Assembly (NCBI RefSeq): GCF_900188225.1
Contig: NZ_FZOC01000007.1
Span: forward strand, 1-64,000
From: Humidesulfovibrio mexicanus
GTDB taxonomy: Bacteria > Desulfobacterota > Desulfovibrionia > Desulfovibrionales > Desulfovibrionaceae
Direction of reading: 5' to 3'
Length of the DNA stretch: 64,000 nt
Shown here: positions 1-64,000 of the stretch, one piece after another
Position numbering within the stretch: the first letter of the stretch is position 1
Layout of the letters: every line of letters starts with the position of its first letter
Notes under the pieces: generated by a model
What the model was told of the DNA's origin: nothing
Databases searched by the model: none
Seen by the model: the letters and a program-made list of their open reading frames with translations, nothing else
Position numbers and translations under genes: made by a program

Positions 1-199
1 AGGGGGGGGAGGCGCTGTCCTGTCCCCGTTCACGCGGGTCCAGGGGCGCGCAAGCCCCTGGCCTGCGGAGCATGAAATGGGCAGGGCGTTGTGCCCGCGA
101 TTCTACGCCGGGGCGTTTCCATTTCATGAAAAGCGTGATATGGCGGGATGAAGCGGCGCCTGGCTCTGTGTCTCGCCTTGGCGCTGCGGGGAGGGGCGT
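1..199. other. Window-edge non-coding stretch with a 10-bp inverted repeat
   Basis: No convincing gene is seen before the start at 200. A perfect 10-bp inverted repeat, CATGAAATGG at 71-80 and CCATTTCATG at 119-128, flanks a GC-rich 38-nt centre. It could be an operator or the stem of a leader RNA ahead of the PhnD-like gene. Nothing else in the stretch is recognisable. Confidence 0.4.
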
Positions 200-1144
200 A
201 TGGGCGATGGAGCGTGTCGGCGGGCGTTGTCCGTGGGGGTGTTCCGCCTTGGGGTCGCCGTGCTGCTGCTCTTGTGCCTGGGCTGTTCCGACCAGGAGCC
301 CGCCACACGGGTGGACCTGCAGAGTCGGGAGGAGACCTCTCCGCCGCCGCCTCTGGGCGGGCTTACGTACGCCTATCTGCCGCAGTATTCCCACACCACC
401 TCGTATCAGCGCCATCATCTGCTGGTGGAGTATCTTGCGCGGAGCACGGGCCTGCCCTTGCGCCAGGTGTTTCCCGACACCTTTGACGAGCATGTGAAGA
501 TGGTGGCCCAGGGGCAGATCGACATTTCCTTCAGCAATCCGTTCGTCTACATCCGCTTGGCCAGGCAGGGGGCGACGTGTTTCGCCCGCACGGTGCGCTC
601 GTCCGGCCGCGCGGAGTTCCGCAGCGAGATCATCTGCCGCAGCGACAATCGCGAGTTCTCCACCCTGGCTGACTGCCGGGGCAAGCGCTGGATCGCCGTG
701 GACCCCATCTCGGCCGGCGGCTATTTGTTCGCCCTGGCCCATTTCCATGACCTTGGCATCAACCGTGGCGACTTCGCGGAGATAGCTTTTGCGCCGGGCC
801 CCGGCGGCAAGCAGGAGAACGTGGTGCTGGCCGTGCTGGCGGGCAAGTACGACTTCGGCACCATACGCGAGGGCACGCTCGACGTGCTCAAGGGCCGCAT
901 CGACATGGACCAGATACGCGTGCTTGGACGCACCAGGGCCTACCCGGAGTGGCTCTTCGCGGCGCGCAAGGGGCTTGATCCCGCCACCGTGGACAAGATT
1001 GCCAAGGCCATGTTCGCCCTGGACCCGCGCAATCCCGAGCACGCCAAGATTCTGGAAGAGGCCAGGCTGGCCCGCATCATCCCGGCGACGGACCGCGACT
1101 TCGATCCAGTGCGCGATTTGGTGCGCACGCTTGGGCTGGAGTAG
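200..1144 (+). CDS. PhnD-like periplasmic substrate-binding lipoprotein
   Basis: This 314-residue protein looks like a phosphate/phosphonate-type (PhnD family) binding protein. The N terminus has a hydrophobic stretch ending in a lipobox, LCLGC, with Cys29 as the lipidated residue, so it should be a membrane-anchored periplasmic lipoprotein. Family-like segments follow, including GQIDISFSNPFVYI and GKRWIAVDPISAGGY. The ATG at 200 has a GGAGG-type ribosome site just upstream. No ABC permease or ATPase gene is nearby. A sensor kinase starts 5 bp downstream, so it more likely presents a ligand to that kinase than serves import. The ligand is unknown. Confidence 0.8.
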   Translation: MGDGACRRALSVGVFRLGVAVLLLLCLGCSDQEPATRVDLQSREETSPPPPLGGLTYAYLPQYSHTTSYQRHHLLVEYLARSTGLPLRQVFPDTFDEHVKMVAQGQIDISFSNPFVYIRLARQGATCFARTVRSSGRAEFRSEIICRSDNREFSTLADCRGKRWIAVDPISAGGYLFALAHFHDLGINRGDFAEIAFAPGPGGKQENVVLAVLAGKYDFGTIREGTLDVLKGRIDMDQIRVLGRTRAYPEWLFAARKGLDPATVDKIAKAMFALDPRNPEHAKILEEARLARIIPATDRDFDPVRDLVRTLGLE

Positions 1145-1149
1145 CGGCC

Positions 1150-3174
1150 ATGCGGGTGCTGTCCAAGCTCTCCTTTCAGGCCAAGATCGGCCTCGGCATC
1201 TTTCTCATCGTGGTGACCGTGGCCCTTATGACCGCCATCCCCGTGAGCCGCATGGCCAGCCGCGCCATTTTGGCCGAGGCCAAGAACCGCGGCCTGGTGC
1301 TGGCGGAAAACCTGTCCCTGCGCCTGGCCGACGCCATGCTCACCATGGACCTGCTGCGCATGAAGACCATGGTGGACGAGCTTACCGTGGTTGGCCAGGA
1401 CATTCTGTACGCCTTTGTGCAGGACGAGAACGGCAACGTCCTGGTGCACACGTTCCAGAAGGGGTTCCCCGTGGCCCTTGCACGGGCCAACGCCGCCCAG
1501 GGGGACGGGGCCAACATCACCTTGCTCGATACCGGCCAGGAGCTGGTGTACGACTTCGCCGCCCCGGTGGCCATCTCCGGTCGGCGCTTCGGCACCGCGC
1601 GGCTGGGGCTTTCGCGTTCGCGGGCCGAGGCCCAGGTGCGCAGCCTGCTGGTCACCTTCGCCGGGCTTTCGGCCGCCGCGCTGGCCGCCGCCATCCTGCT
1701 CAGCACCATGTTCGCCCGCCGCGTCACCCGTCGGCTCAACGTGCTCAAGCAGTACGCGCAGGAGGTCGTGCGGGGGAACCTGGACATCGAGACCGCCTCC
1801 ACCCTGGAGCGCAATTGCTGGGAGATCATGGACTGCAAGCGTCAGGAATGCCCGGCCTATGGCAAGCCCAGGCACCGCTGCTGGCACATGCAGGGCACCC
1901 TGTGTCCGGACTGCGCCCCGGCCGACAACAACGGCCGCAAGGCCTGCCACCGCTGTCCCGTGTACCGCGAGAACGCGGGCGACGAGATCCAGGACCTGGC
2001 GGAGACCTTCGGCATCATGGCCATGACCCTGAAGCGGCAGATCAGCGCCCTGGCCCGGCAGGAGCAGCTCATGCGCACCATCCTGGACGCCACCCCGGAC
2101 CTGGTGTGCCTGCTTGATCCGCATGGCCGCGTGCTGGCGGTGAACCGCGCCTTCGCGGCGTTTCTGGAAAAGCCTGAAAGCGAAATCGTGGGCCGCCTGG
2201 AGCACGAATTGTTCCCCCCGGAGGAGGCGACGGTCAGGCGGGAGCGCAATCTGGCCGTGCTCGCCTCGGAGCGGGGGGAGCAGGCCGAGACCGCGGCGCG
2301 CACCCCCTGGGGCAGGCGCTGGTTCCACCAGGTGGACGTGCCCGTGCGCGACGCCTCCGGCCGGGCCTTGGGCATCCTCAAGACCGCCCGCGACGTCACC
2401 GAGGTCAAGAGCATAGAGGAGAAGCTGCTGCAGGCCCAGAAGATGGAGTCCCTGGGCAAGCTGGCCGGGGGCGTGGCCCACGAGATCAACACCCCCCTGG
2501 GCATCATCCTGGGCTATGCCCAGCTATTGCAGGACGATGTGCCCCCGGAGGGCCAGCTGAGCCAGGACCTCAAGATCATCGAGCGCCAGGCCAAGGTCTG
2601 CCGCAAGATCGTGGCCGACTTGCTCGGTTTTTCGCGCCAGCACGAGTCCAGCATGGGCGAGGTGGACCTCAACGCCTCCGTGCGGGAGGTGAGCTCCCTG
2701 GTGCGCCACACCTTCAGCCTGGAGAAGGTCGCCCTTGAGCTCGATCTGGCCGATGGCCTGCCGGGCATAGTGGGCGACAAGGAAAAGCTGAACCAGGTAT
2801 GGATGAACCTGCTGAACAACGCCCGCGACGCCATGCCCGGCGGGGGGGCCATCCGCGTGCGCACGCGCCAGCGCGCATCCGAAGGACTGGCCGAGGTCTG
2901 CGTGGCCGATTCCGGCACGGGCATCAGCCCGGAGCACCTGGGCAAGATCTTCGACCCCTTCTTCAGCACCAAGGGCGTGGGCGAGGGCACGGGCCTGGGG
3001 CTGTCCGTGTCCTTCGGCATCATCCAGAACCACGGCGGCGTCATCGAGGCGGAGAGCCCAGCCCCGGAAAGCCTGCGACCGGGCGCACCGGGCGCGGCAG
3101 GGCCGGGAACCGTGTTCCGCGTCCTGCTTCCACTGGCCGCGGCGTCGGCCCGCAAGGAACCTCCAACACCGTAA
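1150..3174 (+). CDS. Membrane sensor histidine kinase with Cys-rich module splitting the HAMP region, plus PAS
   Basis: A 674-residue kinase with a membrane segment near residues 13-33, a periplasmic sensing region, and a second membrane segment near 166-192. The first HAMP-like helix is followed by a Cys-rich module at about 220-272 with eight cysteines (NCWEIMDC...ECPAY...RCWHM...LCPDC...ACHRCPVYR). A second HAMP-like helix, a PAS domain (about 307-430) and the kinase core come next. His444 in GGVAHEIN is the predicted phosphorylation site. The ATP-binding boxes are present (NLLNNARDAM, DSGTGI, GTGLGL). It sits 5 bp after the binding lipoprotein and 9 bp before a receiver gene, so the three probably form one signalling unit. 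The Cys module may bind metal or an Fe-S cluster; that is inference. Confidence 0.9.
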   Translation: MRVLSKLSFQAKIGLGIFLIVVTVALMTAIPVSRMASRAILAEAKNRGLVLAENLSLRLADAMLTMDLLRMKTMVDELTVVGQDILYAFVQDENGNVLVHTFQKGFPVALARANAAQGDGANITLLDTGQELVYDFAAPVAISGRRFGTARLGLSRSRAEAQVRSLLVTFAGLSAAALAAAILLSTMFARRVTRRLNVLKQYAQEVVRGNLDIETASTLERNCWEIMDCKRQECPAYGKPRHRCWHMQGTLCPDCAPADNNGRKACHRCPVYRENAGDEIQDLAETFGIMAMTLKRQISALARQEQLMRTILDATPDLVCLLDPHGRVLAVNRAFAAFLEKPESEIVGRLEHELFPPEEATVRRERNLAVLASERGEQAETAARTPWGRRWFHQVDVPVRDASGRALGILKTARDVTEVKSIEEKLLQAQKMESLGKLAGGVAHEINTPLGIILGYAQLLQDDVPPEGQLSQDLKIIERQAKVCRKIVADLLGFSRQHESSMGEVDLNASVREVSSLVRHTFSLEKVALELDLADGLPGIVGDKEKLNQVWMNLLNNARDAMPGGGAIRVRTRQRASEGLAEVCVADSGTGISPEHLGKIFDPFFSTKGVGEGTGLGLSVSFGIIQNHGGVIEAESPAPESLRPGAPGAAGPGTVFRVLLPLAAASARKEPPTP

Positions 3175-3183
3175 GGAGCGCCC

Positions 3184-3543
3184 ATGGCGTCCATCATCGT
3201 TTTAGACGACGTGGCCGACGCGGCCATCATGATCAAGCGGATGCTCTCCCGCCTGGGGCACCAGGTGGAGGCCTTCACCGACGAGGAGCTGGCCGTGGAG
3301 CATGTGCGCCAGCATCCTGTGGACCTGGCCATCCTGGACGTGAAGCTGCTCAAGATGACCGGCGTGGAGGTGCTGGAGGAGATTCGCAAGATATCCCCCG
3401 GCACGCGGGCCATCATGCTGACCGGCTACCCCACCCTGGAGACCGCCAGGCAGGCCCTGCAGCTTGGCGCGCGGGAATACTGCGTCAAGCCCATCGACCG
3501 GGAGGAGCTGGAGGCCAAGGTGGCCGCGGTGCTGCAGGAGTAG
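3184..3543 (+). CDS. Single-domain response regulator (receiver only)
   Basis: A 119-residue CheY-like receiver with no output domain. The acidic pair is Asp8-Asp9, the phospho-acceptor Asp53 lies in AILDVKLL, the conserved Thr is in MLTGYP, and Lys103 is in YCVKPID. It is preceded by an AAGGAG ribosome site and lies directly between the histidine kinase and the PEP-synthase-like gene. The likely flow is kinase to this receiver. It would then act by protein contact, perhaps with one of the two downstream phosphotransfer or phosphatase proteins (inference). Confidence 0.9.
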   Translation: MASIIVLDDVADAAIMIKRMLSRLGHQVEAFTDEELAVEHVRQHPVDLAILDVKLLKMTGVEVLEEIRKISPGTRAIMLTGYPTLETARQALQLGAREYCVKPIDREELEAKVAAVLQE

Positions 3544-3556
3544 GGGGGAGGCGGCC

Positions 3557-6022
3557 ATGGGCGTGCTGCGCGACCTGCTCAGGCATTGGCCCCGGCGCAT
3601 TTTTGCGCCGGCCGCGCACCTGCGCGCCAAGTACGAGGACTTCAAGGGGCTGCTCGACGCCGACGAAAAGAGCCAGGTGCTCATCGCCGAGCTGGAAGAG
3701 GTTCTGTACGCGGGGCGTCCGGCGGACCCGGCCCGGGTGCCCTGGCTGTGCCAGCGGCTTCTGGCCACGGTGCAGGCCGTAACCCAGCGCCTGGACGCCA
3801 TGCAGCCCGGCCGCTACCAGGGCCTTGCGCCCGTGCTGGAACGCATCGGCGCGGAACTGGACCCGCTGTTGGACCATCCGCCGCCGCCCACGGGGCCGCC
3901 CTACCTGCTGTCCCTCGCCCAGTGCCTGGACCGCCCCGAGCAGGCCGGGGGCAAGGCCGCCAACCTGGCCTTGGCCGCCAGCCTGGGGCTGCCGGTGCCC
4001 TTGGCCGTGGCCGTCAGCGCGCGCGCCTTTTCCCTGCTCATAGAGTCCAACGCCCTGCGGCCGCGCTTGGACCGCCTGCTGCGCCAAATCGACCTGGAGC
4101 GGCCCGAGCGCCTGGCCGCCCTGTGCGGCGACCTGCGCGACATGGTGCTTGGCGCGCGCCTGCCCCAGGCCGTGAAGGCCGCCCTTGACCGCGTTTCCTC
4201 GCTGCCGGGTTTCGGCGGCGGCGCGTTCGCCGTGCGCAGTTCCGCCGTGGGCGAGGACGGCGGCCTCTCCTTCGCCGGGCAGTACGCCAGCGAACTGCAT
4301 GTGGCCCCGGACGGTCTTGCCGGGGCCTGGCTGCGGGTGGCGGCGGCAAAGTATCGGCCCAGGGCCGTGGTGTACCGCATTCTGCACGGCCTGCGCGACG
4401 AGGAGACGCCCATGGCCGTGCTGGTGATGCCCATGGTGGACGCGCGGTGCGCCGGGGCGCTGTTCTCCCGCGATGAGGGCCAGGCGGCGGCGGTGAGCGT
4501 CTTTGCCCTGGCCGGGCTGGGCGACAGGCTCATGGCCGGGAGCGTGGCCCCGCGCTGCCTGCGCCTCTCGCGCGGGGAGCGCCCGGAAGTGCTGGAGGAC
4601 CACGGCCCGCGCGAGCCGGAACTCGCCCCCGAGACCCTGGCCGGGCTGGTGCGCGCCGCCCTGGCCCTGGAGGAGCGCTTCGGCTGCCCGCAAGAGGTGG
4701 AGTGGGCCGTGGACCGTGAGGGCCGGGTGCTGGTGTTGCAGTCCCGTCCGCATCTGCCCCAAACGGACCTCCCGGAGCGCGGCGTGGACGCCGGAGCGGG
4801 CTGTGGTCTGGAGCCTCTGGCCGTGGGCCTGCGCCGCGTGAGCGGCGGTCTGGCGGCCGGGGAGCTGTTCCGGCTCGACGGCCAGGCCGATCCCAGCGGG
4901 GTGCCGCCGGGCGCGGTGGTCCTTGCCGGGCATCTGTCCCCATCCCTTGCCCGCTGCGTGGGCCGGGCCAGGGCGGTGCTGTCCTCCTGCGGCAGCAGGG
5001 CCAGCCATTTCGCCTCCATCGCCCGGGAGTTCGGCCTGCCCGTGCTTGTGGGCGGGGAAGAGCAACTGCGCGGCCTGGAACATGGGCGGCTGGTCACGGT
5101 GGACGCCGATGCGGGCGCGGTGTTCGCCGGGGCCTGCCCTGTGGGGGAAGCGCCCGCGCCCGGAGCTGCCGCCGAACCCGCCGCCGGGAGCAGGTCGCAG
5201 CGCCTGCCGGAGCGCTTCGGGCAACTGGCGCGGCTGGTGTGCAGCCTGGGCCTTACGGATCCGGAGAGCCCGGACTTTTCGCCCCAGGGGTGCCGCTCTT
5301 TGCACGACGTGGTGCGCTATTGCCACGAGAAGGCCGTGGCCGAGATGTTTTCCCTTGCCGGGCGCGGGGGCCGGGGAATGCACGGCGCCAGGCGGCTTGC
5401 AAGCCCCCTGCCGCTGTCCATGTATCTGCTGGACCTGGGCGGCGGCTTTGCGCCTGGCCGGGCCGGGGACGATGTCCGGCCCGAGGATTTCGCCAGCGTG
5501 CCCCTGACCGCCTTCTGGAGCGGCTTGGCCCATGCGGGCGAGCGCTGGGATTCCAGCTTGCCCCATTGCGACTGGGAGGAGTTCGACCGGGTCAGCGCGG
5601 GCATTTTCCGGCCCGGAGGCAAGCTTCTGGCGAGCTATGCCCTGTGCTCCGCGGACTATCTGCATCTGCTGGTGCGTTTCGGCTACCATTTCGCCGTGCT
5701 GGACAGCCTGTGCGGCCCAAGGCCCGAGGCCAACTATGTGGGCTTGCGCTTCAAGGGCGGCGGCGGGCTGGAGGAGCAAAAGCTGCTCCGGCTGCTGTTC
5801 ATCAGCCGGGTGCTTGCCGGGGTGGGCTTCGCCGTGCGCACCCGTGGCGACATGCTGGACGCGCGCTTCGCCAGGGCCGGGCTGGAGGCGACCCGCGCAA
5901 ATCTGGCCGTTCTCGGGCGGCTTCTGGCCCGCACGCGGCTCATGGACATGCGCCTGGCCGACGCCAGTCAGGCCGAACGCGAGGCCGAGGCCTTCCTCTC
6001 GGAAGTGCTTCGTGCTAGCTGA
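3557..6022 (+). CDS. PEP-synthase-like protein: ATP-grasp plus phospho-His domain, no PEP barrel
   Basis: An 821-residue protein. I chose the ATG at 3557, which follows a GGGGGGAGG ribosome site, over an upstream in-frame start. An alpha-helical N terminus is followed by a pyruvate/phosphate dikinase-type nucleotide-binding domain (GGKAANL near 132, FAVRSSAVGED near 224, ending in VLVLQSRPH). A swivelling phospho-histidine domain comes next, with His484 in SRASHFASIAREFG. Classical PEP synthase then has a PEP/pyruvate TIM barrel. Here the last 300 or so residues look different (for example NYVGLRFKGGGG) and I see no barrel motifs. It may pass phosphate from ATP to an unknown acceptor. It lies in an operon with a kinase and a receiver. 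Confidence 0.8.
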   Translation: MGVLRDLLRHWPRRIFAPAAHLRAKYEDFKGLLDADEKSQVLIAELEEVLYAGRPADPARVPWLCQRLLATVQAVTQRLDAMQPGRYQGLAPVLERIGAELDPLLDHPPPPTGPPYLLSLAQCLDRPEQAGGKAANLALAASLGLPVPLAVAVSARAFSLLIESNALRPRLDRLLRQIDLERPERLAALCGDLRDMVLGARLPQAVKAALDRVSSLPGFGGGAFAVRSSAVGEDGGLSFAGQYASELHVAPDGLAGAWLRVAAAKYRPRAVVYRILHGLRDEETPMAVLVMPMVDARCAGALFSRDEGQAAAVSVFALAGLGDRLMAGSVAPRCLRLSRGERPEVLEDHGPREPELAPETLAGLVRAALALEERFGCPQEVEWAVDREGRVLVLQSRPHLPQTDLPERGVDAGAGCGLEPLAVGLRRVSGGLAAGELFRLDGQADPSGVPPGAVVLAGHLSPSLARCVGRARAVLSSCGSRASHFASIAREFGLPVLVGGEEQLRGLEHGRLVTVDADAGAVFAGACPVGEAPAPGAAAEPAAGSRSQRLPERFGQLARLVCSLGLTDPESPDFSPQGCRSLHDVVRYCHEKAVAEMFSLAGRGGRGMHGARRLASPLPLSMYLLDLGGGFAPGRAGDDVRPEDFASVPLTAFWSGLAHAGERWDSSLPHCDWEEFDRVSAGIFRPGGKLLASYALCSADYLHLLVRFGYHFAVLDSLCGPRPEANYVGLRFKGGGGLEEQKLLRLLFISRVLAGVGFAVRTRGDMLDARFARAGLEATRANLAVLGRLLARTRLMDMRLADASQAEREAEAFLSEVLRAS

Positions 6023-6037
6023 GGCCAGGAGGCCTTC

Positions 6038-7072
6038 ATGGCTGCGACGCGTTCCGATGTCTTTCCCGTCACCTGGATCACCGAGCATCTGGGCGTGGGC
6101 GCCGCGCCCATGAGCCATGCGGCGCTCGATTCCCTGCGCAGGCAGGGAGTGCGCGCCATTCTGAACCTGTGCCAGGAATTCACGGATCTGCACGAGATCG
6201 AGTCGGCCGCGGGCTTCGAGGTCTACCATCTGCCCATCGCCGACGAGGAGGCCCCGGACCTGGCCGAGTTGGAGAAGGCGCTCGCCTGGCTGGACGAGGC
6301 CACCTATCTGGGCCGCAAGGTGTACATCCACTGCCGCCACGGCATCGGCCGCACGGGAACGGTGTTGAACGCCTATCTGCTGCGCCGGGGGTTGGGGCAT
6401 TTGCTCGCCTGGCGCAAACTGCTAGGCCTGCGCTCCCAGCCCGCCAATTTCCGCCAGTGGCGCGCGGTGCGCCGCTACGGCAGCACGGCCCGGCGGCTCA
6501 CCCTGCGCCAGCCCACCCTGGAGCACCGCTTCCAGGTGGACATGCGGCCGTTTTTCGCCGACTACGCGCGCCTGCTGGAGCAGGCGGCAGAAGAGGCGGC
6601 CCAGAGCGGCACGGACGGGGAGTGCGGCAAAACGCACGCACGTTGCTGCGAGACCCCGCCGCGCCTGACCCTGGCGGAGGCGGTGCGCGTCAACGCCGGG
6701 CTTGGGGCGGCCCTGTCCAGCGAGGCCCGCGCCAGAGCCATCGGCCGCGCCACGGAGCGGCGCCAGGGCGGCGGGCCCTGCCCCTTGCTTGAAAACGGAG
6801 CCTGCGCGGCCTTTGACCTGCGGCCCCTGTCCTGCCGGGTGCATGACCTGCCCGAGGCGCGGCGGCGCGCTTTGTGGGACCAGACCCTGGCCCCGGCGCT
6901 GCTGAAGCTCTCGCGGGAGGTATACCAGGCCTTGAGCGGGCAGTTCATGCCCGAGGGCTTTCCGGATTTTGGCATGGCGGACGTGGTGACCGGCCGCTAC
7001 GTGCAGGCCTTTTTCGACTGGCAGCGGACCCATGCCGACACCGCCGCTGCCGCGGGCGGGGACAACGGCTAG
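6038..7072 (+). CDS. Dual-specificity protein phosphatase fused to a YkgJ-like Cys cluster domain
   Basis: A 344-residue two-domain protein. The N-terminal half has the tyrosine/dual-specificity phosphatase signature HCRHGIGRTG, with catalytic Cys99 and Arg105 and a candidate general acid in the DEEAPD loop. The C-terminal half carries a YkgJ-type Zn/Fe-chelating pattern (CGKTHARCC, then CPLLENGACAAFDLRPLSCRVHD). It starts 15 bp after the PEP-synthase-like gene, so a phosphotransfer protein and a phosphatase are produced together. Its TAG stop overlaps the stop of the convergent Rrf2-REC gene within one CTAG. Substrate is unknown. A metal-regulated phosphatase is a reasonable reading but not shown. 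Confidence 0.85.
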   Translation: MAATRSDVFPVTWITEHLGVGAAPMSHAALDSLRRQGVRAILNLCQEFTDLHEIESAAGFEVYHLPIADEEAPDLAELEKALAWLDEATYLGRKVYIHCRHGIGRTGTVLNAYLLRRGLGHLLAWRKLLGLRSQPANFRQWRAVRRYGSTARRLTLRQPTLEHRFQVDMRPFFADYARLLEQAAEEAAQSGTDGECGKTHARCCETPPRLTLAEAVRVNAGLGAALSSEARARAIGRATERRQGGGPCPLLENGACAAFDLRPLSCRVHDLPEARRRALWDQTLAPALLKLSREVYQALSGQFMPEGFPDFGMADVVTGRYVQAFFDWQRTHADTAAAAGGDNG

Positions 7073-7995
7073 GGCGCGCCGATGGCGTCCTCCACCACGC
7101 GCAGCACCTCGGCCGGGTCGAAAGGCTTGCGCACCGTGGCCACGGCCTTGGGTATGGCCATGTGGATGCCGGGCAGTCCGCTGATGACCACCACCGGGAT
7201 GTGCTTGTATTCGGGCATTCGGGAATAGCGGTTGTAGAAACGCGGGCCCCATTCCTCGGGCATTTCCAGGTCCAGGGTGATGAGGTCCGGGTTCTCCTTG
7301 ATGAGCATTTCCGTGGCCTGCACCCCGCCGGAGGCGCAGCAGGTGTCGTAGCCGCGGTCGCGGAAGATGTTCACCAAGTATTCCACGATGTCCGGATCGT
7401 CGTCCACCACAAGGATCTTCTTGGGGGCGTCCTGGGCCCTGGGCGGTTGCGCCGCGGCCAGGGCCGGGCGCTGCCGCATGATGCGGCGCACGGCGCGCCT
7501 GCGGGTGGCGCCGTCCATGGGCTGGGCCGGTGCCTGGGGCAGGCTGTGCGCCGGCCGGGCCTGCTCGGCCTCCTTGCGCGACAGGCAGTTGAGCCCGTCA
7601 ACCATGATGTCGCGCACGGTGACCGAGTCGAGTTTTTCGAACATGGCCTGGTCGGCCGCCACCCATATGGCGCGGGTAAGGCAGTTCGCGGAGCGCGGGC
7701 AGGCCAGACGGTTGTGGCTGCACGCCAGCTGCGCGCTTTCGCCCTCCAGCACGCGGACGATGTCGCCCACGGTGATCTTTTCCGGCGGCACGGCCAGCAG
7801 GTGCCCGCCCTCGCGGCCGCGCAGACTGCGCACAATGCCCGCCCGCTGCAGCTCGCCCACCAGGCGCTCCAGGTACTTTGCGGAAATATCCTGCCGCAGG
7901 GCGGTTTCCGCCATGGAGACAGGCCCGTATTGTTCGTGCTGGGCGATGTCCAGCACCAGCCGCATCCCGTAACGCCCCTTGGTCGTCAGCCGCAT
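7069..7995 (-). CDS. Rrf2-family Fe-S repressor fused to a response-regulator receiver
   Basis: A 308-residue fusion. Residues 1-135 are an Rrf2-type winged helix (MRLTTKGRYGMRLVLDIA, then YLERLVGELQRAGIVRS and the GREGGH wing). Three candidate cluster ligands are present, Cys92, Cys99 and Cys105, in a C-x6-C-x5-C arrangement. A linker of about 55 residues leads to a receiver at about 192-308 with acidic residues 198-200, phospho-acceptor Asp242 and Lys290. In D. vulgaris the hmc operon ends in separate rrf1 (receiver) and rrf2 genes (recalled, not checked); here the two functions are joined. The gene faces tmcD across a shared control region, so it probably regulates tmc and itself. The start follows a GGAG site. 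Confidence 0.9.
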   Translation of the reverse strand: MRLTTKGRYGMRLVLDIAQHEQYGPVSMAETALRQDISAKYLERLVGELQRAGIVRSLRGREGGHLLAVPPEKITVGDIVRVLEGESAQLACSHNRLACPRSANCLTRAIWVAADQAMFEKLDSVTVRDIMVDGLNCLSRKEAEQARPAHSLPQAPAQPMDGATRRRAVRRIMRQRPALAAAQPPRAQDAPKKILVVDDDPDIVEYLVNIFRDRGYDTCCASGGVQATEMLIKENPDLITLDLEMPEEWGPRFYNRYSRMPEYKHIPVVVISGLPGIHMAIPKAVATVRKPFDPAEVLRVVEDAIGAP

Positions 7996-8364
7996 ACGCG
8001 TCTCCGTAGAATAAAAGCGTGTAAAAACAGTATTGTGTGACCATCGTGGCGGGCTTTTCCGCGCCCCTGAGATGTCCCAGGGTATTGAGTACAGCGTTTT
8101 CTGGAGCCCTTCAACCCACACCTGCAAAGTATGTTTAAAGAGTATAACCATACTTTTGTTGTAGGTAAACAAAAGGGGCGAAAAGGGCTTCCCACAAAGC
8201 GAATACTGTGGCAGAGTTGTGGGTGAAACTGCATTTGGTGAACGAAGAAAGGGCGGGTCGTGTCGGGCATGGCGCCGCCTTTGGCGCGGAACGTTCATTT
8301 TTGCCGAGTTTTTCAGTGTGAGCACATTACAAGTCGCACGAAGGCGTGCGGGAGGGTAAGCGGC
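7996..8364. promoter_or_regulatory. Divergent control region between the Rrf2-REC gene and the tmc operon
   Basis: These 369 bp hold no gene and include an AT-rich core at about 8010-8240 that contrasts with its GC-rich surroundings. Two perfect inverted repeats overlap: AAAGTATG (8126-8133) with CATACTTT (8149-8156), and CTTTTGTT (8153-8160) with AACAAAAG (8168-8175). They share the bases at 8153-8156, so both cannot be used fully at once. A GGAGGG ribosome site sits before the tmcD ATG. These are the natural candidates for the Rrf2-REC binding site or for a leader RNA switch. Confidence 0.6.
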
Positions 8365-9624
8365 ATGCATCCACCAGCTTTGTGGGATTGGGAAACAGGA
8401 CAGCGCGTGATCCTCGGGTCCTTGGAGCGGCCGGAGGGGGTCGCCTGGCTTGAGGAATTCCACGTCTCTCCGGATGGCGAGCGCGTGGGGGTCATTGTCG
8501 GCCTGGAGGAGGGCGGCGCGGGCGTCCTTGTCAACGGCGAGGCCTGGGAAGGCAGCTTTGACAAGGCCTGGCTGCCGCAGTTCAGCCCGGACGGACGTTT
8601 CACCGCCATCGTGCAGCAGGATGGCGTGTGGACCCTGGCCGTGGACGGCGAGACCTGGGAAGAGAGCTTCGATTATTTGTGGGGCACCCGTTTTTCCGAG
8701 GCGGGCGACGTCATCGCCGCCTGCATCCAGAACGGCGGCGAATACGGCGTCTGCACCGATGGCACGCCCTGGGAGACACTTTTCGAGACTGGCAGCCAGT
8801 GCGCCCTGTCGGCGGACGGCAAGTCCTCCGCCCTGGTGGTGCAGCTTGAGTCCCTCAAGCCCGCTGACACGGAGGCCTTCCAGAAGGGCGTGTTCGGCGT
8901 GGCCGTGAACGGCCAGGCCTGGGAGAAGCAGTTCGTCAACTGCTGGACCCCGGCCTTTGACGCCCAGGGACAGCGCGTGGCCGCACAGGCCCGCACAAGC
9001 CTCTACGACTACACCATCGTTGTGGACGGCACGCCCTGGAGCGAGTCCTACGGCTGCGTGTGGGAGCCCCGGTTCAACCCGGCCTCCGGCAAGGTGGTGG
9101 CCCCGGTGCGCCTGGCGAGCGGCTGGGGCATGGCCCAGGATGGTCAGATCATCTGGGAGCCCAAGTTCGTGCAGTGCTGGAACCATGTCATCAGCCAGGA
9201 CGGCAAGACCATCGCGGCCATTGTGGCGCCGGAGTTCGGCTGCTTCTCCGTGGCCGTCAACGGACAGTCCTGGAGCCTGCGCTTCCCGGTGGTGACCGAC
9301 CTGGTCGTGAGCCGCGACGGCGCGACCGTGGCCGCCCTGGGCTGCGTGGACAACGACGATTGGCAGGTGCTGGTCAATGGCCGCGCCTGGTCCGGCGTAT
9401 GGGACATGGCCTGGACCCCGGTGCTGAGCGCCGCTGGCGGGCACGTGGCCGTCAAGGTGCGCAAGGGCAAGCGCGAAAGCGTTGTGGTGGACGGCAAACC
9501 TTATTCCCGCGATTTTGACCAGGTGTTTGCGCCCGCCTTCAGCCAGGATGGCAAGAAGCTGCTCATCCGCGGCATCGACAAAGGTTCCGTCGTGCGCATC
9601 GTGGCCGACGTGGGCCAGGCCTAA
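8365..9624 (+). CDS. tmcD: TmcD, Trp-rich beta-propeller-like subunit of the Tmc complex
   Basis: A 419-residue cytoplasmic protein without signal peptide or membrane segment. It consists of repeats of about 45-50 residues recurring as 'VNG..W...F....W.P.FS.DG', resembling WD40/PD40 propeller blades. It is the first gene of tmcDCBA on this strand and ends 21 bp before tmcC. Tmc is a transmembrane redox complex that takes electrons from the periplasmic type I cytochrome c3/hydrogenase pool; TmcD is its soluble subunit of unknown role. The ATG at 8365 after GGAGGG was chosen over an in-frame start 35 codons upstream. Assignment rests on gene context and the repeat pattern. Confidence 0.85.
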   Translation: MHPPALWDWETGQRVILGSLERPEGVAWLEEFHVSPDGERVGVIVGLEEGGAGVLVNGEAWEGSFDKAWLPQFSPDGRFTAIVQQDGVWTLAVDGETWEESFDYLWGTRFSEAGDVIAACIQNGGEYGVCTDGTPWETLFETGSQCALSADGKSSALVVQLESLKPADTEAFQKGVFGVAVNGQAWEKQFVNCWTPAFDAQGQRVAAQARTSLYDYTIVVDGTPWSESYGCVWEPRFNPASGKVVAPVRLASGWGMAQDGQIIWEPKFVQCWNHVISQDGKTIAAIVAPEFGCFSVAVNGQSWSLRFPVVTDLVVSRDGATVAALGCVDNDDWQVLVNGRAWSGVWDMAWTPVLSAAGGHVAVKVRKGKRESVVVDGKPYSRDFDQVFAPAFSQDGKKLLIRGIDKGSVVRIVADVGQA

Positions 9625-9645
9625 CCCCGCCAAGGAGGAACCGAC

Positions 9646-10305
9646 ATGAATGCCGCGTATGAATTTGTCACCGGGCCGCTGGCCTGGGTCGCCTGGGGGA
9701 TATTTCTCCTGGGATCGGCCTGGCGGCTTTTCTCCATGTACCAGTTGGCGAAAAAGAAGGAGGCCGCTGCCCTGGCCTTCATGAGCTGGGGCTACTCCCT
9801 GCGCTCCATCATCAACTGGCTCATTCCCTTCAACGCCCTGGGCTGGAAGAAGAACCCGGCCATGACCGTGGCCACCTTCGCCTTTCACATCTGCCTTGTG
9901 CTTGCCCCCATTTTCCTGGTGGCGCACGTCATGCTGTGGGAGCAGTTCTTCGGCATCAGCTACGTCACCATCCCCGATTCCGTGGCGGACATCATGACCA
10001 TGCTGGTCATCGCCGTCTGCCTGTTTTTCGCCGGCCGCAGGATCCTGCAGCCCGAGGTGCGGTACATCACCACGCCCCAGGACTGGCTTGCGCTTGTCAT
10101 CGTGCTCGCCCCGTTTTTGACCGGCTTTCTGGCCTACCATCAGCTGGGCGGCTACGATCTCATGATCATCCTGCACGTGGTGACCGGCGAGATCATGCTT
10201 GCGGCCATCCCCTTCACCCGTCTTTCCCACATGGTCTTCGCCGTGTTCACCCGCGCCTACATGGGCTCGGAGTTCGGCGGCGTGCGCCATGCGCGCGACT
10301 GGTAA
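9646..10305 (+). CDS. tmcC: TmcC, membrane cytochrome b (NarI-like) subunit
   Basis: A 219-residue integral membrane protein with about five hydrophobic segments and candidate haem-ligand histidines in FAFHICLV, VAHVML, AYHQLGG and ILHVV. It resembles the cytochrome b subunit of nitrate reductase and the HmcE protein encoded at 61503-62183; both share the LPEVR/QPEVR, HQLGG and IPFT motifs. It should carry electrons across the membrane between TmcA outside and TmcB inside. An AAGGAGGA ribosome site precedes the start, and tmcB follows after 21 bp. Confidence 0.9.
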   Translation: MNAAYEFVTGPLAWVAWGIFLLGSAWRLFSMYQLAKKKEAAALAFMSWGYSLRSIINWLIPFNALGWKKNPAMTVATFAFHICLVLAPIFLVAHVMLWEQFFGISYVTIPDSVADIMTMLVIAVCLFFAGRRILQPEVRYITTPQDWLALVIVLAPFLTGFLAYHQLGGYDLMIILHVVTGEIMLAAIPFTRLSHMVFAVFTRAYMGSEFGGVRHARDW

Positions 10306-10326
10306 CTCCCCAAGGAGGAGCGACAC

Positions 10327-11640
10327 ATGGGCATTGAAGACAGACTCATCGAAGACGTTGGGCTCCGGCGGGGGGTTTCCAAACTCACCCCGGAGCAAAT
10401 CGAGAAAACCGTCAATTCCGTCATCCGCGGAGAAACCGGCGCGCGCCTGAAGGCCTACGCCGAGACGTGCATGCGCTGCGGCCTCTGCGCCGAGGCGTGC
10501 CACTTCTCGCGTTCGCATCCCGGCGACCCCAGCTACACCCCGGCCGGCAAGGTGCACCAGACCATGGGCGTGCTCCTGAAGACCGGCGGCAAGGTCAGCC
10601 CGGACTTTGTCTACGGCATGGCCCAGCTCGCCTACACCGAGTGCAACCTGTGCCGCCGCTGCGTGCACTACTGCCCCATCGGCATCGATACCGGCTACAT
10701 CATGAGCATGGTCCGGCGCATCTGCCACAAGCTGGGCGTCACCCCGCAGTACATCCAGGACACCGCCCACAGCCACAGCGCCACCTTCAACCAGATGTGG
10801 GTAAAGGACGACGAATGGCCGGACACCCTGCAGTGGCAGGAGGAAGAGGCGCGCGACGAGTTCCCCGGTCTGCGCATCCCCCTCGATAAAGAGGGCGCGG
10901 ACATCTACTACTCGGTCATCGCGCCGGAGCCCAAGTTCCGCACCCAGCTCATCTACCAGGCCGCGGCCATCTTCCATATGGCCGGCCTTGACTGGACCAT
11001 GCCCTCCGAGCCCGGCTGGGACAACTCGGACATGTGCATGTACACAGGCGACTTCGAGATGATGGGACGCCTCAAGCGCAGGCACTTCGAAAGCGCCCAG
11101 AAGCTCAAGGCCAAGCGCATCGTCATGGGCGAATGCGGCCACGCCTTCCGCAGCGTGTACGACAACGGCAACCGCTGGGTGGGCTGGAAGATGCACCCCG
11201 TGCCGGTGGTGCACTCCATCGAGTTCTTCTGGGAGCTCATGCGCGACGGCAAGCTGAACATGGCCAAGAAGTACCCCGGCCCGGTCACCATCCACGACCC
11301 CTGCAATGTGGTGCGCGGCCGCGGCCTGCACCAGAAATTGCGAGAACTGGTGCGCTTCCTCATTGATGGCGACATCATCGAGACGGCCTCCCACGGCGAG
11401 CACAACATGTGCTGCACCGCGGGCGGCGGCGTCATCAACTGCGGCCCCCCGTTCAAGAACGTGCGCGTGGCCGGCAGCAAGGCCAAGGCCGACGAACTCG
11501 CGGCCACGGGGGCCAAGACCATCATCGCCCCCTGCCACAACTGCCACGGAGGCCTGGAGGACACCGTGCACAGCTACAAGCTGGGCATGGAGATCAAGTT
11601 CCTGGGCGACATCATCTATGAATGCATGGTCAAGCCCTAG
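10327..11640 (+). CDS. tmcB: TmcB, CCG-domain Fe-S protein related to HdrD/HmcF
   Basis: A 437-residue cytoplasmic Fe-S protein. Two [4Fe-4S] motifs lie near residues 50 and 105 (CMRCGLCAEAC and CNLCRRCVHYCPIGID). They are followed by CCG-type regions (GECGHAFRS, MCCTAGGGVINCG, APCHNC) like those of heterodisulfide reductase HdrD. The usual CCGGGG is CCTAGGG here, a Gly-to-Thr change absent from the HmcF protein in this window. It probably receives or donates electrons on the cytoplasmic face of Tmc. The partner (a DsrC-type or disulfide substrate) is inference from the family. Confidence 0.9.
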   Translation: MGIEDRLIEDVGLRRGVSKLTPEQIEKTVNSVIRGETGARLKAYAETCMRCGLCAEACHFSRSHPGDPSYTPAGKVHQTMGVLLKTGGKVSPDFVYGMAQLAYTECNLCRRCVHYCPIGIDTGYIMSMVRRICHKLGVTPQYIQDTAHSHSATFNQMWVKDDEWPDTLQWQEEEARDEFPGLRIPLDKEGADIYYSVIAPEPKFRTQLIYQAAAIFHMAGLDWTMPSEPGWDNSDMCMYTGDFEMMGRLKRRHFESAQKLKAKRIVMGECGHAFRSVYDNGNRWVGWKMHPVPVVHSIEFFWELMRDGKLNMAKKYPGPVTIHDPCNVVRGRGLHQKLRELVRFLIDGDIIETASHGEHNMCCTAGGGVINCGPPFKNVRVAGSKAKADELAATGAKTIIAPCHNCHGGLEDTVHSYKLGMEIKFLGDIIYECMVKP

Positions 11641-11658
11641 GCCGTGGAGGAGAGAGCA

Positions 11659-12036
11659 ATGAAACGCACACTCCCGATCCTGCTGTCCGCCGCGCTCATC
11701 CTGGCCTTTGCCCAGGCCGCGCTTTCCCAGGCGGACATGACGACCCTGGCTCCGGCGGCCTTCGGCAAGCTTACCCGCCCCGCCGCCCAGTTCAAGCACG
11801 ACGAGCACAACGAAAAGGCCAAGATCGACGACTGCGCGGTGTGCCACCACAGCGGGGCCGACGGCAAGCAGGACAAGACCGTTTCCTCCGAGGGAACCCC
11901 CTGCGCCGATTGCCACAAGCTGGAAAAGACCGGCAAGGGCACGGACCTGACCAACGCCTATCACAAGCAGTGCATCGGCTGCCACCAGGAAAAGGGCAAG
12001 GGCCCCATCGCCTGCGGGCAGTGCCATAAGCGCTAG
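11659..12036 (+). CDS. tmcA: TmcA, tetrahaem type II cytochrome c3
   Basis: A 125-residue exported cytochrome. It has a signal peptide (about 1-24, ending near ALSQA) and four CxxCH haem sites: CAVCH, CADCH, CIGCH and CGQCH. Spaced His residues (FKHDEH, CHH, AYHKQC) can serve as distal ligands. Size and spacing fit the acidic type II cytochrome c3 that accepts electrons from type I c3 and hydrogenases in the periplasm. I took the ATG at 11659, which follows a GGAGGAG site, rather than a GTG 15 bases upstream. It is the last tmc gene and is followed by a long hairpin. Confidence 0.93.
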
Positions 12037-12046
12037 ATTCCACGCT

Positions 12047-12090
12047 CCGGGCCGGAGGCCGACGAGTCCATTCGTCCGCTTCCGGCCCGG
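12047..12090 (+). terminator. Long hairpin after tmcA
   Basis: Positions 12047-12065 pair with 12072-12090 over 19 positions, with one G-U pair and one mismatch, closing a 6-nt loop (gtccat). No T-run follows, so it may be a weak terminator, an mRNA-stabilising 3' end for tmcDCBA, or an attenuator before the kinase gene. Confidence 0.6.
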
Positions 12091-12134
12091 CGCACCCCTT
12101 GACCGGAGCGCTGCTTCCGGCAAATAGACAGGGG

Positions 12135-14429
12135 ATGCGCACTCCCTGGTCCCTGCTTCGCACTAGCCTCGCCCTCAAGCTCATCGCCACGGCTGGCCTC
12201 TCGTTGGTCTTGAGCGTGGCTGCCCTGTCCTACTTCGCCATCCGCCACCAAGAAGACATCCTCATGAGCTACGTGGTGAACGAGGCCGACCGCCTCGGCA
12301 CCACCATCAAGCTTGGCACGCGCTATGCCATGATGATCAACTCGCGCGACGACCTGAGCCAGATCATCACCAACATCGGCTCCCAGCCAGGCATTGAGGC
12401 CGTGCGCATCGTCAACAAGCAGGGGGCCATACAGTTCTCCAATAGGGCCGCCGAGGTGGATGCCGTGGTCGCTCAGCGCGCGCCCGGCTGCCTGGTGTGC
12501 CACCAGTCCGCGCCGCCTCCGGCCAGCGCTCCCCTGGAACGCCGCACGCGCATCTTTACCGATGCCTCCGGCCAGCGCCGCCTGGGCATCATCAGCCCCA
12601 TCCAGAACGAGCCAGGCTGCGCCGGAGACTGCCACTTCCATCCGCCTGAGCAAAAAGTTCTGGGCGTCATCGACGTTGTGCTCTCGCTGGATGCGACCGA
12701 CCGGGAGATCGCCGCCCTCAAGGCGAGGAGCGCGGGCTTCACCCTCGCGGCCTTGGCGGGCATGGGCCTGGCCATCTTTTTCTTCATGCGCCGTTTCGTC
12801 ATCCGGCCCATCCGCAAGGTCATCACCGGGGCGCAGCTCATCGCCGAGGGCGGCCAGTGCACCCGCATCGACATCGACCAGCCGGACGAGATGGGCGCTC
12901 TGGTGCACACCATCGAGCGCATGGGCGAAAGCATCAGCGAGAAGCAGATCGAGTTGAACCGCCAGCGCGACGAATATCAGGCGCTGTTTTCACAGGTGCC
13001 CTGCATCATCACCGTGCAGGACAGGAATTTTCGTCTCTTGCGCTACAACCAGGAATTTCGGGACACGTTCCGGCCCCGCCCCGGCGACACCTGCTTCCAC
13101 GCCTACAAGGGCCGCGCGGACAAGTGCCCCAACTGCCCGGTGGAGAAAACCTTCGAGACCGGCCGCAGCTTCACCAGCGAGGAGTCCGGCCAGGACGCCG
13201 ACGGCGTCATGCGGCACTGGCTCGTCACCAGTTCGCCCATTCGCAACGCAGAAGGCCAGGTGGTGGCCGCCATGGAGATGTGTCTGGACATCTCCAGCCG
13301 CAAGCAACTGGAGGAAAAGCTGGAGAAAAGCGAGCGCAAGCACCTCGCCATCTTCAAGAACATACCCAACCCCGTGTTCGTGCTGGACCAGGACACCCTG
13401 TGCATTCTGGACTGCAACGAGTCCGTGAAGCCGGTGTACGGGTTTGAGCGGGCGGAACTTCTCGGCCAGAGCTTTTTGCGGCTGTTCCCGGAAGAGGACC
13501 GCGAGAGCCACAAGCTCAAGCTCAGGCAAAAGAGCCTGCACGACCGGCTGATCAACATCGCCAAGGACGGCCGCAGGCTGTTCGTCACCGTGCGGCTGTC
13601 GCCCTCGGAGTTCAGCGGGCAGAAGGTGCTGCTCGTCACCACCAGCGACATGACCAAGCGCCTGGAGACCGAGCAGCAGCTGATCCAGGCCTCCAAGATG
13701 GCCACCCTGGGCGAAATGGCCACAGGCATGGCCCACGAGTTGAACCAGCCCCTTACCGTCATCAAGACCGCGTCCAGCTTCATCCGCCGCAAGGCGGAGC
13801 GCGGGGAGGAGATCCCCCGCGACATCCTGACCACCCTGGCCCAGGAGGTGGACGCCCATGTGGACCGGGCCAGCAAGATCATAAACCATCTCAGAGAGTT
13901 CGGCCGCAAGCCGGAAATGAAGCTCGGACCCGTGGACGTGGGGGGCATCCTCGCGCGGTCGCTGGACATCTTCAGCCAGCAATTCAAGCTGCGCGAGATC
14001 GAAGTGGCCCTGGACATCGAGCCCGACCTGCCCGAGGTCATGGCCGATGCGGGCAGGCTGGAGCAGGTGTTCATCAACATGCTGCTCAACGCCCGCGACG
14101 CCATTGAGGACAAATGGGGCGCCAAGGGCGGCGCGGCGCCGCCAAAGGGCGCCAAGCGCATCAGCCTTTCGGCCAGGCTGCACAAGGGGGCCGTCCGACT
14201 GGAGATCGCCGACACGGGCGGGGGCATCCCCCCGGGTGTGCGGGAGAAAATATTCGAGCCGTTTTTCACCACCAAGCGCGTGGGCACGGGCACGGGCCTG
14301 GGCCTGTCCATCAGCTACGGCATTGTCCAGGACTGCGGCGGAAGCATCGTCGTGGAATCCGCGCCGGGCGAGGGCGCGCACTTCATCATCGACCTGCCCG
14401 TGCTCCACGAGGCCCGGGAAGGAGGATAA
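12135..14429 (+). CDS. Sensor histidine kinase with periplasmic haem c-type motifs and two PAS domains
   Basis: A 764-residue kinase. Two membrane segments (about 9-35 and 200-220) flank a periplasmic domain containing a CxxCH haem motif, CLVCH at 119-123, and an unusual CxxxCH, CAGDCH at 162-167. A HAMP region follows. PAS 1 carries a Cys pattern ([16 protein letters not shown]), then comes PAS 2 and a kinase core with phospho-His534 in [10 protein letters not shown] and complete ATP-binding boxes ([21 protein letters not shown]). The haem motifs sit where cytochrome maturation occurs, and the gene directly follows tmcA. A redox- or gas-sensing role tied to Tmc is a fair inference. ATG at 12135 is preferred; an in-frame TTG lies 36 bases upstream. 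Confidence 0.88.
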
Positions 14430-14435
14430 GGCCCG

Positions 14436-15623
14436 ATGGACGAGGCGCGCTCCCTGCTGCTGGTGGACGACGAGGAAGGCATTCGCCGCGTGCTGGCCCT
14501 GACCCTGGCCGACATGGGCTGGAGGGTGCGCGCGGCAGCCAGCGGCGAGGAGGCCCTGGCGCTGTTCCGGCAAGAGCCCGCGGATATCGTCGTCACCGAT
14601 GTCAAGATGCCCGGCATGGACGGGCTGGCCCTGCTGCAGGCGGTCAAGGCCCTGGACCCGGAGTGCGAGGTGGTGCTCATCACCGGCCATGGCGACATGG
14701 ATCTGGCCATCCAGGGCATCAAGCTCGACGCCGCGGACTTCATCGCCAAGCCTCTGCGCGACGATGCGCTCTCCATCGCCCTTTCCCGCGCCTGGGAGCG
14801 CCGCGCCATGCGCCGGGCGTTGCGCCTGCACGCCGAAAATCTGGAGCGCCTGGTGGAGGAAAAGACCCGTGAACTCCTGGCGTCCGAACGCCTGGCCGCA
14901 GTGGGGCAGACCGTGGCCGGGCTTTCGCACGCCGTCAAGAACATGGCCAGCGGCCTGGAGGGCAGCCTGTTCCTGCTGCGCCAGGGACTGGAGGCCGACC
15001 GCAAGGCCTGGCGCGACCAGGGCTGGGAAATGCTTGAGGCCAATGTGCGCACCCTCAAAAGCCTGTCGCTGGACATGCTGCGCATCGCCAGACCGGAAGC
15101 GTTGCGCCCCGCGCCGACGGACCCGGCCCTGCCCGCGCGGCAGGTGGCGGAACTGCTTGCACCCCGGTTCCAGGAACAGGGTGTGGACCTGGTCCTGCGC
15201 GCCGCGCCGGGAATGGCCCCGGCCATGCTCGATGCCGAGGCCCTGCACCGCTGCCTGCTGAACCTGGTGGGCAACGCCCTGGACGCCTGTCTGGCCGCTG
15301 GATACGGGCCTGCGGGGACCGATGGCAGTTCTGGCGGCAGGCTCGTCGGCAGGCCCGGCGGCAGGGTGGAACTCTCCGTCGAACGCGAGCCAGACGGCGC
15401 GGTGCGCTACGATGTGTCGGACAATGGCTGCGGCATTGCGGATGAAGACCGGGAACGCCTGTTCACGGCGTTTTTCAGCACCAAGGGCGACGGAGGCAGC
15501 GGCCTCGGCCTTGTGGCCAGCAAAAAAACCGTGGAAGCCCATGGCGGAACACTCGTGGTCGAGTCCTTGGCCGGGGCGGGCAGCTGTTTTCGTATAATCA
15601 TACCGGAGAAAACTCATCATTGA
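14436..15623 (+). CDS. Receiver-histidine kinase hybrid
   Basis: A 395-residue protein with an N-terminal receiver (acidic Asp pair near 11-12, phospho-acceptor Asp55 in VTDVKMPGMDG). A coiled-coil connector, a histidine-containing helix with His165 in GLSHAVKN, and an ATP-binding domain (LVGNALDACL, DNGCGI, GSGLGL) follow. It begins 6 bp after the haem-type kinase, so that kinase may phosphorylate its receiver and the signal may be passed on. It resembles the protein at 18157-20124, which has two extra PAS domains between the same modules. Confidence 0.88.
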   Translation: MDEARSLLLVDDEEGIRRVLALTLADMGWRVRAAASGEEALALFRQEPADIVVTDVKMPGMDGLALLQAVKALDPECEVVLITGHGDMDLAIQGIKLDAADFIAKPLRDDALSIALSRAWERRAMRRALRLHAENLERLVEEKTRELLASERLAAVGQTVAGLSHAVKNMASGLEGSLFLLRQGLEADRKAWRDQGWEMLEANVRTLKSLSLDMLRIARPEALRPAPTDPALPARQVAELLAPRFQEQGVDLVLRAAPGMAPAMLDAEALHRCLLNLVGNALDACLAAGYGPAGTDGSSGGRLVGRPGGRVELSVEREPDGAVRYDVSDNGCGIADEDRERLFTAFFSTKGDGGSGLGLVASKKTVEAHGGTLVVESLAGAGSCFRIIIPEKTHH

Positions 15624-15671
15624 TACTGTAGAAGTGTGATTTTGTTGAGCTGAGAGAGAATCCCCATCTGG

Positions 15672-15700
15672 TTGACGGAAAAGGCTATTTGAAATAAGAT
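15672..15700 (+). promoter_or_regulatory. Candidate sigma-70 promoter ahead of the stress-protein gene set
   Basis: TTGACG at 15672-15677 and TAAGAT at 15695-15700 are separated by exactly 17 bp, in an AT-rich 129-bp gap after the previous gene. It would drive the genes from 15753 onward. Confidence 0.55.
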
Positions 15701-15752
15701 CATAGCCGCATCCGACATCTGACGAAAAAATACCCATTCTTGGTAGGGTAAT

Positions 15753-16292
15753 GTGGACGAAGTCATACTGAACGATGACGGCGGCCTGTCGACGCCCCAT
15801 GGGCGCCTGGTGGATGACGCCTTGGCCGTTCTGGGCGCGCGTCTGCGCCTGGGCGAGGGCTGCACCCTTGGCGCGGTGGGGCGCATGGCCGCGGCGCATC
15901 CCGTGCTCCAGCGCCTGTCGCCCTTCGCCCCGGACCTGGCAGCCCTCTGCGCTTCCGGGAATGCCGTCCAAAGCCCGCCGTCCGGACTCGCGCGGATGGA
16001 GTTCTCCCGCGTGGTGGAGGTCGTGGGGCATCCGCCCCCGCCGCGCATGGACATCTACCATGTGTTGCGCGGCGTGCTCTCCGGCGGCGAGGACGTGGAA
16101 CCTCGGCAGTGGACGGTGGAGTCCCTGCTTGCCGTGCCCCTTGTCCTGGGCCCGCTTCGGCATGTGGTTTTTGGCGACCGTGTGGAGCGGTTCGGCTTTG
16201 AAACCGTATGCACCCTTTTCGAACTGTTTCAGGGCGTCGTCTGGCAGCTTGCGTTTCACTGCACGCCGCGCGCGTGCGCACTAAGGAGGTAG
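15753..16292 (+). CDS. Uncharacterised protein of the tmc-linked regulatory cluster
   Basis: I do not recognise the family. The 179-residue product starts at a GTG after a GGTAGGG-like site and has no signal peptide or membrane segment. The N-terminal half (DDALAVLGARLRLGEGCTLGAVGRM) and the C-terminal half look like a small globular regulator. Its final codons contain the AAGGAGG ribosome site of the stress-protein gene, which starts 4 bp later, so the two are translationally linked. That supports a real gene. From memory a small gene of unknown function occupies a similar place near tmc in D. vulgaris, which I could not check. Confidence 0.6.
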   Translation: MDEVILNDDGGLSTPHGRLVDDALAVLGARLRLGEGCTLGAVGRMAAAHPVLQRLSPFAPDLAALCASGNAVQSPPSGLARMEFSRVVEVVGHPPPPRMDIYHVLRGVLSGGEDVEPRQWTVESLLAVPLVLGPLRHVVFGDRVERFGFETVCTLFELFQGVVWQLAFHCTPRACALRR

Positions 16293-16295
16293 CTC

Positions 16296-17237
16296 ATGTT
16301 CGATTCCATCCTGTTCGCCACCTCGGCCTCTTCCACCTGCGACGACGCCGCGCGCGTGGCCTTTGAGCTTTCGCGCAAAAACCGTTCGCGCCTGGACGTG
16401 TTCCATGTGTTCGGCCTGCCCACGCGCGGTTTCGGCCTCACCTATCGCGATGTGCGCACCGGAGAGTCCGAGGAGGTGGACGAGAATCTCGTGAGCCTGG
16501 TGCGGGAGGAGATGGCCCAGTATTACGAAACGCTGGCCAAGGACCATCCCTCCTGCCAGTTCGAGACGGCCGTGGGCGAGCCGCACACCGAAATCCTGCG
16601 CAAGGCCAGAAAGGCGGACGCCAGCCTCATCGTCATGGGCGCGCACACCCGGCCAGAGGACGTGGGCGCCATGCGCCACCGCGCCATTGCCGGGTCCACC
16701 ATGCAGAAAGTGGCCAAAAGCGCCCGCTGCCCGGTGCTCATCGTCAGTCGCCCCTGCGTCACCTGCTGGTCGTATTTCGCCAACATCGTGGTGGCCACGG
16801 ATTTCAGCAAGGCCTCGGACTACGCCTTCCAGTTCGCGCGCAATGTGGCCAGGGAGATCGGCTGTCGGCTGCACGTGTTCCACTGCCTGGATCTGGGCGG
16901 GCAGGCCGAGCAGGGACAGGCCTTCATCGAGCGGCAGTTGGCCCAGGCGGAGCAGAAGGTGCGGGAAAAGTACGTGGACAACATGGGCGACTTCGACAAC
17001 TCCCTCACCGCCCTGCGCGAGGGGCTTCCGTATGTGGAGGTGCTCAAGTACGCGCGGGAGAACAAGGCCGACCTCATCGTCATGGCGCACCACACCAAGG
17101 ACGTTGACCCGGAGAACGCCCTGCTCGGCAGCACGATCGAGCAGGTGGTGCTGCGCAGCGCCTGCCCGGTGTTGAGCGTGAACCACCCGGACAAGGTGGA
17201 CGTGAGCCCTTACGGCCCGCCGCGCGCGGGGGAGTAG
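16296..17237 (+). CDS. Tandem universal stress protein (two UspA domains)
   Basis: A 313-residue protein made of two UspA folds. The first (about 1-150) starts FDSILFATSAS and has a nucleotide-binding-like loop (MGAHTR...IAGSTMQKV). The second (about 160-300) starts FANIVVATDFS and has AHHTKDVDPENALLGSTIEQVVLRSACPVL in two adjoining pieces. The second domain has the clearer G-S-T phosphate-binding loop. It is cytoplasmic. Proteins of this type bind ATP or AMP and adjust metabolism under stress. It is co-transcribed with two receiver genes. Confidence 0.9.
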   Translation: MFDSILFATSASSTCDDAARVAFELSRKNRSRLDVFHVFGLPTRGFGLTYRDVRTGESEEVDENLVSLVREEMAQYYETLAKDHPSCQFETAVGEPHTEILRKARKADASLIVMGAHTRPEDVGAMRHRAIAGSTMQKVAKSARCPVLIVSRPCVTCWSYFANIVVATDFSKASDYAFQFARNVAREIGCRLHVFHCLDLGGQAEQGQAFIERQLAQAEQKVREKYVDNMGDFDNSLTALREGLPYVEVLKYARENKADLIVMAHHTKDVDPENALLGSTIEQVVLRSACPVLSVNHPDKVDVSPYGPPRAGE

Positions 17238-17242
17238 CGGCC

Positions 17243-17698
17243 ATGGGGGGGGCGAGGCCCTGGCGCGTGCTTGTGCTGGATGACGAAATGCACCTGCGCG
17301 TGTTCCTCAAGGCGGTGTTCGAATCCGCCGGGTACGAGGCGGCCACGGCCAAGGACGGACAGGAGGGGCTGGACATGCTGGCCGGGTTCCGGCCCGATCT
17401 GGTGTGCCTGGATGTGATGATGCCGCGCCAGGGGGGCGTGCGGTTTCTGGAGGGGCTGCGGTCCGATCCGCGATTCGGGGCCGTGCGCGTGCTGGTGGTA
17501 TCCGCCGTGGACGGCGAGGCGTTCCGCCACGGCATGGCCCTGCTCCGCGCCGGGGCCGGGCCTGCGGGCCGCCTGCGCGGGCCGGACGGCTATGTGGAGA
17601 AGCCCGCCACGGCGGAAGTCATTCTGGCCGAGGCGCACCGCATTCTTGGGGGTGCGCGCAAGGCCCCCGCCACAAGCGAACATGAAGGAGAAGCGTGA
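17243..17698 (+). CDS. Single-domain response regulator
   Basis: A 151-residue receiver with phospho-acceptor Asp57 in LVCLDVMMPRQGG, an acidic pair in LVLDDE, and Lys in YVEKPAT. A Gly/Ala/Arg-rich loop of about 15 residues (GAGPAGRLRGPDG) interrupts the region before the conserved Lys and is unusual. There is no output domain. It starts 5 bp after the stress-protein gene and its TGA overlaps the start of the next receiver (ATGA), so the pair is made together. Confidence 0.85.
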   Translation: MGGARPWRVLVLDDEMHLRVFLKAVFESAGYEAATAKDGQEGLDMLAGFRPDLVCLDVMMPRQGGVRFLEGLRSDPRFGAVRVLVVSAVDGEAFRHGMALLRAGAGPAGRLRGPDGYVEKPATAEVILAEAHRILGGARKAPATSEHEGEA

Positions 17699-18057
17699 TG
17701 GCGAAGAAGATCATGGTGGTGGACGACGACAAGGACATCGTGGAGTATCTTGTCTCCATTTTTCGCGAAAAGGGCTACGAGACCTGCTCCGCCGAGGGCG
17801 GCGAGGGGGCCATGGAGCTGCTGGAGCGCGAGCGCCCGGACTTGCTGACCCTGGACCTGGAGATGCCCGAGGAATGGGGGCCGCGCTTCTACCGCAAGTT
17901 CAGCCAGAAGCCGGAGTTCGCGGAATTGCCGGTTGTGGTCATCAGCGGGCTTGCGGGCATCCACCTGGCCATCCGCAAGGCCGTGGCCACGGTGAGCAAG
18001 CCTTTCGAGCCCGCCCATGTGCTCGAAATCGTGGAAGGGACCATAGGCAGGCCGTAA
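17698..18057 (+). CDS. Single-domain response regulator, Rrf1-like
   Basis: A 119-residue receiver: MVVDDDKDIVEYL, phospho-acceptor Asp53 in TLDLEMPEEWG, Thr replaced by Ser in VVISGL, and Lys in SKPFEP. It is strikingly like the receiver of the Rrf2-REC fusion at 7069-7995. About two thirds of residues are identical by eye, including a 15-residue stretch around the phospho-acceptor. The two are probably duplicates. The ATG at 17698 overlaps the previous stop; a GTG three bases earlier is an alternative. It may compete with the fusion for the same kinase. Confidence 0.88.
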   Translation: MAKKIMVVDDDKDIVEYLVSIFREKGYETCSAEGGEGAMELLERERPDLLTLDLEMPEEWGPRFYRKFSQKPEFAELPVVVISGLAGIHLAIRKAVATVSKPFEPAHVLEIVEGTIGRP

Positions 18058-18156
18058 CCGGCGGGCCGTCCTTTTCCCCTTTCCCCCTTGGGGGACTGGC
18101 CTGTCTCGGGCGCGTTTGCGCGCGGCCGTTGACTGGGCCCCGCGGGAGCGGGCCAG

Positions 18157-20124
18157 ATGCGCATGGACGTACTGCTTGTCGACGATGAGGCCGGTATCCG
18201 CACGGTGGTGGGCATCACCCTGGGCGACATGGGCCACAGGGTGCTCTGCGCCGCCAGCGGCGAGGAGGCCCTGGAGCTCTTCCGACGCGAACGGCCGCCC
18301 ATCGTGCTTACCGATGTGCGGATGCCCGGCATGGATGGGCTTGAGCTGCTCCGGCGCATCAAGGCGGAGTCCCCGGACACCGAGGTCATCCTGGTCACCG
18401 GGCACGGCGACATGGACGTGGCGGTGCAGGGCCTCAAGCTCGACGCCTGCGATTTCATCGCCAAGCCGGCCGTGCCGGAATTGCTGGAAATCGCCCTCAA
18501 GCGCGCCCAGGACAAGATCCTTCTGCGCGAGGCCGTGCGCCAGCACACGCGCGAGCTGGAGGAGCAGGTGCGCGTCCAGGCCGAGAAGCTCGTCAAGCTG
18601 GAGCGGCAGAGCGTGGCCCGCGAGGCCGTGGAGGGCCTGGCCCAGGTGATGGGCGGCCTGGCCGGAGAGATTTCCGGCGAGCTCGGCGTGTTCAACAACC
18701 TCCCGTGCCTGGTCTCCGTGCAGGACCGCGACCAGCGCGTCATCAGCGTGAACCGGCTGTACCGGGAACGCCTGGGCGACCGCGTGGGCCAGCCGGGTTT
18801 CAGCATCTACGCCGGGGCGGCCGGGCAGGGGCTGGAAAGCCCCGTGGCCCGCACCTTGCGCAGCGGCCTGGGCCAGAAGAGCCGGGAAGGCCTGTTCGGC
18901 GAGGACGAGAGCCTCAACGCCGTCACCGTACACACGGCGCCCATCCACGGCCGCGATGGCGAGGTGGCCCTCGTGCTGGAGATGCTGGTGGAATCCAGCG
19001 AGGTGCAGCGCCTGCAGGACGAGCTGCACACCAGCCGCCGCCTGTACCGCCAGCTCTTCGACGAGGCCCCGTGCTTCATCACCGTGCAGGACCGGCATCT
19101 GCGCATCCAGGCGGCCAACAGCCGCTTCCGCGAGGCCTTTGGCGCGGGCACGGGGGGGCTGTGCTACCACGCCTACGGACGCGGAGAACGCCCCTGCTTC
19201 GGGTGTCCCACCCTCAAGACGTTCGCCGACGGCCAGCCCCACCAATGCGAGCTGACCGTGCGCGGCAAGGACGGCCGACCGCTGAGCGTGGTGGTCTGGA
19301 CCGCGCCCGTGCGCAACGCCCTGGGCGAGATCGAGGCGGTGATGGAGATGGCCACCGACATCACCGAGCTGTCCCGGATGCAGGACCATCTGGCCTCGCT
19401 GGGGATGCTCATCGCCTCGCTGTCGCATGGCATCAAGGGGCTGCTTACCGCCCTGGACGGCGGCGTGTACAAGGTCAATTCCGGGTTCCGCAGCGGCGAC
19501 GCCCAAATGGTCCGCGACGGCTGGGACAAGGTCACCGGGCTCGTCGCGCGCATCAAGGGCATGGTGCTGGACATCCTCTTCTACGCCAAGAAGCGCGAGC
19601 TGACCCTGCGCACCCTTCCGGGGGCCGAGCTGGCCGCGCAGGTGGTGGAGGCCGCCGCGCCCAAGGCCCGGCAGCAGGGCGTGGGCTTCAGCGCGGAAAT
19701 CTCCCCGGATTTGGGCGCGTGCACCGTGGACGAGGTGGTGCTCTCCGCCGCGCTGGTGAATATTCTGGAAAACGCCGTGGACGCCTGCCGGGACGATGGG
19801 GCCAAGACCAGGCACGAAGTGGTGTTCCGCGCCCGGCCCGACGCCAGCGGCGTGTTCTTCGAAATAGAGGACAACGGCCAGGGCATGACGCCCGAGACCC
19901 TCTCGCGGCTGTTCTCGGTATTCTTCTCCACCAAGGGCTCGCGCGGCACGGGCCTGGGCCTGTTCATCGCCAAGAAGGCCGTGGACCAGCACGGCGGCCG
20001 CATCGGCGCGGTGAGCGAGCCGGGCCGGGGCTCCACCTTCCGCATCTGGATTCCGCGCACGCAGCAGTGCGGCGCGGGCACGCCCACCGGCCGGAAAACG
20101 GAATGTCCCGCCGAAAGTGCGTAA
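18157..20124 (+). CDS. Receiver-PAS-PAS histidine kinase hybrid
   Basis: A 655-residue soluble kinase. The receiver (about 1-120) has phospho-acceptor Asp53 in LTDVRMPGMDG. A coiled coil and two PAS-like regions follow. The second PAS has a Cys pattern (CYHAYGRGERPCFGCP) very like that of the kinase at 12135-14429. The kinase core has His424 in SLSHGIKG, NILENAVDAC, DNGQGM and GTGLGL. It begins 99 bp after the preceding receiver, with GGGAG before the start. No membrane segment is seen, so the input should be cytoplasmic or come through phosphorylation of the receiver. Confidence 0.88.
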   Translation: MRMDVLLVDDEAGIRTVVGITLGDMGHRVLCAASGEEALELFRRERPPIVLTDVRMPGMDGLELLRRIKAESPDTEVILVTGHGDMDVAVQGLKLDACDFIAKPAVPELLEIALKRAQDKILLREAVRQHTRELEEQVRVQAEKLVKLERQSVAREAVEGLAQVMGGLAGEISGELGVFNNLPCLVSVQDRDQRVISVNRLYRERLGDRVGQPGFSIYAGAAGQGLESPVARTLRSGLGQKSREGLFGEDESLNAVTVHTAPIHGRDGEVALVLEMLVESSEVQRLQDELHTSRRLYRQLFDEAPCFITVQDRHLRIQAANSRFREAFGAGTGGLCYHAYGRGERPCFGCPTLKTFADGQPHQCELTVRGKDGRPLSVVVWTAPVRNALGEIEAVMEMATDITELSRMQDHLASLGMLIASLSHGIKGLLTALDGGVYKVNSGFRSGDAQMVRDGWDKVTGLVARIKGMVLDILFYAKKRELTLRTLPGAELAAQVVEAAAPKARQQGVGFSAEISPDLGACTVDEVVLSAALVNILENAVDACRDDGAKTRHEVVFRARPDASGVFFEIEDNGQGMTPETLSRLFSVFFSTKGSRGTGLGLFIAKKAVDQHGGRIGAVSEPGRGSTFRIWIPRTQQCGAGTPTGRKTECPAESA

Positions 20125-20270
20125 CCAAAACGCCGCTACCAGCGTCTTCTACGTATCCGGCTGCGCCCGTGTGCGCATACCTTCTTCCTCAGGCCGCCTT
20201 GGCCCCGTCCGGCAATGCCCGAACGCAGGCCGCGCGCCTTCTCGCACACCGGTTTGCCTGGCCCGCCCTG

Positions 20271-20342
20271 TGCGTATGCAAAAGCCTTGACTGCGTATCA
20301 CGCTTTGCGTATCACCTCGTACGGGGGGCGCCGCAATACGCA
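20271..20342 (+). promoter_or_regulatory. Promoter with TGCGTAT repeats before the LuxR-type regulator
   Basis: TTGACT (20287-20292) and TATCAC (20310-20315) are 17 bp apart and fit a sigma-70 promoter. TGCGTAT occurs directly at 20271-20277, 20292-20298 and 20306-20312, and inverted as ATACGCA at 20336-20342. Two copies overlap the -35 and -10 elements, as expected for an operator, possibly autoregulatory. Confidence 0.6.
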
Positions 20343-20380
20343 TGGGGCGGGGTGGCGAAACAGTCCCAAGGTGACAAGAC

Positions 20381-21058
20381 ATGACGAATACGACAGACAC
20401 CAAGCGCTACAAGGTTCTTCTGGCGGAGGACCACGCCCTGCTCCGCCAGAGTCTGAAGGCCTATCTTGAGGCCCAGGGCCTGTGCCAGGTCATCGGCGAG
20501 GCCCAGGATGGCCGCGAGGCCATGCGCATGTGCCGCGAGCTCAAGCCGGACATCGTGCTCATGGATCTCTCCATGCCCGGCGTGGACGGCATGGTGGCCG
20601 TGAAGGCCATCAAGCGCGATTATCCCGACGCCCGCATCATCGCCCTGACCGCGCACCGCAGCGAGGACTACCTGCACGCGGCCCTGGATTCCGGCGTGGA
20701 CGGCTACGTAGTGAAGGCCGCCAGCGCCGAGGATCTGCTTACGGCCATCCGCGCCGTGTGCCGGGGCGAGGCCTACGTCAGCCCCGAAGTTTCGGCCACG
20801 CTCATTACCGGGTATCTGCGCAGCGCCAGGCCCGAGCGCACCTCTCCGCTGGAGGGGTTGACCACGCGCGAGCGGCACATTCTGCAAATGGTGCTCAAGG
20901 GCATGAAGAACAAGGAAATTGCTGAAAAGCTGTTCCTTTCCACCCGCACGGTGGAAAAGCACCGCGCCAACTTCATGAAAAAGCTGGACGTGCACAACCT
21001 GCATCAGGTGCGGGAATTCGTGAAGATCAGCGGCTTGGAAGTGGAAGCCATCCGCTAG
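20381..21058 (+). CDS. NarL/LuxR-family response regulator
   Basis: A 225-residue DNA-binding response regulator. The receiver has Asp62 in IVLMDLSMPGVDG and Lys in YVVKAAS. The C terminus is a LuxR-type helix-turn-helix (LTTRERHILQMVLKGMKNKEIAEKL in two pieces, then STRTVEKHRANFMKKL). It is the only classical transcription-activator output in this signalling block, so it is a likely end point for the upstream kinases. It has its own promoter region with repeated sites. Confidence 0.93.
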   Translation: MTNTTDTKRYKVLLAEDHALLRQSLKAYLEAQGLCQVIGEAQDGREAMRMCRELKPDIVLMDLSMPGVDGMVAVKAIKRDYPDARIIALTAHRSEDYLHAALDSGVDGYVVKAASAEDLLTAIRAVCRGEAYVSPEVSATLITGYLRSARPERTSPLEGLTTRERHILQMVLKGMKNKEIAEKLFLSTRTVEKHRANFMKKLDVHNLHQVREFVKISGLEVEAIR

Positions 21059-21099
21059 AACGGGGCTCGCCGCGACGGCGTTTGCGCCCGCGGTGCGTT

Positions 21100-21143
21100 G
21101 CGGCCGGAGGAGGGACAGCCCCTTCTCCGGCCGCTGCCGTTTT
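21100..21143 (+). terminator. Hairpin after the LuxR-type regulator gene
   Basis: Positions 21100-21113 pair with 21121-21134 over 14 positions with one G-U pair and a 7-nt loop, followed by a short TTTT at 21140-21143. It lies between convergent genes and may stop transcription from the plus strand. Confidence 0.6.
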
Positions 21144-21727
21144 CAGAGGGTCTGGGGCCGCTCGATCCATTTGTTTACCACGGGCGCGCGATAGTTCTCG
21201 AACAGCGAAAGCAGCGCGTCGGGCTCCGGGGCCGAGAGCAACATGCCCCGGTGCGCGGGCTGTACGAAGCCCTGGGACACGGCGTTGTCCAGAAAAGCGC
21301 ACAAGTTCTGGTAGTAGCCCCCAACGTCCAGCAGGCCGCAGGGCTTCTTGTGGAAGCCAAGCTGCGCCCAGGTGAGCATTTCGCAGAGCTCCTCCAGGGT
21401 GCCCATGCCGCCGGGCAAGGCGATGAAGCCATCGGACAATTCGGCCATGAGGGCCTTGCGCTGGTGCATGGAGCCCACGATGTGCTGCTCCGTAAGCCCG
21501 GTGTGGGCGATCTCCTTTTTCTGCAAGGCCTCGGGAATCACGCCGATGACCTCGCCGCCCGCGGCGAGGGCTGCGTCGGCCAGCGCGCCCATGAGCCCCA
21601 CGTTGGACCCGCCATAGACCGTGGTGATGCCCCGGTGGGCAAGCTCAGTGCCGAGCTCCTGGGCGGTTTTGCGATACTCCGGGCTGTTGCCGGGGTTGGA
21701 GCCGAGAAAGACGCAGATGCGCTGCAT
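21143..21727 (-). CDS. LOG-family nucleoside monophosphate phosphoribohydrolase
   Basis: A 194-residue Rossmann-fold protein of the LOG (TIGR00730, YvdD-like) family. It carries the nucleotide-binding motif TVYGGSNVGLMGALADAAL, the catalytic MHQRK, and the hallmark PGGMGTLEEL. Members cleave the base from nucleoside 5'-monophosphates, including AMP and cytokinin precursors. Length is normal. It lies 29 bp downstream of the MerR-like gene on the same strand with an AGGAG site, so the two probably share a transcript. Confidence 0.93.
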   Translation of the reverse strand: MQRICVFLGSNPGNSPEYRKTAQELGTELAHRGITTVYGGSNVGLMGALADAALAAGGEVIGVIPEALQKKEIAHTGLTEQHIVGSMHQRKALMAELSDGFIALPGGMGTLEELCEMLTWAQLGFHKKPCGLLDVGGYYQNLCAFLDNAVSQGFVQPAHRGMLLSAPEPDALLSLFENYRAPVVNKWIERPQTL

Positions 21728-21756
21728 GGGGGGAATTCTCCTGTACGGGTTGCGAG

Positions 21757-22953
21757 TTAGGTCAGCTGATCGCGCAGCTGGCGAAAAATTTCCTGCAATT
21801 GCTCCGGGGTGGCTTCGACCTCGTTGATGCGCATCCGCCGGATGTGGCCCACCAGATTGCCTCGCGGGGTGGTGGTGCGCTCGAAGAGCATCTCGCGGGT
21901 CTGTGCGCGTCCAAGGGGAATGGCGCAGGTCCAGGCGTCCGGCCCTTCCTGTATCCAGGCCGGGGCGGGGCCGCCCTCCGGGCGCAGCACATGGACCAGG
22001 CGGCGCACGCTCTGTCCGCCTGGCAGGCCCAGAAAGTCGCCCCGCCCCGAACGGATCACGGCGGGCAGGTCCAGAAAGGCCGCAGGCGGGGCCTCGGGCT
22101 CCGGAAAGGGCGGGGGCGGGCTGGGCTCGCGGCCCAGGGAGTAGGAGGCCACGGGCCCGGCGGGGCCGTGCAGGGTGACGATCTTGCGCGCCGTGAGCAC
22201 GGTGGGGCCGTCCTGGTCCTGAGCGGGCGACTTGGCCTCGGCCGCGTGCTCTGCCGGTGGCCCGTGGTGCTCTCCAGGCGTGGAAACAGGCTTGGCGCCC
22301 GGACGACCGCCGGGGGGGAGGTCCGCCTCCGCGCCTGAATTCGCCGCAGGACCGGTGGCGGCGCTGTCACCGGGGCTGGGACTGGGCGAAGGCGCGTCCT
22401 GCTGGCGCTGACCGGGCGTGCCCTGGGCGGCGGCAAGGGGAACGGGCCCCTGCGCTGCCTGTCGCCCGGCGTCCCTGCGCGCGGCGCGGAACTCCTCCAC
22501 AAGCTCGGCCACCAGGGACTTGGACGCGGCTTCGAGGGTGGCCAGGTTGCGCAACTCGCGCTCCAATTGCTCCATGCGCAGACGTGTCTGGTCCTGGGCC
22601 TGGGCCAGGGCGTCGAGCCGCGCCGACAGCGTCTGGCCGTCCTCGGTCTCCGGTGGAAGAACAGGGGGGCGCGGTGCGAAGCCTTTTGCTGTCGATAAGC
22701 GTCGATTCTGTGGAAACTCTTTGAATTCAGTGCGAAGAGCAGCAGTTGCTTGAGCAATCGACATCCCATCGGCGAAAAGGTCGCGGATGCGGCGGCAAAT
22801 GTCCAGGGACTCCGGGTGCAGGCGCACGGGCTTGCCCAGCCGGGCCACGGGAAGGAAGGCGGGGAATTTGGCCCGGTAGCTCTTGATGGTGGTTTCGGAC
22901 ACCCCCAGCGCTTGGGCAAGGTCGCGGTGCGTATAGCTGGTGTGCGGGGGCAT
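21757..22953 (-). CDS. MerR-like DNA-binding protein with Pro/Ala-rich linker
   Basis: A 398-residue protein. Residues 1-70 form a MerR-type winged helix (YTHRDLAQALGVSETTIKSYRAKF, read in two parts). A coiled coil at about 105-165, a low-complexity Pro/Ala/Gly linker (about 165-270) and a conserved-looking C-terminal region (about 290-398) follow. The C-terminal part contains no family I recognise. It may bind an effector or tether the protein. It is transcribed divergently from the candidate small RNA and NlpC gene and may control them or the LOG gene. Confidence 0.75.
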   Translation of the reverse strand: MPPHTSYTHRDLAQALGVSETTIKSYRAKFPAFLPVARLGKPVRLHPESLDICRRIRDLFADGMSIAQATAALRTEFKEFPQNRRLSTAKGFAPRPPVLPPETEDGQTLSARLDALAQAQDQTRLRMEQLERELRNLATLEAASKSLVAELVEEFRAARRDAGRQAAQGPVPLAAAQGTPGQRQQDAPSPSPSPGDSAATGPAANSGAEADLPPGGRPGAKPVSTPGEHHGPPAEHAAEAKSPAQDQDGPTVLTARKIVTLHGPAGPVASYSLGREPSPPPPFPEPEAPPAAFLDLPAVIRSGRGDFLGLPGGQSVRRLVHVLRPEGGPAPAWIQEGPDAWTCAIPLGRAQTREMLFERTTTPRGNLVGHIRRMRINEVEATPEQLQEIFRQLRDQLT

Positions 22954-22989
22954 TGGTCTCCTGGCGGCTGGTGCGGGCGCGCGGTTGCC

Positions 22990-23005
22990 TGGCCGAATGC
23001 TTGCG
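22990..23005 (+). promoter_or_regulatory. Sigma-54-like -24/-12 promoter
   Basis: TGGCCGAATGCTTGCG has TGGC at the -24 position and TTGC at the -12 position, with the required 10 bp between GG (22991-22992) and GC (23003-23004). Transcription would start near 23016. Confidence 0.5.
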
Positions 23006-23015
23006 GGCGCGGCGT

Positions 23016-23133
23016 GGGGGCGTTCCGACGCTTATCGATATTCCCCAATGGCGGCGTGCGTCAAGGCCCACCCCGAGGCTGCGCAGCGGGGGCGAAGCCT
23101 GTGCGCGTCCACCGCAGTAGGGTGCGGTTTTTT
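23016..23133 (+). ncRNA. Candidate small RNA of about 115 nt
   Basis: The interval lies between the sigma-54-like element and an intrinsic terminator. It contains no closed reading frame: the only ATG frame runs straight through the terminator. An internal AGGCT...AGCCT stem is visible. It may be a stand-alone small RNA or a terminated leader of the downstream NlpC gene. Confidence 0.35.
23111..23133 (+). terminator. Isolated intrinsic terminator
   Basis: ACCGCA (23111-23116) pairs with TGCGGT (23123-23128) around a 6-nt loop, followed by a T-run to 23133. No plus-strand gene ends upstream of it. Confidence 0.75.
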
Positions 23134-23317
23134 CTTGGCGCGGGGGCAGTGTTCGGGCTATGGTGCCGAAACCGCGCTCCGCGCCGCCCCCCTCTTCCTC
23201 CCGCCGCAATCCTGGCGGGCACGCGGCCCGGACCCGGCATAACGCCGCCACGCGCCCATCCGGCCAAACGGCCGGGCGCTCCGCGCCAGGGCGGCTTCCA
23301 AGGAGCAACGCCACATC

Positions 23318-24109
23318 GTGACCGCAGACATCGGCGGGCGCACCGCCCGCACTCCGAAAGCCCTGTCCCGCGCCAGGCTTGCCGCGCGCATCCCGCTTGT
23401 TTTGTGCTGCGCGCTTTTTATGGCGGCTTGCGCCCCTTCCGGCATGAGCGTCCGCGCACTCCGTGGCGAGCCCGATCCCATTCTCGCCGAGAACTCCGGC
23501 CTGCTGTCCGAGCAGAATTTGCCCGGCGGCGAGCGCCTGCCCATGGCGGTTCTGGACGAACTGCCCGGCCCCCTGCCCGGCAAACCGCCCCTGGCTCCGC
23601 CGGGCCGCCCCGGCACCCTGCGGCTGCCCGGCCTGGCCGAGGCCCCGCCAAAGGCCACGGACATCCCCGAATTCCCCACCCTGGAGGACCTGGAGGTCGA
23701 GGCCCGACTGGAGCGGCTGGCCAAGTTGCCGCCCTCGCTCGGACTGGACATCGTGCGCACGGGGTTGACCCAGAAGGGACGCCGCTACCGCCGCGCCGGG
23801 ACCTCCCCGGCCACGGGCTTCGACTGCTCCGGTTTCACCCAATGGACCTTCCGGCAGCATGGGGTGACCCTGCCGCGCACCGCGCGCGAGCAGTACCAGG
23901 AGGGCGTGCGCGTGAACCGCGACGAGCTGCGCGCCGGGGATCTGGTGTTCTACAAGATCAACCGCCGGGGCCGCTGGCATGTGGGCATCTACATGGAGGA
24001 CGGCGTGTTCGTGCACAGCCCCAGGCCGGGGCGCGGCATTTCCGAGGCCAGCATGAGCGACGGCTACTGGGCCAGACGCTATCTGGGCGCGCGGCGCTAC
24101 ACGCGCTAG
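23318..24109 (+). CDS. NlpC/P60-family peptidoglycan hydrolase lipoprotein
   Basis: A 263-residue secreted protein. The signal region ends in a lipobox, MAAC, predicting an outer- or inner-membrane lipoprotein. A Pro-rich spacer (about 75-125) leads to a C-terminal NlpC/P60 domain with catalytic Cys in GFDCSGFTQW and His in RWHVGIYM. It should cut peptide stems in the cell wall. The start is a GTG after AAGGAG. hemW follows 16 bp later. Confidence 0.9.
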   Translation: MTADIGGRTARTPKALSRARLAARIPLVLCCALFMAACAPSGMSVRALRGEPDPILAENSGLLSEQNLPGGERLPMAVLDELPGPLPGKPPLAPPGRPGTLRLPGLAEAPPKATDIPEFPTLEDLEVEARLERLAKLPPSLGLDIVRTGLTQKGRRYRRAGTSPATGFDCSGFTQWTFRQHGVTLPRTAREQYQEGVRVNRDELRAGDLVFYKINRRGRWHVGIYMEDGVFVHSPRPGRGISEASMSDGYWARRYLGARRYTR

Positions 24110-24125
24110 GGCCGGGGAGGGCAGG

Positions 24126-25298
24126 GTGCGCGCCAGCCTGTACGTGCACGCGCCCTTTTGCCGGGCCAAGTGCCGCTACTGCGCCTTTTTTTCCGCACCC
24201 TGCGGGCCTTCCGGGCCAGAGGCGCAGGCGCTCTCCCGCTATTGCGCCGCCCTTGAGGCCGAAATCGGGACACAGGCCAAGCGCTTCGGCAGCGTGACCG
24301 CGCCGACGCTCTTTTTCGGCGGCGGCACCCCCAGTCTGCTTGGGCCGGACGGCCTTGCCCGCGTGTTCGCCATATTGCGCGCGCAGTTCCAGCTGCTTCC
24401 CGACGCCGAGATCAGCCTTGAGGCCAACCCGGATTCGGCCACGCCGGAGTTCCTCGCCGCCGCGCGCGCCCTGGGCGTCACCCGCCTGAGCCTTGGCGTG
24501 CAGAGCCTGGACGACGCCATGCTGGCCGCCCTGGGCCGCGCGCACGATGCCGGGCAGGCCCGAGTCGCCTTCGCCGCGGCGCGGGACGCCGGATTCCACA
24601 ACATCGGCATGGACTTCATCTTCGGCCTGCCGGGGCAAGGCGTGGAACACTGGCTGGACACCCTGCGCCAGGCCGTCGCCCTTGGGCCGGAGCACCTGTC
24701 CTGCTACGGCCTGACCATCGAGCCCGGCACCCCCCTGGCCGCGGACGCCGCCGCCCTGGCTGGCCTGCCGGACGAAGACGCCCAGGCCGAGATGTTCCTG
24801 CGCGGGGCGGACCTGCTTGCCGCTCAAGGCTACGCGCACTACGAGGTATCCAACTTCGCCCGCGTGGGCGGGCCGGACCTGCGCTGCCGCCACAACCTGT
24901 CCTGCTGGCGCGGCGAGGACGCGCTGGGCTTCGGCCCTGCCGCCGTGTCCACCCTGAGCGGTCCCGGCGCGCCGCTGCGCTGGGCCAACCCCGCCGATGT
25001 GCCGCAATGGGCGGACCTGGCGCTTTCCGGCCGCGCCGGGCAGGCGAACCGGGAGGTCTTGTCCCCGCAGATACGGGCGCGCGAGGCGTTGATGCTGGCC
25101 CTGCGCACGGCCGAGGGCCTGGACCTGGACGCCTACGCATTGGCGCACGGCATCGACGTGCGCAGGGGCCAAGCGGAACTGCTGGAGCAGCTTGACCGCG
25201 CCGGGCTTGCGCGCGTGTCCGCAGGGCGTCTGGCCCTCACAACGGCGGGGATGCTGGTGTCGAACAGCGTCATCCGCGCCCTGGGGTTTGAGGACTGA
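24126..25298 (+). CDS. hemW: HemW, radical SAM haem chaperone (CPO-like)
   Basis: A 390-residue radical-SAM protein. The cluster motif CRAKCRYC (Cys12, Cys16, Cys19) is followed by FFGGGTPSLL and by the HemW-type pattern RLSLGVQSLDD, then GMDFIFGLPGQ. Family members were long called coproporphyrinogen III oxidase but act as haem carriers. That fits a sulfate reducer, which makes haem by another route. The GTG start overlaps no other gene. An intrinsic terminator lies downstream at about 25331-25364. Confidence 0.9.
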   Translation: MRASLYVHAPFCRAKCRYCAFFSAPCGPSGPEAQALSRYCAALEAEIGTQAKRFGSVTAPTLFFGGGTPSLLGPDGLARVFAILRAQFQLLPDAEISLEANPDSATPEFLAAARALGVTRLSLGVQSLDDAMLAALGRAHDAGQARVAFAAARDAGFHNIGMDFIFGLPGQGVEHWLDTLRQAVALGPEHLSCYGLTIEPGTPLAADAAALAGLPDEDAQAEMFLRGADLLAAQGYAHYEVSNFARVGGPDLRCRHNLSCWRGEDALGFGPAAVSTLSGPGAPLRWANPADVPQWADLALSGRAGQANREVLSPQIRAREALMLALRTAEGLDLDAYALAHGIDVRRGQAELLEQLDRAGLARVSAGRLALTTAGMLVSNSVIRALGFED

Positions 25299-25330
25299 AA
25301 GCGGGAAAGATTCCTGGTTTTAGAAAAAAC

Positions 25331-25364
25331 GCCGTCCGCCAGCCCTTGTGCGGCGCGGATTTTT
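25331..25364 (+). terminator. Intrinsic terminator after hemW
   Basis: TCCGC (25335-25339) pairs with GCGGA (25355-25359), with an alternative GCCG/CGGC stem, followed by TTTTT at 25360-25364. Confidence 0.6.
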
Positions 25365-25516
25365 GTCTTTGAGGCTTGATCTGCAACACCTCCCGGCTTC
25401 TGGATTTTTCTAGAGAAACTTGATAGGTTTTCGTTGCAGTCGCCCCCCCGCCTGTTTTTTCAAAATAAACCATGATGATGAAAACGCGGACCGAACCCCC
25501 GCGCAAGGATGCCCGT

Positions 25517-27766
25517 ATGACGCAGCTGCCCATTCCCGCCGACCTGCCAGACGTGACCCTGAACGAGAACGCCAAGGTGGTGCTTTCTCGCCGCTACCTG
25601 CGCAAGGGGCCGGACGGCAAGCCCTTTGAGCTGCCCAAGGAGCTTTTCTGGCGCGTGGCCTCGCACATTGCCGCGCAGGAGGCGGCCTTCAAGGGCGGCA
25701 AGGCCAGGGTGGCGCAGCGTGCGCGGGAATTCTACGAGCTCATGACCAGCTTCAAGTTTTTGCCCAACTCGCCCACGCTCATGAACGCGGGCACGGACCT
25801 GGGCCAGCTGGCCGCCTGCTTCGTGCTGCCCGTGGGCGACAGCATCGAGGAGATCTTCGACGCGGTGAAGCACGCGGCGCTCATCCACAAATCCGGCGGC
25901 GGCACGGGCTTCTCCTTCTCGCGCCTGCGCCCGGCCGAAGCCAGGGTGGGCTCCACCGGCGGCGTGGCAAGCGGGCCCTTGTCCTTTCTGCGCATCTTCA
26001 ACACCGCCACCGAGCAGATCAAGCAGGGGGGGACCCGGCGCGGGGCCAACATGGGCATCCTGCGCGTGGACCATCCGGACATCATCCGCTTCATCAAGGC
26101 CAAGGAGCGCGAGGGCGAGCTGAACAACTTCAATCTTTCCGTGGGGCTTACCGAGGCCTTCATGAAGGCTGTGGACGCGGACGAGGAGTACGCGCTCGTC
26201 GCCCCGCACACGGGCGAGGAAAAGGCGCGGCTCAAGGCCCGCGAGGTGTTCTCCATGCTGGTGCAGAAGGCCTGGGAGTCCGGCGACCCCGGCATGGTCT
26301 TCCTGGACCGCATCAACCGCGACAACCCCACCCCGCAGCTGGGCGAGATAGAGGCCACCAACCCCTGCGGGGAGCAGCCGCTTTTGCCCTACGAGGCCTG
26401 CAACCTGGGCTCCATCAATCTGGCCCTGTTCCACGATGAAAACGCCCGCGATGGCGTGGACTGGGAGGGCCTCAAAACGGTCGTGCACCAGAGCGTGCGC
26501 TTTTTGGACAACGTCATCGAGGCCAGCGTGTACCCCCTGCCCCAGATCACCGAGACCGTGCGCACCAACCGCAAGATCGGCCTGGGCGTCATGGGCTTCG
26601 CCGATCTGCTCTACCAGCTGGGCGTGCCCTACAACTCCCAGGAGGGCGTGAACCTGGCCGAGAAGCTCATGGGCTTCATCCAGGACGAGAGCAAGCTGGC
26701 CAGCAAGGCCCTGGCCGAGGAGCGCGGGGCGTTCCCGGCCTATGCGGGCAGCGTGTTCGCCCAGAAGCAGCAGGGCCCCTACCGCAACGCCACCACCACC
26801 ACCATCGCCCCCACGGGCACCCTGTCCATTCTGGCCGGGTGCTCCTCCGGCGTGGAGCCGCTCTTCGCCCTGTCCTTCGTGCGCAACGTCATGGACGGCG
26901 ACAGGCTGGTGGAGGTGAACCCCCACTTCGAGGCCGCGCTTAAAATGGCCCAGGCCTACAGCCCCAAGCTCATGGAGGAGGTGGCCAAGATCGGCAGCAT
27001 CAAGGCCATGGACTACCTGCCCGAGGACATCCGCCGGGTGTTCGTCACGGCCATGGACATCGAGCCCATCTGGCACCTCAAGATGCAGGCCGCGTTCCAG
27101 AAATACACCGACAACGCCGTGTCCAAGACCGTCAACCTGCCCAACTCCGCCACGCAGGAAGACATCTGGGACATCTACTGGAAGGCCTACGAGTACGGCT
27201 GCAAGGGCGTCACCGTGTACCGCGACGGCTGCAAGACCAGCCAGGTGCTGTGCACCGGCGAGGGCCAGGAGAAGATCGAGGGCGCGGGCGAGGACGCCAA
27301 GCCCAAGACCGTGGTGCGCAAGCGGCCGGACATCGTCTATGGCTTCACCCAGAAGGTGGACACGGGCCTGGGCGCGCTCTACCTCACCATCAACGAACAG
27401 GACGGCAGGCCCTTCGAAGTCTTCGCCACCATCGGCAAGTCCGGAAAGTCCATCACCGCCAAGGCCGAGGCCATTGGGCGGCTGGTGTCCCTGGCCCTGC
27501 GCAGCGGGGTCGAGGTGCGCGACATTGTGGAGCAATTGAAGGGCATCGGCGGCGAGCACCCCAAGTTCCAGAAGAAGATCCTGCTGCAATCCATACCCGA
27601 CGCCGTGGCCTGGGTGCTGGAGAACCGCTACCTTGCGGGCGAAAAGCACGCCAGCGTCCACGCCAACGGCCTTGTGCGCGAAGTGTGCCCCGAATGCGGC
27701 GAGACCCTGACCTTCGAGGAAGGCTGCAACTGCTGCAAGGCCTGCGGCTACACCAAGTGCGGCTAG
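25517..27766 (+). CDS. nrdJ: Adenosylcobalamin-dependent (class II) ribonucleotide reductase
   Basis: A 749-residue reductase making deoxyribonucleotides with vitamin B12 as radical source. Visible motifs are FLPNSPTLMNAG, SGGGTGFSFSRLRP and the active-site NPCGEQPLLPYEACNLGSIN. A C-terminal Cys-rich tail (CPECGETLTF...CNCCKACGYTKCG) probably re-reduces the active site. No ATP-cone is evident. I chose the ATG at 25517, preceded by AAGGA; three in-frame ATGs at 25472-25480 lack a clear ribosome site. I saw no NrdR box in the leader. Confidence 0.93.
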   Translation: MTQLPIPADLPDVTLNENAKVVLSRRYLRKGPDGKPFELPKELFWRVASHIAAQEAAFKGGKARVAQRAREFYELMTSFKFLPNSPTLMNAGTDLGQLAACFVLPVGDSIEEIFDAVKHAALIHKSGGGTGFSFSRLRPAEARVGSTGGVASGPLSFLRIFNTATEQIKQGGTRRGANMGILRVDHPDIIRFIKAKEREGELNNFNLSVGLTEAFMKAVDADEEYALVAPHTGEEKARLKAREVFSMLVQKAWESGDPGMVFLDRINRDNPTPQLGEIEATNPCGEQPLLPYEACNLGSINLALFHDENARDGVDWEGLKTVVHQSVRFLDNVIEASVYPLPQITETVRTNRKIGLGVMGFADLLYQLGVPYNSQEGVNLAEKLMGFIQDESKLASKALAEERGAFPAYAGSVFAQKQQGPYRNATTTTIAPTGTLSILAGCSSGVEPLFALSFVRNVMDGDRLVEVNPHFEAALKMAQAYSPKLMEEVAKIGSIKAMDYLPEDIRRVFVTAMDIEPIWHLKMQAAFQKYTDNAVSKTVNLPNSATQEDIWDIYWKAYEYGCKGVTVYRDGCKTSQVLCTGEGQEKIEGAGEDAKPKTVVRKRPDIVYGFTQKVDTGLGALYLTINEQDGRPFEVFATIGKSGKSITAKAEAIGRLVSLALRSGVEVRDIVEQLKGIGGEHPKFQKKILLQSIPDAVAWVLENRYLAGEKHASVHANGLVREVCPECGETLTFEEGCNCCKACGYTKCG

Positions 27767-27804
27767 CCGCCTGACGGGCGGGACCGTTTTTCCGGTTGCG
27801 CCAG

Positions 27805-27835
27805 GGGCGCCGACGGGACCGCCCCGTCGGCGCCC
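27805..27835 (+). terminator. Perfect 13-bp hairpin after nrdJ
   Basis: Positions 27805-27817 pair perfectly with 27823-27835 around a 5-nt loop. There is no T-run. It probably ends or stabilises the nrdJ transcript upstream of the groES promoter. Confidence 0.6.
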
Positions 27836-27884
27836 GCCCGTTCCCCGCCACGGATCGGCGGCAAGAAAATGCGCGCCTACGCCG

Positions 27885-27912
27885 TTGACATCCCCCGACC
27901 CCTGCTTATCTT
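27885..27912 (+). promoter_or_regulatory. Candidate promoter of groES-groEL
   Basis: TTGACA (27885-27890) and TATCTT (27907-27912) are 16 bp apart, about 100 bp before groES. No CIRCE operator (TTAGCACTC type) is visible in the gap, so control by HrcA is not supported here. Confidence 0.5.
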
Positions 27913-28012
27913 TCCCTCGCCCAAGCCGGACCGTCCGACATTTCGCACGGCTTCATCGCCGTCCGGTCCGGCGCGGCAATCCACACACATACCCTTTGAG
28001 GAGGAGTCTCAC

Positions 28013-28288
28013 ATGAAGCTTTCCCCGTTGCACGACCGCGTGATCATCCAGCGCCTGCCCGAGGAGGAGAAGACCGCCGGGGGCATCATCATCCCCGACA
28101 GCGCCAAGGAACGCCCCATGCGCGGCACCGTGGTGGCCGCCGGCCCCGGCACCGACAAGGTCAAGATGCAGGTCAAGAAGGGCGACGTGGTGCTGTTCGC
28201 CAAGTACGCGGGCACCGAGTTCAAGATGGATGGCGAGGAATGCGTCATCATGCGCCAGGAAGAGATCCTGGCCGTCATCGAGAAATAG
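28013..28288 (+). CDS. groES: GroES co-chaperonin
   Basis: A 91-residue co-chaperonin that caps the GroEL folding chamber. Typical segments are [10 protein letters not shown], the mobile loop around [19 protein letters not shown] in adjoining parts, and [14 protein letters not shown]. The ATG at 28013 follows GAGGAGGAG. groEL starts 45 bp later in the same operon. Confidence 0.97.
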
Positions 28289-29929
<1,641 letters not shown>

Positions 29930-29960
29930 CGCAAGCGGAACGCCGACACGATTCCGTTTT

Positions 29961-29991
29961 GGCCGGGTCCGCAAGGACCCGGCCTTTTTTT
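29961..29991 (+). terminator. Intrinsic terminator of groES-groEL
   Basis: GGCCGGGTCC (29961-29970) pairs perfectly with 29975-29984 around a GCAA tetraloop, followed by seven T (29985-29991). Confidence 0.93.
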
Positions 29992-30062
29992 GCGCTTGCG
30001 GGCTAATCCCCGGCCCCGGGCGACCGATAAGCATGGCACAGGCCGCATGTGAACCGCGGCGC

Positions 30063-30103
30063 GGCTCCGGGACTCATTAGGGAGGGGACCGGAGCCTTTT
30101 TTT
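30063..30103 (+). terminator. Second plus-strand intrinsic terminator
   Basis: GGCTCCGG (30063-30070) pairs with CCGGAGCC (30089-30096), followed by seven T (30097-30103). No gene lies between it and the groEL terminator. Confidence 0.8.
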
Positions 30104-30204
30104 GCCCAAGGCCCATGCCCTGCCAGCCGCTGGCGGGAGTCCGCGGCCCGCCATCCTCCCCCGCCATCCCTCTGTCGCCAGCCATTCTGGAAGACGTACG
30201 GCGC

Positions 30205-30225
30205 AAAAGGTTGCTATGTGCAACC
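30205..30225 (-). terminator. Intrinsic terminator of the photolyase transcript
   Basis: Read on the minus strand, GGTTGC pairs with GCAACC (30220-30225 with 30209-30214) and is followed by TTTT (30208-30205), 43 bp after the photolyase stop. Confidence 0.7.
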
Positions 30226-30267
30226 GGTTGTGTCCGACTGAGCCATGCGGTGTGCGGAAGGTTCGCC

Positions 30268-31608
30268 TCAGGCCGGTTCCGGCCCGCTCCAGCGGGAGAC
30301 GAAGGCCCTAACGTCGAACTTGCGCGCCGCGCCGGAGAAGGTCATGGAGCGCACCGTGCCGAACACCGGGCGCTCGGGCCAGGGGCGGTCGTGCACGCCG
30401 CCGATGCTCCAGGCGGCCCCGGCGTAGCCGTTCACGTCGCGGCCGTCCAGGGACAGGGTGTCGTTCAGGCGCAGCACCCGCGCCAGGGCGGTTTCGGCGT
30501 CCGGCGACCAGAAAAGGATCTGCTTGGCCCAATACATGCGCAGCCAGCCGTGCATGTGCCCGGTGGCCAGCAGTTGGCGCTGGGCCGCGTTCCAGAGCGG
30601 GTCCGGCGTTGCGGCCGCGTCCAGCTGGGCCTCGCTGGCCAGGAAGGGCCGGGCGTCGGCCCTGTGCCGCGCCAGGGTCTGCCGCGCCCAGGCCGGGAAG
30701 GCCTCCACTGTGTCGTAGTGGGGGGTGTGCAGGCAGAAGTTCTCGGCCAACTCCCTGCGCACGATGAGTTGCTCCAGAAAGGCCTCGCGCGCCTGGGGGG
30801 CGGCGTTGGCGGCCATGGCCGCCAACGCCGCTCGCTGGGCGGAAAGCTGGCCGAAGTGCAGGTACGGGGACAGACCGGAGGACGCGGGCGAAACGGGCGT
30901 GTTGCGCTCGTCAGCATAGCGGGGCAAGCCCTGGCGCAGAAACGCGTCCAGGCGTTGTCGCGCCGCGGCCTCGCCGGGGGGGAAGTGCGCGGGCGGCGGG
31001 CCGAAGGTCGCCAGCAGGACGTCCCAGTCCGTGGCTGGCGCGGGGCCGGGCCAGGGCAAAGACTGGCGCTGCAAGGCGGGGAAGGGGTCCAGGAACTCCG
31101 GCAGCAGGCGCTGGATCTTGGGCCGAATGGTGCGTGCCATGTACTCGGCCTTGTCCGAGACGCGCCGGGCGGGCGCCACGTTGCGGCTGTCCACCTCCAT
31201 GGCCGGGCATTGCAGGCGGGAGAGCAGATCGGCCAGCCAGGCGCGCTTGGGCTTGGCCGGGTCGGCATCGGTGACGAGCAGCCCGATCCTGGCGTCCCGG
31301 GCATACTGGGCCACGGCCTGGCCCGGTTCGCCGCGCAGCAGGATAAAGGGGACGCCCAGGGCCTCCAACTCCTGCGCCGTGTGCCGCAGGCCGTGCAGCA
31401 GGAAGGCGAAGTGCGGCAGGGCGGCCAACGGGTATTCCCGCGCCAGGCAGAAGGCCACGGCCAGGGGCTGCCTTCGCTGGTCCGCCAGCTCGCGGGCGTG
31501 GAGCAGGGCCCAGTTGTCGGCCGCGCGCATTTCCCGGTGCATCCAGTAGAGTACCGGCCCCTGCGTTTGGGGCCGGTCGTGGATGAGGCGGGCGCGCGCA
31601 GGGTGCAT
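30268..31608 (-). CDS. Class II deoxyribodipyrimidine photolyase
   Basis: A 446-residue FAD enzyme that splits UV-induced pyrimidine dimers using light. The N terminus YWMHREMRAADNWAL is typical of class II photolyases (W-M-x-R-x-x-R-x-x-D-N-W-A). The C terminus has GWLRMYWAKQILFWS, then LNDTLSLDGRDVNGYAGAAW and the following WSIGGVHDRPW. I start it at the ATG at 31608, 2 bp after the stop of the GH17 gene. A light-dependent repair enzyme in a presumed anaerobe suggests a surface or shallow habitat. Confidence 0.92.
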   Translation of the reverse strand: MHPARARLIHDRPQTQGPVLYWMHREMRAADNWALLHARELADQRRQPLAVAFCLAREYPLAALPHFAFLLHGLRHTAQELEALGVPFILLRGEPGQAVAQYARDARIGLLVTDADPAKPKRAWLADLLSRLQCPAMEVDSRNVAPARRVSDKAEYMARTIRPKIQRLLPEFLDPFPALQRQSLPWPGPAPATDWDVLLATFGPPPAHFPPGEAAARQRLDAFLRQGLPRYADERNTPVSPASSGLSPYLHFGQLSAQRAALAAMAANAAPQAREAFLEQLIVRRELAENFCLHTPHYDTVEAFPAWARQTLARHRADARPFLASEAQLDAAATPDPLWNAAQRQLLATGHMHGWLRMYWAKQILFWSPDAETALARVLRLNDTLSLDGRDVNGYAGAAWSIGGVHDRPWPERPVFGTVRSMTFSGAARKFDVRAFVSRWSGPEPA

Positions 31609-31610
31609 CC

Positions 31611-33269
31611 TCAGCCCGCCTGCATCAAGGCGCGCCGCTGGCGCAAAATGGACAGGGCCCAGGGCGCGGCCAAAAGCAGCAGCGTGCCACCCCAGGCCAG
31701 CGCGGCCGTGTTGGTCAGGCTTTCCATGAGCGGAATGGCCACGGCGCCCACAAGGAACGTGCCTGCAAGCAGCCACTCCTCGCGCGGGGAGCCCATTGGT
31801 CTGGGAGCTTCGCGCGTGGCCAGGGCGCGCAGCAGCATGAACACGGCCACGGGCAGGAACTGTTCGGTGCGGAAGTCGCGGTAGCGCGGGTCCACCAGCA
31901 GGCCGAAGGTGAGGGCCAGGGCGGCGAGGCCGAACACCAGGTCCAGCAGGCCGATGAGGGACACCGGATCGCGCAGGTTGAGCCGAAAGGAGCGCAGGGC
32001 CTCCAGCCGGGCGATGACCGGTGGCAGGGGCCTGGGTCCGGGACCGCCCGCGGCCAGGTCGGCCAGCTCGCGCAGCACCAGCAGGCACAGGGTCGCGCCG
32101 CCAAGGGTCAAAAGCGCGCCGCCCGCCACGCCCATCGCGCCGAAGGCCAGGCGCAGGCTTTGTCCGGCGCTGAGGGCCAGCAGGGTGGCCAGGGCCTGGG
32201 CGGTCAGGCATACGAGCGCCGTGCGGCCGAAGCCCTGCGGGGGCCGTCGCCACAGGGCCACCCCGGCCAGGAGCGCCGCCAGGGCCGAGGAGCCCAGAAA
32301 CCACTCGAACCAGCGCGGGTTTTCGCTCACCGGTCCGGTGAGGGGGAACTTGATGTCCCTGTCCACGTCGATGATGCCCCAGTTGCCGCCCACGGTGCCT
32401 TCCTGGCCGAACTTCCAGGGCTCGTCGAAGAGCTCGAACAGGTTGAAGTCGATGCCTCTGTCTTCCGCCGTGTTCATGATCTGGCGCACGAAGCGGGCCT
32501 GGGCCACGCGGCCGGGCACGGCGCCCTTGCGCACGCGGCCCGCGCTGGGCCAGCCTATCTCGCCAATGAGGATGGGCTTGCCGGGATAGGCGCGGGAGAT
32601 TTCCGCATGGGCTTCGAGCATGTGCTCCACCACGTGGTCGATGGGCGTGGGGGTGTTTTCCCAGTACGGCAGCACGTGGATGGTGATGGAGTCCACCTCC
32701 CTGGCCACCTGGGGGTACTTGAGCCAGAACTCCCAGACATCGGCGTAGGTCACGGGCTGCTTGACGGCCGCCTTGACGCGGCGGATGTAGTCGATGAGCA
32801 GTTCCGGGGTGATCTCTCGGCGCAGCAGCACCTCGTTTCCCACCACCACGCGCTCCACGGTGTCCGGGTAGGCGTTGGCCGCCTGGATGAGCCCGGCGAT
32901 CTCCTTTTCGTTCGATTCCAGGTTGGCCCCCACCCAGGCCCCAAGGATGACCTTGAGCCCGTGTCTTTGGGCCAGCTCGGGCACGGGGGCGAACTGCGCG
33001 GTGTTGGAATAGGTGCGGATGCGCGAGAAGTGCCGCGCGGCCACGGCCATGTCCTGCTCCAACTGCTCCCGGGTGAAGGGGGCGCCGAAGGGGCTTTGGC
33101 CTGCGCGGTACGGACTGAAGGAGGCGCTTTTTATGCGCGGGGTGCGCGCATCGGGAATGTCCTGCGGGCGGCCGTCGCGCCACCAGAAAGCGTAGTTCAG
33201 GGCCATGGCGGCCGCAAGGGCCAGCAAGGCCGTCGCCAGTGCCGTCAGGGCATGGGGTCTGGTGCGCAT
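31611..33269 (-). CDS. GH17-type beta-glucan-acting membrane protein
   Basis: A 552-residue protein. After an N-terminal membrane anchor (about 10-30), a glycoside hydrolase family 17-like catalytic domain (about 50-330) shows RIRTYSNTAQ, the acid/base VVVGNEVLLRR and the nucleophile ILIGEIGWPSAG. The C-terminal 220 residues hold about seven membrane segments. Related proteins are annotated as beta-(1,6)-glucan synthases or NdvC-like transglycosylases for cyclic or periplasmic glucans. The substrate here is not known. The start at 33269 follows GGAGG. The photolyase gene follows 2 bp downstream. Confidence 0.8.
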   Translation of the reverse strand: MRTRPHALTALATALLALAAAMALNYAFWWRDGRPQDIPDARTPRIKSASFSPYRAGQSPFGAPFTREQLEQDMAVAARHFSRIRTYSNTAQFAPVPELAQRHGLKVILGAWVGANLESNEKEIAGLIQAANAYPDTVERVVVGNEVLLRREITPELLIDYIRRVKAAVKQPVTYADVWEFWLKYPQVAREVDSITIHVLPYWENTPTPIDHVVEHMLEAHAEISRAYPGKPILIGEIGWPSAGRVRKGAVPGRVAQARFVRQIMNTAEDRGIDFNLFELFDEPWKFGQEGTVGGNWGIIDVDRDIKFPLTGPVSENPRWFEWFLGSSALAALLAGVALWRRPPQGFGRTALVCLTAQALATLLALSAGQSLRLAFGAMGVAGGALLTLGGATLCLLVLRELADLAAGGPGPRPLPPVIARLEALRSFRLNLRDPVSLIGLLDLVFGLAALALTFGLLVDPRYRDFRTEQFLPVAVFMLLRALATREAPRPMGSPREEWLLAGTFLVGAVAIPLMESLTNTAALAWGGTLLLLAAPWALSILRQRRALMQAG

Positions 33270-33351
33270 GTGGGGAAACCTCCGCTTGGGGCGTATCCGT
33301 CTTGGGATGGCCCGCTTTGGCGCATCCCCGGCAGACGGAGCGGCTTTTGGC

Positions 33352-34332
33352 CTACCTGTTCGCGCCGGAGGTTTCAAGCTCCATGCGGCAGGCCGCCCCG
33401 TCCTCCCCGGCGGCGATCGTGAAGCGGTTCTTGCCGCCGCGCTTGGCGCTGTACATGGCCTTGTCGGCCAGGTCCATGAGCTCCGAGGGGCTGGTTGCGG
33501 CAGCCGGGGCCAGGGCCACGCCGATGGACGCGCCCACGCGCACCTCGCGGCCGTCGATGCACACGGGCAGGCTCACGGCGCTCAGCACGCGCTGGGCCAG
33601 CAGCTCCGGGCGGGCGTTCTGGCAGGGCCAGGTTTCCAGCAGCACGAACTCGTCGCCGCCCAGGCGCACGCAGTTTTCCGGCAGCGCCGCGCAGTGGCGC
33701 AGGCGTTCGGCCACGGTCTGGAGCAGGATGTCTCCGGCCTGGTGCCCCAAGGTGTCGTTCACGGCCTTGAAGCCGTCCAGGTCGATGAAGAAAAGCCCCA
33801 GCTCGTGGCGGCGTTGCAGGGCGCCTTCAAACAGTCTGGGCAGGGCGTCGGTGAGGAAAAGCCGGTTGGGCAGCCCGGTGAGGGTGTCGTGGTAGGCCGC
33901 GTGCTGCAGGTCATGGACGTTGCTCAAGTCTTTGACGATGCAATAGAAGATTTCCGTGTCCGGGAAGAAGAGCACGTTCCAGTTGAAGCGTTTGAAGCGT
34001 CCGGCTTCGCAGCGGAAGCGGAAGTCCAGGGTGGTGCTGGCCGCATCGCTGGTGATGAGGCTCTGGAAGGCGGCCAGAACGCGCTCCCGTTCGTCAAAGT
34101 CCATGAATTCAAGCAGATACTGGCCGCGCAGGGCCTCTGGCCAAAGGCCGGTGGCGCGCTGCCAGACCGCGTTGGCCGCCAGAATGCAGCCGTCCATGTC
34201 CAGGGCCACGGCCATGTCGTAGGACAGGGACATCCAGGCGTAGCGCTCGATGTGGAAGAGCCGGGAGACGAGTTCGGGACCGGCCCCTTCCTCCAGCAGT
34301 TCCTTTACATTCATAGAAGGAGTCGCTAGCAT
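33352..34332 (-). CDS. PAS-GGDEF diguanylate cyclase
   Basis: A 326-residue cytoplasmic protein. A PAS domain (about 30-140) is followed by a GGDEF domain with the intact active site RLGGDEFVLL, DGFKAVNDTLGHQAGD and GASIGVALAP. It should make the second messenger c-di-GMP. No obvious RxxD inhibitory site is seen before GGDEF (the segment is CAALPENCVRLGG). No strong ribosome site supports either possible ATG (34332 or 34314). It is divergent from the EAL-HDOD gene across 65 bp. Confidence 0.92.
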   Translation of the reverse strand: MLATPSMNVKELLEEGAGPELVSRLFHIERYAWMSLSYDMAVALDMDGCILAANAVWQRATGLWPEALRGQYLLEFMDFDERERVLAAFQSLITSDAASTTLDFRFRCEAGRFKRFNWNVLFFPDTEIFYCIVKDLSNVHDLQHAAYHDTLTGLPNRLFLTDALPRLFEGALQRRHELGLFFIDLDGFKAVNDTLGHQAGDILLQTVAERLRHCAALPENCVRLGGDEFVLLETWPCQNARPELLAQRVLSAVSLPVCIDGREVRVGASIGVALAPAAATSPSELMDLADKAMYSAKRGGKNRFTIAAGEDGAACRMELETSGANR

Positions 34333-34397
34333 TTGTTTTTGAACAAGTCCATGTCAACGCGCAGATTGTCAAAAAAGTTACATTAGAGGAGCGCGGA

Positions 34398-35657
34398 ATG
34401 CCCCCTCCCTCGCCTTACGAAACACTTTTCGTCGCCCGGCAGCCCGTGCTCGATTCGGCCCTCAACACCTGGGGGTATTTCCACTATTACCGCCGGTGCG
34501 TGGAGCATACCTACTCCGAGTTCACCGACCCGCTGCTGGCGACCCTGTCGGTCATCCAGTGCCTGCCCGCCTGCATCGAAACCTGCTCCAGACCGCACAA
34601 GGCCCTCATCCATCTGCCTCCTCAGGCGCTTGTCACCGGCATCCCCAGGGCCTTGGGCCCGGAGTGCGTGGTGCCCGTTCTGGACTCCTTCCCGGCAGAC
34701 GACCCCAAATATGTCGAGGCGTTGCGCGGGCTGCGGGCGGAAGGCTACTCCTTCGCGCTGGACCTGCCCCGGCTCGCCGACCTGGCGAACCCCCTGCTGG
34801 GGGTGGCCGATACCGTGATTCTGGACCTTCGGGCCCCGGAGGGCGGCAAGGCGGCCTTGGCCAAAGCGGCCAAGGCGCTGCTGGCAAGCGGGCACACCCT
34901 GCTGGCCAAGCGCGTGGAGACCCATGAGGCGGCTGATTTGGCCAGGAGCCTGGGCATGACCCTTTTCGCGGGGCACTTCTTCCGCGAGCCGGTGACCCTG
35001 TCCCAGCGCAAGGTCTCCTCGGCGGAGAGCACCCGCTTGTCCCTGCTGGACCTGCTCTGCCGGAGCGAACCGCCCATGGACAAGGTGGTCTTGGCCATAG
35101 AGGCCGACGCCTCGGTTTCCTATCGGGTGCTGTCCATGCTCAATTCCCCGCACTTCGGGCTGCTCAAGAAGGTGTCTTCCGTGCGCCAGGCCGTGCTGCT
35201 GGCGGGCTGGGTGCAGCTGTCCGCCTGGCTGCGGGTCATGGCCCTTGGCGATCTTTCGCCAACCACCAAGGCGCGTGAGCTGCTGCACCTTTCGGCCCAG
35301 CGGGCGAAGTTTCTGGAGCTTCTGGGCCTGGCCGCCAACTGGGGCGAAAAGGCCGAGAGCCTGTTTTTGCTGGGCCTGTTCTCCCTGTTGCCCACCATGC
35401 TCGAAACCGCCATGCCCCAGGTTCTGGAGGCCATCTCCCTGGACGACCAGTTGCGCGCCGCCCTGCTGGGCGAGCCCGGCCCCTATTCCGGCTGGCTGGA
35501 CCTGGCCCAGGCCATAGAGGACACGCGCTGGGAGGACATGGGGCGGCTGGCCCTGGACCTGGGCCTGCCCACAGGGTCGGTGTCCTCGGCCTACAACGCC
35601 TCGTTCCAGTGGGCGGACACCCTGCTGCTGGCCATCCCCGACCGGAACGGGGCCTGA
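34398..35657 (+). CDS. EAL-HDOD (YuxH-like) protein with degenerate EAL
   Basis: A 419-residue protein. The N-terminal half is EAL-like in layout (YETLFVARQPVLDSALNTWGY and later HTLLAKRVETHEAADLARSLG, then FFREP) but lacks the EAL catalytic glutamates. It probably binds or senses rather than cuts c-di-GMP. The C-terminal half (about 205-400) is an HDOD domain (SVSYRVLSMLNSPHFG, VRQAVLLAGWVQL). Such proteins relay signals by protein contact. The coiled-coil gene follows 64 bp downstream. Confidence 0.85.
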   Translation: MPPPSPYETLFVARQPVLDSALNTWGYFHYYRRCVEHTYSEFTDPLLATLSVIQCLPACIETCSRPHKALIHLPPQALVTGIPRALGPECVVPVLDSFPADDPKYVEALRGLRAEGYSFALDLPRLADLANPLLGVADTVILDLRAPEGGKAALAKAAKALLASGHTLLAKRVETHEAADLARSLGMTLFAGHFFREPVTLSQRKVSSAESTRLSLLDLLCRSEPPMDKVVLAIEADASVSYRVLSMLNSPHFGLLKKVSSVRQAVLLAGWVQLSAWLRVMALGDLSPTTKARELLHLSAQRAKFLELLGLAANWGEKAESLFLLGLFSLLPTMLETAMPQVLEAISLDDQLRAALLGEPGPYSGWLDLAQAIEDTRWEDMGRLALDLGLPTGSVSSAYNASFQWADTLLLAIPDRNGA

Positions 35658-35721
35658 GCAAAGGCCCCGCCGCGGGCTTCCTCCCTCAACTGTCCAACCG
35701 GCTCAACCGGCAGGAGGCTCC

Positions 35722-37767
35722 ATGCCCGACACCCCCGCACCAGACTCTCCGAGCCTGGCCGGGTTGGCTGCGGCCAATGGACCCTGGCTTGCGGACCGTC
35801 TGTTGCGCCTGGCCTCCCAGGCGGACCTGAACCTTGACCGCGAAGTGGCCCAGGCCGCCGTTGACGGGGCTTCGCGCGTTCTGGCCGGGATTCTTGCCGC
35901 CGAGGGCCGTGCCGCACTGCGCCCGGACGAGAACGCCGACCCGGCCTTCGCCCTTGGCCGCGAACAGGGGCAGGCGCACCGGCAGGCCGGGTTCGACCTG
36001 TCCGCATCGCTGAAGACGCAGCGGCTATTGCGCCGCGCCTACGACGACCTTGTGCGCGAGTCCTGGGTGGAGAAGGATACCCGCTCGCGCGCGCATGAGG
36101 ACGTGGAGCGGTTTTTCGAGCGCGCCCTGGCCGGCTTGGTGGCCGCCTGGACGGGCCATGCCCAGGCGCAGCGCCCCGCGCCCGGCCTCACCGAGCGCCT
36201 GGCCCTGCGCGAGGACCAGCTGCGCCGCGCCATGGACGCGGCCAAAAGGCTCACCACGGCCCTGCGCGAGTCGCGTCAGCGCGCGGAGGTCCTTGCCGCC
36301 GGTCTGGAGCTGGCGCGCGGGCAGGCGGCGGAGCTGCAGGAACGTCTTGCGGCCCGCGAGGCGGCCTGCGAGCGGGAGGCCGCCCAGGCCGAGGCCGAGC
36401 ACGGCGCCGTGAAGGCGCGGGTGGCGGAGCTGCAGGTGGCCCTTGCCGCGCGGGGCCGGGACAGGGAGGAATATGCCGCGGAGGTTCGCGCCCTGCGTGA
36501 GCGGCTCGATTTGGCGCAGGCCGAGGCGCAGGCCGCCCAGGCCGACGCCGACCGCCACGCCGAGGCGCTGCGCGCGGCGGAGCGTCGTGCCCGGGAACTG
36601 AGCATCCAGGCCGAGGCCGGGGGGCGCAGCCTCAAGGAGCAGGAGGCTCTGCTCGCGCGGCTGCGTTCCGAGCGCGCCGCCCTGGCCGACGAGGCCGAGG
36701 CCATGCGCGCCCGCCTGGCCGAGACCGGGTCGCGGCTGGCCGCCGTGCGCGCCGCCGAGGGCGAGGAGGCGTTGAACCGGATTGCGGGCGTCACCGCCGA
36801 GCTTGAGCGGGAGAAGGAGCGCACCGGCTCGCTTTCCACCGAGCTTGAGGCTGTGCGTGGCCGCGCACAGACCCTGGAGGACGCGGCGCGCACCGCGAAC
36901 GCGCGGCTTGATGATGTGCGTCGGAAACGGGATGCGCTCCAAGAGCGCCTGGCCGAGGCCGAGGCGCGCTGCGCGGAGCTGGACAGGGCCCGGTCCGGGG
37001 CGCTGGAGCAAGCGGAGCAGGGGGCGGCTCTGCGCGCGGACCTGGAGCGGGACATGGAGCGCCTGCTGGACGAGGTCGAGGCCGCCACGCGCGGGGAGCT
37101 GGGCCAGTCCCTGGCCGCCTTCATCCGCCTGCCGCAGGAGCTGCTGGACGACCCGGCCACGCCGCCCGGCCAGGCCGCCAAGCTCGCCGACATCCGGGAT
37201 TCCGGCTACCGGCTGGTGAACACGGTGAATCTGGCCGTGGACGTGTTCCGCATGGAGCGCGGGCGGTACCGCCCGCCCGCGGGACGCGGCATGGACCTGG
37301 CCGCGGTCCTGCGGCGCGCCGCAAAGAACCTGGCCTCACAGGCCGCCGCCGCCGGGGTCGAGGTGGCCGTGCAGGTGGACGGCGCGCCCCTGGCGCAGGA
37401 AGCGGCCGTGCCTGCGCCGGGCGATCCCTTGCTGGCCCGCGCCCTGGTGGAACGGCTGCTGTGCGATGCGCTGCACGGCTGCGCATCGGGCGCTGCGCTG
37501 CGGGCCGCCATCGTCCGCATGGAGCGCGGGGCGGCGCTTGAGGTGTCGCGGCCGGGCGTTCTGCCCCCGCAGGAGGCGCAGGACTATTTCGCCAAGCCCC
37601 GGCCCGATGATGCGGACTTCGCCCTGCGCCGCGCTCGGCACGTGTCGCGGCTGTTGGCTCAGGCCCTAGGCGGCTCCCTTGACCTGCGCCAGGAAGACGG
37701 ACGCGTGGTCCTGGCGTTTTCCCTGCCCATGGAGGACGCGGGGCCGGAGTCCGGTCCGGGGAGCTAG
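35722..37767 (+). CDS. Long coiled-coil protein with a degenerate kinase-like C terminus
   Basis: A 681-residue protein of unknown function. A helical N-terminal domain (about 1-150) is followed by an almost continuous Ala/Glu/Arg-rich coiled coil (about 155-470). The C-terminal 200 residues follow the layout of a histidine kinase (a helix at ELGQSLAAFIRLPQELL, then an ATPase-like fold ending ALGGSLDLRQEDGRVVLAFSLP in two parts). I see no phospho-His and no N, G1 or G2 boxes. It may be a scaffold or pseudokinase. It lies downstream of the EAL-HDOD gene. Its TAG overlaps the stop of the convergent transporter gene. Confidence 0.65.
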   Translation: MPDTPAPDSPSLAGLAAANGPWLADRLLRLASQADLNLDREVAQAAVDGASRVLAGILAAEGRAALRPDENADPAFALGREQGQAHRQAGFDLSASLKTQRLLRRAYDDLVRESWVEKDTRSRAHEDVERFFERALAGLVAAWTGHAQAQRPAPGLTERLALREDQLRRAMDAAKRLTTALRESRQRAEVLAAGLELARGQAAELQERLAAREAACEREAAQAEAEHGAVKARVAELQVALAARGRDREEYAAEVRALRERLDLAQAEAQAAQADADRHAEALRAAERRARELSIQAEAGGRSLKEQEALLARLRSERAALADEAEAMRARLAETGSRLAAVRAAEGEEALNRIAGVTAELEREKERTGSLSTELEAVRGRAQTLEDAARTANARLDDVRRKRDALQERLAEAEARCAELDRARSGALEQAEQGAALRADLERDMERLLDEVEAATRGELGQSLAAFIRLPQELLDDPATPPGQAAKLADIRDSGYRLVNTVNLAVDVFRMERGRYRPPAGRGMDLAAVLRRAAKNLASQAAAAGVEVAVQVDGAPLAQEAAVPAPGDPLLARALVERLLCDALHGCASGAALRAAIVRMERGAALEVSRPGVLPPQEAQDYFAKPRPDDADFALRRARHVSRLLAQALGGSLDLRQEDGRVVLAFSLPMEDAGPESGPGS

Positions 37768-38798
37768 GGGCGGCCCTGGTCCGCGCCGCTGCGGACGCCG
37801 TCTGTGCGTTTGCCGTCGTTCCGCCCTTGGCCGGATTGTCCGCTGGCCGCCGTGCGGTTGGCCAGGGCCACGCCGCCAAGCACCATCAGCCCGCCCGCCA
37901 CCAGCGGCAGGCCCACGCCCTCGCCCAGAAGCGCGCAGCCCAGGGCCGTGGCGAACACCGGCACCAGGTTGATGAACACGCTGGCCCGCGCCGCGCCAAG
38001 GGCCAGGATGCCGTCGTAGTACCAGGTGAAGGCCAGGCCCGTGGCCCCCACGCCGAGAAAAGCCATGTTGGCCCAGATGATCCAGTCCGCCGCCAGAACC
38101 TGCCCGGCCAGGCCCGTGGCCAGCGCGGCGGGCAGCAGCATGGCGCAACCCAGCACGCAGGACCAGGTGACCGCGGCAAGCGGCGTGGCGCGGCGCATGA
38201 CGCGTCCGCCTGCGATGGTGTAGGCCGCCCAGGCCGCCACGCAGCCCAGGATCAGCAGGTCGCCGGGGTCGGCACCGTGGGTGAACAGGGACAGCGGGTT
38301 CCCCTCGGACAGGATTACCGACACCCCTGCCAGGGAGAGCGCGATGCCCAGCCCCTTGACCAGCCCGGTGGGCGAGCGCAGCACCAGCCCGGAATACAGC
38401 GCCACGGCCGAGGGCACGCAGGCCACGATCATGGCCGCGCGCCCGGCCGGGATGCGCGCCAGGCCGGAGAAGAACAGCGCGTTGTACAGGAATACGCCCG
38501 TGAAGCCCAGGAAGGCCAGCCCCGGCAGCAGCGCGCGCGGGGGCCGGGGCCAGCGCGTGCGCGACGCATCCGGGGGTGTTCCCCCATGCGCTTGGCCCGC
38601 CTGGCCGCCCAGCTGGGCCGTGGCCCGGCACAGCAGCAGGTACAGGAACGTCGAGGCGAACAGGAAACGCAGGAAGGCCGCCGCAAAGGGCGAAAGCACC
38701 TGCGCCACGTAGCGGCCCGAGACCCAGGTGGCCCCCCACAGGGCCATGGAGCCCACAAGCTTGGCGTAGACGGCCAGCCCCGGCCGCGCGGCGCTCAC
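37764..38798 (-). CDS. DMT-family (EamA) transporter
   Basis: A 344-residue inner-membrane protein with about ten hydrophobic segments arranged as two EamA repeats. The first repeat includes SMALWGATWVSGRYVAQ and the second GATGLAFTWYYDGILALGAA. Members export amino acids or metabolites. The substrate is unknown. It starts at a GTG that overlaps the stop of the cyclase gene (GTGA), indicating coupled translation. The tail is hydrophilic (RNDGKRTDGVRSG). Confidence 0.85.
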   Translation of the reverse strand: MSAARPGLAVYAKLVGSMALWGATWVSGRYVAQVLSPFAAAFLRFLFASTFLYLLLCRATAQLGGQAGQAHGGTPPDASRTRWPRPPRALLPGLAFLGFTGVFLYNALFFSGLARIPAGRAAMIVACVPSAVALYSGLVLRSPTGLVKGLGIALSLAGVSVILSEGNPLSLFTHGADPGDLLILGCVAAWAAYTIAGGRVMRRATPLAAVTWSCVLGCAMLLPAALATGLAGQVLAADWIIWANMAFLGVGATGLAFTWYYDGILALGAARASVFINLVPVFATALGCALLGEGVGLPLVAGGLMVLGGVALANRTAASGQSGQGRNDGKRTDGVRSGADQGRP

Positions 38799-39460
38799 GG
38801 CCGGGCCTCCGGGCCGTGGATCTCGGCCACGGCGCGCACGGGCGAGCCATCGGCCCCGAACACCGGCAGGCACCAGAAGCGGAAGCGCTTCCCGGCCAGC
38901 TGCGCCAAGCCGCGCAGGTTCTCCACAATAATGCACCCGGCCCCCAGCAGCGCCCGGTGCGCGGGCAAGTCCCGCAAATCCGCCGCATCCGCGGAGCCCG
39001 CGTCCAGGCCCACGCCCTTGAGCCCGGGGAGCGCCGCCAGCAGGGCCGCGGCCTCGGGCGTCAGGTGCGCCCCGGCCGTGTAATAGTCCGCCCCGCCCCA
39101 GCGTTCCTCGTCGCCCGTGGACAGCAGCACGAACTCCGCCCCGGCAAGACCCGCCAGGCGCGGGGCCAGGTCCGCCGCCGTCACGGCCAGGCTCGGCCGG
39201 GCGCGCAGGTCCAGCAGCGCGCCGGGGCCGCGGAAGCGCTCCGGGGGCAGGTCCGAGAGCATGGGCGCGCCCGGCAGCACATGCCCCGGCGCGTCCACGT
39301 GGGTGCCGCTGTGCAGGGGCAGGCTGGCCAGGTGCGACAGAAAGCCGTCCGGCCCGTAGGCTCCCAGGGGCGCCAGCGCCAGGGGCGGGTCGTCGGGAAA
39401 CATGGCCATGCCCGGCCGCAATGGCCAGGAGAGGTCCACAAGGCGGGGGCAGGCGTCCAT
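38795..39460 (-). CDS. Cyclase-family metal-dependent hydrolase (kynurenine formamidase-like)
   Basis: A 221-residue enzyme of the cyclase/KynB family with the metal-binding motif HSGTHVDAPGH and a second conserved segment GLDAGSADAADL. Members hydrolyse amides or lactones; substrate cannot be read from sequence. I start it at the ATG at 39460, preceded by GGAG, rather than 21 codons upstream. It is co-translated with a DMT transporter, which may move its substrate or product. It is divergent from the GAK operon. Confidence 0.85.
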   Translation of the reverse strand: MDACPRLVDLSWPLRPGMAMFPDDPPLALAPLGAYGPDGFLSHLASLPLHSGTHVDAPGHVLPGAPMLSDLPPERFRGPGALLDLRARPSLAVTAADLAPRLAGLAGAEFVLLSTGDEERWGGADYYTAGAHLTPEAAALLAALPGLKGVGLDAGSADAADLRDLPAHRALLGAGCIIVENLRGLAQLAGKRFRFWCLPVFGADGSPVRAVAEIHGPEARP

Positions 39461-39489
39461 GGGGCGGCAATACTCCGGTCCGTGCGGCC

Positions 39490-39545
39490 TGGCAATGCCC
39501 TTGCCCCTTTGCCAGACCTTCACCCCGGCGTGACGGCCGCGTCAC
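39490..39545. promoter_or_regulatory. Dyad resembling a sigma-54 promoter, plus an operator-like palindrome, before the GAK operon
   Basis: TGGCAATGCCCTTGCC (39490-39505) has GG and GC exactly 10 bp apart, as in -24/-12 promoters, and would start transcription near 39516. It is also an inverted repeat (GGCAA-N5-TTGCC), so it reads similarly on the minus strand and could instead be a repressor site. A second palindrome, GTGACGGCCGCGTCAC (39530-39545), lies downstream in the presumed leader. Confidence 0.45.
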
Positions 39546-39611
39546 ACTTCCGGTCGCGCTTTCCGCTACCACAGGGCTCGACGCACCAACGACCCTCCAA
39601 GGAGCACGCCC

Positions 39612-40136
39612 ATGGCACGCGACGACACCAAGATCGAGATCATTCTCCAGGCCGAGGAGACCACGGTTCTGCTCAGGGCATTGGCCGACGGCTTCCGTCA
39701 CGCGGTCCAGCCCGACGCCTTGAAGGTCATCGCCCCGCATCTTGCGGCCTGCTCCAAGCTGGAGCTCTCCGTCAAGCAGCTGGGCGGCATGGCCGAACTC
39801 AAGCTCAAGGCCAAGGGCGTGCCCCGCCCCGGCGAGGAAGAGGGACAGGGCGACAGCTACAAAGCCATCAAGAAGCGCATGAAGACCAGCTTCAAGTTCC
39901 TCCAGCACAGCCTGGACGCCCTCACCCTGCCTCCGGCCGAGGTGGTGGACGCCTTCCTCAAGGACTCCCTGGCCATGTGCGCCCACCCGGATCGGGGAAG
40001 CGCCGACTACGGGCCGTACCTCCAGGTTTTGAACGGCTTCAAGGCCGCCTGCGACAACAGGGACCGCGCCGCCGCCGCCCAGGCCCTGGAGGAGCTGAAC
40101 GCCTCCAAGAAGGCCTGCCACGCGGTGGCCAAATAA
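39612..40136 (+). CDS. XXXCH-domain protein of the GAK system
   Basis: A 174-residue helical cytoplasmic protein. The C terminus, NASKKACHAVAK, matches the XXXCH domain defined for the GAK system, a cytochrome c'-like helix that has kept the final Cys-His but lost the first Cys of CxxCH. So covalent haem is unlikely. It is the first gene of the operon, with an AAGGAG site. Its role is unknown; a modified substrate or carrier is possible. Family names are from memory of the TIGRFAM GAK set. Confidence 0.8.
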   Translation: MARDDTKIEIILQAEETTVLLRALADGFRHAVQPDALKVIAPHLAACSKLELSVKQLGGMAELKLKAKGVPRPGEEEGQGDSYKAIKKRMKTSFKFLQHSLDALTLPPAEVVDAFLKDSLAMCAHPDRGSADYGPYLQVLNGFKAACDNRDRAAAAQALEELNASKKACHAVAK

Positions 40137-40144
40137 GGAGCGGC

Positions 40145-41371
40145 ATGAAGATGAAGCAGCAACGAAGCGCGGCTCGCCTCGCCAAGGGAGACTCGGCCAA
40201 GGACGCGCCCGCCGGAACGCTCTCGGCCGGTGACTGCGCCTGCGCCGAGGCGGAGGCCCTCCGGGGCGGCCTGGGCCCGGAGCCCACAGAGGAGGACGAG
40301 CGCGCGTTCGCGGCCATCACCGCCACGGCCCTTACGGACGAGGAGCGGGAGCGCATCGCCCGGCCCGCCGTGGTGCTGCCCCGGCAGGAGCGCGTGCTGG
40401 CCGTGCACTGGCACCCGGAATTCGTGCCCATGGAGCTCATCCGGCGGCGCATCGAGGCCACCTTCCCCGGCTGCGCCCAGGGGTTGTTCATCCCCACCCA
40501 GCACAACCAGATCCTTTCCTACGACGCCTATTGCGGGGTGGAGGTGGACTGCTATTCCAGCGGCTTCAACCAGAAGGTGCAGCTGCTCGTCCATTTTCGG
40601 GCCGACCGCCAGGACAAGGCCGGGGTGCTGGCCTCCATGCTGGCGCACACGGCCCGCTACCGCTCCTCGCAGCTTTTCGAGTTCCTGGACGTGCTGGCCG
40701 GGCGCGACGAGGAGCGCCTGAACCGCGTGGCCGCCGAGACCGGCGCGGCGGAAGAGACCATCCGCTTCGCGCGCATCCATGCCCGCAAACTCTCCGCCCT
40801 GCTGGAGCGCCACGCGGGCGACGTGCCGCTGGAGACCCTCAAGAACAAGCTGGTGCGCGGCTTTCTGGACGCCCAGCGCCCGCGCTTTGGCGACCGGCTG
40901 GTGACCCGCGTGCAGTCCTTCGCCCAGGCGGTGAAGCTGCGCGTCAAGGCCCAGTTCCCCATGCAGTATTTCTACCGCGCCTCGGAGGTCATCGAGGAGG
41001 CGCGGGGCTTTGGCGCGGGGGTGGTCATTCCGCACCCGGAGCAGTTCTGGCCCATTCTTCTGGCCGACTACGACGTGGACGGCTACGAGGTCTGGAATCC
41101 GCAGTCCCAGCGCTACACCGAGTTCCTCATCGACACCCTGGCGCGCAAGAACCGCAAGGGCTGGACCGACCGCAGGCAGCTCGTGTTCATGGGCGACGAC
41201 ACCCACATGAGCGAGAAGATCAGGAACCCCGACCAGGCCTCGGACAAGGTGCTGCGCGAAATCGGCGTGCAGAGCGCCTGGGACGACATCGGCATCCGCA
41301 AGCGCCTGCTCGCCTCGGGCATGGACCGCGCCTGCGTCATCAACGAATACACCGCCCGGCTCGACGGCTAG
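40145..41371 (+). CDS. PHP-like putative metal-dependent hydrolase in the GAK operon
   Basis: A 408-residue protein that I place tentatively in the PHP phosphoesterase superfamily. The ordered motifs are VHWHPE (H-x-H), IPTQHN, YCGVEVD, LLVHF, VIPHPEQ, DGYEVWN and GDDTH. They follow the usual PHP metal-ligand series, though the Asp of the second motif is Gln here. An N-terminal acidic region of about 75 residues is poorly conserved in appearance. There is no signal peptide. It starts 8 bp after the XXXCH gene, with AAGGAG. It could hydrolyse a phosphate ester made by the GAK kinases (inference). Confidence 0.65.
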   Translation: MKMKQQRSAARLAKGDSAKDAPAGTLSAGDCACAEAEALRGGLGPEPTEEDERAFAAITATALTDEERERIARPAVVLPRQERVLAVHWHPEFVPMELIRRRIEATFPGCAQGLFIPTQHNQILSYDAYCGVEVDCYSSGFNQKVQLLVHFRADRQDKAGVLASMLAHTARYRSSQLFEFLDVLAGRDEERLNRVAAETGAAEETIRFARIHARKLSALLERHAGDVPLETLKNKLVRGFLDAQRPRFGDRLVTRVQSFAQAVKLRVKAQFPMQYFYRASEVIEEARGFGAGVVIPHPEQFWPILLADYDVDGYEVWNPQSQRYTEFLIDTLARKNRKGWTDRRQLVFMGDDTHMSEKIRNPDQASDKVLREIGVQSAWDDIGIRKRLLASGMDRACVINEYTARLDG

Positions 41372-41396
41372 GCCAAAGCCCAAAAAGGAGCGCCCC

Positions 41397-41669
41397 ATGC
41401 CCACAGACGGCAAGTTCGAGTTCGATTCCGTTCAGGACGAGAAAAGCATCCAGGCCTTTCTGGCCGCCCTTACCGAGGGCTTCGGCAAGGGACGCGTTGT
41501 GCTCAGGAGCGAGGCCGACGAGATCGTGCTGAGCCCCTCCAGTCTGGTGAGTTTTTCGGTGAAGGCCAAGCGCAAGGACGGCGAGAGCAAGATGACCATC
41601 AAAATCGGCTGGAAGGACGCCAAGAATCCCGCGGCCGGGGCCGAGCGCTCCATCCGCGTGGAATCCTAG
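41397..41669 (+). CDS. Amphi-Trp domain protein (GAK system)
   Basis: A 90-residue protein that is almost entirely an amphi-Trp domain: FEFDSVQDEKSIQAFLAALTEGF, in two parts, followed by alternating hydrophobic strands and the hallmark Trp in MTIKIGWKDA. The domain is small, beta-rich and of unknown function. It is strongly associated with the GAK genes. AAAAAGGAG precedes the start, and the next gene follows in 12 bp. Confidence 0.8.
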   Translation: MPTDGKFEFDSVQDEKSIQAFLAALTEGFGKGRVVLRSEADEIVLSPSSLVSFSVKAKRKDGESKMTIKIGWKDAKNPAAGAERSIRVES

Positions 41670-41681
41670 GGGCGGCCCGGC

Positions 41682-43358
41682 ATGATGACCTTCGAGGGGC
41701 TTGAGGAGAACTTCACCTTCATGGTGGCCGAGGTGGAGCGGCAAGTGCGCGCCACCCTGGCCTTCCTCGACGCGCCCAGCCACAGCCTCTACGACCATAT
41801 CGTGGGCCGCGACGACTACATCGACAACCTCAAGACCGTCATCGAGAACAAGTGCTACGGCCGGTTTCATGATGACGCGGCCGGGCGCGGGCCGGACAAG
41901 GCCAGGGCCAACCGCGTGCGCGCCATCCAGGTGATGTGCGTGAACCTGGAGCGCGTGGCCGACTTCTGCGTGAACATCGTGCAGCAGACCAACTACCTTA
42001 CCGACCACGGCTTTCTGCACACCTACGCCTACCGCGAGATGTTCGCCGAGATCGAGGGCTGCCTGTCGCGGGTGCTGCCCGCCTTCCAGCAGGCCGACAT
42101 CTCCGGCGCGCTCTCCGTGTGCCGTTCGGAGTACGGACTGGACCGGCTCTACAAGGTGGGCTTCGACCGCATCATGGGCGAACTGCGCACGGGCAAGAAC
42201 GTGCAGAACCTCATCACCGTGCTGTTCATCTTCCGCTACCTGGAGCGCATCGGCGACGCGCTTCTGAACGTGGGCGAGGCGCTCATTTTCTCCATCCTGG
42301 GCGAGCGCATCAAGATCGAGCAGTTCGAGGCCCTGCAGCAGACCCTGACCAAGACCGGCTTTCCCGGCGGGCTTTCGGGCGTGGACTTCAAGGCCATCTG
42401 GGGCACGCGCAGCGGCTGCCGCATCGGCCGGGTGGATTCGCGCCCGGAGCTGGCCGAGGGCGACACCGGCGGCCCCGGCGTGGACCCGCTGGGCAGCATC
42501 TACAAGGAGGGCGCCAGGGCCAAGATCGTGGCCGAAAAGGCCGGGTTGGAGCTTTGGGCCAAGACCTATCCCGGCCTGGTGGCGGCGGTCTACGGGTATC
42601 ACGAGGAAGGGGACAAGGCCTCGCTCCTGGTGGAGTTTCTGCCCGGCTGCAACATGGACGAGGTGCTGCTCACCTCCGGCGAGGATGTGCTGCAGAACGC
42701 CCTGTTCATTCTGACCCAGACCGTGCAGGACATCTGGGAGACCAGCAGGAGCCGCCGGGAGGTTCCGGCGGCCTTCATGGCCCAGCTCAACGCGCGTCTG
42801 GATTCCGTGCTGCAGATCCACCCCGGCTTTACCCGGCCGGATGCGGACATCTGCGGCTGCGCCGCGCCCGGCACCCGCGCCCTCATGGAGGCCTGCGCCG
42901 AAGCCGAGAAGGAGCTCTTCGCGCCCTTCTCAGTGCTCATCCACGGCGATTTCAACGTGAACAACCTGGTCTACAACCACCAGACCCAGCGCCTGCACTA
43001 CCTGGACGTGCACCGTTCGCGCCCGGGCGATTATGTGCAGGACGCAAGCGTGTTCCTGGTGTCCAACTACCGGATGCCCGTGTTCGAGCCGCCCCTGCGC
43101 GAGCGCATCCACTGGATCATGGCCGAGTTCCTGGCCTTCGCCAGGGCCTTCGCCAAGGAATCGGGCGACGCCGCCTTTGAGGCGCGCATGGCCCTTGCCC
43201 TGGCGCGCTCGCTGTTCACCTCCACGCGTTTTGAACTCAACCCGGCCTTCTCCCGCGGCATGTGCCAGCGGGCGCACTACCTCATGGAGCGCGTGGCCGA
43301 ACACCGGGGCCGCCCCTGGGAGGACTTCGTCCTGCCCGAGGCCGTGCTCTTCAGCTGA
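41682..43358 (+). CDS. PhoU-like/aminoglycoside-phosphotransferase-like fusion kinase
   Basis: A 558-residue fusion. Residues about 1-215 are PhoU-like helices (NRVRAIQVMCVNLERVADFCVNI, IFRYLERIGDALLNVGEALIF). Residues about 220-558 resemble the APH small-molecule kinase fold. The catalytic loop is LIHGDFNVNN (His421, Asp423, Asn428 region) and a following metal-binding Asp lies in YLDVHRSRPGD. PhoU domains contact phosphate-sensing proteins, so phosphate state may gate a kinase. The substrate is unknown. It sits inside the GAK operon with 12-bp gaps on both sides. Confidence 0.8.
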   Translation: MMTFEGLEENFTFMVAEVERQVRATLAFLDAPSHSLYDHIVGRDDYIDNLKTVIENKCYGRFHDDAAGRGPDKARANRVRAIQVMCVNLERVADFCVNIVQQTNYLTDHGFLHTYAYREMFAEIEGCLSRVLPAFQQADISGALSVCRSEYGLDRLYKVGFDRIMGELRTGKNVQNLITVLFIFRYLERIGDALLNVGEALIFSILGERIKIEQFEALQQTLTKTGFPGGLSGVDFKAIWGTRSGCRIGRVDSRPELAEGDTGGPGVDPLGSIYKEGARAKIVAEKAGLELWAKTYPGLVAAVYGYHEEGDKASLLVEFLPGCNMDEVLLTSGEDVLQNALFILTQTVQDIWETSRSRREVPAAFMAQLNARLDSVLQIHPGFTRPDADICGCAAPGTRALMEACAEAEKELFAPFSVLIHGDFNVNNLVYNHQTQRLHYLDVHRSRPGDYVQDASVFLVSNYRMPVFEPPLRERIHWIMAEFLAFARAFAKESGDAAFEARMALALARSLFTSTRFELNPAFSRGMCQRAHYLMERVAEHRGRPWEDFVLPEAVLFS

Positions 43359-43370
43359 CGGGACGCATCC

Positions 43371-44273
43371 ATGACGGCACATACGAACCATTCCGCCCCC
43401 CGGCTGGCCGTGGTGGGCGTGCGCGGGGGCTGGTCCTCCGATCTGCTGGCCCGGCGCGCGGCCGAGGCCACGGGCTGCCAGCCGCTGGTCATCGAGCTGG
43501 AGCGCCTGAGCCTGGACCTTGGGACCGGCCGCGCCCTGTACGAGGGCCTGGACCTCTCCCGCTGCGGCGGGCTCCTGCTCAAGAAACTGGGGCCGGAGTA
43601 TTCGCCCGGCCTGCTGGACCGGCTGGAGATGCTGCGCTTTCTGGAAGGGCGCGGGGTGCGCATGTTCTCGCGCCCCGGAGCTGTGGCGGGCCTGCTGGAC
43701 CGGCTGGCCTGCACCACCACCATGGTCCTGGGCGGGGTGCCCATGCCGCCCACCACCGTCACCGAGGACCTGGACGCGGCCCAGGCCGCGGTGGAGGCCT
43801 ACGGCGAGGCCGTGCTTAAGCCGCTGTACTCCACCAAGGCCCGCGGCATGATGGTGCTGCGGCCCGGGCCCGGCCTGCGCGCGGCGCTGGAGGGCTATCT
43901 TCGCGCGCAGGGCTTCTTCTACATCCAAAAGACTGTTGTCCTGGGCGAGCGCGACCTGGGCGTGGTGTTTCTGGGCGGGCAGTACCTGACCACCTATTCC
44001 CGCCGCCGCCAGCCCGGCGCGTGGAACACCACCACGGCCTCGGGCGGGCGCTACGAGCCTTTCGACCCCCCGCGGGAGGTCGTCGACCTGGCCTGGAGGG
44101 CGCAGAACCTTTTCGGCCTGGACTTCACCTGCGTGGACGTGGCCCTGACCGACAACGGCCCGCAGGTGTTCGAGGTGTCGGCCTTCGGGGGCTTCCGGGG
44201 CATTCTGGAGGCCAGGGGCCTGGACGCCGCACAATTGTACGCGGAGTACGCCGCGGGGAGGATCGACGCATGA
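43371..44273 (+). CDS. GAK-system ATP-grasp enzyme (RimK-like)
   Basis: A 300-residue ATP-grasp ligase. The nucleotide-binding Lys lies in AVLKPLYSTKARGM. A Mg-binding segment is VDVALTDNGPQVFEVSAFGGF, read in two parts, where E-V-S-A-F-G-G-F replaces the E-V-N-x-x-P-G of RimK. Such enzymes join a carboxylate to an amine or thiol through an acyl phosphate. The acceptor here is unknown. Its stop overlaps the start of the kinase gene (ATGA). Confidence 0.85.
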   Translation: MTAHTNHSAPRLAVVGVRGGWSSDLLARRAAEATGCQPLVIELERLSLDLGTGRALYEGLDLSRCGGLLLKKLGPEYSPGLLDRLEMLRFLEGRGVRMFSRPGAVAGLLDRLACTTTMVLGGVPMPPTTVTEDLDAAQAAVEAYGEAVLKPLYSTKARGMMVLRPGPGLRAALEGYLRAQGFFYIQKTVVLGERDLGVVFLGGQYLTTYSRRRQPGAWNTTTASGGRYEPFDPPREVVDLAWRAQNLFGLDFTCVDVALTDNGPQVFEVSAFGGFRGILEARGLDAAQLYAEYAAGRIDA

Positions 44274-45421
44274 GCAGGCACACGTATGTCATGAGCGCCC
44301 TGGCCGAGATGCTGGGCGGCGGCGCGCCGGCCCCGCACTCGCTCTTTCTGGATCTGGGCGACTGCCGCATGGAGGTGCGCTCCAACTCCGCTGCGCTGCT
44401 TCAGGCGCTGGACGCCTACTTCGGCGGCTTTGTGGCCGCGCCCGGCCCGGCGCAGGTGGCCGTCACCGCGCTGGAAGGACCGGCCCCCAACGTTCCCCTG
44501 GAGCTGGCGGTGAAGGAGCCCGACCCCGGCAAGACCAAGGTGAAGGAGGAGTTCGCCGACCTGCCCGGCGGGCGGCTGGTGCGCAAGGCCCTCACCGGCA
44601 TGGTGTTCCTCTTCGGCAAGGAGTTGAATCTGGCCATGGGCCCCTGCCTTGCGAACGCCAACCAGGTGGTGAACTTCATCAACAACCGCTACATCGAGCA
44701 CAAATTGCGCCAGGGCTGCCTGCTCGGACACGCGGCGGCCGTGGCCCACCTCATGGCCGACCCCGCCGGGGGGCGCCTGCGGGGACTGGCCCTGTGCGGC
44801 TTTTCCGGCGCGGGCAAAAGCACCCTGGCTATGCATGTCATGAGCCGGGGCGCGCTGTTCGTCAGCAATGACCGCTTGCTGGTGCAGCCCGGCCAGGCCC
44901 CCGGCCATGGAAACGGCCGCCCGGCGGCGCAGGGGGCGGCCGGACTGCGCATGTTCGGCATCCCCAAGCTGCCGCGCATCAACCCCGGCACCGCCCTGAA
45001 CAACCCGCACCTGGCCGCCGTTGTGCCGGAAGAAGACCGCGAGCGTTTTTCCGACCTCCCGGCCGACGAGTTGTGGGAGCTGGAGCACAAGTACGACGTG
45101 TTCCTGGACGCCTGCTTCGGGGAGGGGCGCTTCGTGCTCCAGGCCCCCATGGACGGGCTGGTGGTGCTCAACTGGCGGCGCGGCGGCGGCGAGACCTCCA
45201 TCCGCTTCGTCGATGCGGCCGAGCGGCCGGACCTGCTGCCCGCGTTCATGAAGGCCGCCGGGCTGTTCGCCCTGCCGATGAACGGCGACGCGGCCTGGCG
45301 CGACCCGGACCAGTCGGCCTATGCGGAGCTGCTGTCCCGCTGCGACCTTGTCGAGGTCTCCGGGGGCGTGGATTTCGGCCGCGCGGCGGACTTCTGCATC
45401 GAATACCTTGTGCACGGCTAG
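44270..45421 (+). CDS. HprK-related kinase B (GAK system)
   Basis: A 383-residue kinase related to HPr kinase/phosphorylase. The P-loop is GFSGAGKST (177-185), followed by LFVSNDRLLV, where HprK has its metal-binding Asp. Residues 1-170 are an extra N-terminal region. HPr itself is not encoded nearby, so the target may be one of the small GAK proteins. The ATG overlaps the previous stop. Confidence 0.85.
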   Translation: MSRHTYVMSALAEMLGGGAPAPHSLFLDLGDCRMEVRSNSAALLQALDAYFGGFVAAPGPAQVAVTALEGPAPNVPLELAVKEPDPGKTKVKEEFADLPGGRLVRKALTGMVFLFGKELNLAMGPCLANANQVVNFINNRYIEHKLRQGCLLGHAAAVAHLMADPAGGRLRGLALCGFSGAGKSTLAMHVMSRGALFVSNDRLLVQPGQAPGHGNGRPAAQGAAGLRMFGIPKLPRINPGTALNNPHLAAVVPEEDRERFSDLPADELWELEHKYDVFLDACFGEGRFVLQAPMDGLVVLNWRRGGGETSIRFVDAAERPDLLPAFMKAAGLFALPMNGDAAWRDPDQSAYAELLSRCDLVEVSGGVDFGRAADFCIEYLVHG

Positions 45422-45434
45422 GCAGGGGGCGAAC

Positions 45435-46622
45435 GTGGCCAAGACCTGGATCCGCCGCGAGGTGGAGATTCCCAATCACATGGCCCTGGCGCGGCTGGAG
45501 AAGTGCCCGGAGCTGGGGCCCCGGGTGCTGTTCTTCAGCGGGGGCACGGCCCTGCGCAGAACCAGCGCCCGGCTGGTGCACTACACGCACAACTCCGTGC
45601 ACGTGGTTACGCCCTTCGACTCCGGCGGCAGCTCGGCCAAGCTCCGGCAGGCCTTCAACATGCCCGCCGTGGGCGACATCCGCAACCGGCTTATGGCCCT
45701 GGCCGACCAGAGCCTGCGCGGCAACCCGGAGATTTTCGCGCTCTTCGCCCACCGCCTGCCCAAGGCGACAGGCGGCCAGGACGAGCTGCGCCGCGAGCTG
45801 GACCGCATGGTGCGCGGCAGGCACGAACTGGTGGCGGGCATTCCCGACCCCATGCGCAAGATTGTGCGCAACCATCTGGCCATGTTCCAGCAGAACATGC
45901 CCGACAGCTTCGACCTCTCAGGGGCGAGCATCGGCAACCTGGTGCTGGCCGGGGGGTATCTGGCCAACCGCAGGCACCTGGATCCGGTGATCTTCATGTT
46001 CTCCAACCTGGTGCAGGTGCGCGGCACCGTACGCCCTGTGGTGAACAAGAACCTGCACCTAGCCGCGGAATTGGCCGACGGAGCCCTTGTGGTGGGCCAG
46101 CACCGCATGACCGGCAAGGAGACGGCCAGACTCTCCCAGCCCATCGCCCGCCTGTTTCTCTCCGACGAGACCGGCCGCCCGGTGGAACAGCCCATCCGCG
46201 ACAAGATGCGCGGCCTCATCGCCTCGGCCGAGCTCATCTGCTACCCCATGGGCAGCTTCCATTCCAGCCTGCTGGCCAACCTGCTGCCGCGCGGGGTGGG
46301 CCAGGCCGTGGCCGGGGCCTCCTGCCCCAAGGTCTACGTGCCCTCCACCGGGGACGACCCGGAATGCCTGGGCCTGGGCGTGGCCGACCAGGTGGAGCGC
46401 CTGGGCCAAACCCTCATGGCCGACGCCCCCGGCATCCGCCTGTGCGACGTGCTGCACTACGTGCTGGTGGACTCGCGCCACGGGCAGTACCCCGGCGGGC
46501 TGGACGTGCCGCGCATACGGAACCTGGGCGTGGAGGTCATCGACTGCCCGCTCATCGGCTACGGCGCCAGCACGGACATCGACGACCGTTTTCTCGCGCC
46601 CATTCTGCTTTCCCTGGCGTGA
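45435..46622 (+). CDS. CofD-related protein (GAK system)
   Basis: A 395-residue protein of the CofD/YvcK superfamily. It shows FFSGGTALR and VTPFDSGGSSAKLR near the N terminus and SAELICYPMGSFHSSLLANLLP later, in two parts. CofD joins a phosphate-containing group to the deazaflavin Fo, whereas YvcK relatives have regulatory roles. Which applies here is not known. I chose the GTG at 45435, preceded by an AGGGGG site, over a start 38 codons upstream that overlaps the kinase gene. Confidence 0.85.
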   Translation: MAKTWIRREVEIPNHMALARLEKCPELGPRVLFFSGGTALRRTSARLVHYTHNSVHVVTPFDSGGSSAKLRQAFNMPAVGDIRNRLMALADQSLRGNPEIFALFAHRLPKATGGQDELRRELDRMVRGRHELVAGIPDPMRKIVRNHLAMFQQNMPDSFDLSGASIGNLVLAGGYLANRRHLDPVIFMFSNLVQVRGTVRPVVNKNLHLAAELADGALVVGQHRMTGKETARLSQPIARLFLSDETGRPVEQPIRDKMRGLIASAELICYPMGSFHSSLLANLLPRGVGQAVAGASCPKVYVPSTGDDPECLGLGVADQVERLGQTLMADAPGIRLCDVLHYVLVDSRHGQYPGGLDVPRIRNLGVEVIDCPLIGYGASTDIDDRFLAPILLSLA

Positions 46623-46666
46623 CCACAACGCCGCTGCACCACGTAACCCGACAGATGGAGGTGGCT

Positions 46667-47191
46667 ATGGACAAGGACAAGATCGAGATGAAGGCCGTGA
46701 TGGAGACCGCCGCCGTGGCCGACTACCTGGAGGCACTGGCCAGGGGGTTCAAAAAGGGACAGATCACCGTTGAAAAGGGCGGCGAAAGCCTGACCCTCAT
46801 CCCGGTGGAGACCGCCGAGGTGGAGGTGGAGGCCCGCGTCAAGAAGGATAAGGCCCGCTTTTCCCTGGAGGTGACCTGGCGCGTGGCTCGCGAGCAGGAT
46901 GACCCAACGGCCCTGCGCATCAGCGCCGAGGCCTCGGTGGGCGCGGGCAAGGACGGCCCCGCCAAGGCCCTTGAAAAGAAGGACCGCAAGGAGGAGGACA
47001 AGACGTCCGATGCGAAGCCTGCGGCCAAGCCCGAGGCCAAGCCTGCGGCCAAGCCTGCGGCCAAGCCTGAGGCCAAGCCTGAGGCCAAGCCTGAAGAAAA
47101 GAACGCCGCGATCCCCGCCGCCATCCCGTCTTCCGGCCCGGCTGTCTCCCCTGCTTCCGGCCCGGCCACGAAGCCCGCGCCCAAGGCCTAG
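46667..47191 (+). CDS. Second amphi-Trp domain protein with Lys/Pro/Ala repeat tail
   Basis: A 174-residue protein. The N-terminal 85 residues are an amphi-Trp domain (ADYLEALARGFKKGQITVEKGG in parts, FSLEVTWRVA). The tail is a low-complexity run of K-P-E/A-A units coded by a 12-bp tandem repeat (47021-47092), then a Pro/Ser-rich end. Such tails behave as flexible or charged tethers. The ATG at 46667 has GGAGGT in front; an ATG 12 bases upstream is an alternative. It closes the GAK operon. Confidence 0.75.
   Translation: MDKDKIEMKAVMETAAVADYLEALARGFKKGQITVEKGGESLTLIPVETAEVEVEARVKKDKARFSLEVTWRVAREQDDPTALRISAEASVGAGKDGPAKALEKKDRKEEDKTSDAKPAAKPEAKPAAKPAAKPEAKPEAKPEEKNAAIPAAIPSSGPAVSPASGPATKPAPKA
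47021..47092 (+). repeat. Six-copy 12-bp tandem repeat
   Basis: Six units of gcggccaagcct or gaggccaagcct (first unit ending ccc) are arranged head to tail and encode A/E-A-K-P. Copy-number change by slippage would stay in frame. Confidence 0.85.
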
Positions 47192-47218
47192 ACGCCGGAC
47201 TTCCCCCTTCGACCCTGC

Positions 47219-47250
47219 CCCCGCCCATCGGCCCTGCGCCGGGGGCGGGG
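47219..47250. terminator. Hairpin between the GAK operon and the PHP-glycosyltransferase gene
   Basis: CCCCGCCC (47219-47226) pairs with GGGCGGGG (47243-47250). It lies between convergent genes and has no T-run, so it is only a probable terminator. Confidence 0.5.
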
Positions 47251-47357
47251 TTCGTCGTATCGCCGCGCCAGCGTCCCGGAACCGTGCGGCCCCGGAGCCC
47301 GGCGCGCTGCCGGAGTCCGGGGCCTGGAGGAAGGAGGCGGGGCTGGAGAGTCGTTGC

Positions 47358-49913
47358 CTATGCCGCGCGGGCCTGCTGCCCGGCGGGACCGCCCGCGTCC
47401 GGGCGCACAGGGCCGGGCCGGGGGCCGGAAGGCGGGCCCGGCTGGAACGTCGGCGTGGTGTCGGCCTCGCCGCGCACCGTGCTGGCGTAAATGTCCCAGG
47501 TGCGCAGGAAGGCCTGGTCAAAGGAGGTCTGGGCCGCGTGCTTGCGGGCCAGCACGGCCATGTCGGCCAGACGCTGACGGTCCAGCATCAGGTCCAGCAC
47601 GCTCATGGCCAGGGCGGCCGGGTCGCCGGGCTCCACCACAAGTCCGGTGCGGCCCGGCTGCATGGCCTCGCGCGGGCCGCCAGCGCTGGTCACCACCACG
47701 GGCAGGCCGCTGGCCTGCGCCTCCAGCACCACGTTGCCGAAGGTGTCCGTTGCCGAGGGGAACACGAAGAGATCCGACCCGGCGTAGGCCTGGGCCAGGG
47801 CCTCGCCCGAGAGATAGCCGGTGAAGACCACGGGCAGGTCCGCCGTGGCCGCGCGCATCTCCTCCAGGTACGGCCCGTCGCCCACCACCACCAGCCGGGC
47901 GTCCGGGCGGTGGGCGTGCACCAGGCGGAAGGCCTCGGCCAGCACGTCCAGGCTTTTTTCGCGCGACACGCGGCCCACGTACAGCAGCTTGAACTGCCGT
48001 TCCAGGCCCAGGTCGCGGAAGAAGGCGCCTTGCCTGTCCGGGCGGAAGCGTTCGGCGTCCACTCCGCGCGGGTGCACCACGATGCGCTCCGCGCCGATGC
48101 CGCGCTGGGCCAGGTCCTGGGCGGTGCTGCGGCTGGGGGCGTAGATCGTGTCCATGCTGCCGTAGAACCAGCGCATGTAGCGCCAGGCCGTGTCCTCCAT
48201 GGCCGGGTCCTCGGTGAACATGCGCACGTACTCCGGGAAGGCGGTGTGGTAGGTGCCGTGCACGGGGATTTTGAGGATGCGCGCGATGGCCAGCCCGGCC
48301 AGGCCCATGGGGCCGGGGGTGGCGGTGAGGATGCAGTCGAAGTCCTGCTCCGCGCACCAGGCGAGCAGCTTCAGGAACGGCGGGTAGTGCAGGGCGATCT
48401 CCGGATACTCCGGCAGCTGGAACGAGCCGATGGGCGCGAAGCGGGCCGCGCCGGGGCCCAGGTCGTCCGCCTCCAGCCCGGCCCCGCACGTGACCACGGT
48501 CATGTCCTTGCCGTGCTTTTCGGCCAGGGCGATTTGTTGCTGGATGGTGCGGGCCACGCCGTTGACCTCGGCGAAGGTGTCGGTGAAATGGGCCATCTTG
48601 AGGCCGCCGGGCTTGTGCCGAGCCGGCGCGTGGCCGAATGCCTCCAGGCACTGCCGGGCGAAGGCCCGCTCCGAGGCGAAGAGCCCGCAGGAGATGAGGA
48701 AGGGCGAGAGCATGGCGTAGAGCGAACCGGCCTGGGCCACCTCGTGCAGCAGGCCGAAGATGTCCGCGCGCTGCACGGCCGCCAGCGTGCGCCCGGCGAA
48801 GCGCGCAAGCATCCTGTCGGCCACGCGGGACACGAAGCGCCGCCAGGAGTCTTCGGGCTTTGCCGAAGCGTTGCGGCCCCGCGCGGCGTCCAGCATGGCC
48901 GCATCGGCGCGGATGACCCGCCCGGCCTCGGCCAGCAGCATGGCGCTGGTGGAGTTCTTGTCCGCGGCAAGGGAGAAGGCGGCCAGCCGGGCGCGGTCGG
49001 CCAGGGCGCGCAGCCTGTGCCCGAAGCCTCTGGGCCGCCTGGCGCGGGGGTCGAGCAGGGCGTTGGCGTAGCGCAGGCACAGATGGCTTTCCGGCAGCCT
49101 GCCCGCGCGGCTCTTGTAGAACTGGTAGGCGATGCCGCACAGGTTGTGGGCCATGTTCCAGGGGGTGGCGGCCTCGCCCTGCACCAGGCCCTCGCCAGCG
49201 GCCAGGCCTCTAAGCAGGGTGTTCACCGTGGCCGGGCCGGGGAAGCTGGTGTGCATCCGGGCGATGCCCAGGGACGAATGGTCGTCGCTGCCGGCCACCA
49301 GCGCCTTTTCCCAGGGCGTGTCGCCGAAGGGGGCGATGCCGTGCTTGCAGGCCAGACGTTCCACGTCCTCGCGGCCAAGCCCGCCCACGATGCGGCGCAG
49401 GGCCCGGTTCTGGCCCTCGTCGCGCGAGCCGTTGAGCTCCAGGACGTTGAAGAGCAGGAGCGCCTGCTCGAAGTGCTCCGCGGTGAGCTTGCCGTTGACC
49501 GCGAAGAGCGGGTGCGCCAGCACATGCACGATGCCCTGGGCGCGCAGATAGGGGACCAGCTCGAACACGTCCCCGCGCACGCGCTGGATGTCCGCGTGCT
49601 GGGCCTCGGTGATGTCGTAGGCCAGCACGTGCAGCTTGCAGCGGTCCTCGGGGAAGTAGGTGGTGATCTCCTCGCTGACGAAGGCGCCGGGCAGGTGGGC
49701 GATCTCCAGGGCCCCGGCGATGGTGTTGTGGTCGGTGATGGTGACGAGCCCCATGCCCAGCGCCCGGGCGGTGTCGTAAATAGTGCGCGGGGCGGTGAAG
49801 CTCTCCGGGCAGCCCATGCGCTGGAGCACCCATTGGGAGGGCCGCGTGGAGTGGCGCGAGTGCACGTGCAGGTCGATGCAAAAGCGCTGACGGTCGGCTG
49901 CTGTTTCTGTCAT
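47358..49913 (-). CDS. PHP domain fused to a GT4 glycosyltransferase
   Basis: An 851-residue fusion. Residues about 1-280 are a PHP metal-dependent phosphoesterase-like domain (IDLHVHSRHS, ITDHNTIAGALE, VLAHPLF, GSDDHSS). A helical middle (about 290-440) follows. Residues about 450-830 are a GT-B family 4 glycosyltransferase (MAHFTDTFAEVNGVARTI, LYVGRVSREKSLDVLAEAF, the nucleotide-sugar site SATDTFGNVVLEAQASGLP). It may make a glycolipid or glycan and trim a phosphate in the same pathway. No transport or lipid genes are adjacent. The ATG at 49913 opens the PHP domain. Confidence 0.88.
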   Translation of the reverse strand: MTETAADRQRFCIDLHVHSRHSTRPSQWVLQRMGCPESFTAPRTIYDTARALGMGLVTITDHNTIAGALEIAHLPGAFVSEEITTYFPEDRCKLHVLAYDITEAQHADIQRVRGDVFELVPYLRAQGIVHVLAHPLFAVNGKLTAEHFEQALLLFNVLELNGSRDEGQNRALRRIVGGLGREDVERLACKHGIAPFGDTPWEKALVAGSDDHSSLGIARMHTSFPGPATVNTLLRGLAAGEGLVQGEAATPWNMAHNLCGIAYQFYKSRAGRLPESHLCLRYANALLDPRARRPRGFGHRLRALADRARLAAFSLAADKNSTSAMLLAEAGRVIRADAAMLDAARGRNASAKPEDSWRRFVSRVADRMLARFAGRTLAAVQRADIFGLLHEVAQAGSLYAMLSPFLISCGLFASERAFARQCLEAFGHAPARHKPGGLKMAHFTDTFAEVNGVARTIQQQIALAEKHGKDMTVVTCGAGLEADDLGPGAARFAPIGSFQLPEYPEIALHYPPFLKLLAWCAEQDFDCILTATPGPMGLAGLAIARILKIPVHGTYHTAFPEYVRMFTEDPAMEDTAWRYMRWFYGSMDTIYAPSRSTAQDLAQRGIGAERIVVHPRGVDAERFRPDRQGAFFRDLGLERQFKLLYVGRVSREKSLDVLAEAFRLVHAHRPDARLVVVGDGPYLEEMRAATADLPVVFTGYLSGEALAQAYAGSDLFVFPSATDTFGNVVLEAQASGLPVVVTSAGGPREAMQPGRTGLVVEPGDPAALAMSVLDLMLDRQRLADMAVLARKHAAQTSFDQAFLRTWDIYASTVRGEADTTPTFQPGPPSGPRPGPVRPDAGGPAGQQARAA

Positions 49914-49938
49914 GCTGGTCTCGCGGCGGCCGTGGGCG

Positions 49939-50292
49939 TCAGGCGCAGCGCGGCAGCGGGCCGCGCTCCCGGTCGGACTGGCAGTGCACGCACAGCCGCG
50001 CCGTGGGGTTGGCGAAAAGCCGCGCCAGGGCGATGTCCTCGCCGCAGTCCTCGCACACGCCGTAGGTCCCGGCGTCCATGCGGGCAAGGGCCTCCTCTAT
50101 CTCGGCGCGCCGGGCCTCCATGCGGCGGCGCAGCACCAGCTGCATCCCCACCTCCACCACGCGGGAGGCGTACTCGTTTTCATCGGCGCAGGCGTCGAGC
50201 CGGGTGGCGTCGTCCATGTCCGGGTCCGGGGCGACAGGGGGCATGAGTCCGTTCAGGGCGTCCATCAACTGCTGGCGAAGGTTCGTCTGCAT
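49939..50292 (-). CDS. DksA/TraR-type zinc-finger protein
   Basis: A 117-residue protein with a helical N terminus and a C-terminal C4 zinc finger (CEDCGEDIALARLFANP, then CVHC). DksA-like proteins bind RNA polymerase and tune transcription with ppGpp. It is shorter than E. coli DksA. The start at 50292 follows GGAGG. It sits 25 bp before the PHP-glycosyltransferase gene on the same strand. Confidence 0.88.
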   Translation of the reverse strand: MQTNLRQQLMDALNGLMPPVAPDPDMDDATRLDACADENEYASRVVEVGMQLVLRRRMEARRAEIEEALARMDAGTYGVCEDCGEDIALARLFANPTARLCVHCQSDRERGPLPRCA

Positions 50293-50540
50293 GGCGTGTC
50301 CTCCTGGTTTGGCGGAAGGCCCGGCTGTACCGCCGAGCATGAAGACGGCTATCACGCGCCCGGCGGGCCGTGGTTACCGTGCCGTTACGCCAGGGGAACA
50401 AGTGCGCGGCTTCGAGGCGGAGCGGCGAGACCCCGGAGCGAAGCGGGAGTCGGGGCGGCGTTGCCTTGGGAGCGCCTTTGGGCTAGCGTTGCGCCATGCC
50501 GTCGGCAGAAAGCCGCCACCGTTCGAGCCAGGAGGAGCCC

Positions 50541-51242
50541 ATGCGCGCACCATTTCCGCTTTCCCGAACCGCGTTCGCGGCCGCACTTGCCGCGCTTCTC
50601 GCCGCCGCGCCGCTGGTCTGGCCCGGACAGGCCCATGCCCTGAGCATGGGCGGCCTGTTCGGGTCGCCCGTGGACGCCGAGTTGGTGGGACGGGTGCCCC
50701 AGGCCAAGCGCGAGGGCATCAACAAGGCCGAGTTCCTGCTGGCCTGCGCCAAACAGGATCAGGAGCTCGCGGAGCTGAAAGAGGAGTTGGCCGACCGCCA
50801 GGACGACCTGGCGAGCCTCTACGCCAAGCTGGCCAAATGCCAGACCCGCGCCGCGGAGATCGCCCTGGACATCGCCAAGATGGAGGCCGTCATGGGCAGC
50901 AATCTGGGCAAGGGCGAGGAGAACCGCAAGGTGCTCGACGGGCTTAAGAGCGACCGCGCCGAGAACGACCTGGAATGCCGGGAGCTCAAGTCCAAGATCG
51001 GACCAGCCACGCTGATGGTGCGCGACTGGACCAATCGCGTGGCCGCCAAGGAAAAGGCCGTGGCCGAGTTCAAGGCCCGGAGGCCGTCTCTCTCGGGCAT
51101 CGCCGCCCCGGCCCCTGCGCCCGCTCCGGTGGTTCCCGTGGACGATCCAGTGGAGATCGTCCGGCCCCAGCCCGGCTCTGCCGCGTCCCAGCCAGAAGCC
51201 TCGCCAGCGGTTCCGGCGTCCGAGGCCGACCTCAAGAACTAG
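50541..51242 (+). CDS. Periplasmic coiled-coil protein, function unknown
   Basis: A 233-residue exported protein. A signal peptide (about 1-34, ending QAHALS) is followed by a coiled coil (about 65-180) with three Cys in the mature part (LLACAKQD, LAKCQTRA, DLECREL). A Pro/Ala-rich tail then carries a VVPVDDPVEIV stretch. I do not recognise the family. The ATG at 50541 is preceded by GGAGGAG. rsmG follows 43 bp later. Confidence 0.7.
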   Translation: MRAPFPLSRTAFAAALAALLAAAPLVWPGQAHALSMGGLFGSPVDAELVGRVPQAKREGINKAEFLLACAKQDQELAELKEELADRQDDLASLYAKLAKCQTRAAEIALDIAKMEAVMGSNLGKGEENRKVLDGLKSDRAENDLECRELKSKIGPATLMVRDWTNRVAAKEKAVAEFKARRPSLSGIAAPAPAPAPVVPVDDPVEIVRPQPGSAASQPEASPAVPASEADLKN

Positions 51243-51285
51243 GCGCACCCGCGCAGTCCCGGCACGCGCCCCGGAGGGGACGCCC

Positions 51286-52017
51286 ATGACCAAGAGACAG
51301 AAAGGCGCGGCCGCTGCCGCTCCGTACGCACCCACGCCCGCCGAGACGGCCGCCGAGGCCGCCCGCGCGGGCTTCGAGCTGTCCGCGCCGCAGGCGGAGG
51401 CCTTGTCCCGCTACCTGACCCTGCTGCTCAAGTGGAGCCGGGCCATGAACCTGGTGGGCCGCACCGGCTGGCCCGAGGTGTTCCGCGACCTGGCGGCGGA
51501 CAGCCTGCACCTGGCGCGCTTTCTGGCCGAAGCGGGCCTGCCGCCGAATCCGTTGACCCTGGACCTTGGGGCGGGCGCGGGCCTGCCCGGCATCCCCCTG
51601 CGGGTGCTCTGGCCGGAGGGCGAGTACGTGCTGGTGGAACTGCGCGAAAAACGGGCCATTTTCTTGACCCAGGCCGTTGCGGCCGTGCGCTTGGCGCGCA
51701 CCTTCGTGCTGCACGGCCGGGCCGAGGGCGCCGTGCAGGCCCTGCCGGGCCTTGGGCTTTTGCGTCCGCGCCAGGGCGCGGACCTGGTGCTGAGCCGGGC
51801 CTTCATGCCCTGGCCCAGGCTGCTGCCCCTGGCGGCCGGGCTTTTGGGCCCGGACCGCGCAGAGGCAGGCGGCAAACTGGTGGTGCTGGCCAACGAGGCC
51901 CCGCCAGCCGCCATCGGGGAGGGCCTGGGCGCGGGCTTCCGGCTGGCCGGGGCGCGGGAGTATCCGGCGGGCGGGGGGCGGCGCTACTTCTGGTTGCTGG
52001 AGTTGGACAGGGTCTGA
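51286..52017 (+). CDS. rsmG: RsmG, 16S rRNA m7G527 methyltransferase
   Basis: A 243-residue SAM-dependent methyltransferase that modifies G527 of 16S rRNA. It shows SRYLTLLLKWSRAMNLVG, the SAM-binding LDLGAGAGLPGIPL and VELREKRAIFL. The N terminus has about 35 extra residues. Its last 34 bases overlap the 3' end of a convergent small gene. Confidence 0.92.
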   Translation: MTKRQKGAAAAAPYAPTPAETAAEAARAGFELSAPQAEALSRYLTLLLKWSRAMNLVGRTGWPEVFRDLAADSLHLARFLAEAGLPPNPLTLDLGAGAGLPGIPLRVLWPEGEYVLVELREKRAIFLTQAVAAVRLARTFVLHGRAEGAVQALPGLGLLRPRQGADLVLSRAFMPWPRLLPLAAGLLGPDRAEAGGKLVVLANEAPPAAIGEGLGAGFRLAGAREYPAGGGRRYFWLLELDRV

Positions 52018-52202
52018 AGCATTCCGCCCTTGAAGATGAGGCGGGTGGCCAGTTCGTCGGCCTGTTCGGCCAGGTCCATGAGCTTCTCCAGGTATTCGAG
52101 GATGGCGTGCCGACGGGCCTCGTCCCCGTTTTCGAAGTCAAAGGTCAGGTCGCCGGAGCTGAAGTACTGTTCGAGCTTGTCCAGGTAGGCGGAGTCGAGC
52201 AT
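51984..52202 (-). CDS. Small acidic conserved-type protein
   Basis: A 72-residue acidic helical protein (MLDSAYLDKLEQYFSSGDL, ILEYLEKLMDLAEQADELATRL in parts) with no motif I recognise. It follows rlmH by 30 bp on the same strand and overlaps the convergent rsmG end. Codon usage looks like that of its neighbours and the ATG is well placed, so I think it is real. Confidence 0.65.
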   Translation of the reverse strand: MLDSAYLDKLEQYFSSGDLTFDFENGDEARRHAILEYLEKLMDLAEQADELATRLIFKGGMLQTLSNSSNQK

Positions 52203-52232
52203 TGTCGCGTCCTTTGGCCGTGGGGGGCCGTT

Positions 52233-52706
52233 TCAGTCGTGGTGATAGGGCAGGCCCTTGTTGATGCTGGCGGCGCGGTACAGCTGTTCCAGCAGCACCA
52301 CGCGGGCCAGCTCGTGCGGCAGGGTGATGCGTCCCAGGGAGAACATGGCGCCGCCGTTTTTGGCCCGGCCGCGCAGCTCGTCGGACAGGCCGAAGGCCCC
52401 GCCCACGATGAACCAGGGCGTGCGGGCCGCGTCCTCCCAGGCCTTGATGCGCGCCGCGAGCTCCCGGCTGGACCAGGTTTCGCCGCGTTCGTCAAGGAGC
52501 ACGGGCGTGGCCCCGGCGGGCAGCTTGGCCAAAATGTCGCGGCCCTCGCGCTGGGGTTTTTCCGCAGGCGGGCAGGCGGCCGGGGCGTCCTTGACGGTGA
52601 CGAAGTCGCAGCGGGCCAGGCGGGAGAGCTTGAGGGCGTACAGCTCGGCCGCGTCGCGCAGGGCGGCCTCGCGGCATTTGCCCACAAACAGGCAGCCCAG
52701 CGGCAC
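52233..52706 (-). CDS. rlmH: RlmH, 23S rRNA pseudouridine-1915 N3-methyltransferase
   Basis: A 157-residue SPOUT methyltransferase acting on 23S rRNA pseudouridine 1915. It shows VLLDERGETWSS, FIVGGAFGLSDELRGRA, the SLGRITLPHELARVVLLEQLYRA region in parts, and the conserved tail NKGLPYHHD. The GTG start overlaps the stop of the phosphoesterase gene by one base. Length matches the family. Confidence 0.95.
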   Translation of the reverse strand: MPLGCLFVGKCREAALRDAAELYALKLSRLARCDFVTVKDAPAACPPAEKPQREGRDILAKLPAGATPVLLDERGETWSSRELAARIKAWEDAARTPWFIVGGAFGLSDELRGRAKNGGAMFSLGRITLPHELARVVLLEQLYRAASINKGLPYHHD

Positions 52707-53377
52707 TAGCGGCGCTCCAGCCGGGCCGAGAGCCTTCCCTCGTCCGCCAGCAGCACCCGCACGAAGCCGCCGTCCCCGGCGAGGCCGGGATTCAGCACAT
52801 GGCAGCGGCCCAGGCGCTCCTCGCCCTGGCCTTCGTGGATGTGCCCGCAGACGCAGATCTCGGGCTGGGCGGATTCCAGGAAGGCGCGCACGGCCCGGCT
52901 GCCGACGCTTACGCCGTTTGGCAGGCGGTCCAGCCCGGTGCCGTGGGGCGCGTTGTGGACCACGGCCAGCACCCGGCCCCCAGGCCCGGCCAGGGCCAGG
53001 GCCGCGGCGTGGGCCTGGTCCAGCCAGGCGGCCAGATCCGCCTCGGACGCCTCGCTGGGCGTGTCGAATGGGGTGGGCGTGGACCAGCCGACGCCCATGA
53101 GGGCCAGGCCGGGGGCCAGAAGCCGCGCCGCACGGTGGATGTTCGCGCCCTCGGCCTCAAGGAAGCCGGTGACGCCGGGCTCGTCCATGTTGCCTATCTG
53201 GGCCAGCACGGCGGGGTTGGCGCGCCGTGCGGCGGCGAGCACCAGTCCGGCCTCGCGCGGGCCGCCCCGGTTGGTCAAATCGCCGGAGATGATGAGCCCG
53301 TCGGCCCCGGCCACGCCTGGAATGCCAGCGAACACTCCCGCATCCTCATGCACGTCGCCCAGCACGATCCACTCCAT
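52706..53377 (-). CDS. Calcineurin-type metallophosphoesterase
   Basis: A 223-residue cytoplasmic phosphoesterase with the five-part metal site: GDVHEDAG, ISGDLTNRGG, GNMDEPG, VVHNAPHG and GHIHEGQGEE. It resembles YfcE-like phosphodiesterases. The substrate is not clear. The ATG at 53377 begins directly with the first motif. It is co-translated with rlmH. Confidence 0.88.
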   Translation of the reverse strand: MEWIVLGDVHEDAGVFAGIPGVAGADGLIISGDLTNRGGPREAGLVLAAARRANPAVLAQIGNMDEPGVTGFLEAEGANIHRAARLLAPGLALMGVGWSTPTPFDTPSEASEADLAAWLDQAHAAALALAGPGGRVLAVVHNAPHGTGLDRLPNGVSVGSRAVRAFLESAQPEICVCGHIHEGQGEERLGRCHVLNPGLAGDGGFVRVLLADEGRLSARLERR

Positions 53378-53437
53378 GTTGCGCCTCTTCTGGTTCTCAT
53401 ACGGTGTGGGCATCCACCCGCAGAAATTGGGGAAATC

Positions 53438-53494
53438 GCTATGTTCCGACTGGGGGACGGGGAATTTTCCCCTTCCATTCGGGGCGGTCATAGC
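53438..53494 (+). promoter_or_regulatory. Structured leader before the 5-formyl-THF cyclo-ligase gene
   Basis: GCTATG (53438-53443) pairs with CATAGC (53489-53494), enclosing a second stem in which GGGGAA and TTCCCC pair (around 53458-53471). It lies in the 183-bp divergent gap. It may be a leader RNA element. 6S RNA often precedes this gene in other bacteria, but the hallmarks are not clear enough to call it. Confidence 0.35.
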
Positions 53495-53560
53495 ATACAC
53501 AAAATCACGGCGCAAAGGGTGCGGGGGCGCCCGGAAATCAAGCGTTTTGGGGGGGAGAAG

Positions 53561-54160
53561 ATGACCGATGCGAGCCAGGAGAAGGACCGGCTGCGGAAGA
53601 GTCTGGTGGAGCGGCGCATGGCGCTGACGTCTGAAGAGGTGGCCCGCGCCAGCCAGGCCGTGGCCGAGCGCATCCGTGCGCTGCCGGAGTGGAAGAACGC
53701 CTGGTCGGTGCTTTTGTACTGGCCCATCAAGAACGAGGTGGACACGCGGCCGCTTCTGGAAGAGCTGTGGGCGCGCGGCGCCAACGCGCTTTTGCCCCGC
53801 TGTCGGCCGGAGCAGCCCGGATTCATGGACCTGTGCGCCTGCTCCTGCGAGGAGGATCTGACGGAAGGGTCGTTCAACATCATGGAGCCCGCGGCCTGCT
53901 GCGCCACCAGCGAGGACTCCGGCGAGCCTTTTGTGCCCGATCTGGTGCTGGTGCCCGCCGTGGCCTTCGACGCCCACGGCTACCGCTTGGGCTTCGGCGG
54001 CGGCTATTACGACCGCCTGCTGGCACGGCCCGAGATGGACGAGGCCGTGACCATCGGCCTGTGCTACGAGTTCCAGCGCCTGCCCGTGCTGCCCACCAAC
54101 GCCTGGGACGAGCCGGTGCAGGCCGTATGCACCGAGCGCGAGCTCAAGTGGTTCCGGTAG
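53561..54160 (+). CDS. 5-formyltetrahydrofolate cyclo-ligase
   Basis: A 199-residue enzyme converting 5-formyl-THF to 5,10-methenyl-THF with ATP. It has an N-terminal KDRLRKSLVERR, VLLYWPIKNEVDTRPLL and the hallmark FDAHGYRLGFGGGYYDRLL in parts. The ATG at 53561 follows GGGGGGAGAAG. A CACSCEED insertion in the middle is slightly Cys-rich. pgeF follows 10 bp later. Confidence 0.93.
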   Translation: MTDASQEKDRLRKSLVERRMALTSEEVARASQAVAERIRALPEWKNAWSVLLYWPIKNEVDTRPLLEELWARGANALLPRCRPEQPGFMDLCACSCEEDLTEGSFNIMEPAACCATSEDSGEPFVPDLVLVPAVAFDAHGYRLGFGGGYYDRLLARPEMDEAVTIGLCYEFQRLPVLPTNAWDEPVQAVCTERELKWFR

Positions 54161-54170
54161 GGGACTGGCG

Positions 54171-54926
54171 GTGATCGGGACCGTCGAGTTTCGTTTCCCG
54201 GGCCTGGAGGGGGTGCGCTGCGTCTTCACCACGCGCAAGGGCGGGGCGAGCCCGCCGCCCTTTGACGGGGCCAACCTGTCCTTTGACGTGGGCGACGATC
54301 CGCTGGCCGTGGCGGCCAATCGCCGCGCCCTGGCCGCGCAAATGGGGCCGCAGCTGTGGTGCGAGCTGCGCCAGGTGCATGGCGATGTGCTGCACCTGGA
54401 CCCCCGTCCAGCGCCGCTTGAGGAATTCGCCGCGCGCGGGGCCGTGCTGGAGGGCGACGCCCTGGCCACGGCCCGGACCGGCGTGGCCCTGTGCATCAAG
54501 ACCGCGGACTGCCAGCCCATTCTGCTGGCCCATGAGACCGGGCGCTTCGTGGCCGCCCTGCACGCGGGCTGGCGCGGCAACGTGCTGAATTTGCCGGGAA
54601 CGGCCGTGGCGCGGCTGTGCGCGCGCTACGGCTGCGCGCCGGGCGAGCTCTTCGCCGTGCGCGGCCCCAGCCTCGGCCCGGACAAGGCCCAGTTCCTCAA
54701 TTTCGCCCAGGAGTTCGGGCAGGAGTTTCTGCCCTATTTCGACCGCCGGGCCGACACCGTGGACTTGTGGCGGCTCACCCGACATCAGCTTGAGCGCGCT
54801 GGCCTTGCGCCGGAGCGCGTCTTTGGCCTGGACCGCTGCACCCTGTCCGAGCCGGAGGCCTTCTTCTCGTACCGCGCCGCGCGTAAGACCGGCCGCATGA
54901 TGTCCGTCATCTGGCGGCAAGATTAA
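54171..54926 (+). CDS. pgeF: PgeF, peptidoglycan editing factor (multicopper/laccase-like fold)
   Basis: A 251-residue YfiH/PgeF-family protein. It shows FTTRKGGAS, KTADCQPILL with the conserved Cys, and the His-containing ALHAGWRGN. The family removes mis-incorporated amino acids from peptidoglycan precursors and was earlier called polyphenol oxidase. The GTG at 54171 is the likely start, 10 bp after the cyclo-ligase gene. Confidence 0.92.
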   Translation: MIGTVEFRFPGLEGVRCVFTTRKGGASPPPFDGANLSFDVGDDPLAVAANRRALAAQMGPQLWCELRQVHGDVLHLDPRPAPLEEFAARGAVLEGDALATARTGVALCIKTADCQPILLAHETGRFVAALHAGWRGNVLNLPGTAVARLCARYGCAPGELFAVRGPSLGPDKAQFLNFAQEFGQEFLPYFDRRADTVDLWRLTRHQLERAGLAPERVFGLDRCTLSEPEAFFSYRAARKTGRMMSVIWRQD

Positions 54927-55004
54927 GCTTTTTCCAGAGGGGCGGCTTCACAGGCGGGCGGAAGTGGGGTAAAGCGGATTGCAACCCCGAACCGTGAGGT
55001 CCCC

Positions 55005-55391
55005 ATGCTCAAAGGAATCTATCGCGTCGAGTTCCAATCCAGCCTGGCCACAGTGGGCGACGGCATCGTCGTGTTCGACGCCTGCGGCGTGCACGGCGCC
55101 AACGACACGCACGTCTACCGCGGCGTGCAGGAGGGCTTTGGCGATGCGCTGCGGCTCGATGTCGAGATCCGGCATCTTCGGGGCGAGAAGTACCCGTCCT
55201 TCGGCCCGCTTTCGGCCATCAACCTGGATCTGGAGGTCAGCGAGATGACGCCCGAGGGTTTTCGCGCCGTGGGCGCCGTGCGCGAAGCCAGGAACATCCG
55301 GCTGCACGTGTTCGGCCACAAGCTGGCCGACCTGGCGGATCTGGCCGTCTTGACCGGCCCGGAGGACGCGTGCTCCCCGGACGGGGAGTAG
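55005..55391 (+). CDS. GrlR-like small protein
   Basis: A 128-residue protein resembling the GrlR fold: MLKGIYRVEFQSSLATVGDG, then VVFDACGVHGANDTHVYRG and a strand-rich second half. GrlR proteins were defined as type III secretion repressors but the fold is broader. No secretion genes are near, so the role is open. It has no signal peptide. It lies 78 bp after pgeF and convergent to a small membrane-protein gene. Confidence 0.6.
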   Translation: MLKGIYRVEFQSSLATVGDGIVVFDACGVHGANDTHVYRGVQEGFGDALRLDVEIRHLRGEKYPSFGPLSAINLDLEVSEMTPEGFRAVGAVREARNIRLHVFGHKLADLADLAVLTGPEDACSPDGE

Positions 55392-55419
55392 CCGCGCGGG
55401 CACTGTTTCCGGGAAGGCC

Positions 55420-55650
55420 TCAGCGTTGCAGGCTGGTGAAGATGGCGATGATGAGCAGCACGATGACGACGCCGAGCAGCAGCTTGACCGACAGCCAACC
55501 GGCGGCCTTGGGCTGGGCTGCGTCTGGCGGGGGGGCTGCGGCCGCGCGGGCCTGCGGCGGGGCCAGGCGTTCCAGGGCCTTGCGCTTGCCCCAGCGGTAG
55601 CCGAAGAAGACAAGGGCGAGGGCGATGAGCAGTCCGGCCTTGGTGAACAT
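55420..55650 (-). CDS. Small membrane protein with two hydrophobic segments
   Basis: A 76-residue protein with membrane segments at about 4-18 and 54-72, separated by a basic then Pro/Ala-rich loop (RWGKRKALERL). I do not recognise the family. A GGAG site precedes the ATG. It lies 74 bp after hisG on the same strand, beyond a hairpin. Confidence 0.65.
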   Translation of the reverse strand: MFTKAGLLIALALVFFGYRWGKRKALERLAPPQARAAAAPPPDAAQPKAAGWLSVKLLLGVVIVLLIIAIFTSLQR

Positions 55651-55682
55651 CGGCGCTCCGGTGTGTGAGGGTGGAAATGGAC

Positions 55683-55712
55683 GGGGCGTTCCGGGAATGG
55701 CCGAAACGCCCC
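55683..55712 (-). terminator. Hairpin after hisG
   Basis: GGGGCGTT (55683-55690) pairs with AACGCCCC (55705-55712). It lies just downstream of the hisG stop on the minus strand and has no T-run. Confidence 0.5.
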
Positions 55713-55724
55713 GCCTTGCGTTGT

Positions 55725-56603
55725 CTAGATGACCTTGTTCAGCGGGTATTCGATGATGCCTTCCGCACCCAGGGCCTTGAGCTCCGGGATGAGGTCGCGC
55801 ACGATGCTCTCGTCCACCACGATCTCCACGGACAGCCAGGCCGGATCGGACAGGGCGCTCACCGTGGGCGAGGTGAGGCTGGGCAGCAGCTCGGCCGCCT
55901 GGTCCATGCGCGCCTTGGGCATGTTCATCTTGAGCCCCACCATGCGCTCGGCCTTGAGCGCGCCCTGCAAGAGCAGGTTCATCTTCTCGATCTTGGCGCG
56001 CTTGAAGGGGTCTTCCCAGGCCTTCTTGTTGGCGATGAGCCGGGTGTTCGTGAGCAACAGGTCCTTGATGATCTTGAGGCCGTGGGCGCGGATGGTGGTG
56101 CCGGTCTCGGTCACCTCCACGATGGCGTCGCACAGGCCTTCCACCACCTTGGCCTCGGTGGCGCCCCAGGAAAAGGCGACCTCCACCGGGATGTTGCGCT
56201 CTGCGAAGTACTGCTTGGTGAAGTTCACCAGTTCGGTGGCGATCTTCTTGCCCGCCAGGTCCTCCGGGCGGGTGCAGGGGGAGTCTCCGGCCACGGCCAG
56301 CACCCAGCGCGCGGGCCGGTTGCTCACCTTGGAGTACACGAGGTCCGAGACGACCACGACGTCGGAATTGTTCTCCAGAATCCAGTCCTTGCCGGTCAAG
56401 CCCACGTCGAGGGTGCCCTGCTCCACGTAGATGCTCATCTCCTGGGCGCGGCACATGCTGCAGGCTATCTCGTCGTCGTCGATCTCCGGGAAGTAGTTGC
56501 GGGAATGCAGGCGGATCTTCCAGCCGCTTTTTTCGAAGAGTTTTATGGTGGCGTCCTGAAGGCTGCCCTTGGGGATGCCCAGTTTCAGCTTGTTCTCGCT
56601 CAT
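55725..56603 (-). CDS. hisG: HisG, ATP phosphoribosyltransferase (long form)
   Basis: A 292-residue enzyme of the first step of histidine synthesis, joining PRPP and ATP. It shows [26 protein letters not shown] and the PRPP-binding [17 protein letters not shown] in parts. The C-terminal 75 residues form the ACT-like regulatory domain of the long form, so no HisZ is needed. The ATG at 56603 overlaps the hisI stop (ATGA). Confidence 0.95.
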
Positions 56604-56977
56604 TTTCCGTAGACCTCCTTGGGATCGAAGACCATGGGCGAACACTCGCGTACGGCGTCGCCATCGATTTCACGGTAGAAACAGCTCTTGCGGCCTGTGT
56701 GGCAAGCCGCCCCGCCCATCTGGGTCACCTGGATCAGCACCGTGTCGGCGTCGCAATCCAGGCGGATGGTATGGACCTTTTGCACGTGTCCGGAGGTGCC
56801 GCCCTTGTGCCACAGCGTGTTGCGGCTGCGGCTGTAGTAATGCGCCTCGCCTGTCTCGATGGTTTTGTCCCACGCGGCCTCGTTCATGTAGGCCAGCATG
56901 AGCACCTCTCCGGTCTGCGCCTCCTGGGCGATGACCGGCACGAGCCCTCCGCACTTTGCAAAATCCGGTCTGAGCAT
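56600..56977 (-). CDS. hisI: HisI, phosphoribosyl-AMP cyclohydrolase
   Basis: A 125-residue zinc enzyme of histidine synthesis. It shows [39 protein letters not shown] in parts, and the metal-binding [12 protein letters not shown] and [11 protein letters not shown]. No pyrophosphohydrolase (HisE) domain is fused. The two his genes stand alone, separate from any longer his operon in this window. Confidence 0.95.
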
Positions 56978-57367
56978 GAATACCTCGTGAAATGGCGTCC
57001 GCGCGGGCCGGTTTGCGGGCCACGCGGCGAGAGCGGGTATACGCAATCGCGCTGGGCTTGTCCAACGCGGCACGGCTGCGCATATTTCATCATGCTGAAT
57101 ATGATATTCCCCATGGCGGACACCGGGAAGGCGCGGCCAGGATTATTTAACGCTCGGAATTTTTAGGAGTATTTATTTCATACCTTGAAAAGGATTTTTG
57201 CCGCGAAATTCTTGACTGAACAGTATGAATTGGATAGTCACCGGGAAGCAAAATATCCCCTCGGGTTTTGGCGGAATTTCGCGACGGTCTCTTGCGTGGG
57301 AGGCCGCGGGTCTTGTTTCACGGGCTGGGGCGCACCCTCCCAAACGTGCGAGGCAAGGAACAACGAC
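56978..57367. promoter_or_regulatory. Control region between hisI and the hmc operon
   Basis: These 390 bp contain no gene. AT-rich DNA (57080-57270) holds a perfect 13-bp palindrome, GAATATGATATTC (57097-57109), and a weak promoter candidate, TTGACT (57212-57217) with TAGTCA (57235-57240). A hairpin in the leader pairs TGGGAGG (57297-57303) with CCTCCCA (57336-57342) just before the AAGGA site of hmcA. The palindrome is the best candidate for an Rrf2-type operator. Confidence 0.5.
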
Positions 57368-59053
57368 ATGGATAGAAGAGTGCTGCTGCTGAGCGCCGGG
57401 ACCCTGTTCTCCCTGGCCCTGGTCTCCGTCCTGAGCCTGGAAGCGCAGGGAGTGGGAGAGGCGCGGGCCAACGCCGCCGCCAGGGCCGACGTGGTGACCA
57501 TCGACGCCATGAAGGAGCTGGGCGCGCTGGAACTGCCGCCCGTCACCTTCCTGCACGACAAGCACGTCGAGGCCGTGAAGGGCTCCGGCGCGGAGTGTTC
57601 GGCCTGCCACCTGCAGAAGGACGGCAAGCTGCTGGTGAGGTTCAAGCGCGAGCAGAACGCCTCCTTTGCGGAAACGAAGAGCGTCTATCACCAGAACTGC
57701 ATCGGCTGCCACACCGACCTGGCCGCCAAGGGCCGCAAGACCGGGCCCCAGGACGGCGATTGCCGCTCCTGCCACGACGCCAGGCCAAGGGTCGTGTCCG
57801 TTCGCCAGCCCGCAGGTTTCGACAACGCCCTGCACTTCCGCCATTCGGAGTCGCGGGAGATCCCCTCCGGCGTCACCGGTGCGTCCGGCGAGGCGGTGAA
57901 GGACAACTGCAACCGCTGCCACCACGAGTACAACACGGACGCAAAGAAGACCTTCTACGCCAAGGGCAAGGAGCAGAGCTGCCGCGCCTGCCACCAGGAG
58001 AAGGCCACCAAGGAGGTCCGCAGCATGGCCCGGGCCTCGCACGAGTCCTGCGTAAGCTGCCACCTGTCCCTGGCCAAGGCCGGGAAGAAGCAGACCGGAC
58101 CGGTGGACTGCGTCGGCTGCCACGGCAAGGAGGCCCAGGCCCAGACCGCGGCCAGGAGCATGGCCGCCGCGGCCAAGGCCCCGGAGGGCGCGAGCCTCAT
58201 CCGCCGCGGCCAGCCCGAGCTCACCCTCATGAGCATCAACAAGCCCGACCCGGGCGTGAAGCCCCTGGCCATGAGCCCGGCGGTGTTCAACCACAAGACC
58301 CACGAGAAGAACGTGGCCGCCTGCCGCTCCTGCCACCACAAGGAGATGAAGGCGTGCAACGCCTGCCACACGGTGCAGGGCTCCAAGGACGGCGGCTTCG
58401 TGCCCCTTGAGCAGGCCATGCACCGCGCGACCGCCAAGCAGAGCTGCGTGGGCTGCCACAACACCAAAAAGGCCGATCCCAAGTGCGCGGGCTGCCACGA
58501 CCTCATGAAGGCCCGCAAGAATCCGCCCGCCGACAGCTGCACGAAGTGCCACATCGGCGGCAAGCTGGCCGTTCCGGCAGAGCCCGGAGCCATGCCCGCC
58601 TACTGGAGCATGAAGCCGGAGGAGAAGGCCGCCGCCGCGAAGACCCTGCTGCAGGGCCGTCCTGTCAAAGCCGACATCTACGCCTTGGAGGACATCCCGG
58701 AGAAGGTGGTCATCAACGCCCTGGCGGACGAGTACGAGGCCTCGGTGATGCCCCACCGCAAGATCGTGCTGAAGATGGCCGAGGGCATCAAGGATTCCAC
58801 GATGGCCGGCGTGTTCCACGCCGATCCTGGAACCCTGTGCCAGGCCTGCCATCACAAGGGCCAGGCGGGCGGGACCAAGAAGCCGCCCACGTGCGCCAGC
58901 TGCCACGCCAGGCCCTTTGACGCCAAGAATCCCGGCCGTCCGGGCCTGAAGGCCGCCTACCACGGCCAGTGCATGGGCTGCCACCAGTCCATGGCCCTCA
59001 AGAAGCCGCTCAACACCGATTGCGCGGGCTGCCACACGGAACGCAGGAAGTAG
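57368..59053 (+). CDS. hmcA: HmcA, 16-haem high-molecular-weight cytochrome c
   Basis: A 561-residue periplasmic cytochrome with a signal peptide (about 1-36, ending near ARANA). I count sixteen CxxCH haem sites, from CSACH and CIGCH to CMGCH and CAGCH, the full number for HmcA. The haems are grouped in cytochrome c3-like sets. It takes electrons from hydrogenase or cytochrome c3 and passes them into the Hmc membrane complex. I chose the ATG at 57368 after AAGGA; an in-frame start 61 codons upstream lies in the AT-rich control region. Confidence 0.96.
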
Positions 59054-59084
59054 GCCGGACCCCGGCACAACAAGGAGCACGTCC

Positions 59085-60170
59085 ATGAAGAGAAGACAGT
59101 TTCTCGGCTTGCTGGGCGCCGCGGGGATCACGGCCACCCTTGGCGCTCCCGCGCAGGCCGCAGGCGGCAAGACCTTCGACGGCCATCCCGAGGCCAGGGG
59201 CGTTCTGTTCGACGCCACGCGCTGCATCGGCTGCCGCAAGTGCGAGGCCGGCTGCAACACGGTCAACAAGCTGCCCGCCCCGGCGAAGCCCTTCACCGAC
59301 CTTGCGGTGCTGGACCGGGAGCGCCGCACCGACGAAAAGACCTATACCGTGGTCAACAAGTACCAGGGCGAAAACGGCCCGGTGTTCCGTAAAACGCAGT
59401 GCAACCACTGCATGGAGCCCGCCTGCGCCTCGGTGTGCTTCGTGCGGGCCTTCACCAAGAACCCGGACGGATCGGTGACCTACGACGCCAGCGTGTGCGT
59501 GGGCTGCCGCTACTGCATGGTGGCCTGCCCCTTCAACATTCCGGCCTATGAATACGACGACCCCCTTACCCCGCGCGTGATGAAGTGCACCATGTGCCAC
59601 GACCAGATCGCCAAGGGCGAGATCAATGCGCCGGGCTGCGTTTCCGCCTGCCCCAAGGAGGCGCTGACCTATGGCCGCCGCGAGGATCTGATCGAGATCG
59701 CCCGCGAGCGCATCCGCAACCATCCTGGCCGCTACGTGCAGCACATCTACGGCGAAAAGGAGATGGGCGGCACCAACTGGCTGTACATCTCCGGCGAGAG
59801 CTTCTCGACCCTGGGAATGCGCGAGGACCTGGGCGCCAAGAGCGTGCCGGAGATCAGCGCCGGGCCGCTTTCCGTGGTGCCCATGGTGGCGGCCCTGTGG
59901 CCCGCCCTGCTTGGCGGGGTGTGGGCCATGAACAGGCGCAAGGAAAAGGTGGCCGAGGAAGAGCGGAAGGCCGCGGTCACGGCCGCCAAGGCCGCGACCA
60001 AGGCCGAGGCCGAGGCCAAGCTGGCCAAGGCCATGAAGGACGCCGAGGACGACAAGAACCGGGCCATCGAGCGCGAAGTGAAGCGCGCCCTTGAGGAGGC
60101 CGAAGCCGCCCGCAAGGAGGCCGAAGCCGCCAAATCCGACGCCGCCGACAAAGACGGGGAGGGGGCCTAG
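59085..60170 (+). CDS. hmcB: HmcB, periplasmic Fe-S subunit
   Basis: A 361-residue ferredoxin-like subunit. The N terminus has a Tat-type signal ([10 protein letters not shown]). Four [4Fe-4S] motifs follow: [35 protein letters not shown] and the CTMC...CVSAC pair. A membrane anchor lies near residue 275 and a long Ala/Glu/Lys coiled coil fills the last 75 residues. The coiled coil is on the far side of the anchor, so it probably reaches the cytoplasm. The stop abuts hmcC. Confidence 0.95.
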
Positions 60171-61331
60171 ATGACCATCGACAAGAAGACGCTCATGACC
60201 CCGGCCAACATCATCACCGGGATCATCCTGGCCGTGGGCCTGGTCATCACCGTGCTGCGGTTCACAAAAGGCATTGGCGCGGTGACCAACCTGGACCAGA
60301 ACAACCCCTGGGGCCTGTGGATAGGCTTCGACCTGCTGTGCGGCGTGGCCCTGGCCGCGGGCGGCTACACCACAAGCGCGGCCTGCTACCTCTTCGGCAT
60401 GAAGAAGTACCACTCCGCCGTACGCCCGGCCATTCTGACCGCCTTTTTGGGCTACGCCCTGGTGGTCTTCGCCCTGCATTACGACGTGGGCCGCCCCTAC
60501 CGGCTGGTGTACCCCATCTTCGTGCAGCCGGGCACCACCTCGCTGCTCTATGAAGTGGGCCTGTGCGTGTTCCTGTACGTCACGGTGCTGGCAATAGAGT
60601 TCAGCCCCGCCGCGTTGGAGTGGCTGGGCATGAAGAAGCTGCGCAACACCGTGCACAAGCTCACCCTGGCGCTCACCGTGTTCGGCGTGGTGCTCTCCAC
60701 CCTGCACCAAAGCTCCCTGGGCGCGCTCTACATCGCCATGCCGAGCAAGATCCACCCCCTGTGGTACTCGCCGTACCTGGCGGTGCTCTTCTTCGTGTCC
60801 AGCATCCCGGCGGGCCTGTCCATGGTCATCTTCGAGGGCGCGCTGGCCCACAAGCCCTGGCGGCACATGATGGACAAGACGCACCTGGACGAGCACGAGG
60901 GCGTGATTCTGGGCTTTGCGCGCGGCGCGTCCATCGCCCTGGCAGCGTACCTGTGCGTGAAGCTGGTGGCCGTGGCCTACGACGACAATTGGCGCTACCT
61001 GGCCACGGGCTGGGGCGCGTGGTGGCTGGTGGAGGTGCTGGGCTTCGTGGCCCTGCCGAGCCTCTTGTACGCCATCGGCAGCCGGGAAAAGAACATCACG
61101 CTCATCAAGTGGACGGCCGCGCTGACCGTGTTCGGCATCATCCTGAACCGTTTCAACGTCTCGATGATCGCCTTCAACTGGCAGCTTCCGGCGGACCAGC
61201 GCTACTTCCCCAGCTTCCTTGAAATCATGCTCTCCATCTTCGTGGTGACCGTGGGCGTGACCGTGTACCGCTTCATCGTCAGCCGTATGCCCATCTTCTT
61301 CGAGCACCCGGAATACAAGGACGCCCACTAA
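60171..61331 (+). CDS. hmcC: HmcC, NrfD-like membrane subunit
   Basis: A 386-residue integral membrane protein with about ten hydrophobic segments, of the NrfD/PsrC family. It shows NNPWGLWIGFDLLCGVALAAGGY in two parts and later SLGALYIAMPSK. It anchors HmcB and probably handles quinone or passes electrons inward. It starts directly at the hmcB stop. Confidence 0.95.
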   Translation: MTIDKKTLMTPANIITGIILAVGLVITVLRFTKGIGAVTNLDQNNPWGLWIGFDLLCGVALAAGGYTTSAACYLFGMKKYHSAVRPAILTAFLGYALVVFALHYDVGRPYRLVYPIFVQPGTTSLLYEVGLCVFLYVTVLAIEFSPAALEWLGMKKLRNTVHKLTLALTVFGVVLSTLHQSSLGALYIAMPSKIHPLWYSPYLAVLFFVSSIPAGLSMVIFEGALAHKPWRHMMDKTHLDEHEGVILGFARGASIALAAYLCVKLVAVAYDDNWRYLATGWGAWWLVEVLGFVALPSLLYAIGSREKNITLIKWTAALTVFGIILNRFNVSMIAFNWQLPADQRYFPSFLEIMLSIFVVTVGVTVYRFIVSRMPIFFEHPEYKDAH

Positions 61332-61343
61332 AGGAGGCGCGAC

Positions 61344-61499
61344 GTGGAATACCATGTTTATCACGACTTCATGATGCACACCAAGAGCGTCACGTACATC
61401 CTCATGGGGCTGTTCGTGCTGGGCTTCTGGGGCTTGTGGGCCTTCATGACCTCGCGCGACGAGGAGCTTCACACGTTCCCCGAGCACGACAAGGAGTAG
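61344..61499 (+). CDS. hmcD: HmcD, small single-span membrane protein
   Basis: A 51-residue protein starting with GTG at 61344, 7 bp after AAGGAGG. It has one membrane segment (TYILMGLFVLGFWGLWAFM) and a short acidic tail. Its size and place between hmcC and hmcE match HmcD. It is easy to miss because of the GTG start and short length. Confidence 0.85.
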   Translation: MEYHVYHDFMMHTKSVTYILMGLFVLGFWGLWAFMTSRDEELHTFPEHDKE

Positions 61500-61502
61500 G
61501 CC

Positions 61503-62183
61503 ATGTACCAATTCATCACCGGACCGCTTCTGTGGCTTACCTTCCTGGTCTTCGTGGGCGGACTCGCCTGGCGGGTTTACTCCTACATCAAGGGGCTGGA
61601 CTGGAAGCTTGACCGCGTGGCCTACGGCACCCAGACCGCCTACGGCTGGCGCGGGGCCTTGCGCAGCATCGGCGCGTGGATCGTGCCCTTCGGCTCCCAG
61701 GGCTGGAAGGTGAAGCCCATCTTCACCATTCTCTTCTTCGTGTTTCACATCGGCATCGTGGTGACCCCGCTGTTTCTGGCCGGGCACCTGGTGATCCTCG
61801 AAATGCGCTTCGGCTTCGCCTGGCCCGCACTGCCCATGGCCCTGGCCGACGTGCTCACCGTGGCCATGATGTGCGCGGGCCTCTTCATTATCGTCCGGCG
61901 CATCGCCCTGCCGGAGGTGCGGATCATCACCAGCCTCTACGACTACCTCCTGCTGGGAATCACCATCGCGCCCTTCTTCAGCGGCTTCATGGCCGTGCAC
62001 CAGCTGGGCGGCGACCACGTGTTCTGGCTTTATGTCCACATCCTGTCCGGCGAGCTCATGCTTCTGGCGATCCCCTTCACCAAGCTGTTCCACGTGGTGG
62101 GCTTCTTCCTTTCGCGCGGGCAGCTGGGCATGGATTACGGCATCAAGCGCGGCGGCATGAAGGGCACGAACATGGCCTGGTAG
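61503..62183 (+). CDS. hmcE: HmcE, membrane cytochrome b (NarI-like) subunit
   Basis: A 226-residue protein with about five membrane segments and candidate haem-ligand histidines in [23 protein letters not shown] and KLFHVVG. It is the close relative of TmcC in this window. It starts 3 bp after hmcD. The C-terminal part ([12 protein letters not shown]) is cytoplasmic. Confidence 0.93.
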
Positions 62184-62227
62184 CCGCACGGCCGCCACGC
62201 CCCAAAGCAGTCAAGGAGAGCAACGCA

Positions 62228-63622
62228 ATGCCCGAAGGCACGTTCTGCAACCGGACGCCCGTGAACACCCAGGAGGCCCTTGAGGCCCTGCTGGCGGACA
62301 AGGGCGGCAAGCAATACTACGCGGAGATGGAAGAGCTGGACGTGGACGTTCCCAAGCTCGCCGCCGCAATCGAGAACACCTGCAAGTCGCGCACGCGCAC
62401 CTGGCTTGAGATGTGCGCCCACTGCGGCCTGTGCGCCGACTCCTGCTTTTTGTACCTGGTGAACGACCGCGACCCCAGGCAGGTGCCGGCCTACAAGATC
62501 CAGTCCACCCTGGGCGAGATGGTCACGCGCAAGGGCGACGTCGATAACGCCTTCATGCGCCGCGCCATGGAAGTGGCCTGGAGCCAGTGCACCTGCTGCA
62601 ACCGCTGCGGCCAGTACTGCCCCTACGGCATCGACATGGGGGTGATGTTCAGCTACCTGCGCGGGCTTCTGCATTCCCAGGGCTTTGTTCCCTGGGAGCT
62701 CAAGATCGGCGCCGGAATGCACCGCGTGTACAAGGCCCAGATGAACGTCACCGACGAGGACTGGACCGAGACCTGCGAGTGGATGGCCGAGGAGGCCCAG
62801 GACGAGTGGCCGGGCCTGGAGATTCCCATCGACAAGGAAAACGCGGACATCATGTACACCGTGAACGCCCGCGAGCCCAAGCACTACCCGGAGGACATCT
62901 CCGAGGCGGCCATCCTCTTCCATGTGGCGGGCGAGAACTGGACCGTGCCCAGTTCCGGCTGGGAGCAGACCAGCCTGTCCATGTTCGCCGGGGACTGGGA
63001 GGCCTGCCGCCTGCAGGTGGAGCACGTGTACGCCGCCATGGAGCGCCTGAATCCCAAGCGCTGCGTGGGCACGGAGTGCGGCCACGCCCATCGCGCCACG
63101 GTCATCGAGGGCCCCTACTGGGCGGGACGGCCCGACGGCCTGACCCCCCGGCCCTACATGCACTACGTGGAGTGGCTGGCCGAAGCCCTGCGCCTGGGCA
63201 AGATCACGATAGACCCGGCCAAGCGCATCAAGCAGCCGGTGACGTTGCAGGACTCCTGCAACTACATCCGCAATCACGGCCTCAAGGAGATCACCCGCGA
63301 GATCGTCAGCTACATCGTGGAGCCCGGCTACTTCGTGGAGATGAGCCCCAACAAGGAGCACAACTTCTGCTGCGGCGGCGGCGGCGGCTTCAACGGCATC
63401 GGCCGGTTCCGCAAGCAGCGCAACCGCGCCCTCATGAAGAAGCGCGACCAGATTCTCGCCACCGGCGCCAAGCTGGTCATCGCGCCGTGCCACAACTGCT
63501 GGGACGCAATCCGCGACCTTGAGGAGGAATTCAAGATCGGCATCAAGTGGAGCTTCCTCAAACCGCTGGTCATCAGCATGTTGGAAGTGCCCGAGCACTT
63601 GAAGCCCCAGGAAGACGAATAG
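62228..63622 (+). CDS. hmcF: HmcF, CCG-domain Fe-S protein
   Basis: A 464-residue cytoplasmic protein. It has two [4Fe-4S] motifs ([11 protein letters not shown] and [11 protein letters not shown]) and HdrD-like CCG regions ([24 protein letters not shown]). Unlike TmcB, the CCGGGG motif is intact. It should exchange electrons with a cytoplasmic partner. I chose the ATG at 62228 after AAGGAGAG. Confidence 0.95.
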
Positions 63623-63632
63623 GTCCGCACAG

Positions 63633-63673
63633 GCGCGGCGGGGGAGGGTGCGAATGGCGTTCCCTCGCCGCGC
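63633..63673 (+). terminator. Hairpin between hmcF and the Rrf2 gene
   Basis: GCGCGGCG (63633-63640) pairs with CGCCGCGC (63666-63673). No T-run follows. It may reduce read-through into the regulator gene. Confidence 0.45.
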
Positions 63674-63709
63674 AATCCCCCCCCACCCGCATTCCGCCCG
63701 GAGAGGTCC

Positions 63710-64000
63710 ATGCGCCTGAGCACGAAATGCCGCAACGGCACACGGATGCTTCTCGACATCGCCGAGCATTGCTGCTCGGGGCCGGTGTCCATGGCCGGGA
63801 TATCCCAGCGCACCGGCATCAGCGCAAAGAACCTTGAAAAGCTTGTCCAGCGGTTCAAAACGGCCGGTCTGCTGGTCTCCAGGCGCGGCCCCAAGGGCGG
63901 CCACATGCTGTCCAGGCCCGCAAGGCGCATCACCCTGGGCGACATTGCGCGCGCCCTGGAGGAGGGCGCAGACTCCATGGGCTGCGCGCCCTCCCCGGCC
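63710..64000 (+). CDS. rrf2: Rrf2-family regulator, cut by the window end
   Basis: The first 97 residues of an Rrf2-type repressor: MRLSTKCRNGTRMLLDIAEH, NLEKLVQRFKTAGLLVSRRG and PKGGH. Cys92, in GCAPSP, aligns in position with the first cluster ligand of the Rrf2-REC fusion; any later ligands lie past the edge. In D. vulgaris Rrf2 represses hmc (recalled). In that species an rrf1 receiver gene precedes rrf2, but here none lies between hmcF and this gene. The ATG follows GAGAGG. Confidence 0.85.
   Translation, partial: MRLSTKCRNGTRMLLDIAEHCCSGPVSMAGISQRTGISAKNLEKLVQRFKTAGLLVSRRGPKGGHMLSRPARRITLGDIARALEEGADSMGCAPSPA

Follow-up and report, generated by a model that had tools for sequence, protein, structure and literature searches.

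The window, that is, the whole 64,000-nucleotide stretch of Humidesulfovibrio mexicanus DNA analysed here, contains a complete GAK cassette of eight adjacent genes on the + strand (39612-47191). The sequence-only reading had described eight closely packed genes on one strand between these ends, and all of them were found as described:

39612..40136, + strand: XXXCH protein, 174 aa (TIGR04358, 77.4 bits, cut-off 40)
40145..41371, + strand: PHP-like protein, predicted PHP-fold phosphoesterase, 408 aa (from structure prediction)
41397..41669, + strand: amphi-Trp protein 1, type 1, 90 aa (TIGR04354, 71.8 bits, cut-off 31; type from type-1 motif counts)
41682..43358, + strand: fusion of a PhoU domain and an APH-type kinase, 558 aa (Pfam PhoU, 69 bits, cut-off 23.5)
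43371..44273, + strand: GAK ATP-grasp enzyme, 300 aa (TIGR04356, 399.5 bits, cut-off 300)
44270..45421, + strand: HprK-related kinase B, 383 aa (TIGR04355, 484.4 bits, cut-off 200)
45435..46622, + strand: CofD-related GAK protein, 395 aa, GTG start (TIGR04357, 540.5 bits, cut-off 340)
46655..47191, + strand: amphi-Trp protein 2, type 2, 178 aa (TIGR04354, 68.3 bits, cut-off 31)

The intergenic gaps are, in gene order, 8, 25, 12, 12, -4, 13 and 32 bp. Six of the eight proteins exceed the curated GAK or amphi-Trp cut-offs of NCBIfam, which bears out the family names given earlier, and all five GAK models (TIGR04354-TIGR04358) score above cut-off within this one operon. The PHP-like and PhoU-APH genes matched no GAK-specific NCBIfam model. 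The cassette is therefore a member of the already named, uncharacterised GAK system, from which it shows no basic difference, and its gene order is much alike in relatives. A second copy lies on another contig of the same genome; an HprK_rel_A match in this genome was rejected as a separate gene because it falls inside the second HprK_rel_B. Among the papers listed by searches of one open-access library, none was a study of the GAK system, in agreement with the earlier statement that no substrate or product had been reported.

Related loci were drawn from the best 80 of at least 519 confirmed stretches, of which 50 had enough flank for gene-content counts. Amphi-Trp, PhoU-APH, grasp and HprK occur together in 46 of these 50 loci and all seven families in 29, while CofD was not detected in 12 and XXXCH not in 19, some of which may be misses of a divergent protein. 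Across the order, HprK_rel_B scored above cut-off in 71 of 79 grasp-positive genomes vs 0 of 71 grasp-negative ones, and amphi-Trp in 79/79 vs 18/71 (the 79 genomes with grasp above cut-off span 24 genera; 26 genera have a match at E ≤ 0.001). The co-occurrence anticipated from the single locus thus holds, and since related loci repeat these families in a similar order, the cassette is not a chance assembly. The GAK genes form a tightly co-inherited, little-studied cassette in many sulfate reducers and other bacteria. A variant in Alphaproteobacteria and Hahella, in which PHP, CofD and XXXCH were not detected, has His_Phos, Metallophos and Nudix genes next to PhoU-APH, grasp and HprK; small phosphate compounds are the usual substrates of Nudix enzymes. 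As to other neighbours, no OlsF-like gene was seen among ten window proteins scanned, and seven close relatives have such genes upstream, the one representative scanned being below cut-off. Carriage of the system by viruses was rejected: none of 16 pattern matches in viral contigs was confirmed as a relative of the grasp enzyme.

The product of the second gene, earlier called a PHP-like protein, has no match among Pfam models at E ≤ 0.05 or NCBIfam models at E ≤ 0.01. A sequence search of the PDB with its profile gave no hit at E ≤ 1, whereas the fold search did. The AF2 model of residues 46-408 (window 40280-41368; pLDDT 91.3) resembles 3o0f (Z 16.8), RNase AM 9etk (Z 16.2) and CV1693 2yb1 (Z 15.2), and Foldseek returned 3e0f (E 5.2e-6). 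The HxH, H, E and DDxH residues, of metal-binding type, are invariant among 48 relatives. The name thus stands on structure prediction and invariant residues, not on a family model: a PHP fold was found in the predicted model and conserved metal-type residues in the relatives' alignment, two marks of a PHP phosphoesterase. Gene 2 likely encodes a phosphoesterase with a predicted PHP fold near RNase AM and CV1693, which it resembles in predicted fold (Z 15-17) and in the PHP-type His/Glu/Asp residues and from which it differs by a long helical insert and by the lack of a sequence match at E ≤ 1. Phosphate may therefore be removed as well as added in this system.

Its addition could fall to two kinases. 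PhoU-APH matches Pfam PhoU (PF01895; 69 vs 23.5 bits), narrowly passes EcKL (23.6 vs 22) and narrowly misses APH (20.9 vs 23.2), falls short of the full-length PhoU model TIGR02135 (77.9 vs 130.25 bits), and conserves HGDxNxxN and Asp442 in at least 97% of 79 relatives. HprK_rel_B has a P-loop (GxxGxGKST) and an NDR motif across 82 relatives, and the region around the P-loop matches solved HPr kinases (E 7.1e-6). Relative to HPr kinases the P-loop is kept, whereas only one Asp of the acidic DD pair remains, the first residue being Asn, and the HPr(Ser) kinase/phosphatase models are not reached (TIGR00679, 16.9 vs 240 bits; Pfam Hpr_kinase_C, 18.9 vs 33.3).

The P-loop match, the YvcK-like product of the CofD-related gene and the size of amphi-Trp protein 1, whose 90 residues make it comparable to HPr, would fit a relay like HprK-HPr/Crh, in which HprK_rel_B, perhaps with PhoU-APH, would phosphorylate type-1 amphi-Trp at Ser/Thr17, the PHP protein or another enzyme would remove the phosphate, and phospho-amphi-Trp would signal to the YvcK-like protein. 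Ser/Thr17 is present in 49 of 53 type-1 sequences (the division into types 1 and 2 being our own motif rule), and in seven genus-g6 genomes (G069, G078, G084, G091, G093, G105, G114) HprK adjoins CofD away from grasp. The arrangement also echoes the B. subtilis yvcI-yvcJ-glmR(yvcK)-yvcL-crh operon, which includes crh (PMC6171935). By analogy, the cassette would share with that operon and HprK a YvcK-like protein, an HprK-like kinase, small partners and, in the variant cassette, a Nudix gene, whereas it has no HPr or Crh gene and adds ATP-grasp, PhoU-APH and PHP. In B. subtilis, yvcI is a Nudix gene. At most four of the other 40 amphi-Trp sequences have Ser/Thr at position 17, however, and Thr17 also occurs in all three type-1 proteins whose loci showed no HprK, so the residue, which fits a helix cap equally well, was rejected as a phosphosite. 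One of these three loci belongs to a genome (G032) with HprK elsewhere. The relay would also leave ATP-grasp, Nudix and PHP unexplained and must contend with the low HPr kinase score; we regard it as rather doubtful, if worth keeping in view. With both types aligned, 90% conservation is reached only at Lys60 and Trp72 and by no Ser, Thr or Tyr. Phosphorylation or conjugation of a small protein, which had been proposed beforehand, is thus possible and not specifically supported. The PDB entries hit by the amphi-Trp profile were all de novo proteins or seemed unrelated, and amphi-Trp 2 ends in a tail rich in Ala, Pro and Lys.

The CofD-related protein contains the Pfam CofD domain (127.4 bits), a family that also covers YvcK-type proteins, and its next-best NCBIfam model is YvcK (TIGR01826, 115.6 bits, below the cut-off of 196). 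Five PDB matches were obtained at E ≤ 1e-3, two named UPF0052 and three uncharacterised. By sequence, it appears to be a closer relative of YvcK, which binds UDP-sugars, than of the F420 transferase. Its family occurs in many genomes without the system: of the 71 grasp-negative genomes, 57 have a match at E ≤ 0.001. Of the earlier label "CofD-like transferase", the family kinship holds, and the transferase part is weakly supported because of this nearness to YvcK and this wide occurrence. A pathway resembling F420 side-chain synthesis, with a kinase-made phospho-acid, CofD-type transfer and glutamate ligation, would fit the joint presence of a CofD domain and an MptN-like ligase (107.2 bits, cut-off 350) in one operon, yet with YvcK as the next-best model, none of the five PDB matches named CofD and CofD both undetected in 12 of 50 loci and common without GAK, it was disfavoured and seems very improbable.

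That ligase, the ATP-grasp enzyme, has its nearest solved structures among LysX/RimK-type proteins (best E 2.7e-23), and MptN and RimK are its next-best families, both below cut-off. RimK-type ligases act on a protein terminus and LysX-type ligases on a carrier protein. The enzyme could accordingly be imagined to add amino acids to the termini of XXXCH, whose C-terminal Cys-His is conserved, or of amphi-Trp, the kinases activating or regulating the reaction. The Pfam RimK domain does score above cut-off (35.1 vs 21 bits), whereas the family model TIGR00768 does not (83.7 vs 143.4), and unlike RimK, LysX and MptN the enzyme has TT for TN and EVS for EVN. Ser270 takes the Asn position and EVS is invariant in 24 of 24 aligned members, so with this Mg-ligand position altered the chemistry is unsure. 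Given also the 19 of 50 loci in which XXXCH was not detected, such a modification is unlikely.

XXXCH itself comprises two domains, an amphi-Trp-like N-terminal one (about residues 1-70; hhalign against amphi-Trp, probability 88, E 3e-6) and a C-terminal four-helix bundle (about 83-171) with KxxCH at its end. In the AF2 model (mean pLDDT 81.5, pTM 0.63), the N-terminal half is less certain. The protein is thus modelled as an amphi-Trp-like domain joined to a bundle of helices similar to that of cytochrome c'/b562. Compared alone, the bundle half scores Z 10.4 over 96 residues against cytochrome c'/b562, although de novo bundles score higher (Z 11.5) and values under about 13 can reflect a common helical arrangement. 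The PDB profile search likewise places five de novo proteins ahead of a cytochrome c'/b562-type match (E 0.011), and Foldseek gave no match at E ≤ 0.001, many of its top rows being long proteins at low TM-score. A heme- or gas-sensing module built around XXXCH, for which the enzymes would be the output, would draw on the predicted bundle and on the terminal Cys-His, which lines up with the heme motif of c' in one pairwise alignment (E 0.33). Of 43 aligned sequences, 39 reach the terminal motif (the other four end early); Cys is found in 38 and His in all 39, whereas the first heme Cys is replaced by Lys in 33 and Arg in 4, so that the CxxCH attachment motif of cytochrome c' gives way to KxxCH. 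XXXCH may share the four-helix bundle of cytochromes c' and b562, and in that one alignment the position of the terminal Cys-His; unlike them, it has KxxCH and a fused amphi-Trp-like domain. With these substitutions, the lack of a Foldseek match at E ≤ 0.001 and the loci where XXXCH was not detected, we give this alternative hardly any credence.

The neighbourhood of the cassette in some relatives suggests a link to phosphate. Among the 80 named loci, 13 were flagged because the flank retrieved with them carries pstS, pstB or a stand-alone phoU, and 11 were left after L048 and L105, in which the "PhoU" match is part of PhoU-APH itself, were dropped; about 0.7 would be expected if 1.5 pst clusters per 4 Mb are assumed as background. 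L112 was retained through pstS, the matches in L053 and L087 lie at locus edges, that to pstS in L053 being weaker (1e-36), and a relationship between L079 and L099 is possible. In the other 69 loci the retrieved flanks, many of them short, show no such gene. Representative pstS, pstB and phoU genes exceed their own NCBIfam cut-offs. By profile edges, phoU lies upstream of XXXCH on the same strand at 110 bp in L076 and 218 bp in L098; pstB-phoU lies upstream on the same strand in L043. Six loci (L069, L077, L079, L097, L098, L099) have a regulator with PhoB as its best family, each below the PhoB cut-off. A strong pstC lies within 25 kb of grasp in 9 of 79 grasp-positive genomes, from 4 of 24 genera, vs about 1.1 genomes expected, and in the other 70 none does (distances from 123 rows in 119 of the 127 genomes tallied, a few missing). 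In this genome the nearest strong pstC listed lies on a contig other than the window's, 62 kb away from the second copy, and neither pstS nor pstB was found in window 34001-54000. The cassette is thus near pst-phoU more often than expected in relatives, though not in this genome, and the comparison suggests that it helps cells handle or sense phosphate. PhoB-box-like sites are weakly enriched: they occur upstream with at most two mismatches in 32 of 76 loci vs 24% of random stretches that were not composition-matched, and the window copy has three mismatches. Four loci (L034, L035, L039, L041), duplicates or non-GAK, were excluded from the upstream-cluster and PhoB-box counts.

Kinase motifs, the PHP fold and residues, the phosphatase and Nudix genes of the variant and the pst-phoU neighbourhood are the basis for reading GAK, tentatively and with a probability of about 0.38, as a cytoplasmic, phosphate-coupled cycle that makes and breaks a phosphorylated, ligated small molecule. 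PhoU-APH, the HprK-related kinase and ATP-grasp would build the molecule, and the PHP phosphoesterase, replaced in one lineage by His-phosphatase, metallophosphoesterase and Nudix genes, would break it down. The PhoU domain, of phosphate-regulon type and carried on a small-molecule-type kinase, may convey a phosphate signal; amphi-Trp proteins, the XXXCH variant included, may serve as binding partners or effectors, and the YvcK-like protein could tie the cycle to nucleotide-sugar or carbon status. The analysis shows which genes are present and in what order, their family matches, folds as predicted, catalytic motifs and co-occurrence, and the pst-phoU and PhoB-like neighbours of some relatives; that the substrate is a small molecule is inferred, as are the phosphate signal and the amphi-Trp and YvcK-like roles. 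Against the cycle stand the many loci and genomes with no pst or phoU gene nearby, the assumed background rate of pst clusters, the weak PhoB-box enrichment, the altered Mg-ligand position of ATP-grasp and the fact that HprK enzymes are known to have protein substrates. Of the sequence-only reading, the family assignments and their co-occurrence are borne out, and the proposed pathway of phosphorylation and conjugation is partly supported; the PHP fold and phosphoesterase, the two-domain XXXCH, the nearness to YvcK, the phosphatase/Nudix variant and the proximity to pst-phoU are new.

A bolder version, which we consider unlikely, sees in GAK an unrecognised phosphate-status pathway with a diffusible, highly phosphorylated messenger or reserve, controlled by the PhoU-kinase and read by amphi-Trp, the cytochrome-like XXXCH supplying an input from redox state or heme in anaerobes. 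Much about PhoU remains poorly understood, and a phosphate cycle of the preferred kind would, if true, represent a new arm of bacterial phosphate physiology. The proposed phosphate link and small-molecule cycle, together with a set of enzymes that is defined and has a variant with swapped members, make its chemistry testable.

All eight genes that the sequence-only reading had proposed as a complete GAK operon were found on the forward strand at 39612-47191, in the order XXXCH, PHP-like, amphi-Trp 1, PhoU-APH, ATP-grasp, HprK-related, CofD-related and amphi-Trp 2, with successive intergenic gaps of 8, 25, 12, 12, -4, 13 and 32 bp. The proposed GAK family membership held for six of the eight proteins, which exceeded the curated NCBIfam cut-offs, and not for the PHP-like protein, which gave no family match in the NCBIfam or Pfam scans. 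In the Pfam scan, the PhoU domain of the PhoU-APH protein was clear; its EcKL kinase score was slightly over the cut-off and its APH score slightly under. The cassette belongs to GAK, a system already named yet uncharacterised, to which this analysis adds the domain anatomy of XXXCH, the identification of the PHP protein, an affinity to YvcK, a variant and a phosphate neighbourhood; none of these was found in print in the one open-access library covered. A second, diverged GAK copy on contig C3 of the same genome comprises XXXCH, PHP, amphi-Trp, PhoU-APH, grasp and HprK genes, and neither a CofD gene nor a second amphi-Trp gene was found at that locus. At locus L033 (G049:C21), a single in-frame TAG lies within HprK_rel_B of the second copy there. 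Amphi-Trp 2 ends in an Ala/Pro/Lys-rich, repeat-like tail (46900-47191). The following genes flank the cassette:

38798-39523, reverse strand, divergent upstream gene, arylformamidase-like, under cut-off
47358-50087, reverse strand, convergent gene directly downstream, C-terminus like GT4-type glycosyltransferases, under cut-offs

The cluster of the downstream gene was present in 17 loci among those compared; a homologue begins with PHP-like motifs, judged by eye.

Co-occurrence of the families was borne out among 150 genomes drawn from the Desulfovibrionales, with matches counted at the curated cut-off or at E<=0.001. By cut-off, all 71 HprK_rel_B-positive genomes were grasp_GAK-positive, and all 79 grasp-positive genomes carried amphi-Trp (97/150 overall), eight of them lacking HprK; Fisher tests on this co-occurrence overstate independence because the sampled genomes are related. 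At E<=0.001, the counts rose to 94 for grasp_GAK and 81 for HprK_rel_B. CofD_rel_GAK matched 134/150 genomes (131 over cut-off), including 57 of the 71 grasp-negative ones. Genus g2 kept it in 26 of 29 genomes; in none of the 29 was a grasp or amphi-Trp match or an HprK over cut-off found, with weak HprK matches in G102 and G126. In seven genomes of genus g6 (G069, G078, G084, G091, G093, G105 and G114), a second HprK_rel_B adjoins CofD_rel_GAK away from grasp, possibly as a separate pair. In a phylum scan, 20/296 genomes were over cut-off, five of them in the family of H. mexicanus. The best 80 of at least 519 confirmed stretches from the genome scan were chiefly Desulfobacterota by title, although bin titles may be wrong; other titles included Zixiibacteriota, Eisenbacteria, Nitrospirae, Nitrospina, Phycisphaerae, Alphaproteobacteria and Hahella. 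Fifty of these 80 loci extended 4.5 kb or more to either side of grasp; in this set, PhoU-APH was nearby in 49, amphi-Trp in 48, HprK in 46, PHP in 44, CofD in 38 and XXXCH in 31. In the control genome of Haloferax volcanii, a haloarchaeon, amphi-Trp was over cut-off and grasp_GAK under it, and no HprK_rel_B match was found.

The PHP model (363/408 residues, pLDDT 91.3) matched 3e0f in Foldseek (E 5.2e-6) and gave structural Z scores of 16.8 to 3o0f (245 residues, 3.5 A), 16.2 to RNase AM and 15.2 to CV1693, and its metal-type residues were invariant across 48 sequences. For CV1693, the title of a paper listed as a reference within PMC9410882 says that a 3',5'-nucleotide bisphosphate phosphatase was discovered. 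Further phosphoesterases occur in a variant at L107, L115, L118 and L122, whose records carry the titles Alphaproteobacteria, Labrenzia, Roseibium and Hahella, where PHP, CofD and XXXCH were undetected. The variant order is PhoU-APH, grasp and HprK, then histidine phosphatase, metallophosphoesterase and amphi-Trp, with Nudix genes close by; identities come from Pfam scans for L115 and L122 and from similarity alone for L107 and L118, and L107 and L115 are nearly alike. Together, the kinases, the several kinds of phosphoesterase (Nudix in the variant) and the PhoU domain fit the reading that the cassette may run a cycle that acts on a phosphorylated small molecule and is coupled to phosphate status.

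The nearest solved relatives of the GAK ATP-grasp are the LysX and RimK types, from which it differs in having EVS instead of EVN in 24/24 aligned sequences. The P-loop region of HprK_rel_B matches HPr kinases (E 7.1e-6). For the CofD-related protein, YvcK was the next-best curated model behind its own, and the five PDB matches at E<=1e-3 comprised two named UPF0052, which is the YvcK family, and three uncharacterised. The strongest rival, a Crh-like protein relay, draws on this YvcK/HprK company, including the seven g6 genomes, but is weakened by the absence of a shared phosphosite and by the presence of Nudix, PHP and ATP-grasp enzymes. YvcK binds UDP-sugars, according to PMC5482804. The amphi-Trp sequences split into two types by our own motif rule, and only Lys60 and Trp72 reach at least 90% conservation overall.

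The XXXCH model (pLDDT 81.5, pTM 0.63) has strands and helices first, then four helices. In hhalign, its N-terminal half aligned with amphi-Trp over 64 columns (probability 88, E 3e-6), and 8/43 members weakly matched Pfam Amphi-Trp. A PDB search with the bundle half returned cytochrome c' (E 0.011), ranked behind five de novo proteins; weak Pfam matches were to b562 in three of the 43 members and to c' in two, and one member aligned with its Cys-His on the c' CxxCH (E 0.33). Foldseek gave no match for the model at E<=0.001; at E 0.03 and above, it returned two Kuenenia complex chains and several cytochromes c' (probability up to 1.00). The bundle Z of ~10.4 is within the range that bundles can reach through common arrangement, and the first heme cysteine position is Lys or Arg in 37/39. 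XXXCH therefore appears to carry a cytochrome-like domain that has decayed, and it was not classed as a cytochrome.

The proposed cycle is also consistent with the phosphate neighbourhood. After dropping two false rows, pstS, pstB or a separate phoU lay in the flank of 11/80 named loci (the best 80 of at least 519) versus ~0.7 expected (P = 2e-10, or 8e-6 if 2 are expected), the background pst rate being assumed. Among the 79 grasp-positive Desulfovibrionales genomes, nine had a strong pstC within 25 kb of grasp versus 1.1 expected, representing 4/24 genera versus 0.32 expected (P = 3e-4). L043, outside the named loci, carries pstB (391 bits, over cut-off) together with phoU, both upstream and on the cassette strand; the flank and pstC tests share this case because L043 belongs to G002, one of the nine pstC genomes. 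PhoB was the best match of regulators at six loci, each under the PhoB cut-off. The link was not seen in the H. mexicanus genome. In D. alaskensis, pst, phoR, olsF and agt mutants fared worse at low phosphate, according to PMC5193443, which shows that a mutant test of this kind is feasible in a sulfate reducer. An OlsF-like ornithine-lipid synthase gene lies upstream on the same strand at L046, L047, L048 and L050-L053 (one representative scanned, under cut-off); the D. alaskensis olsF homologue matters under low phosphate, according to the same paper.
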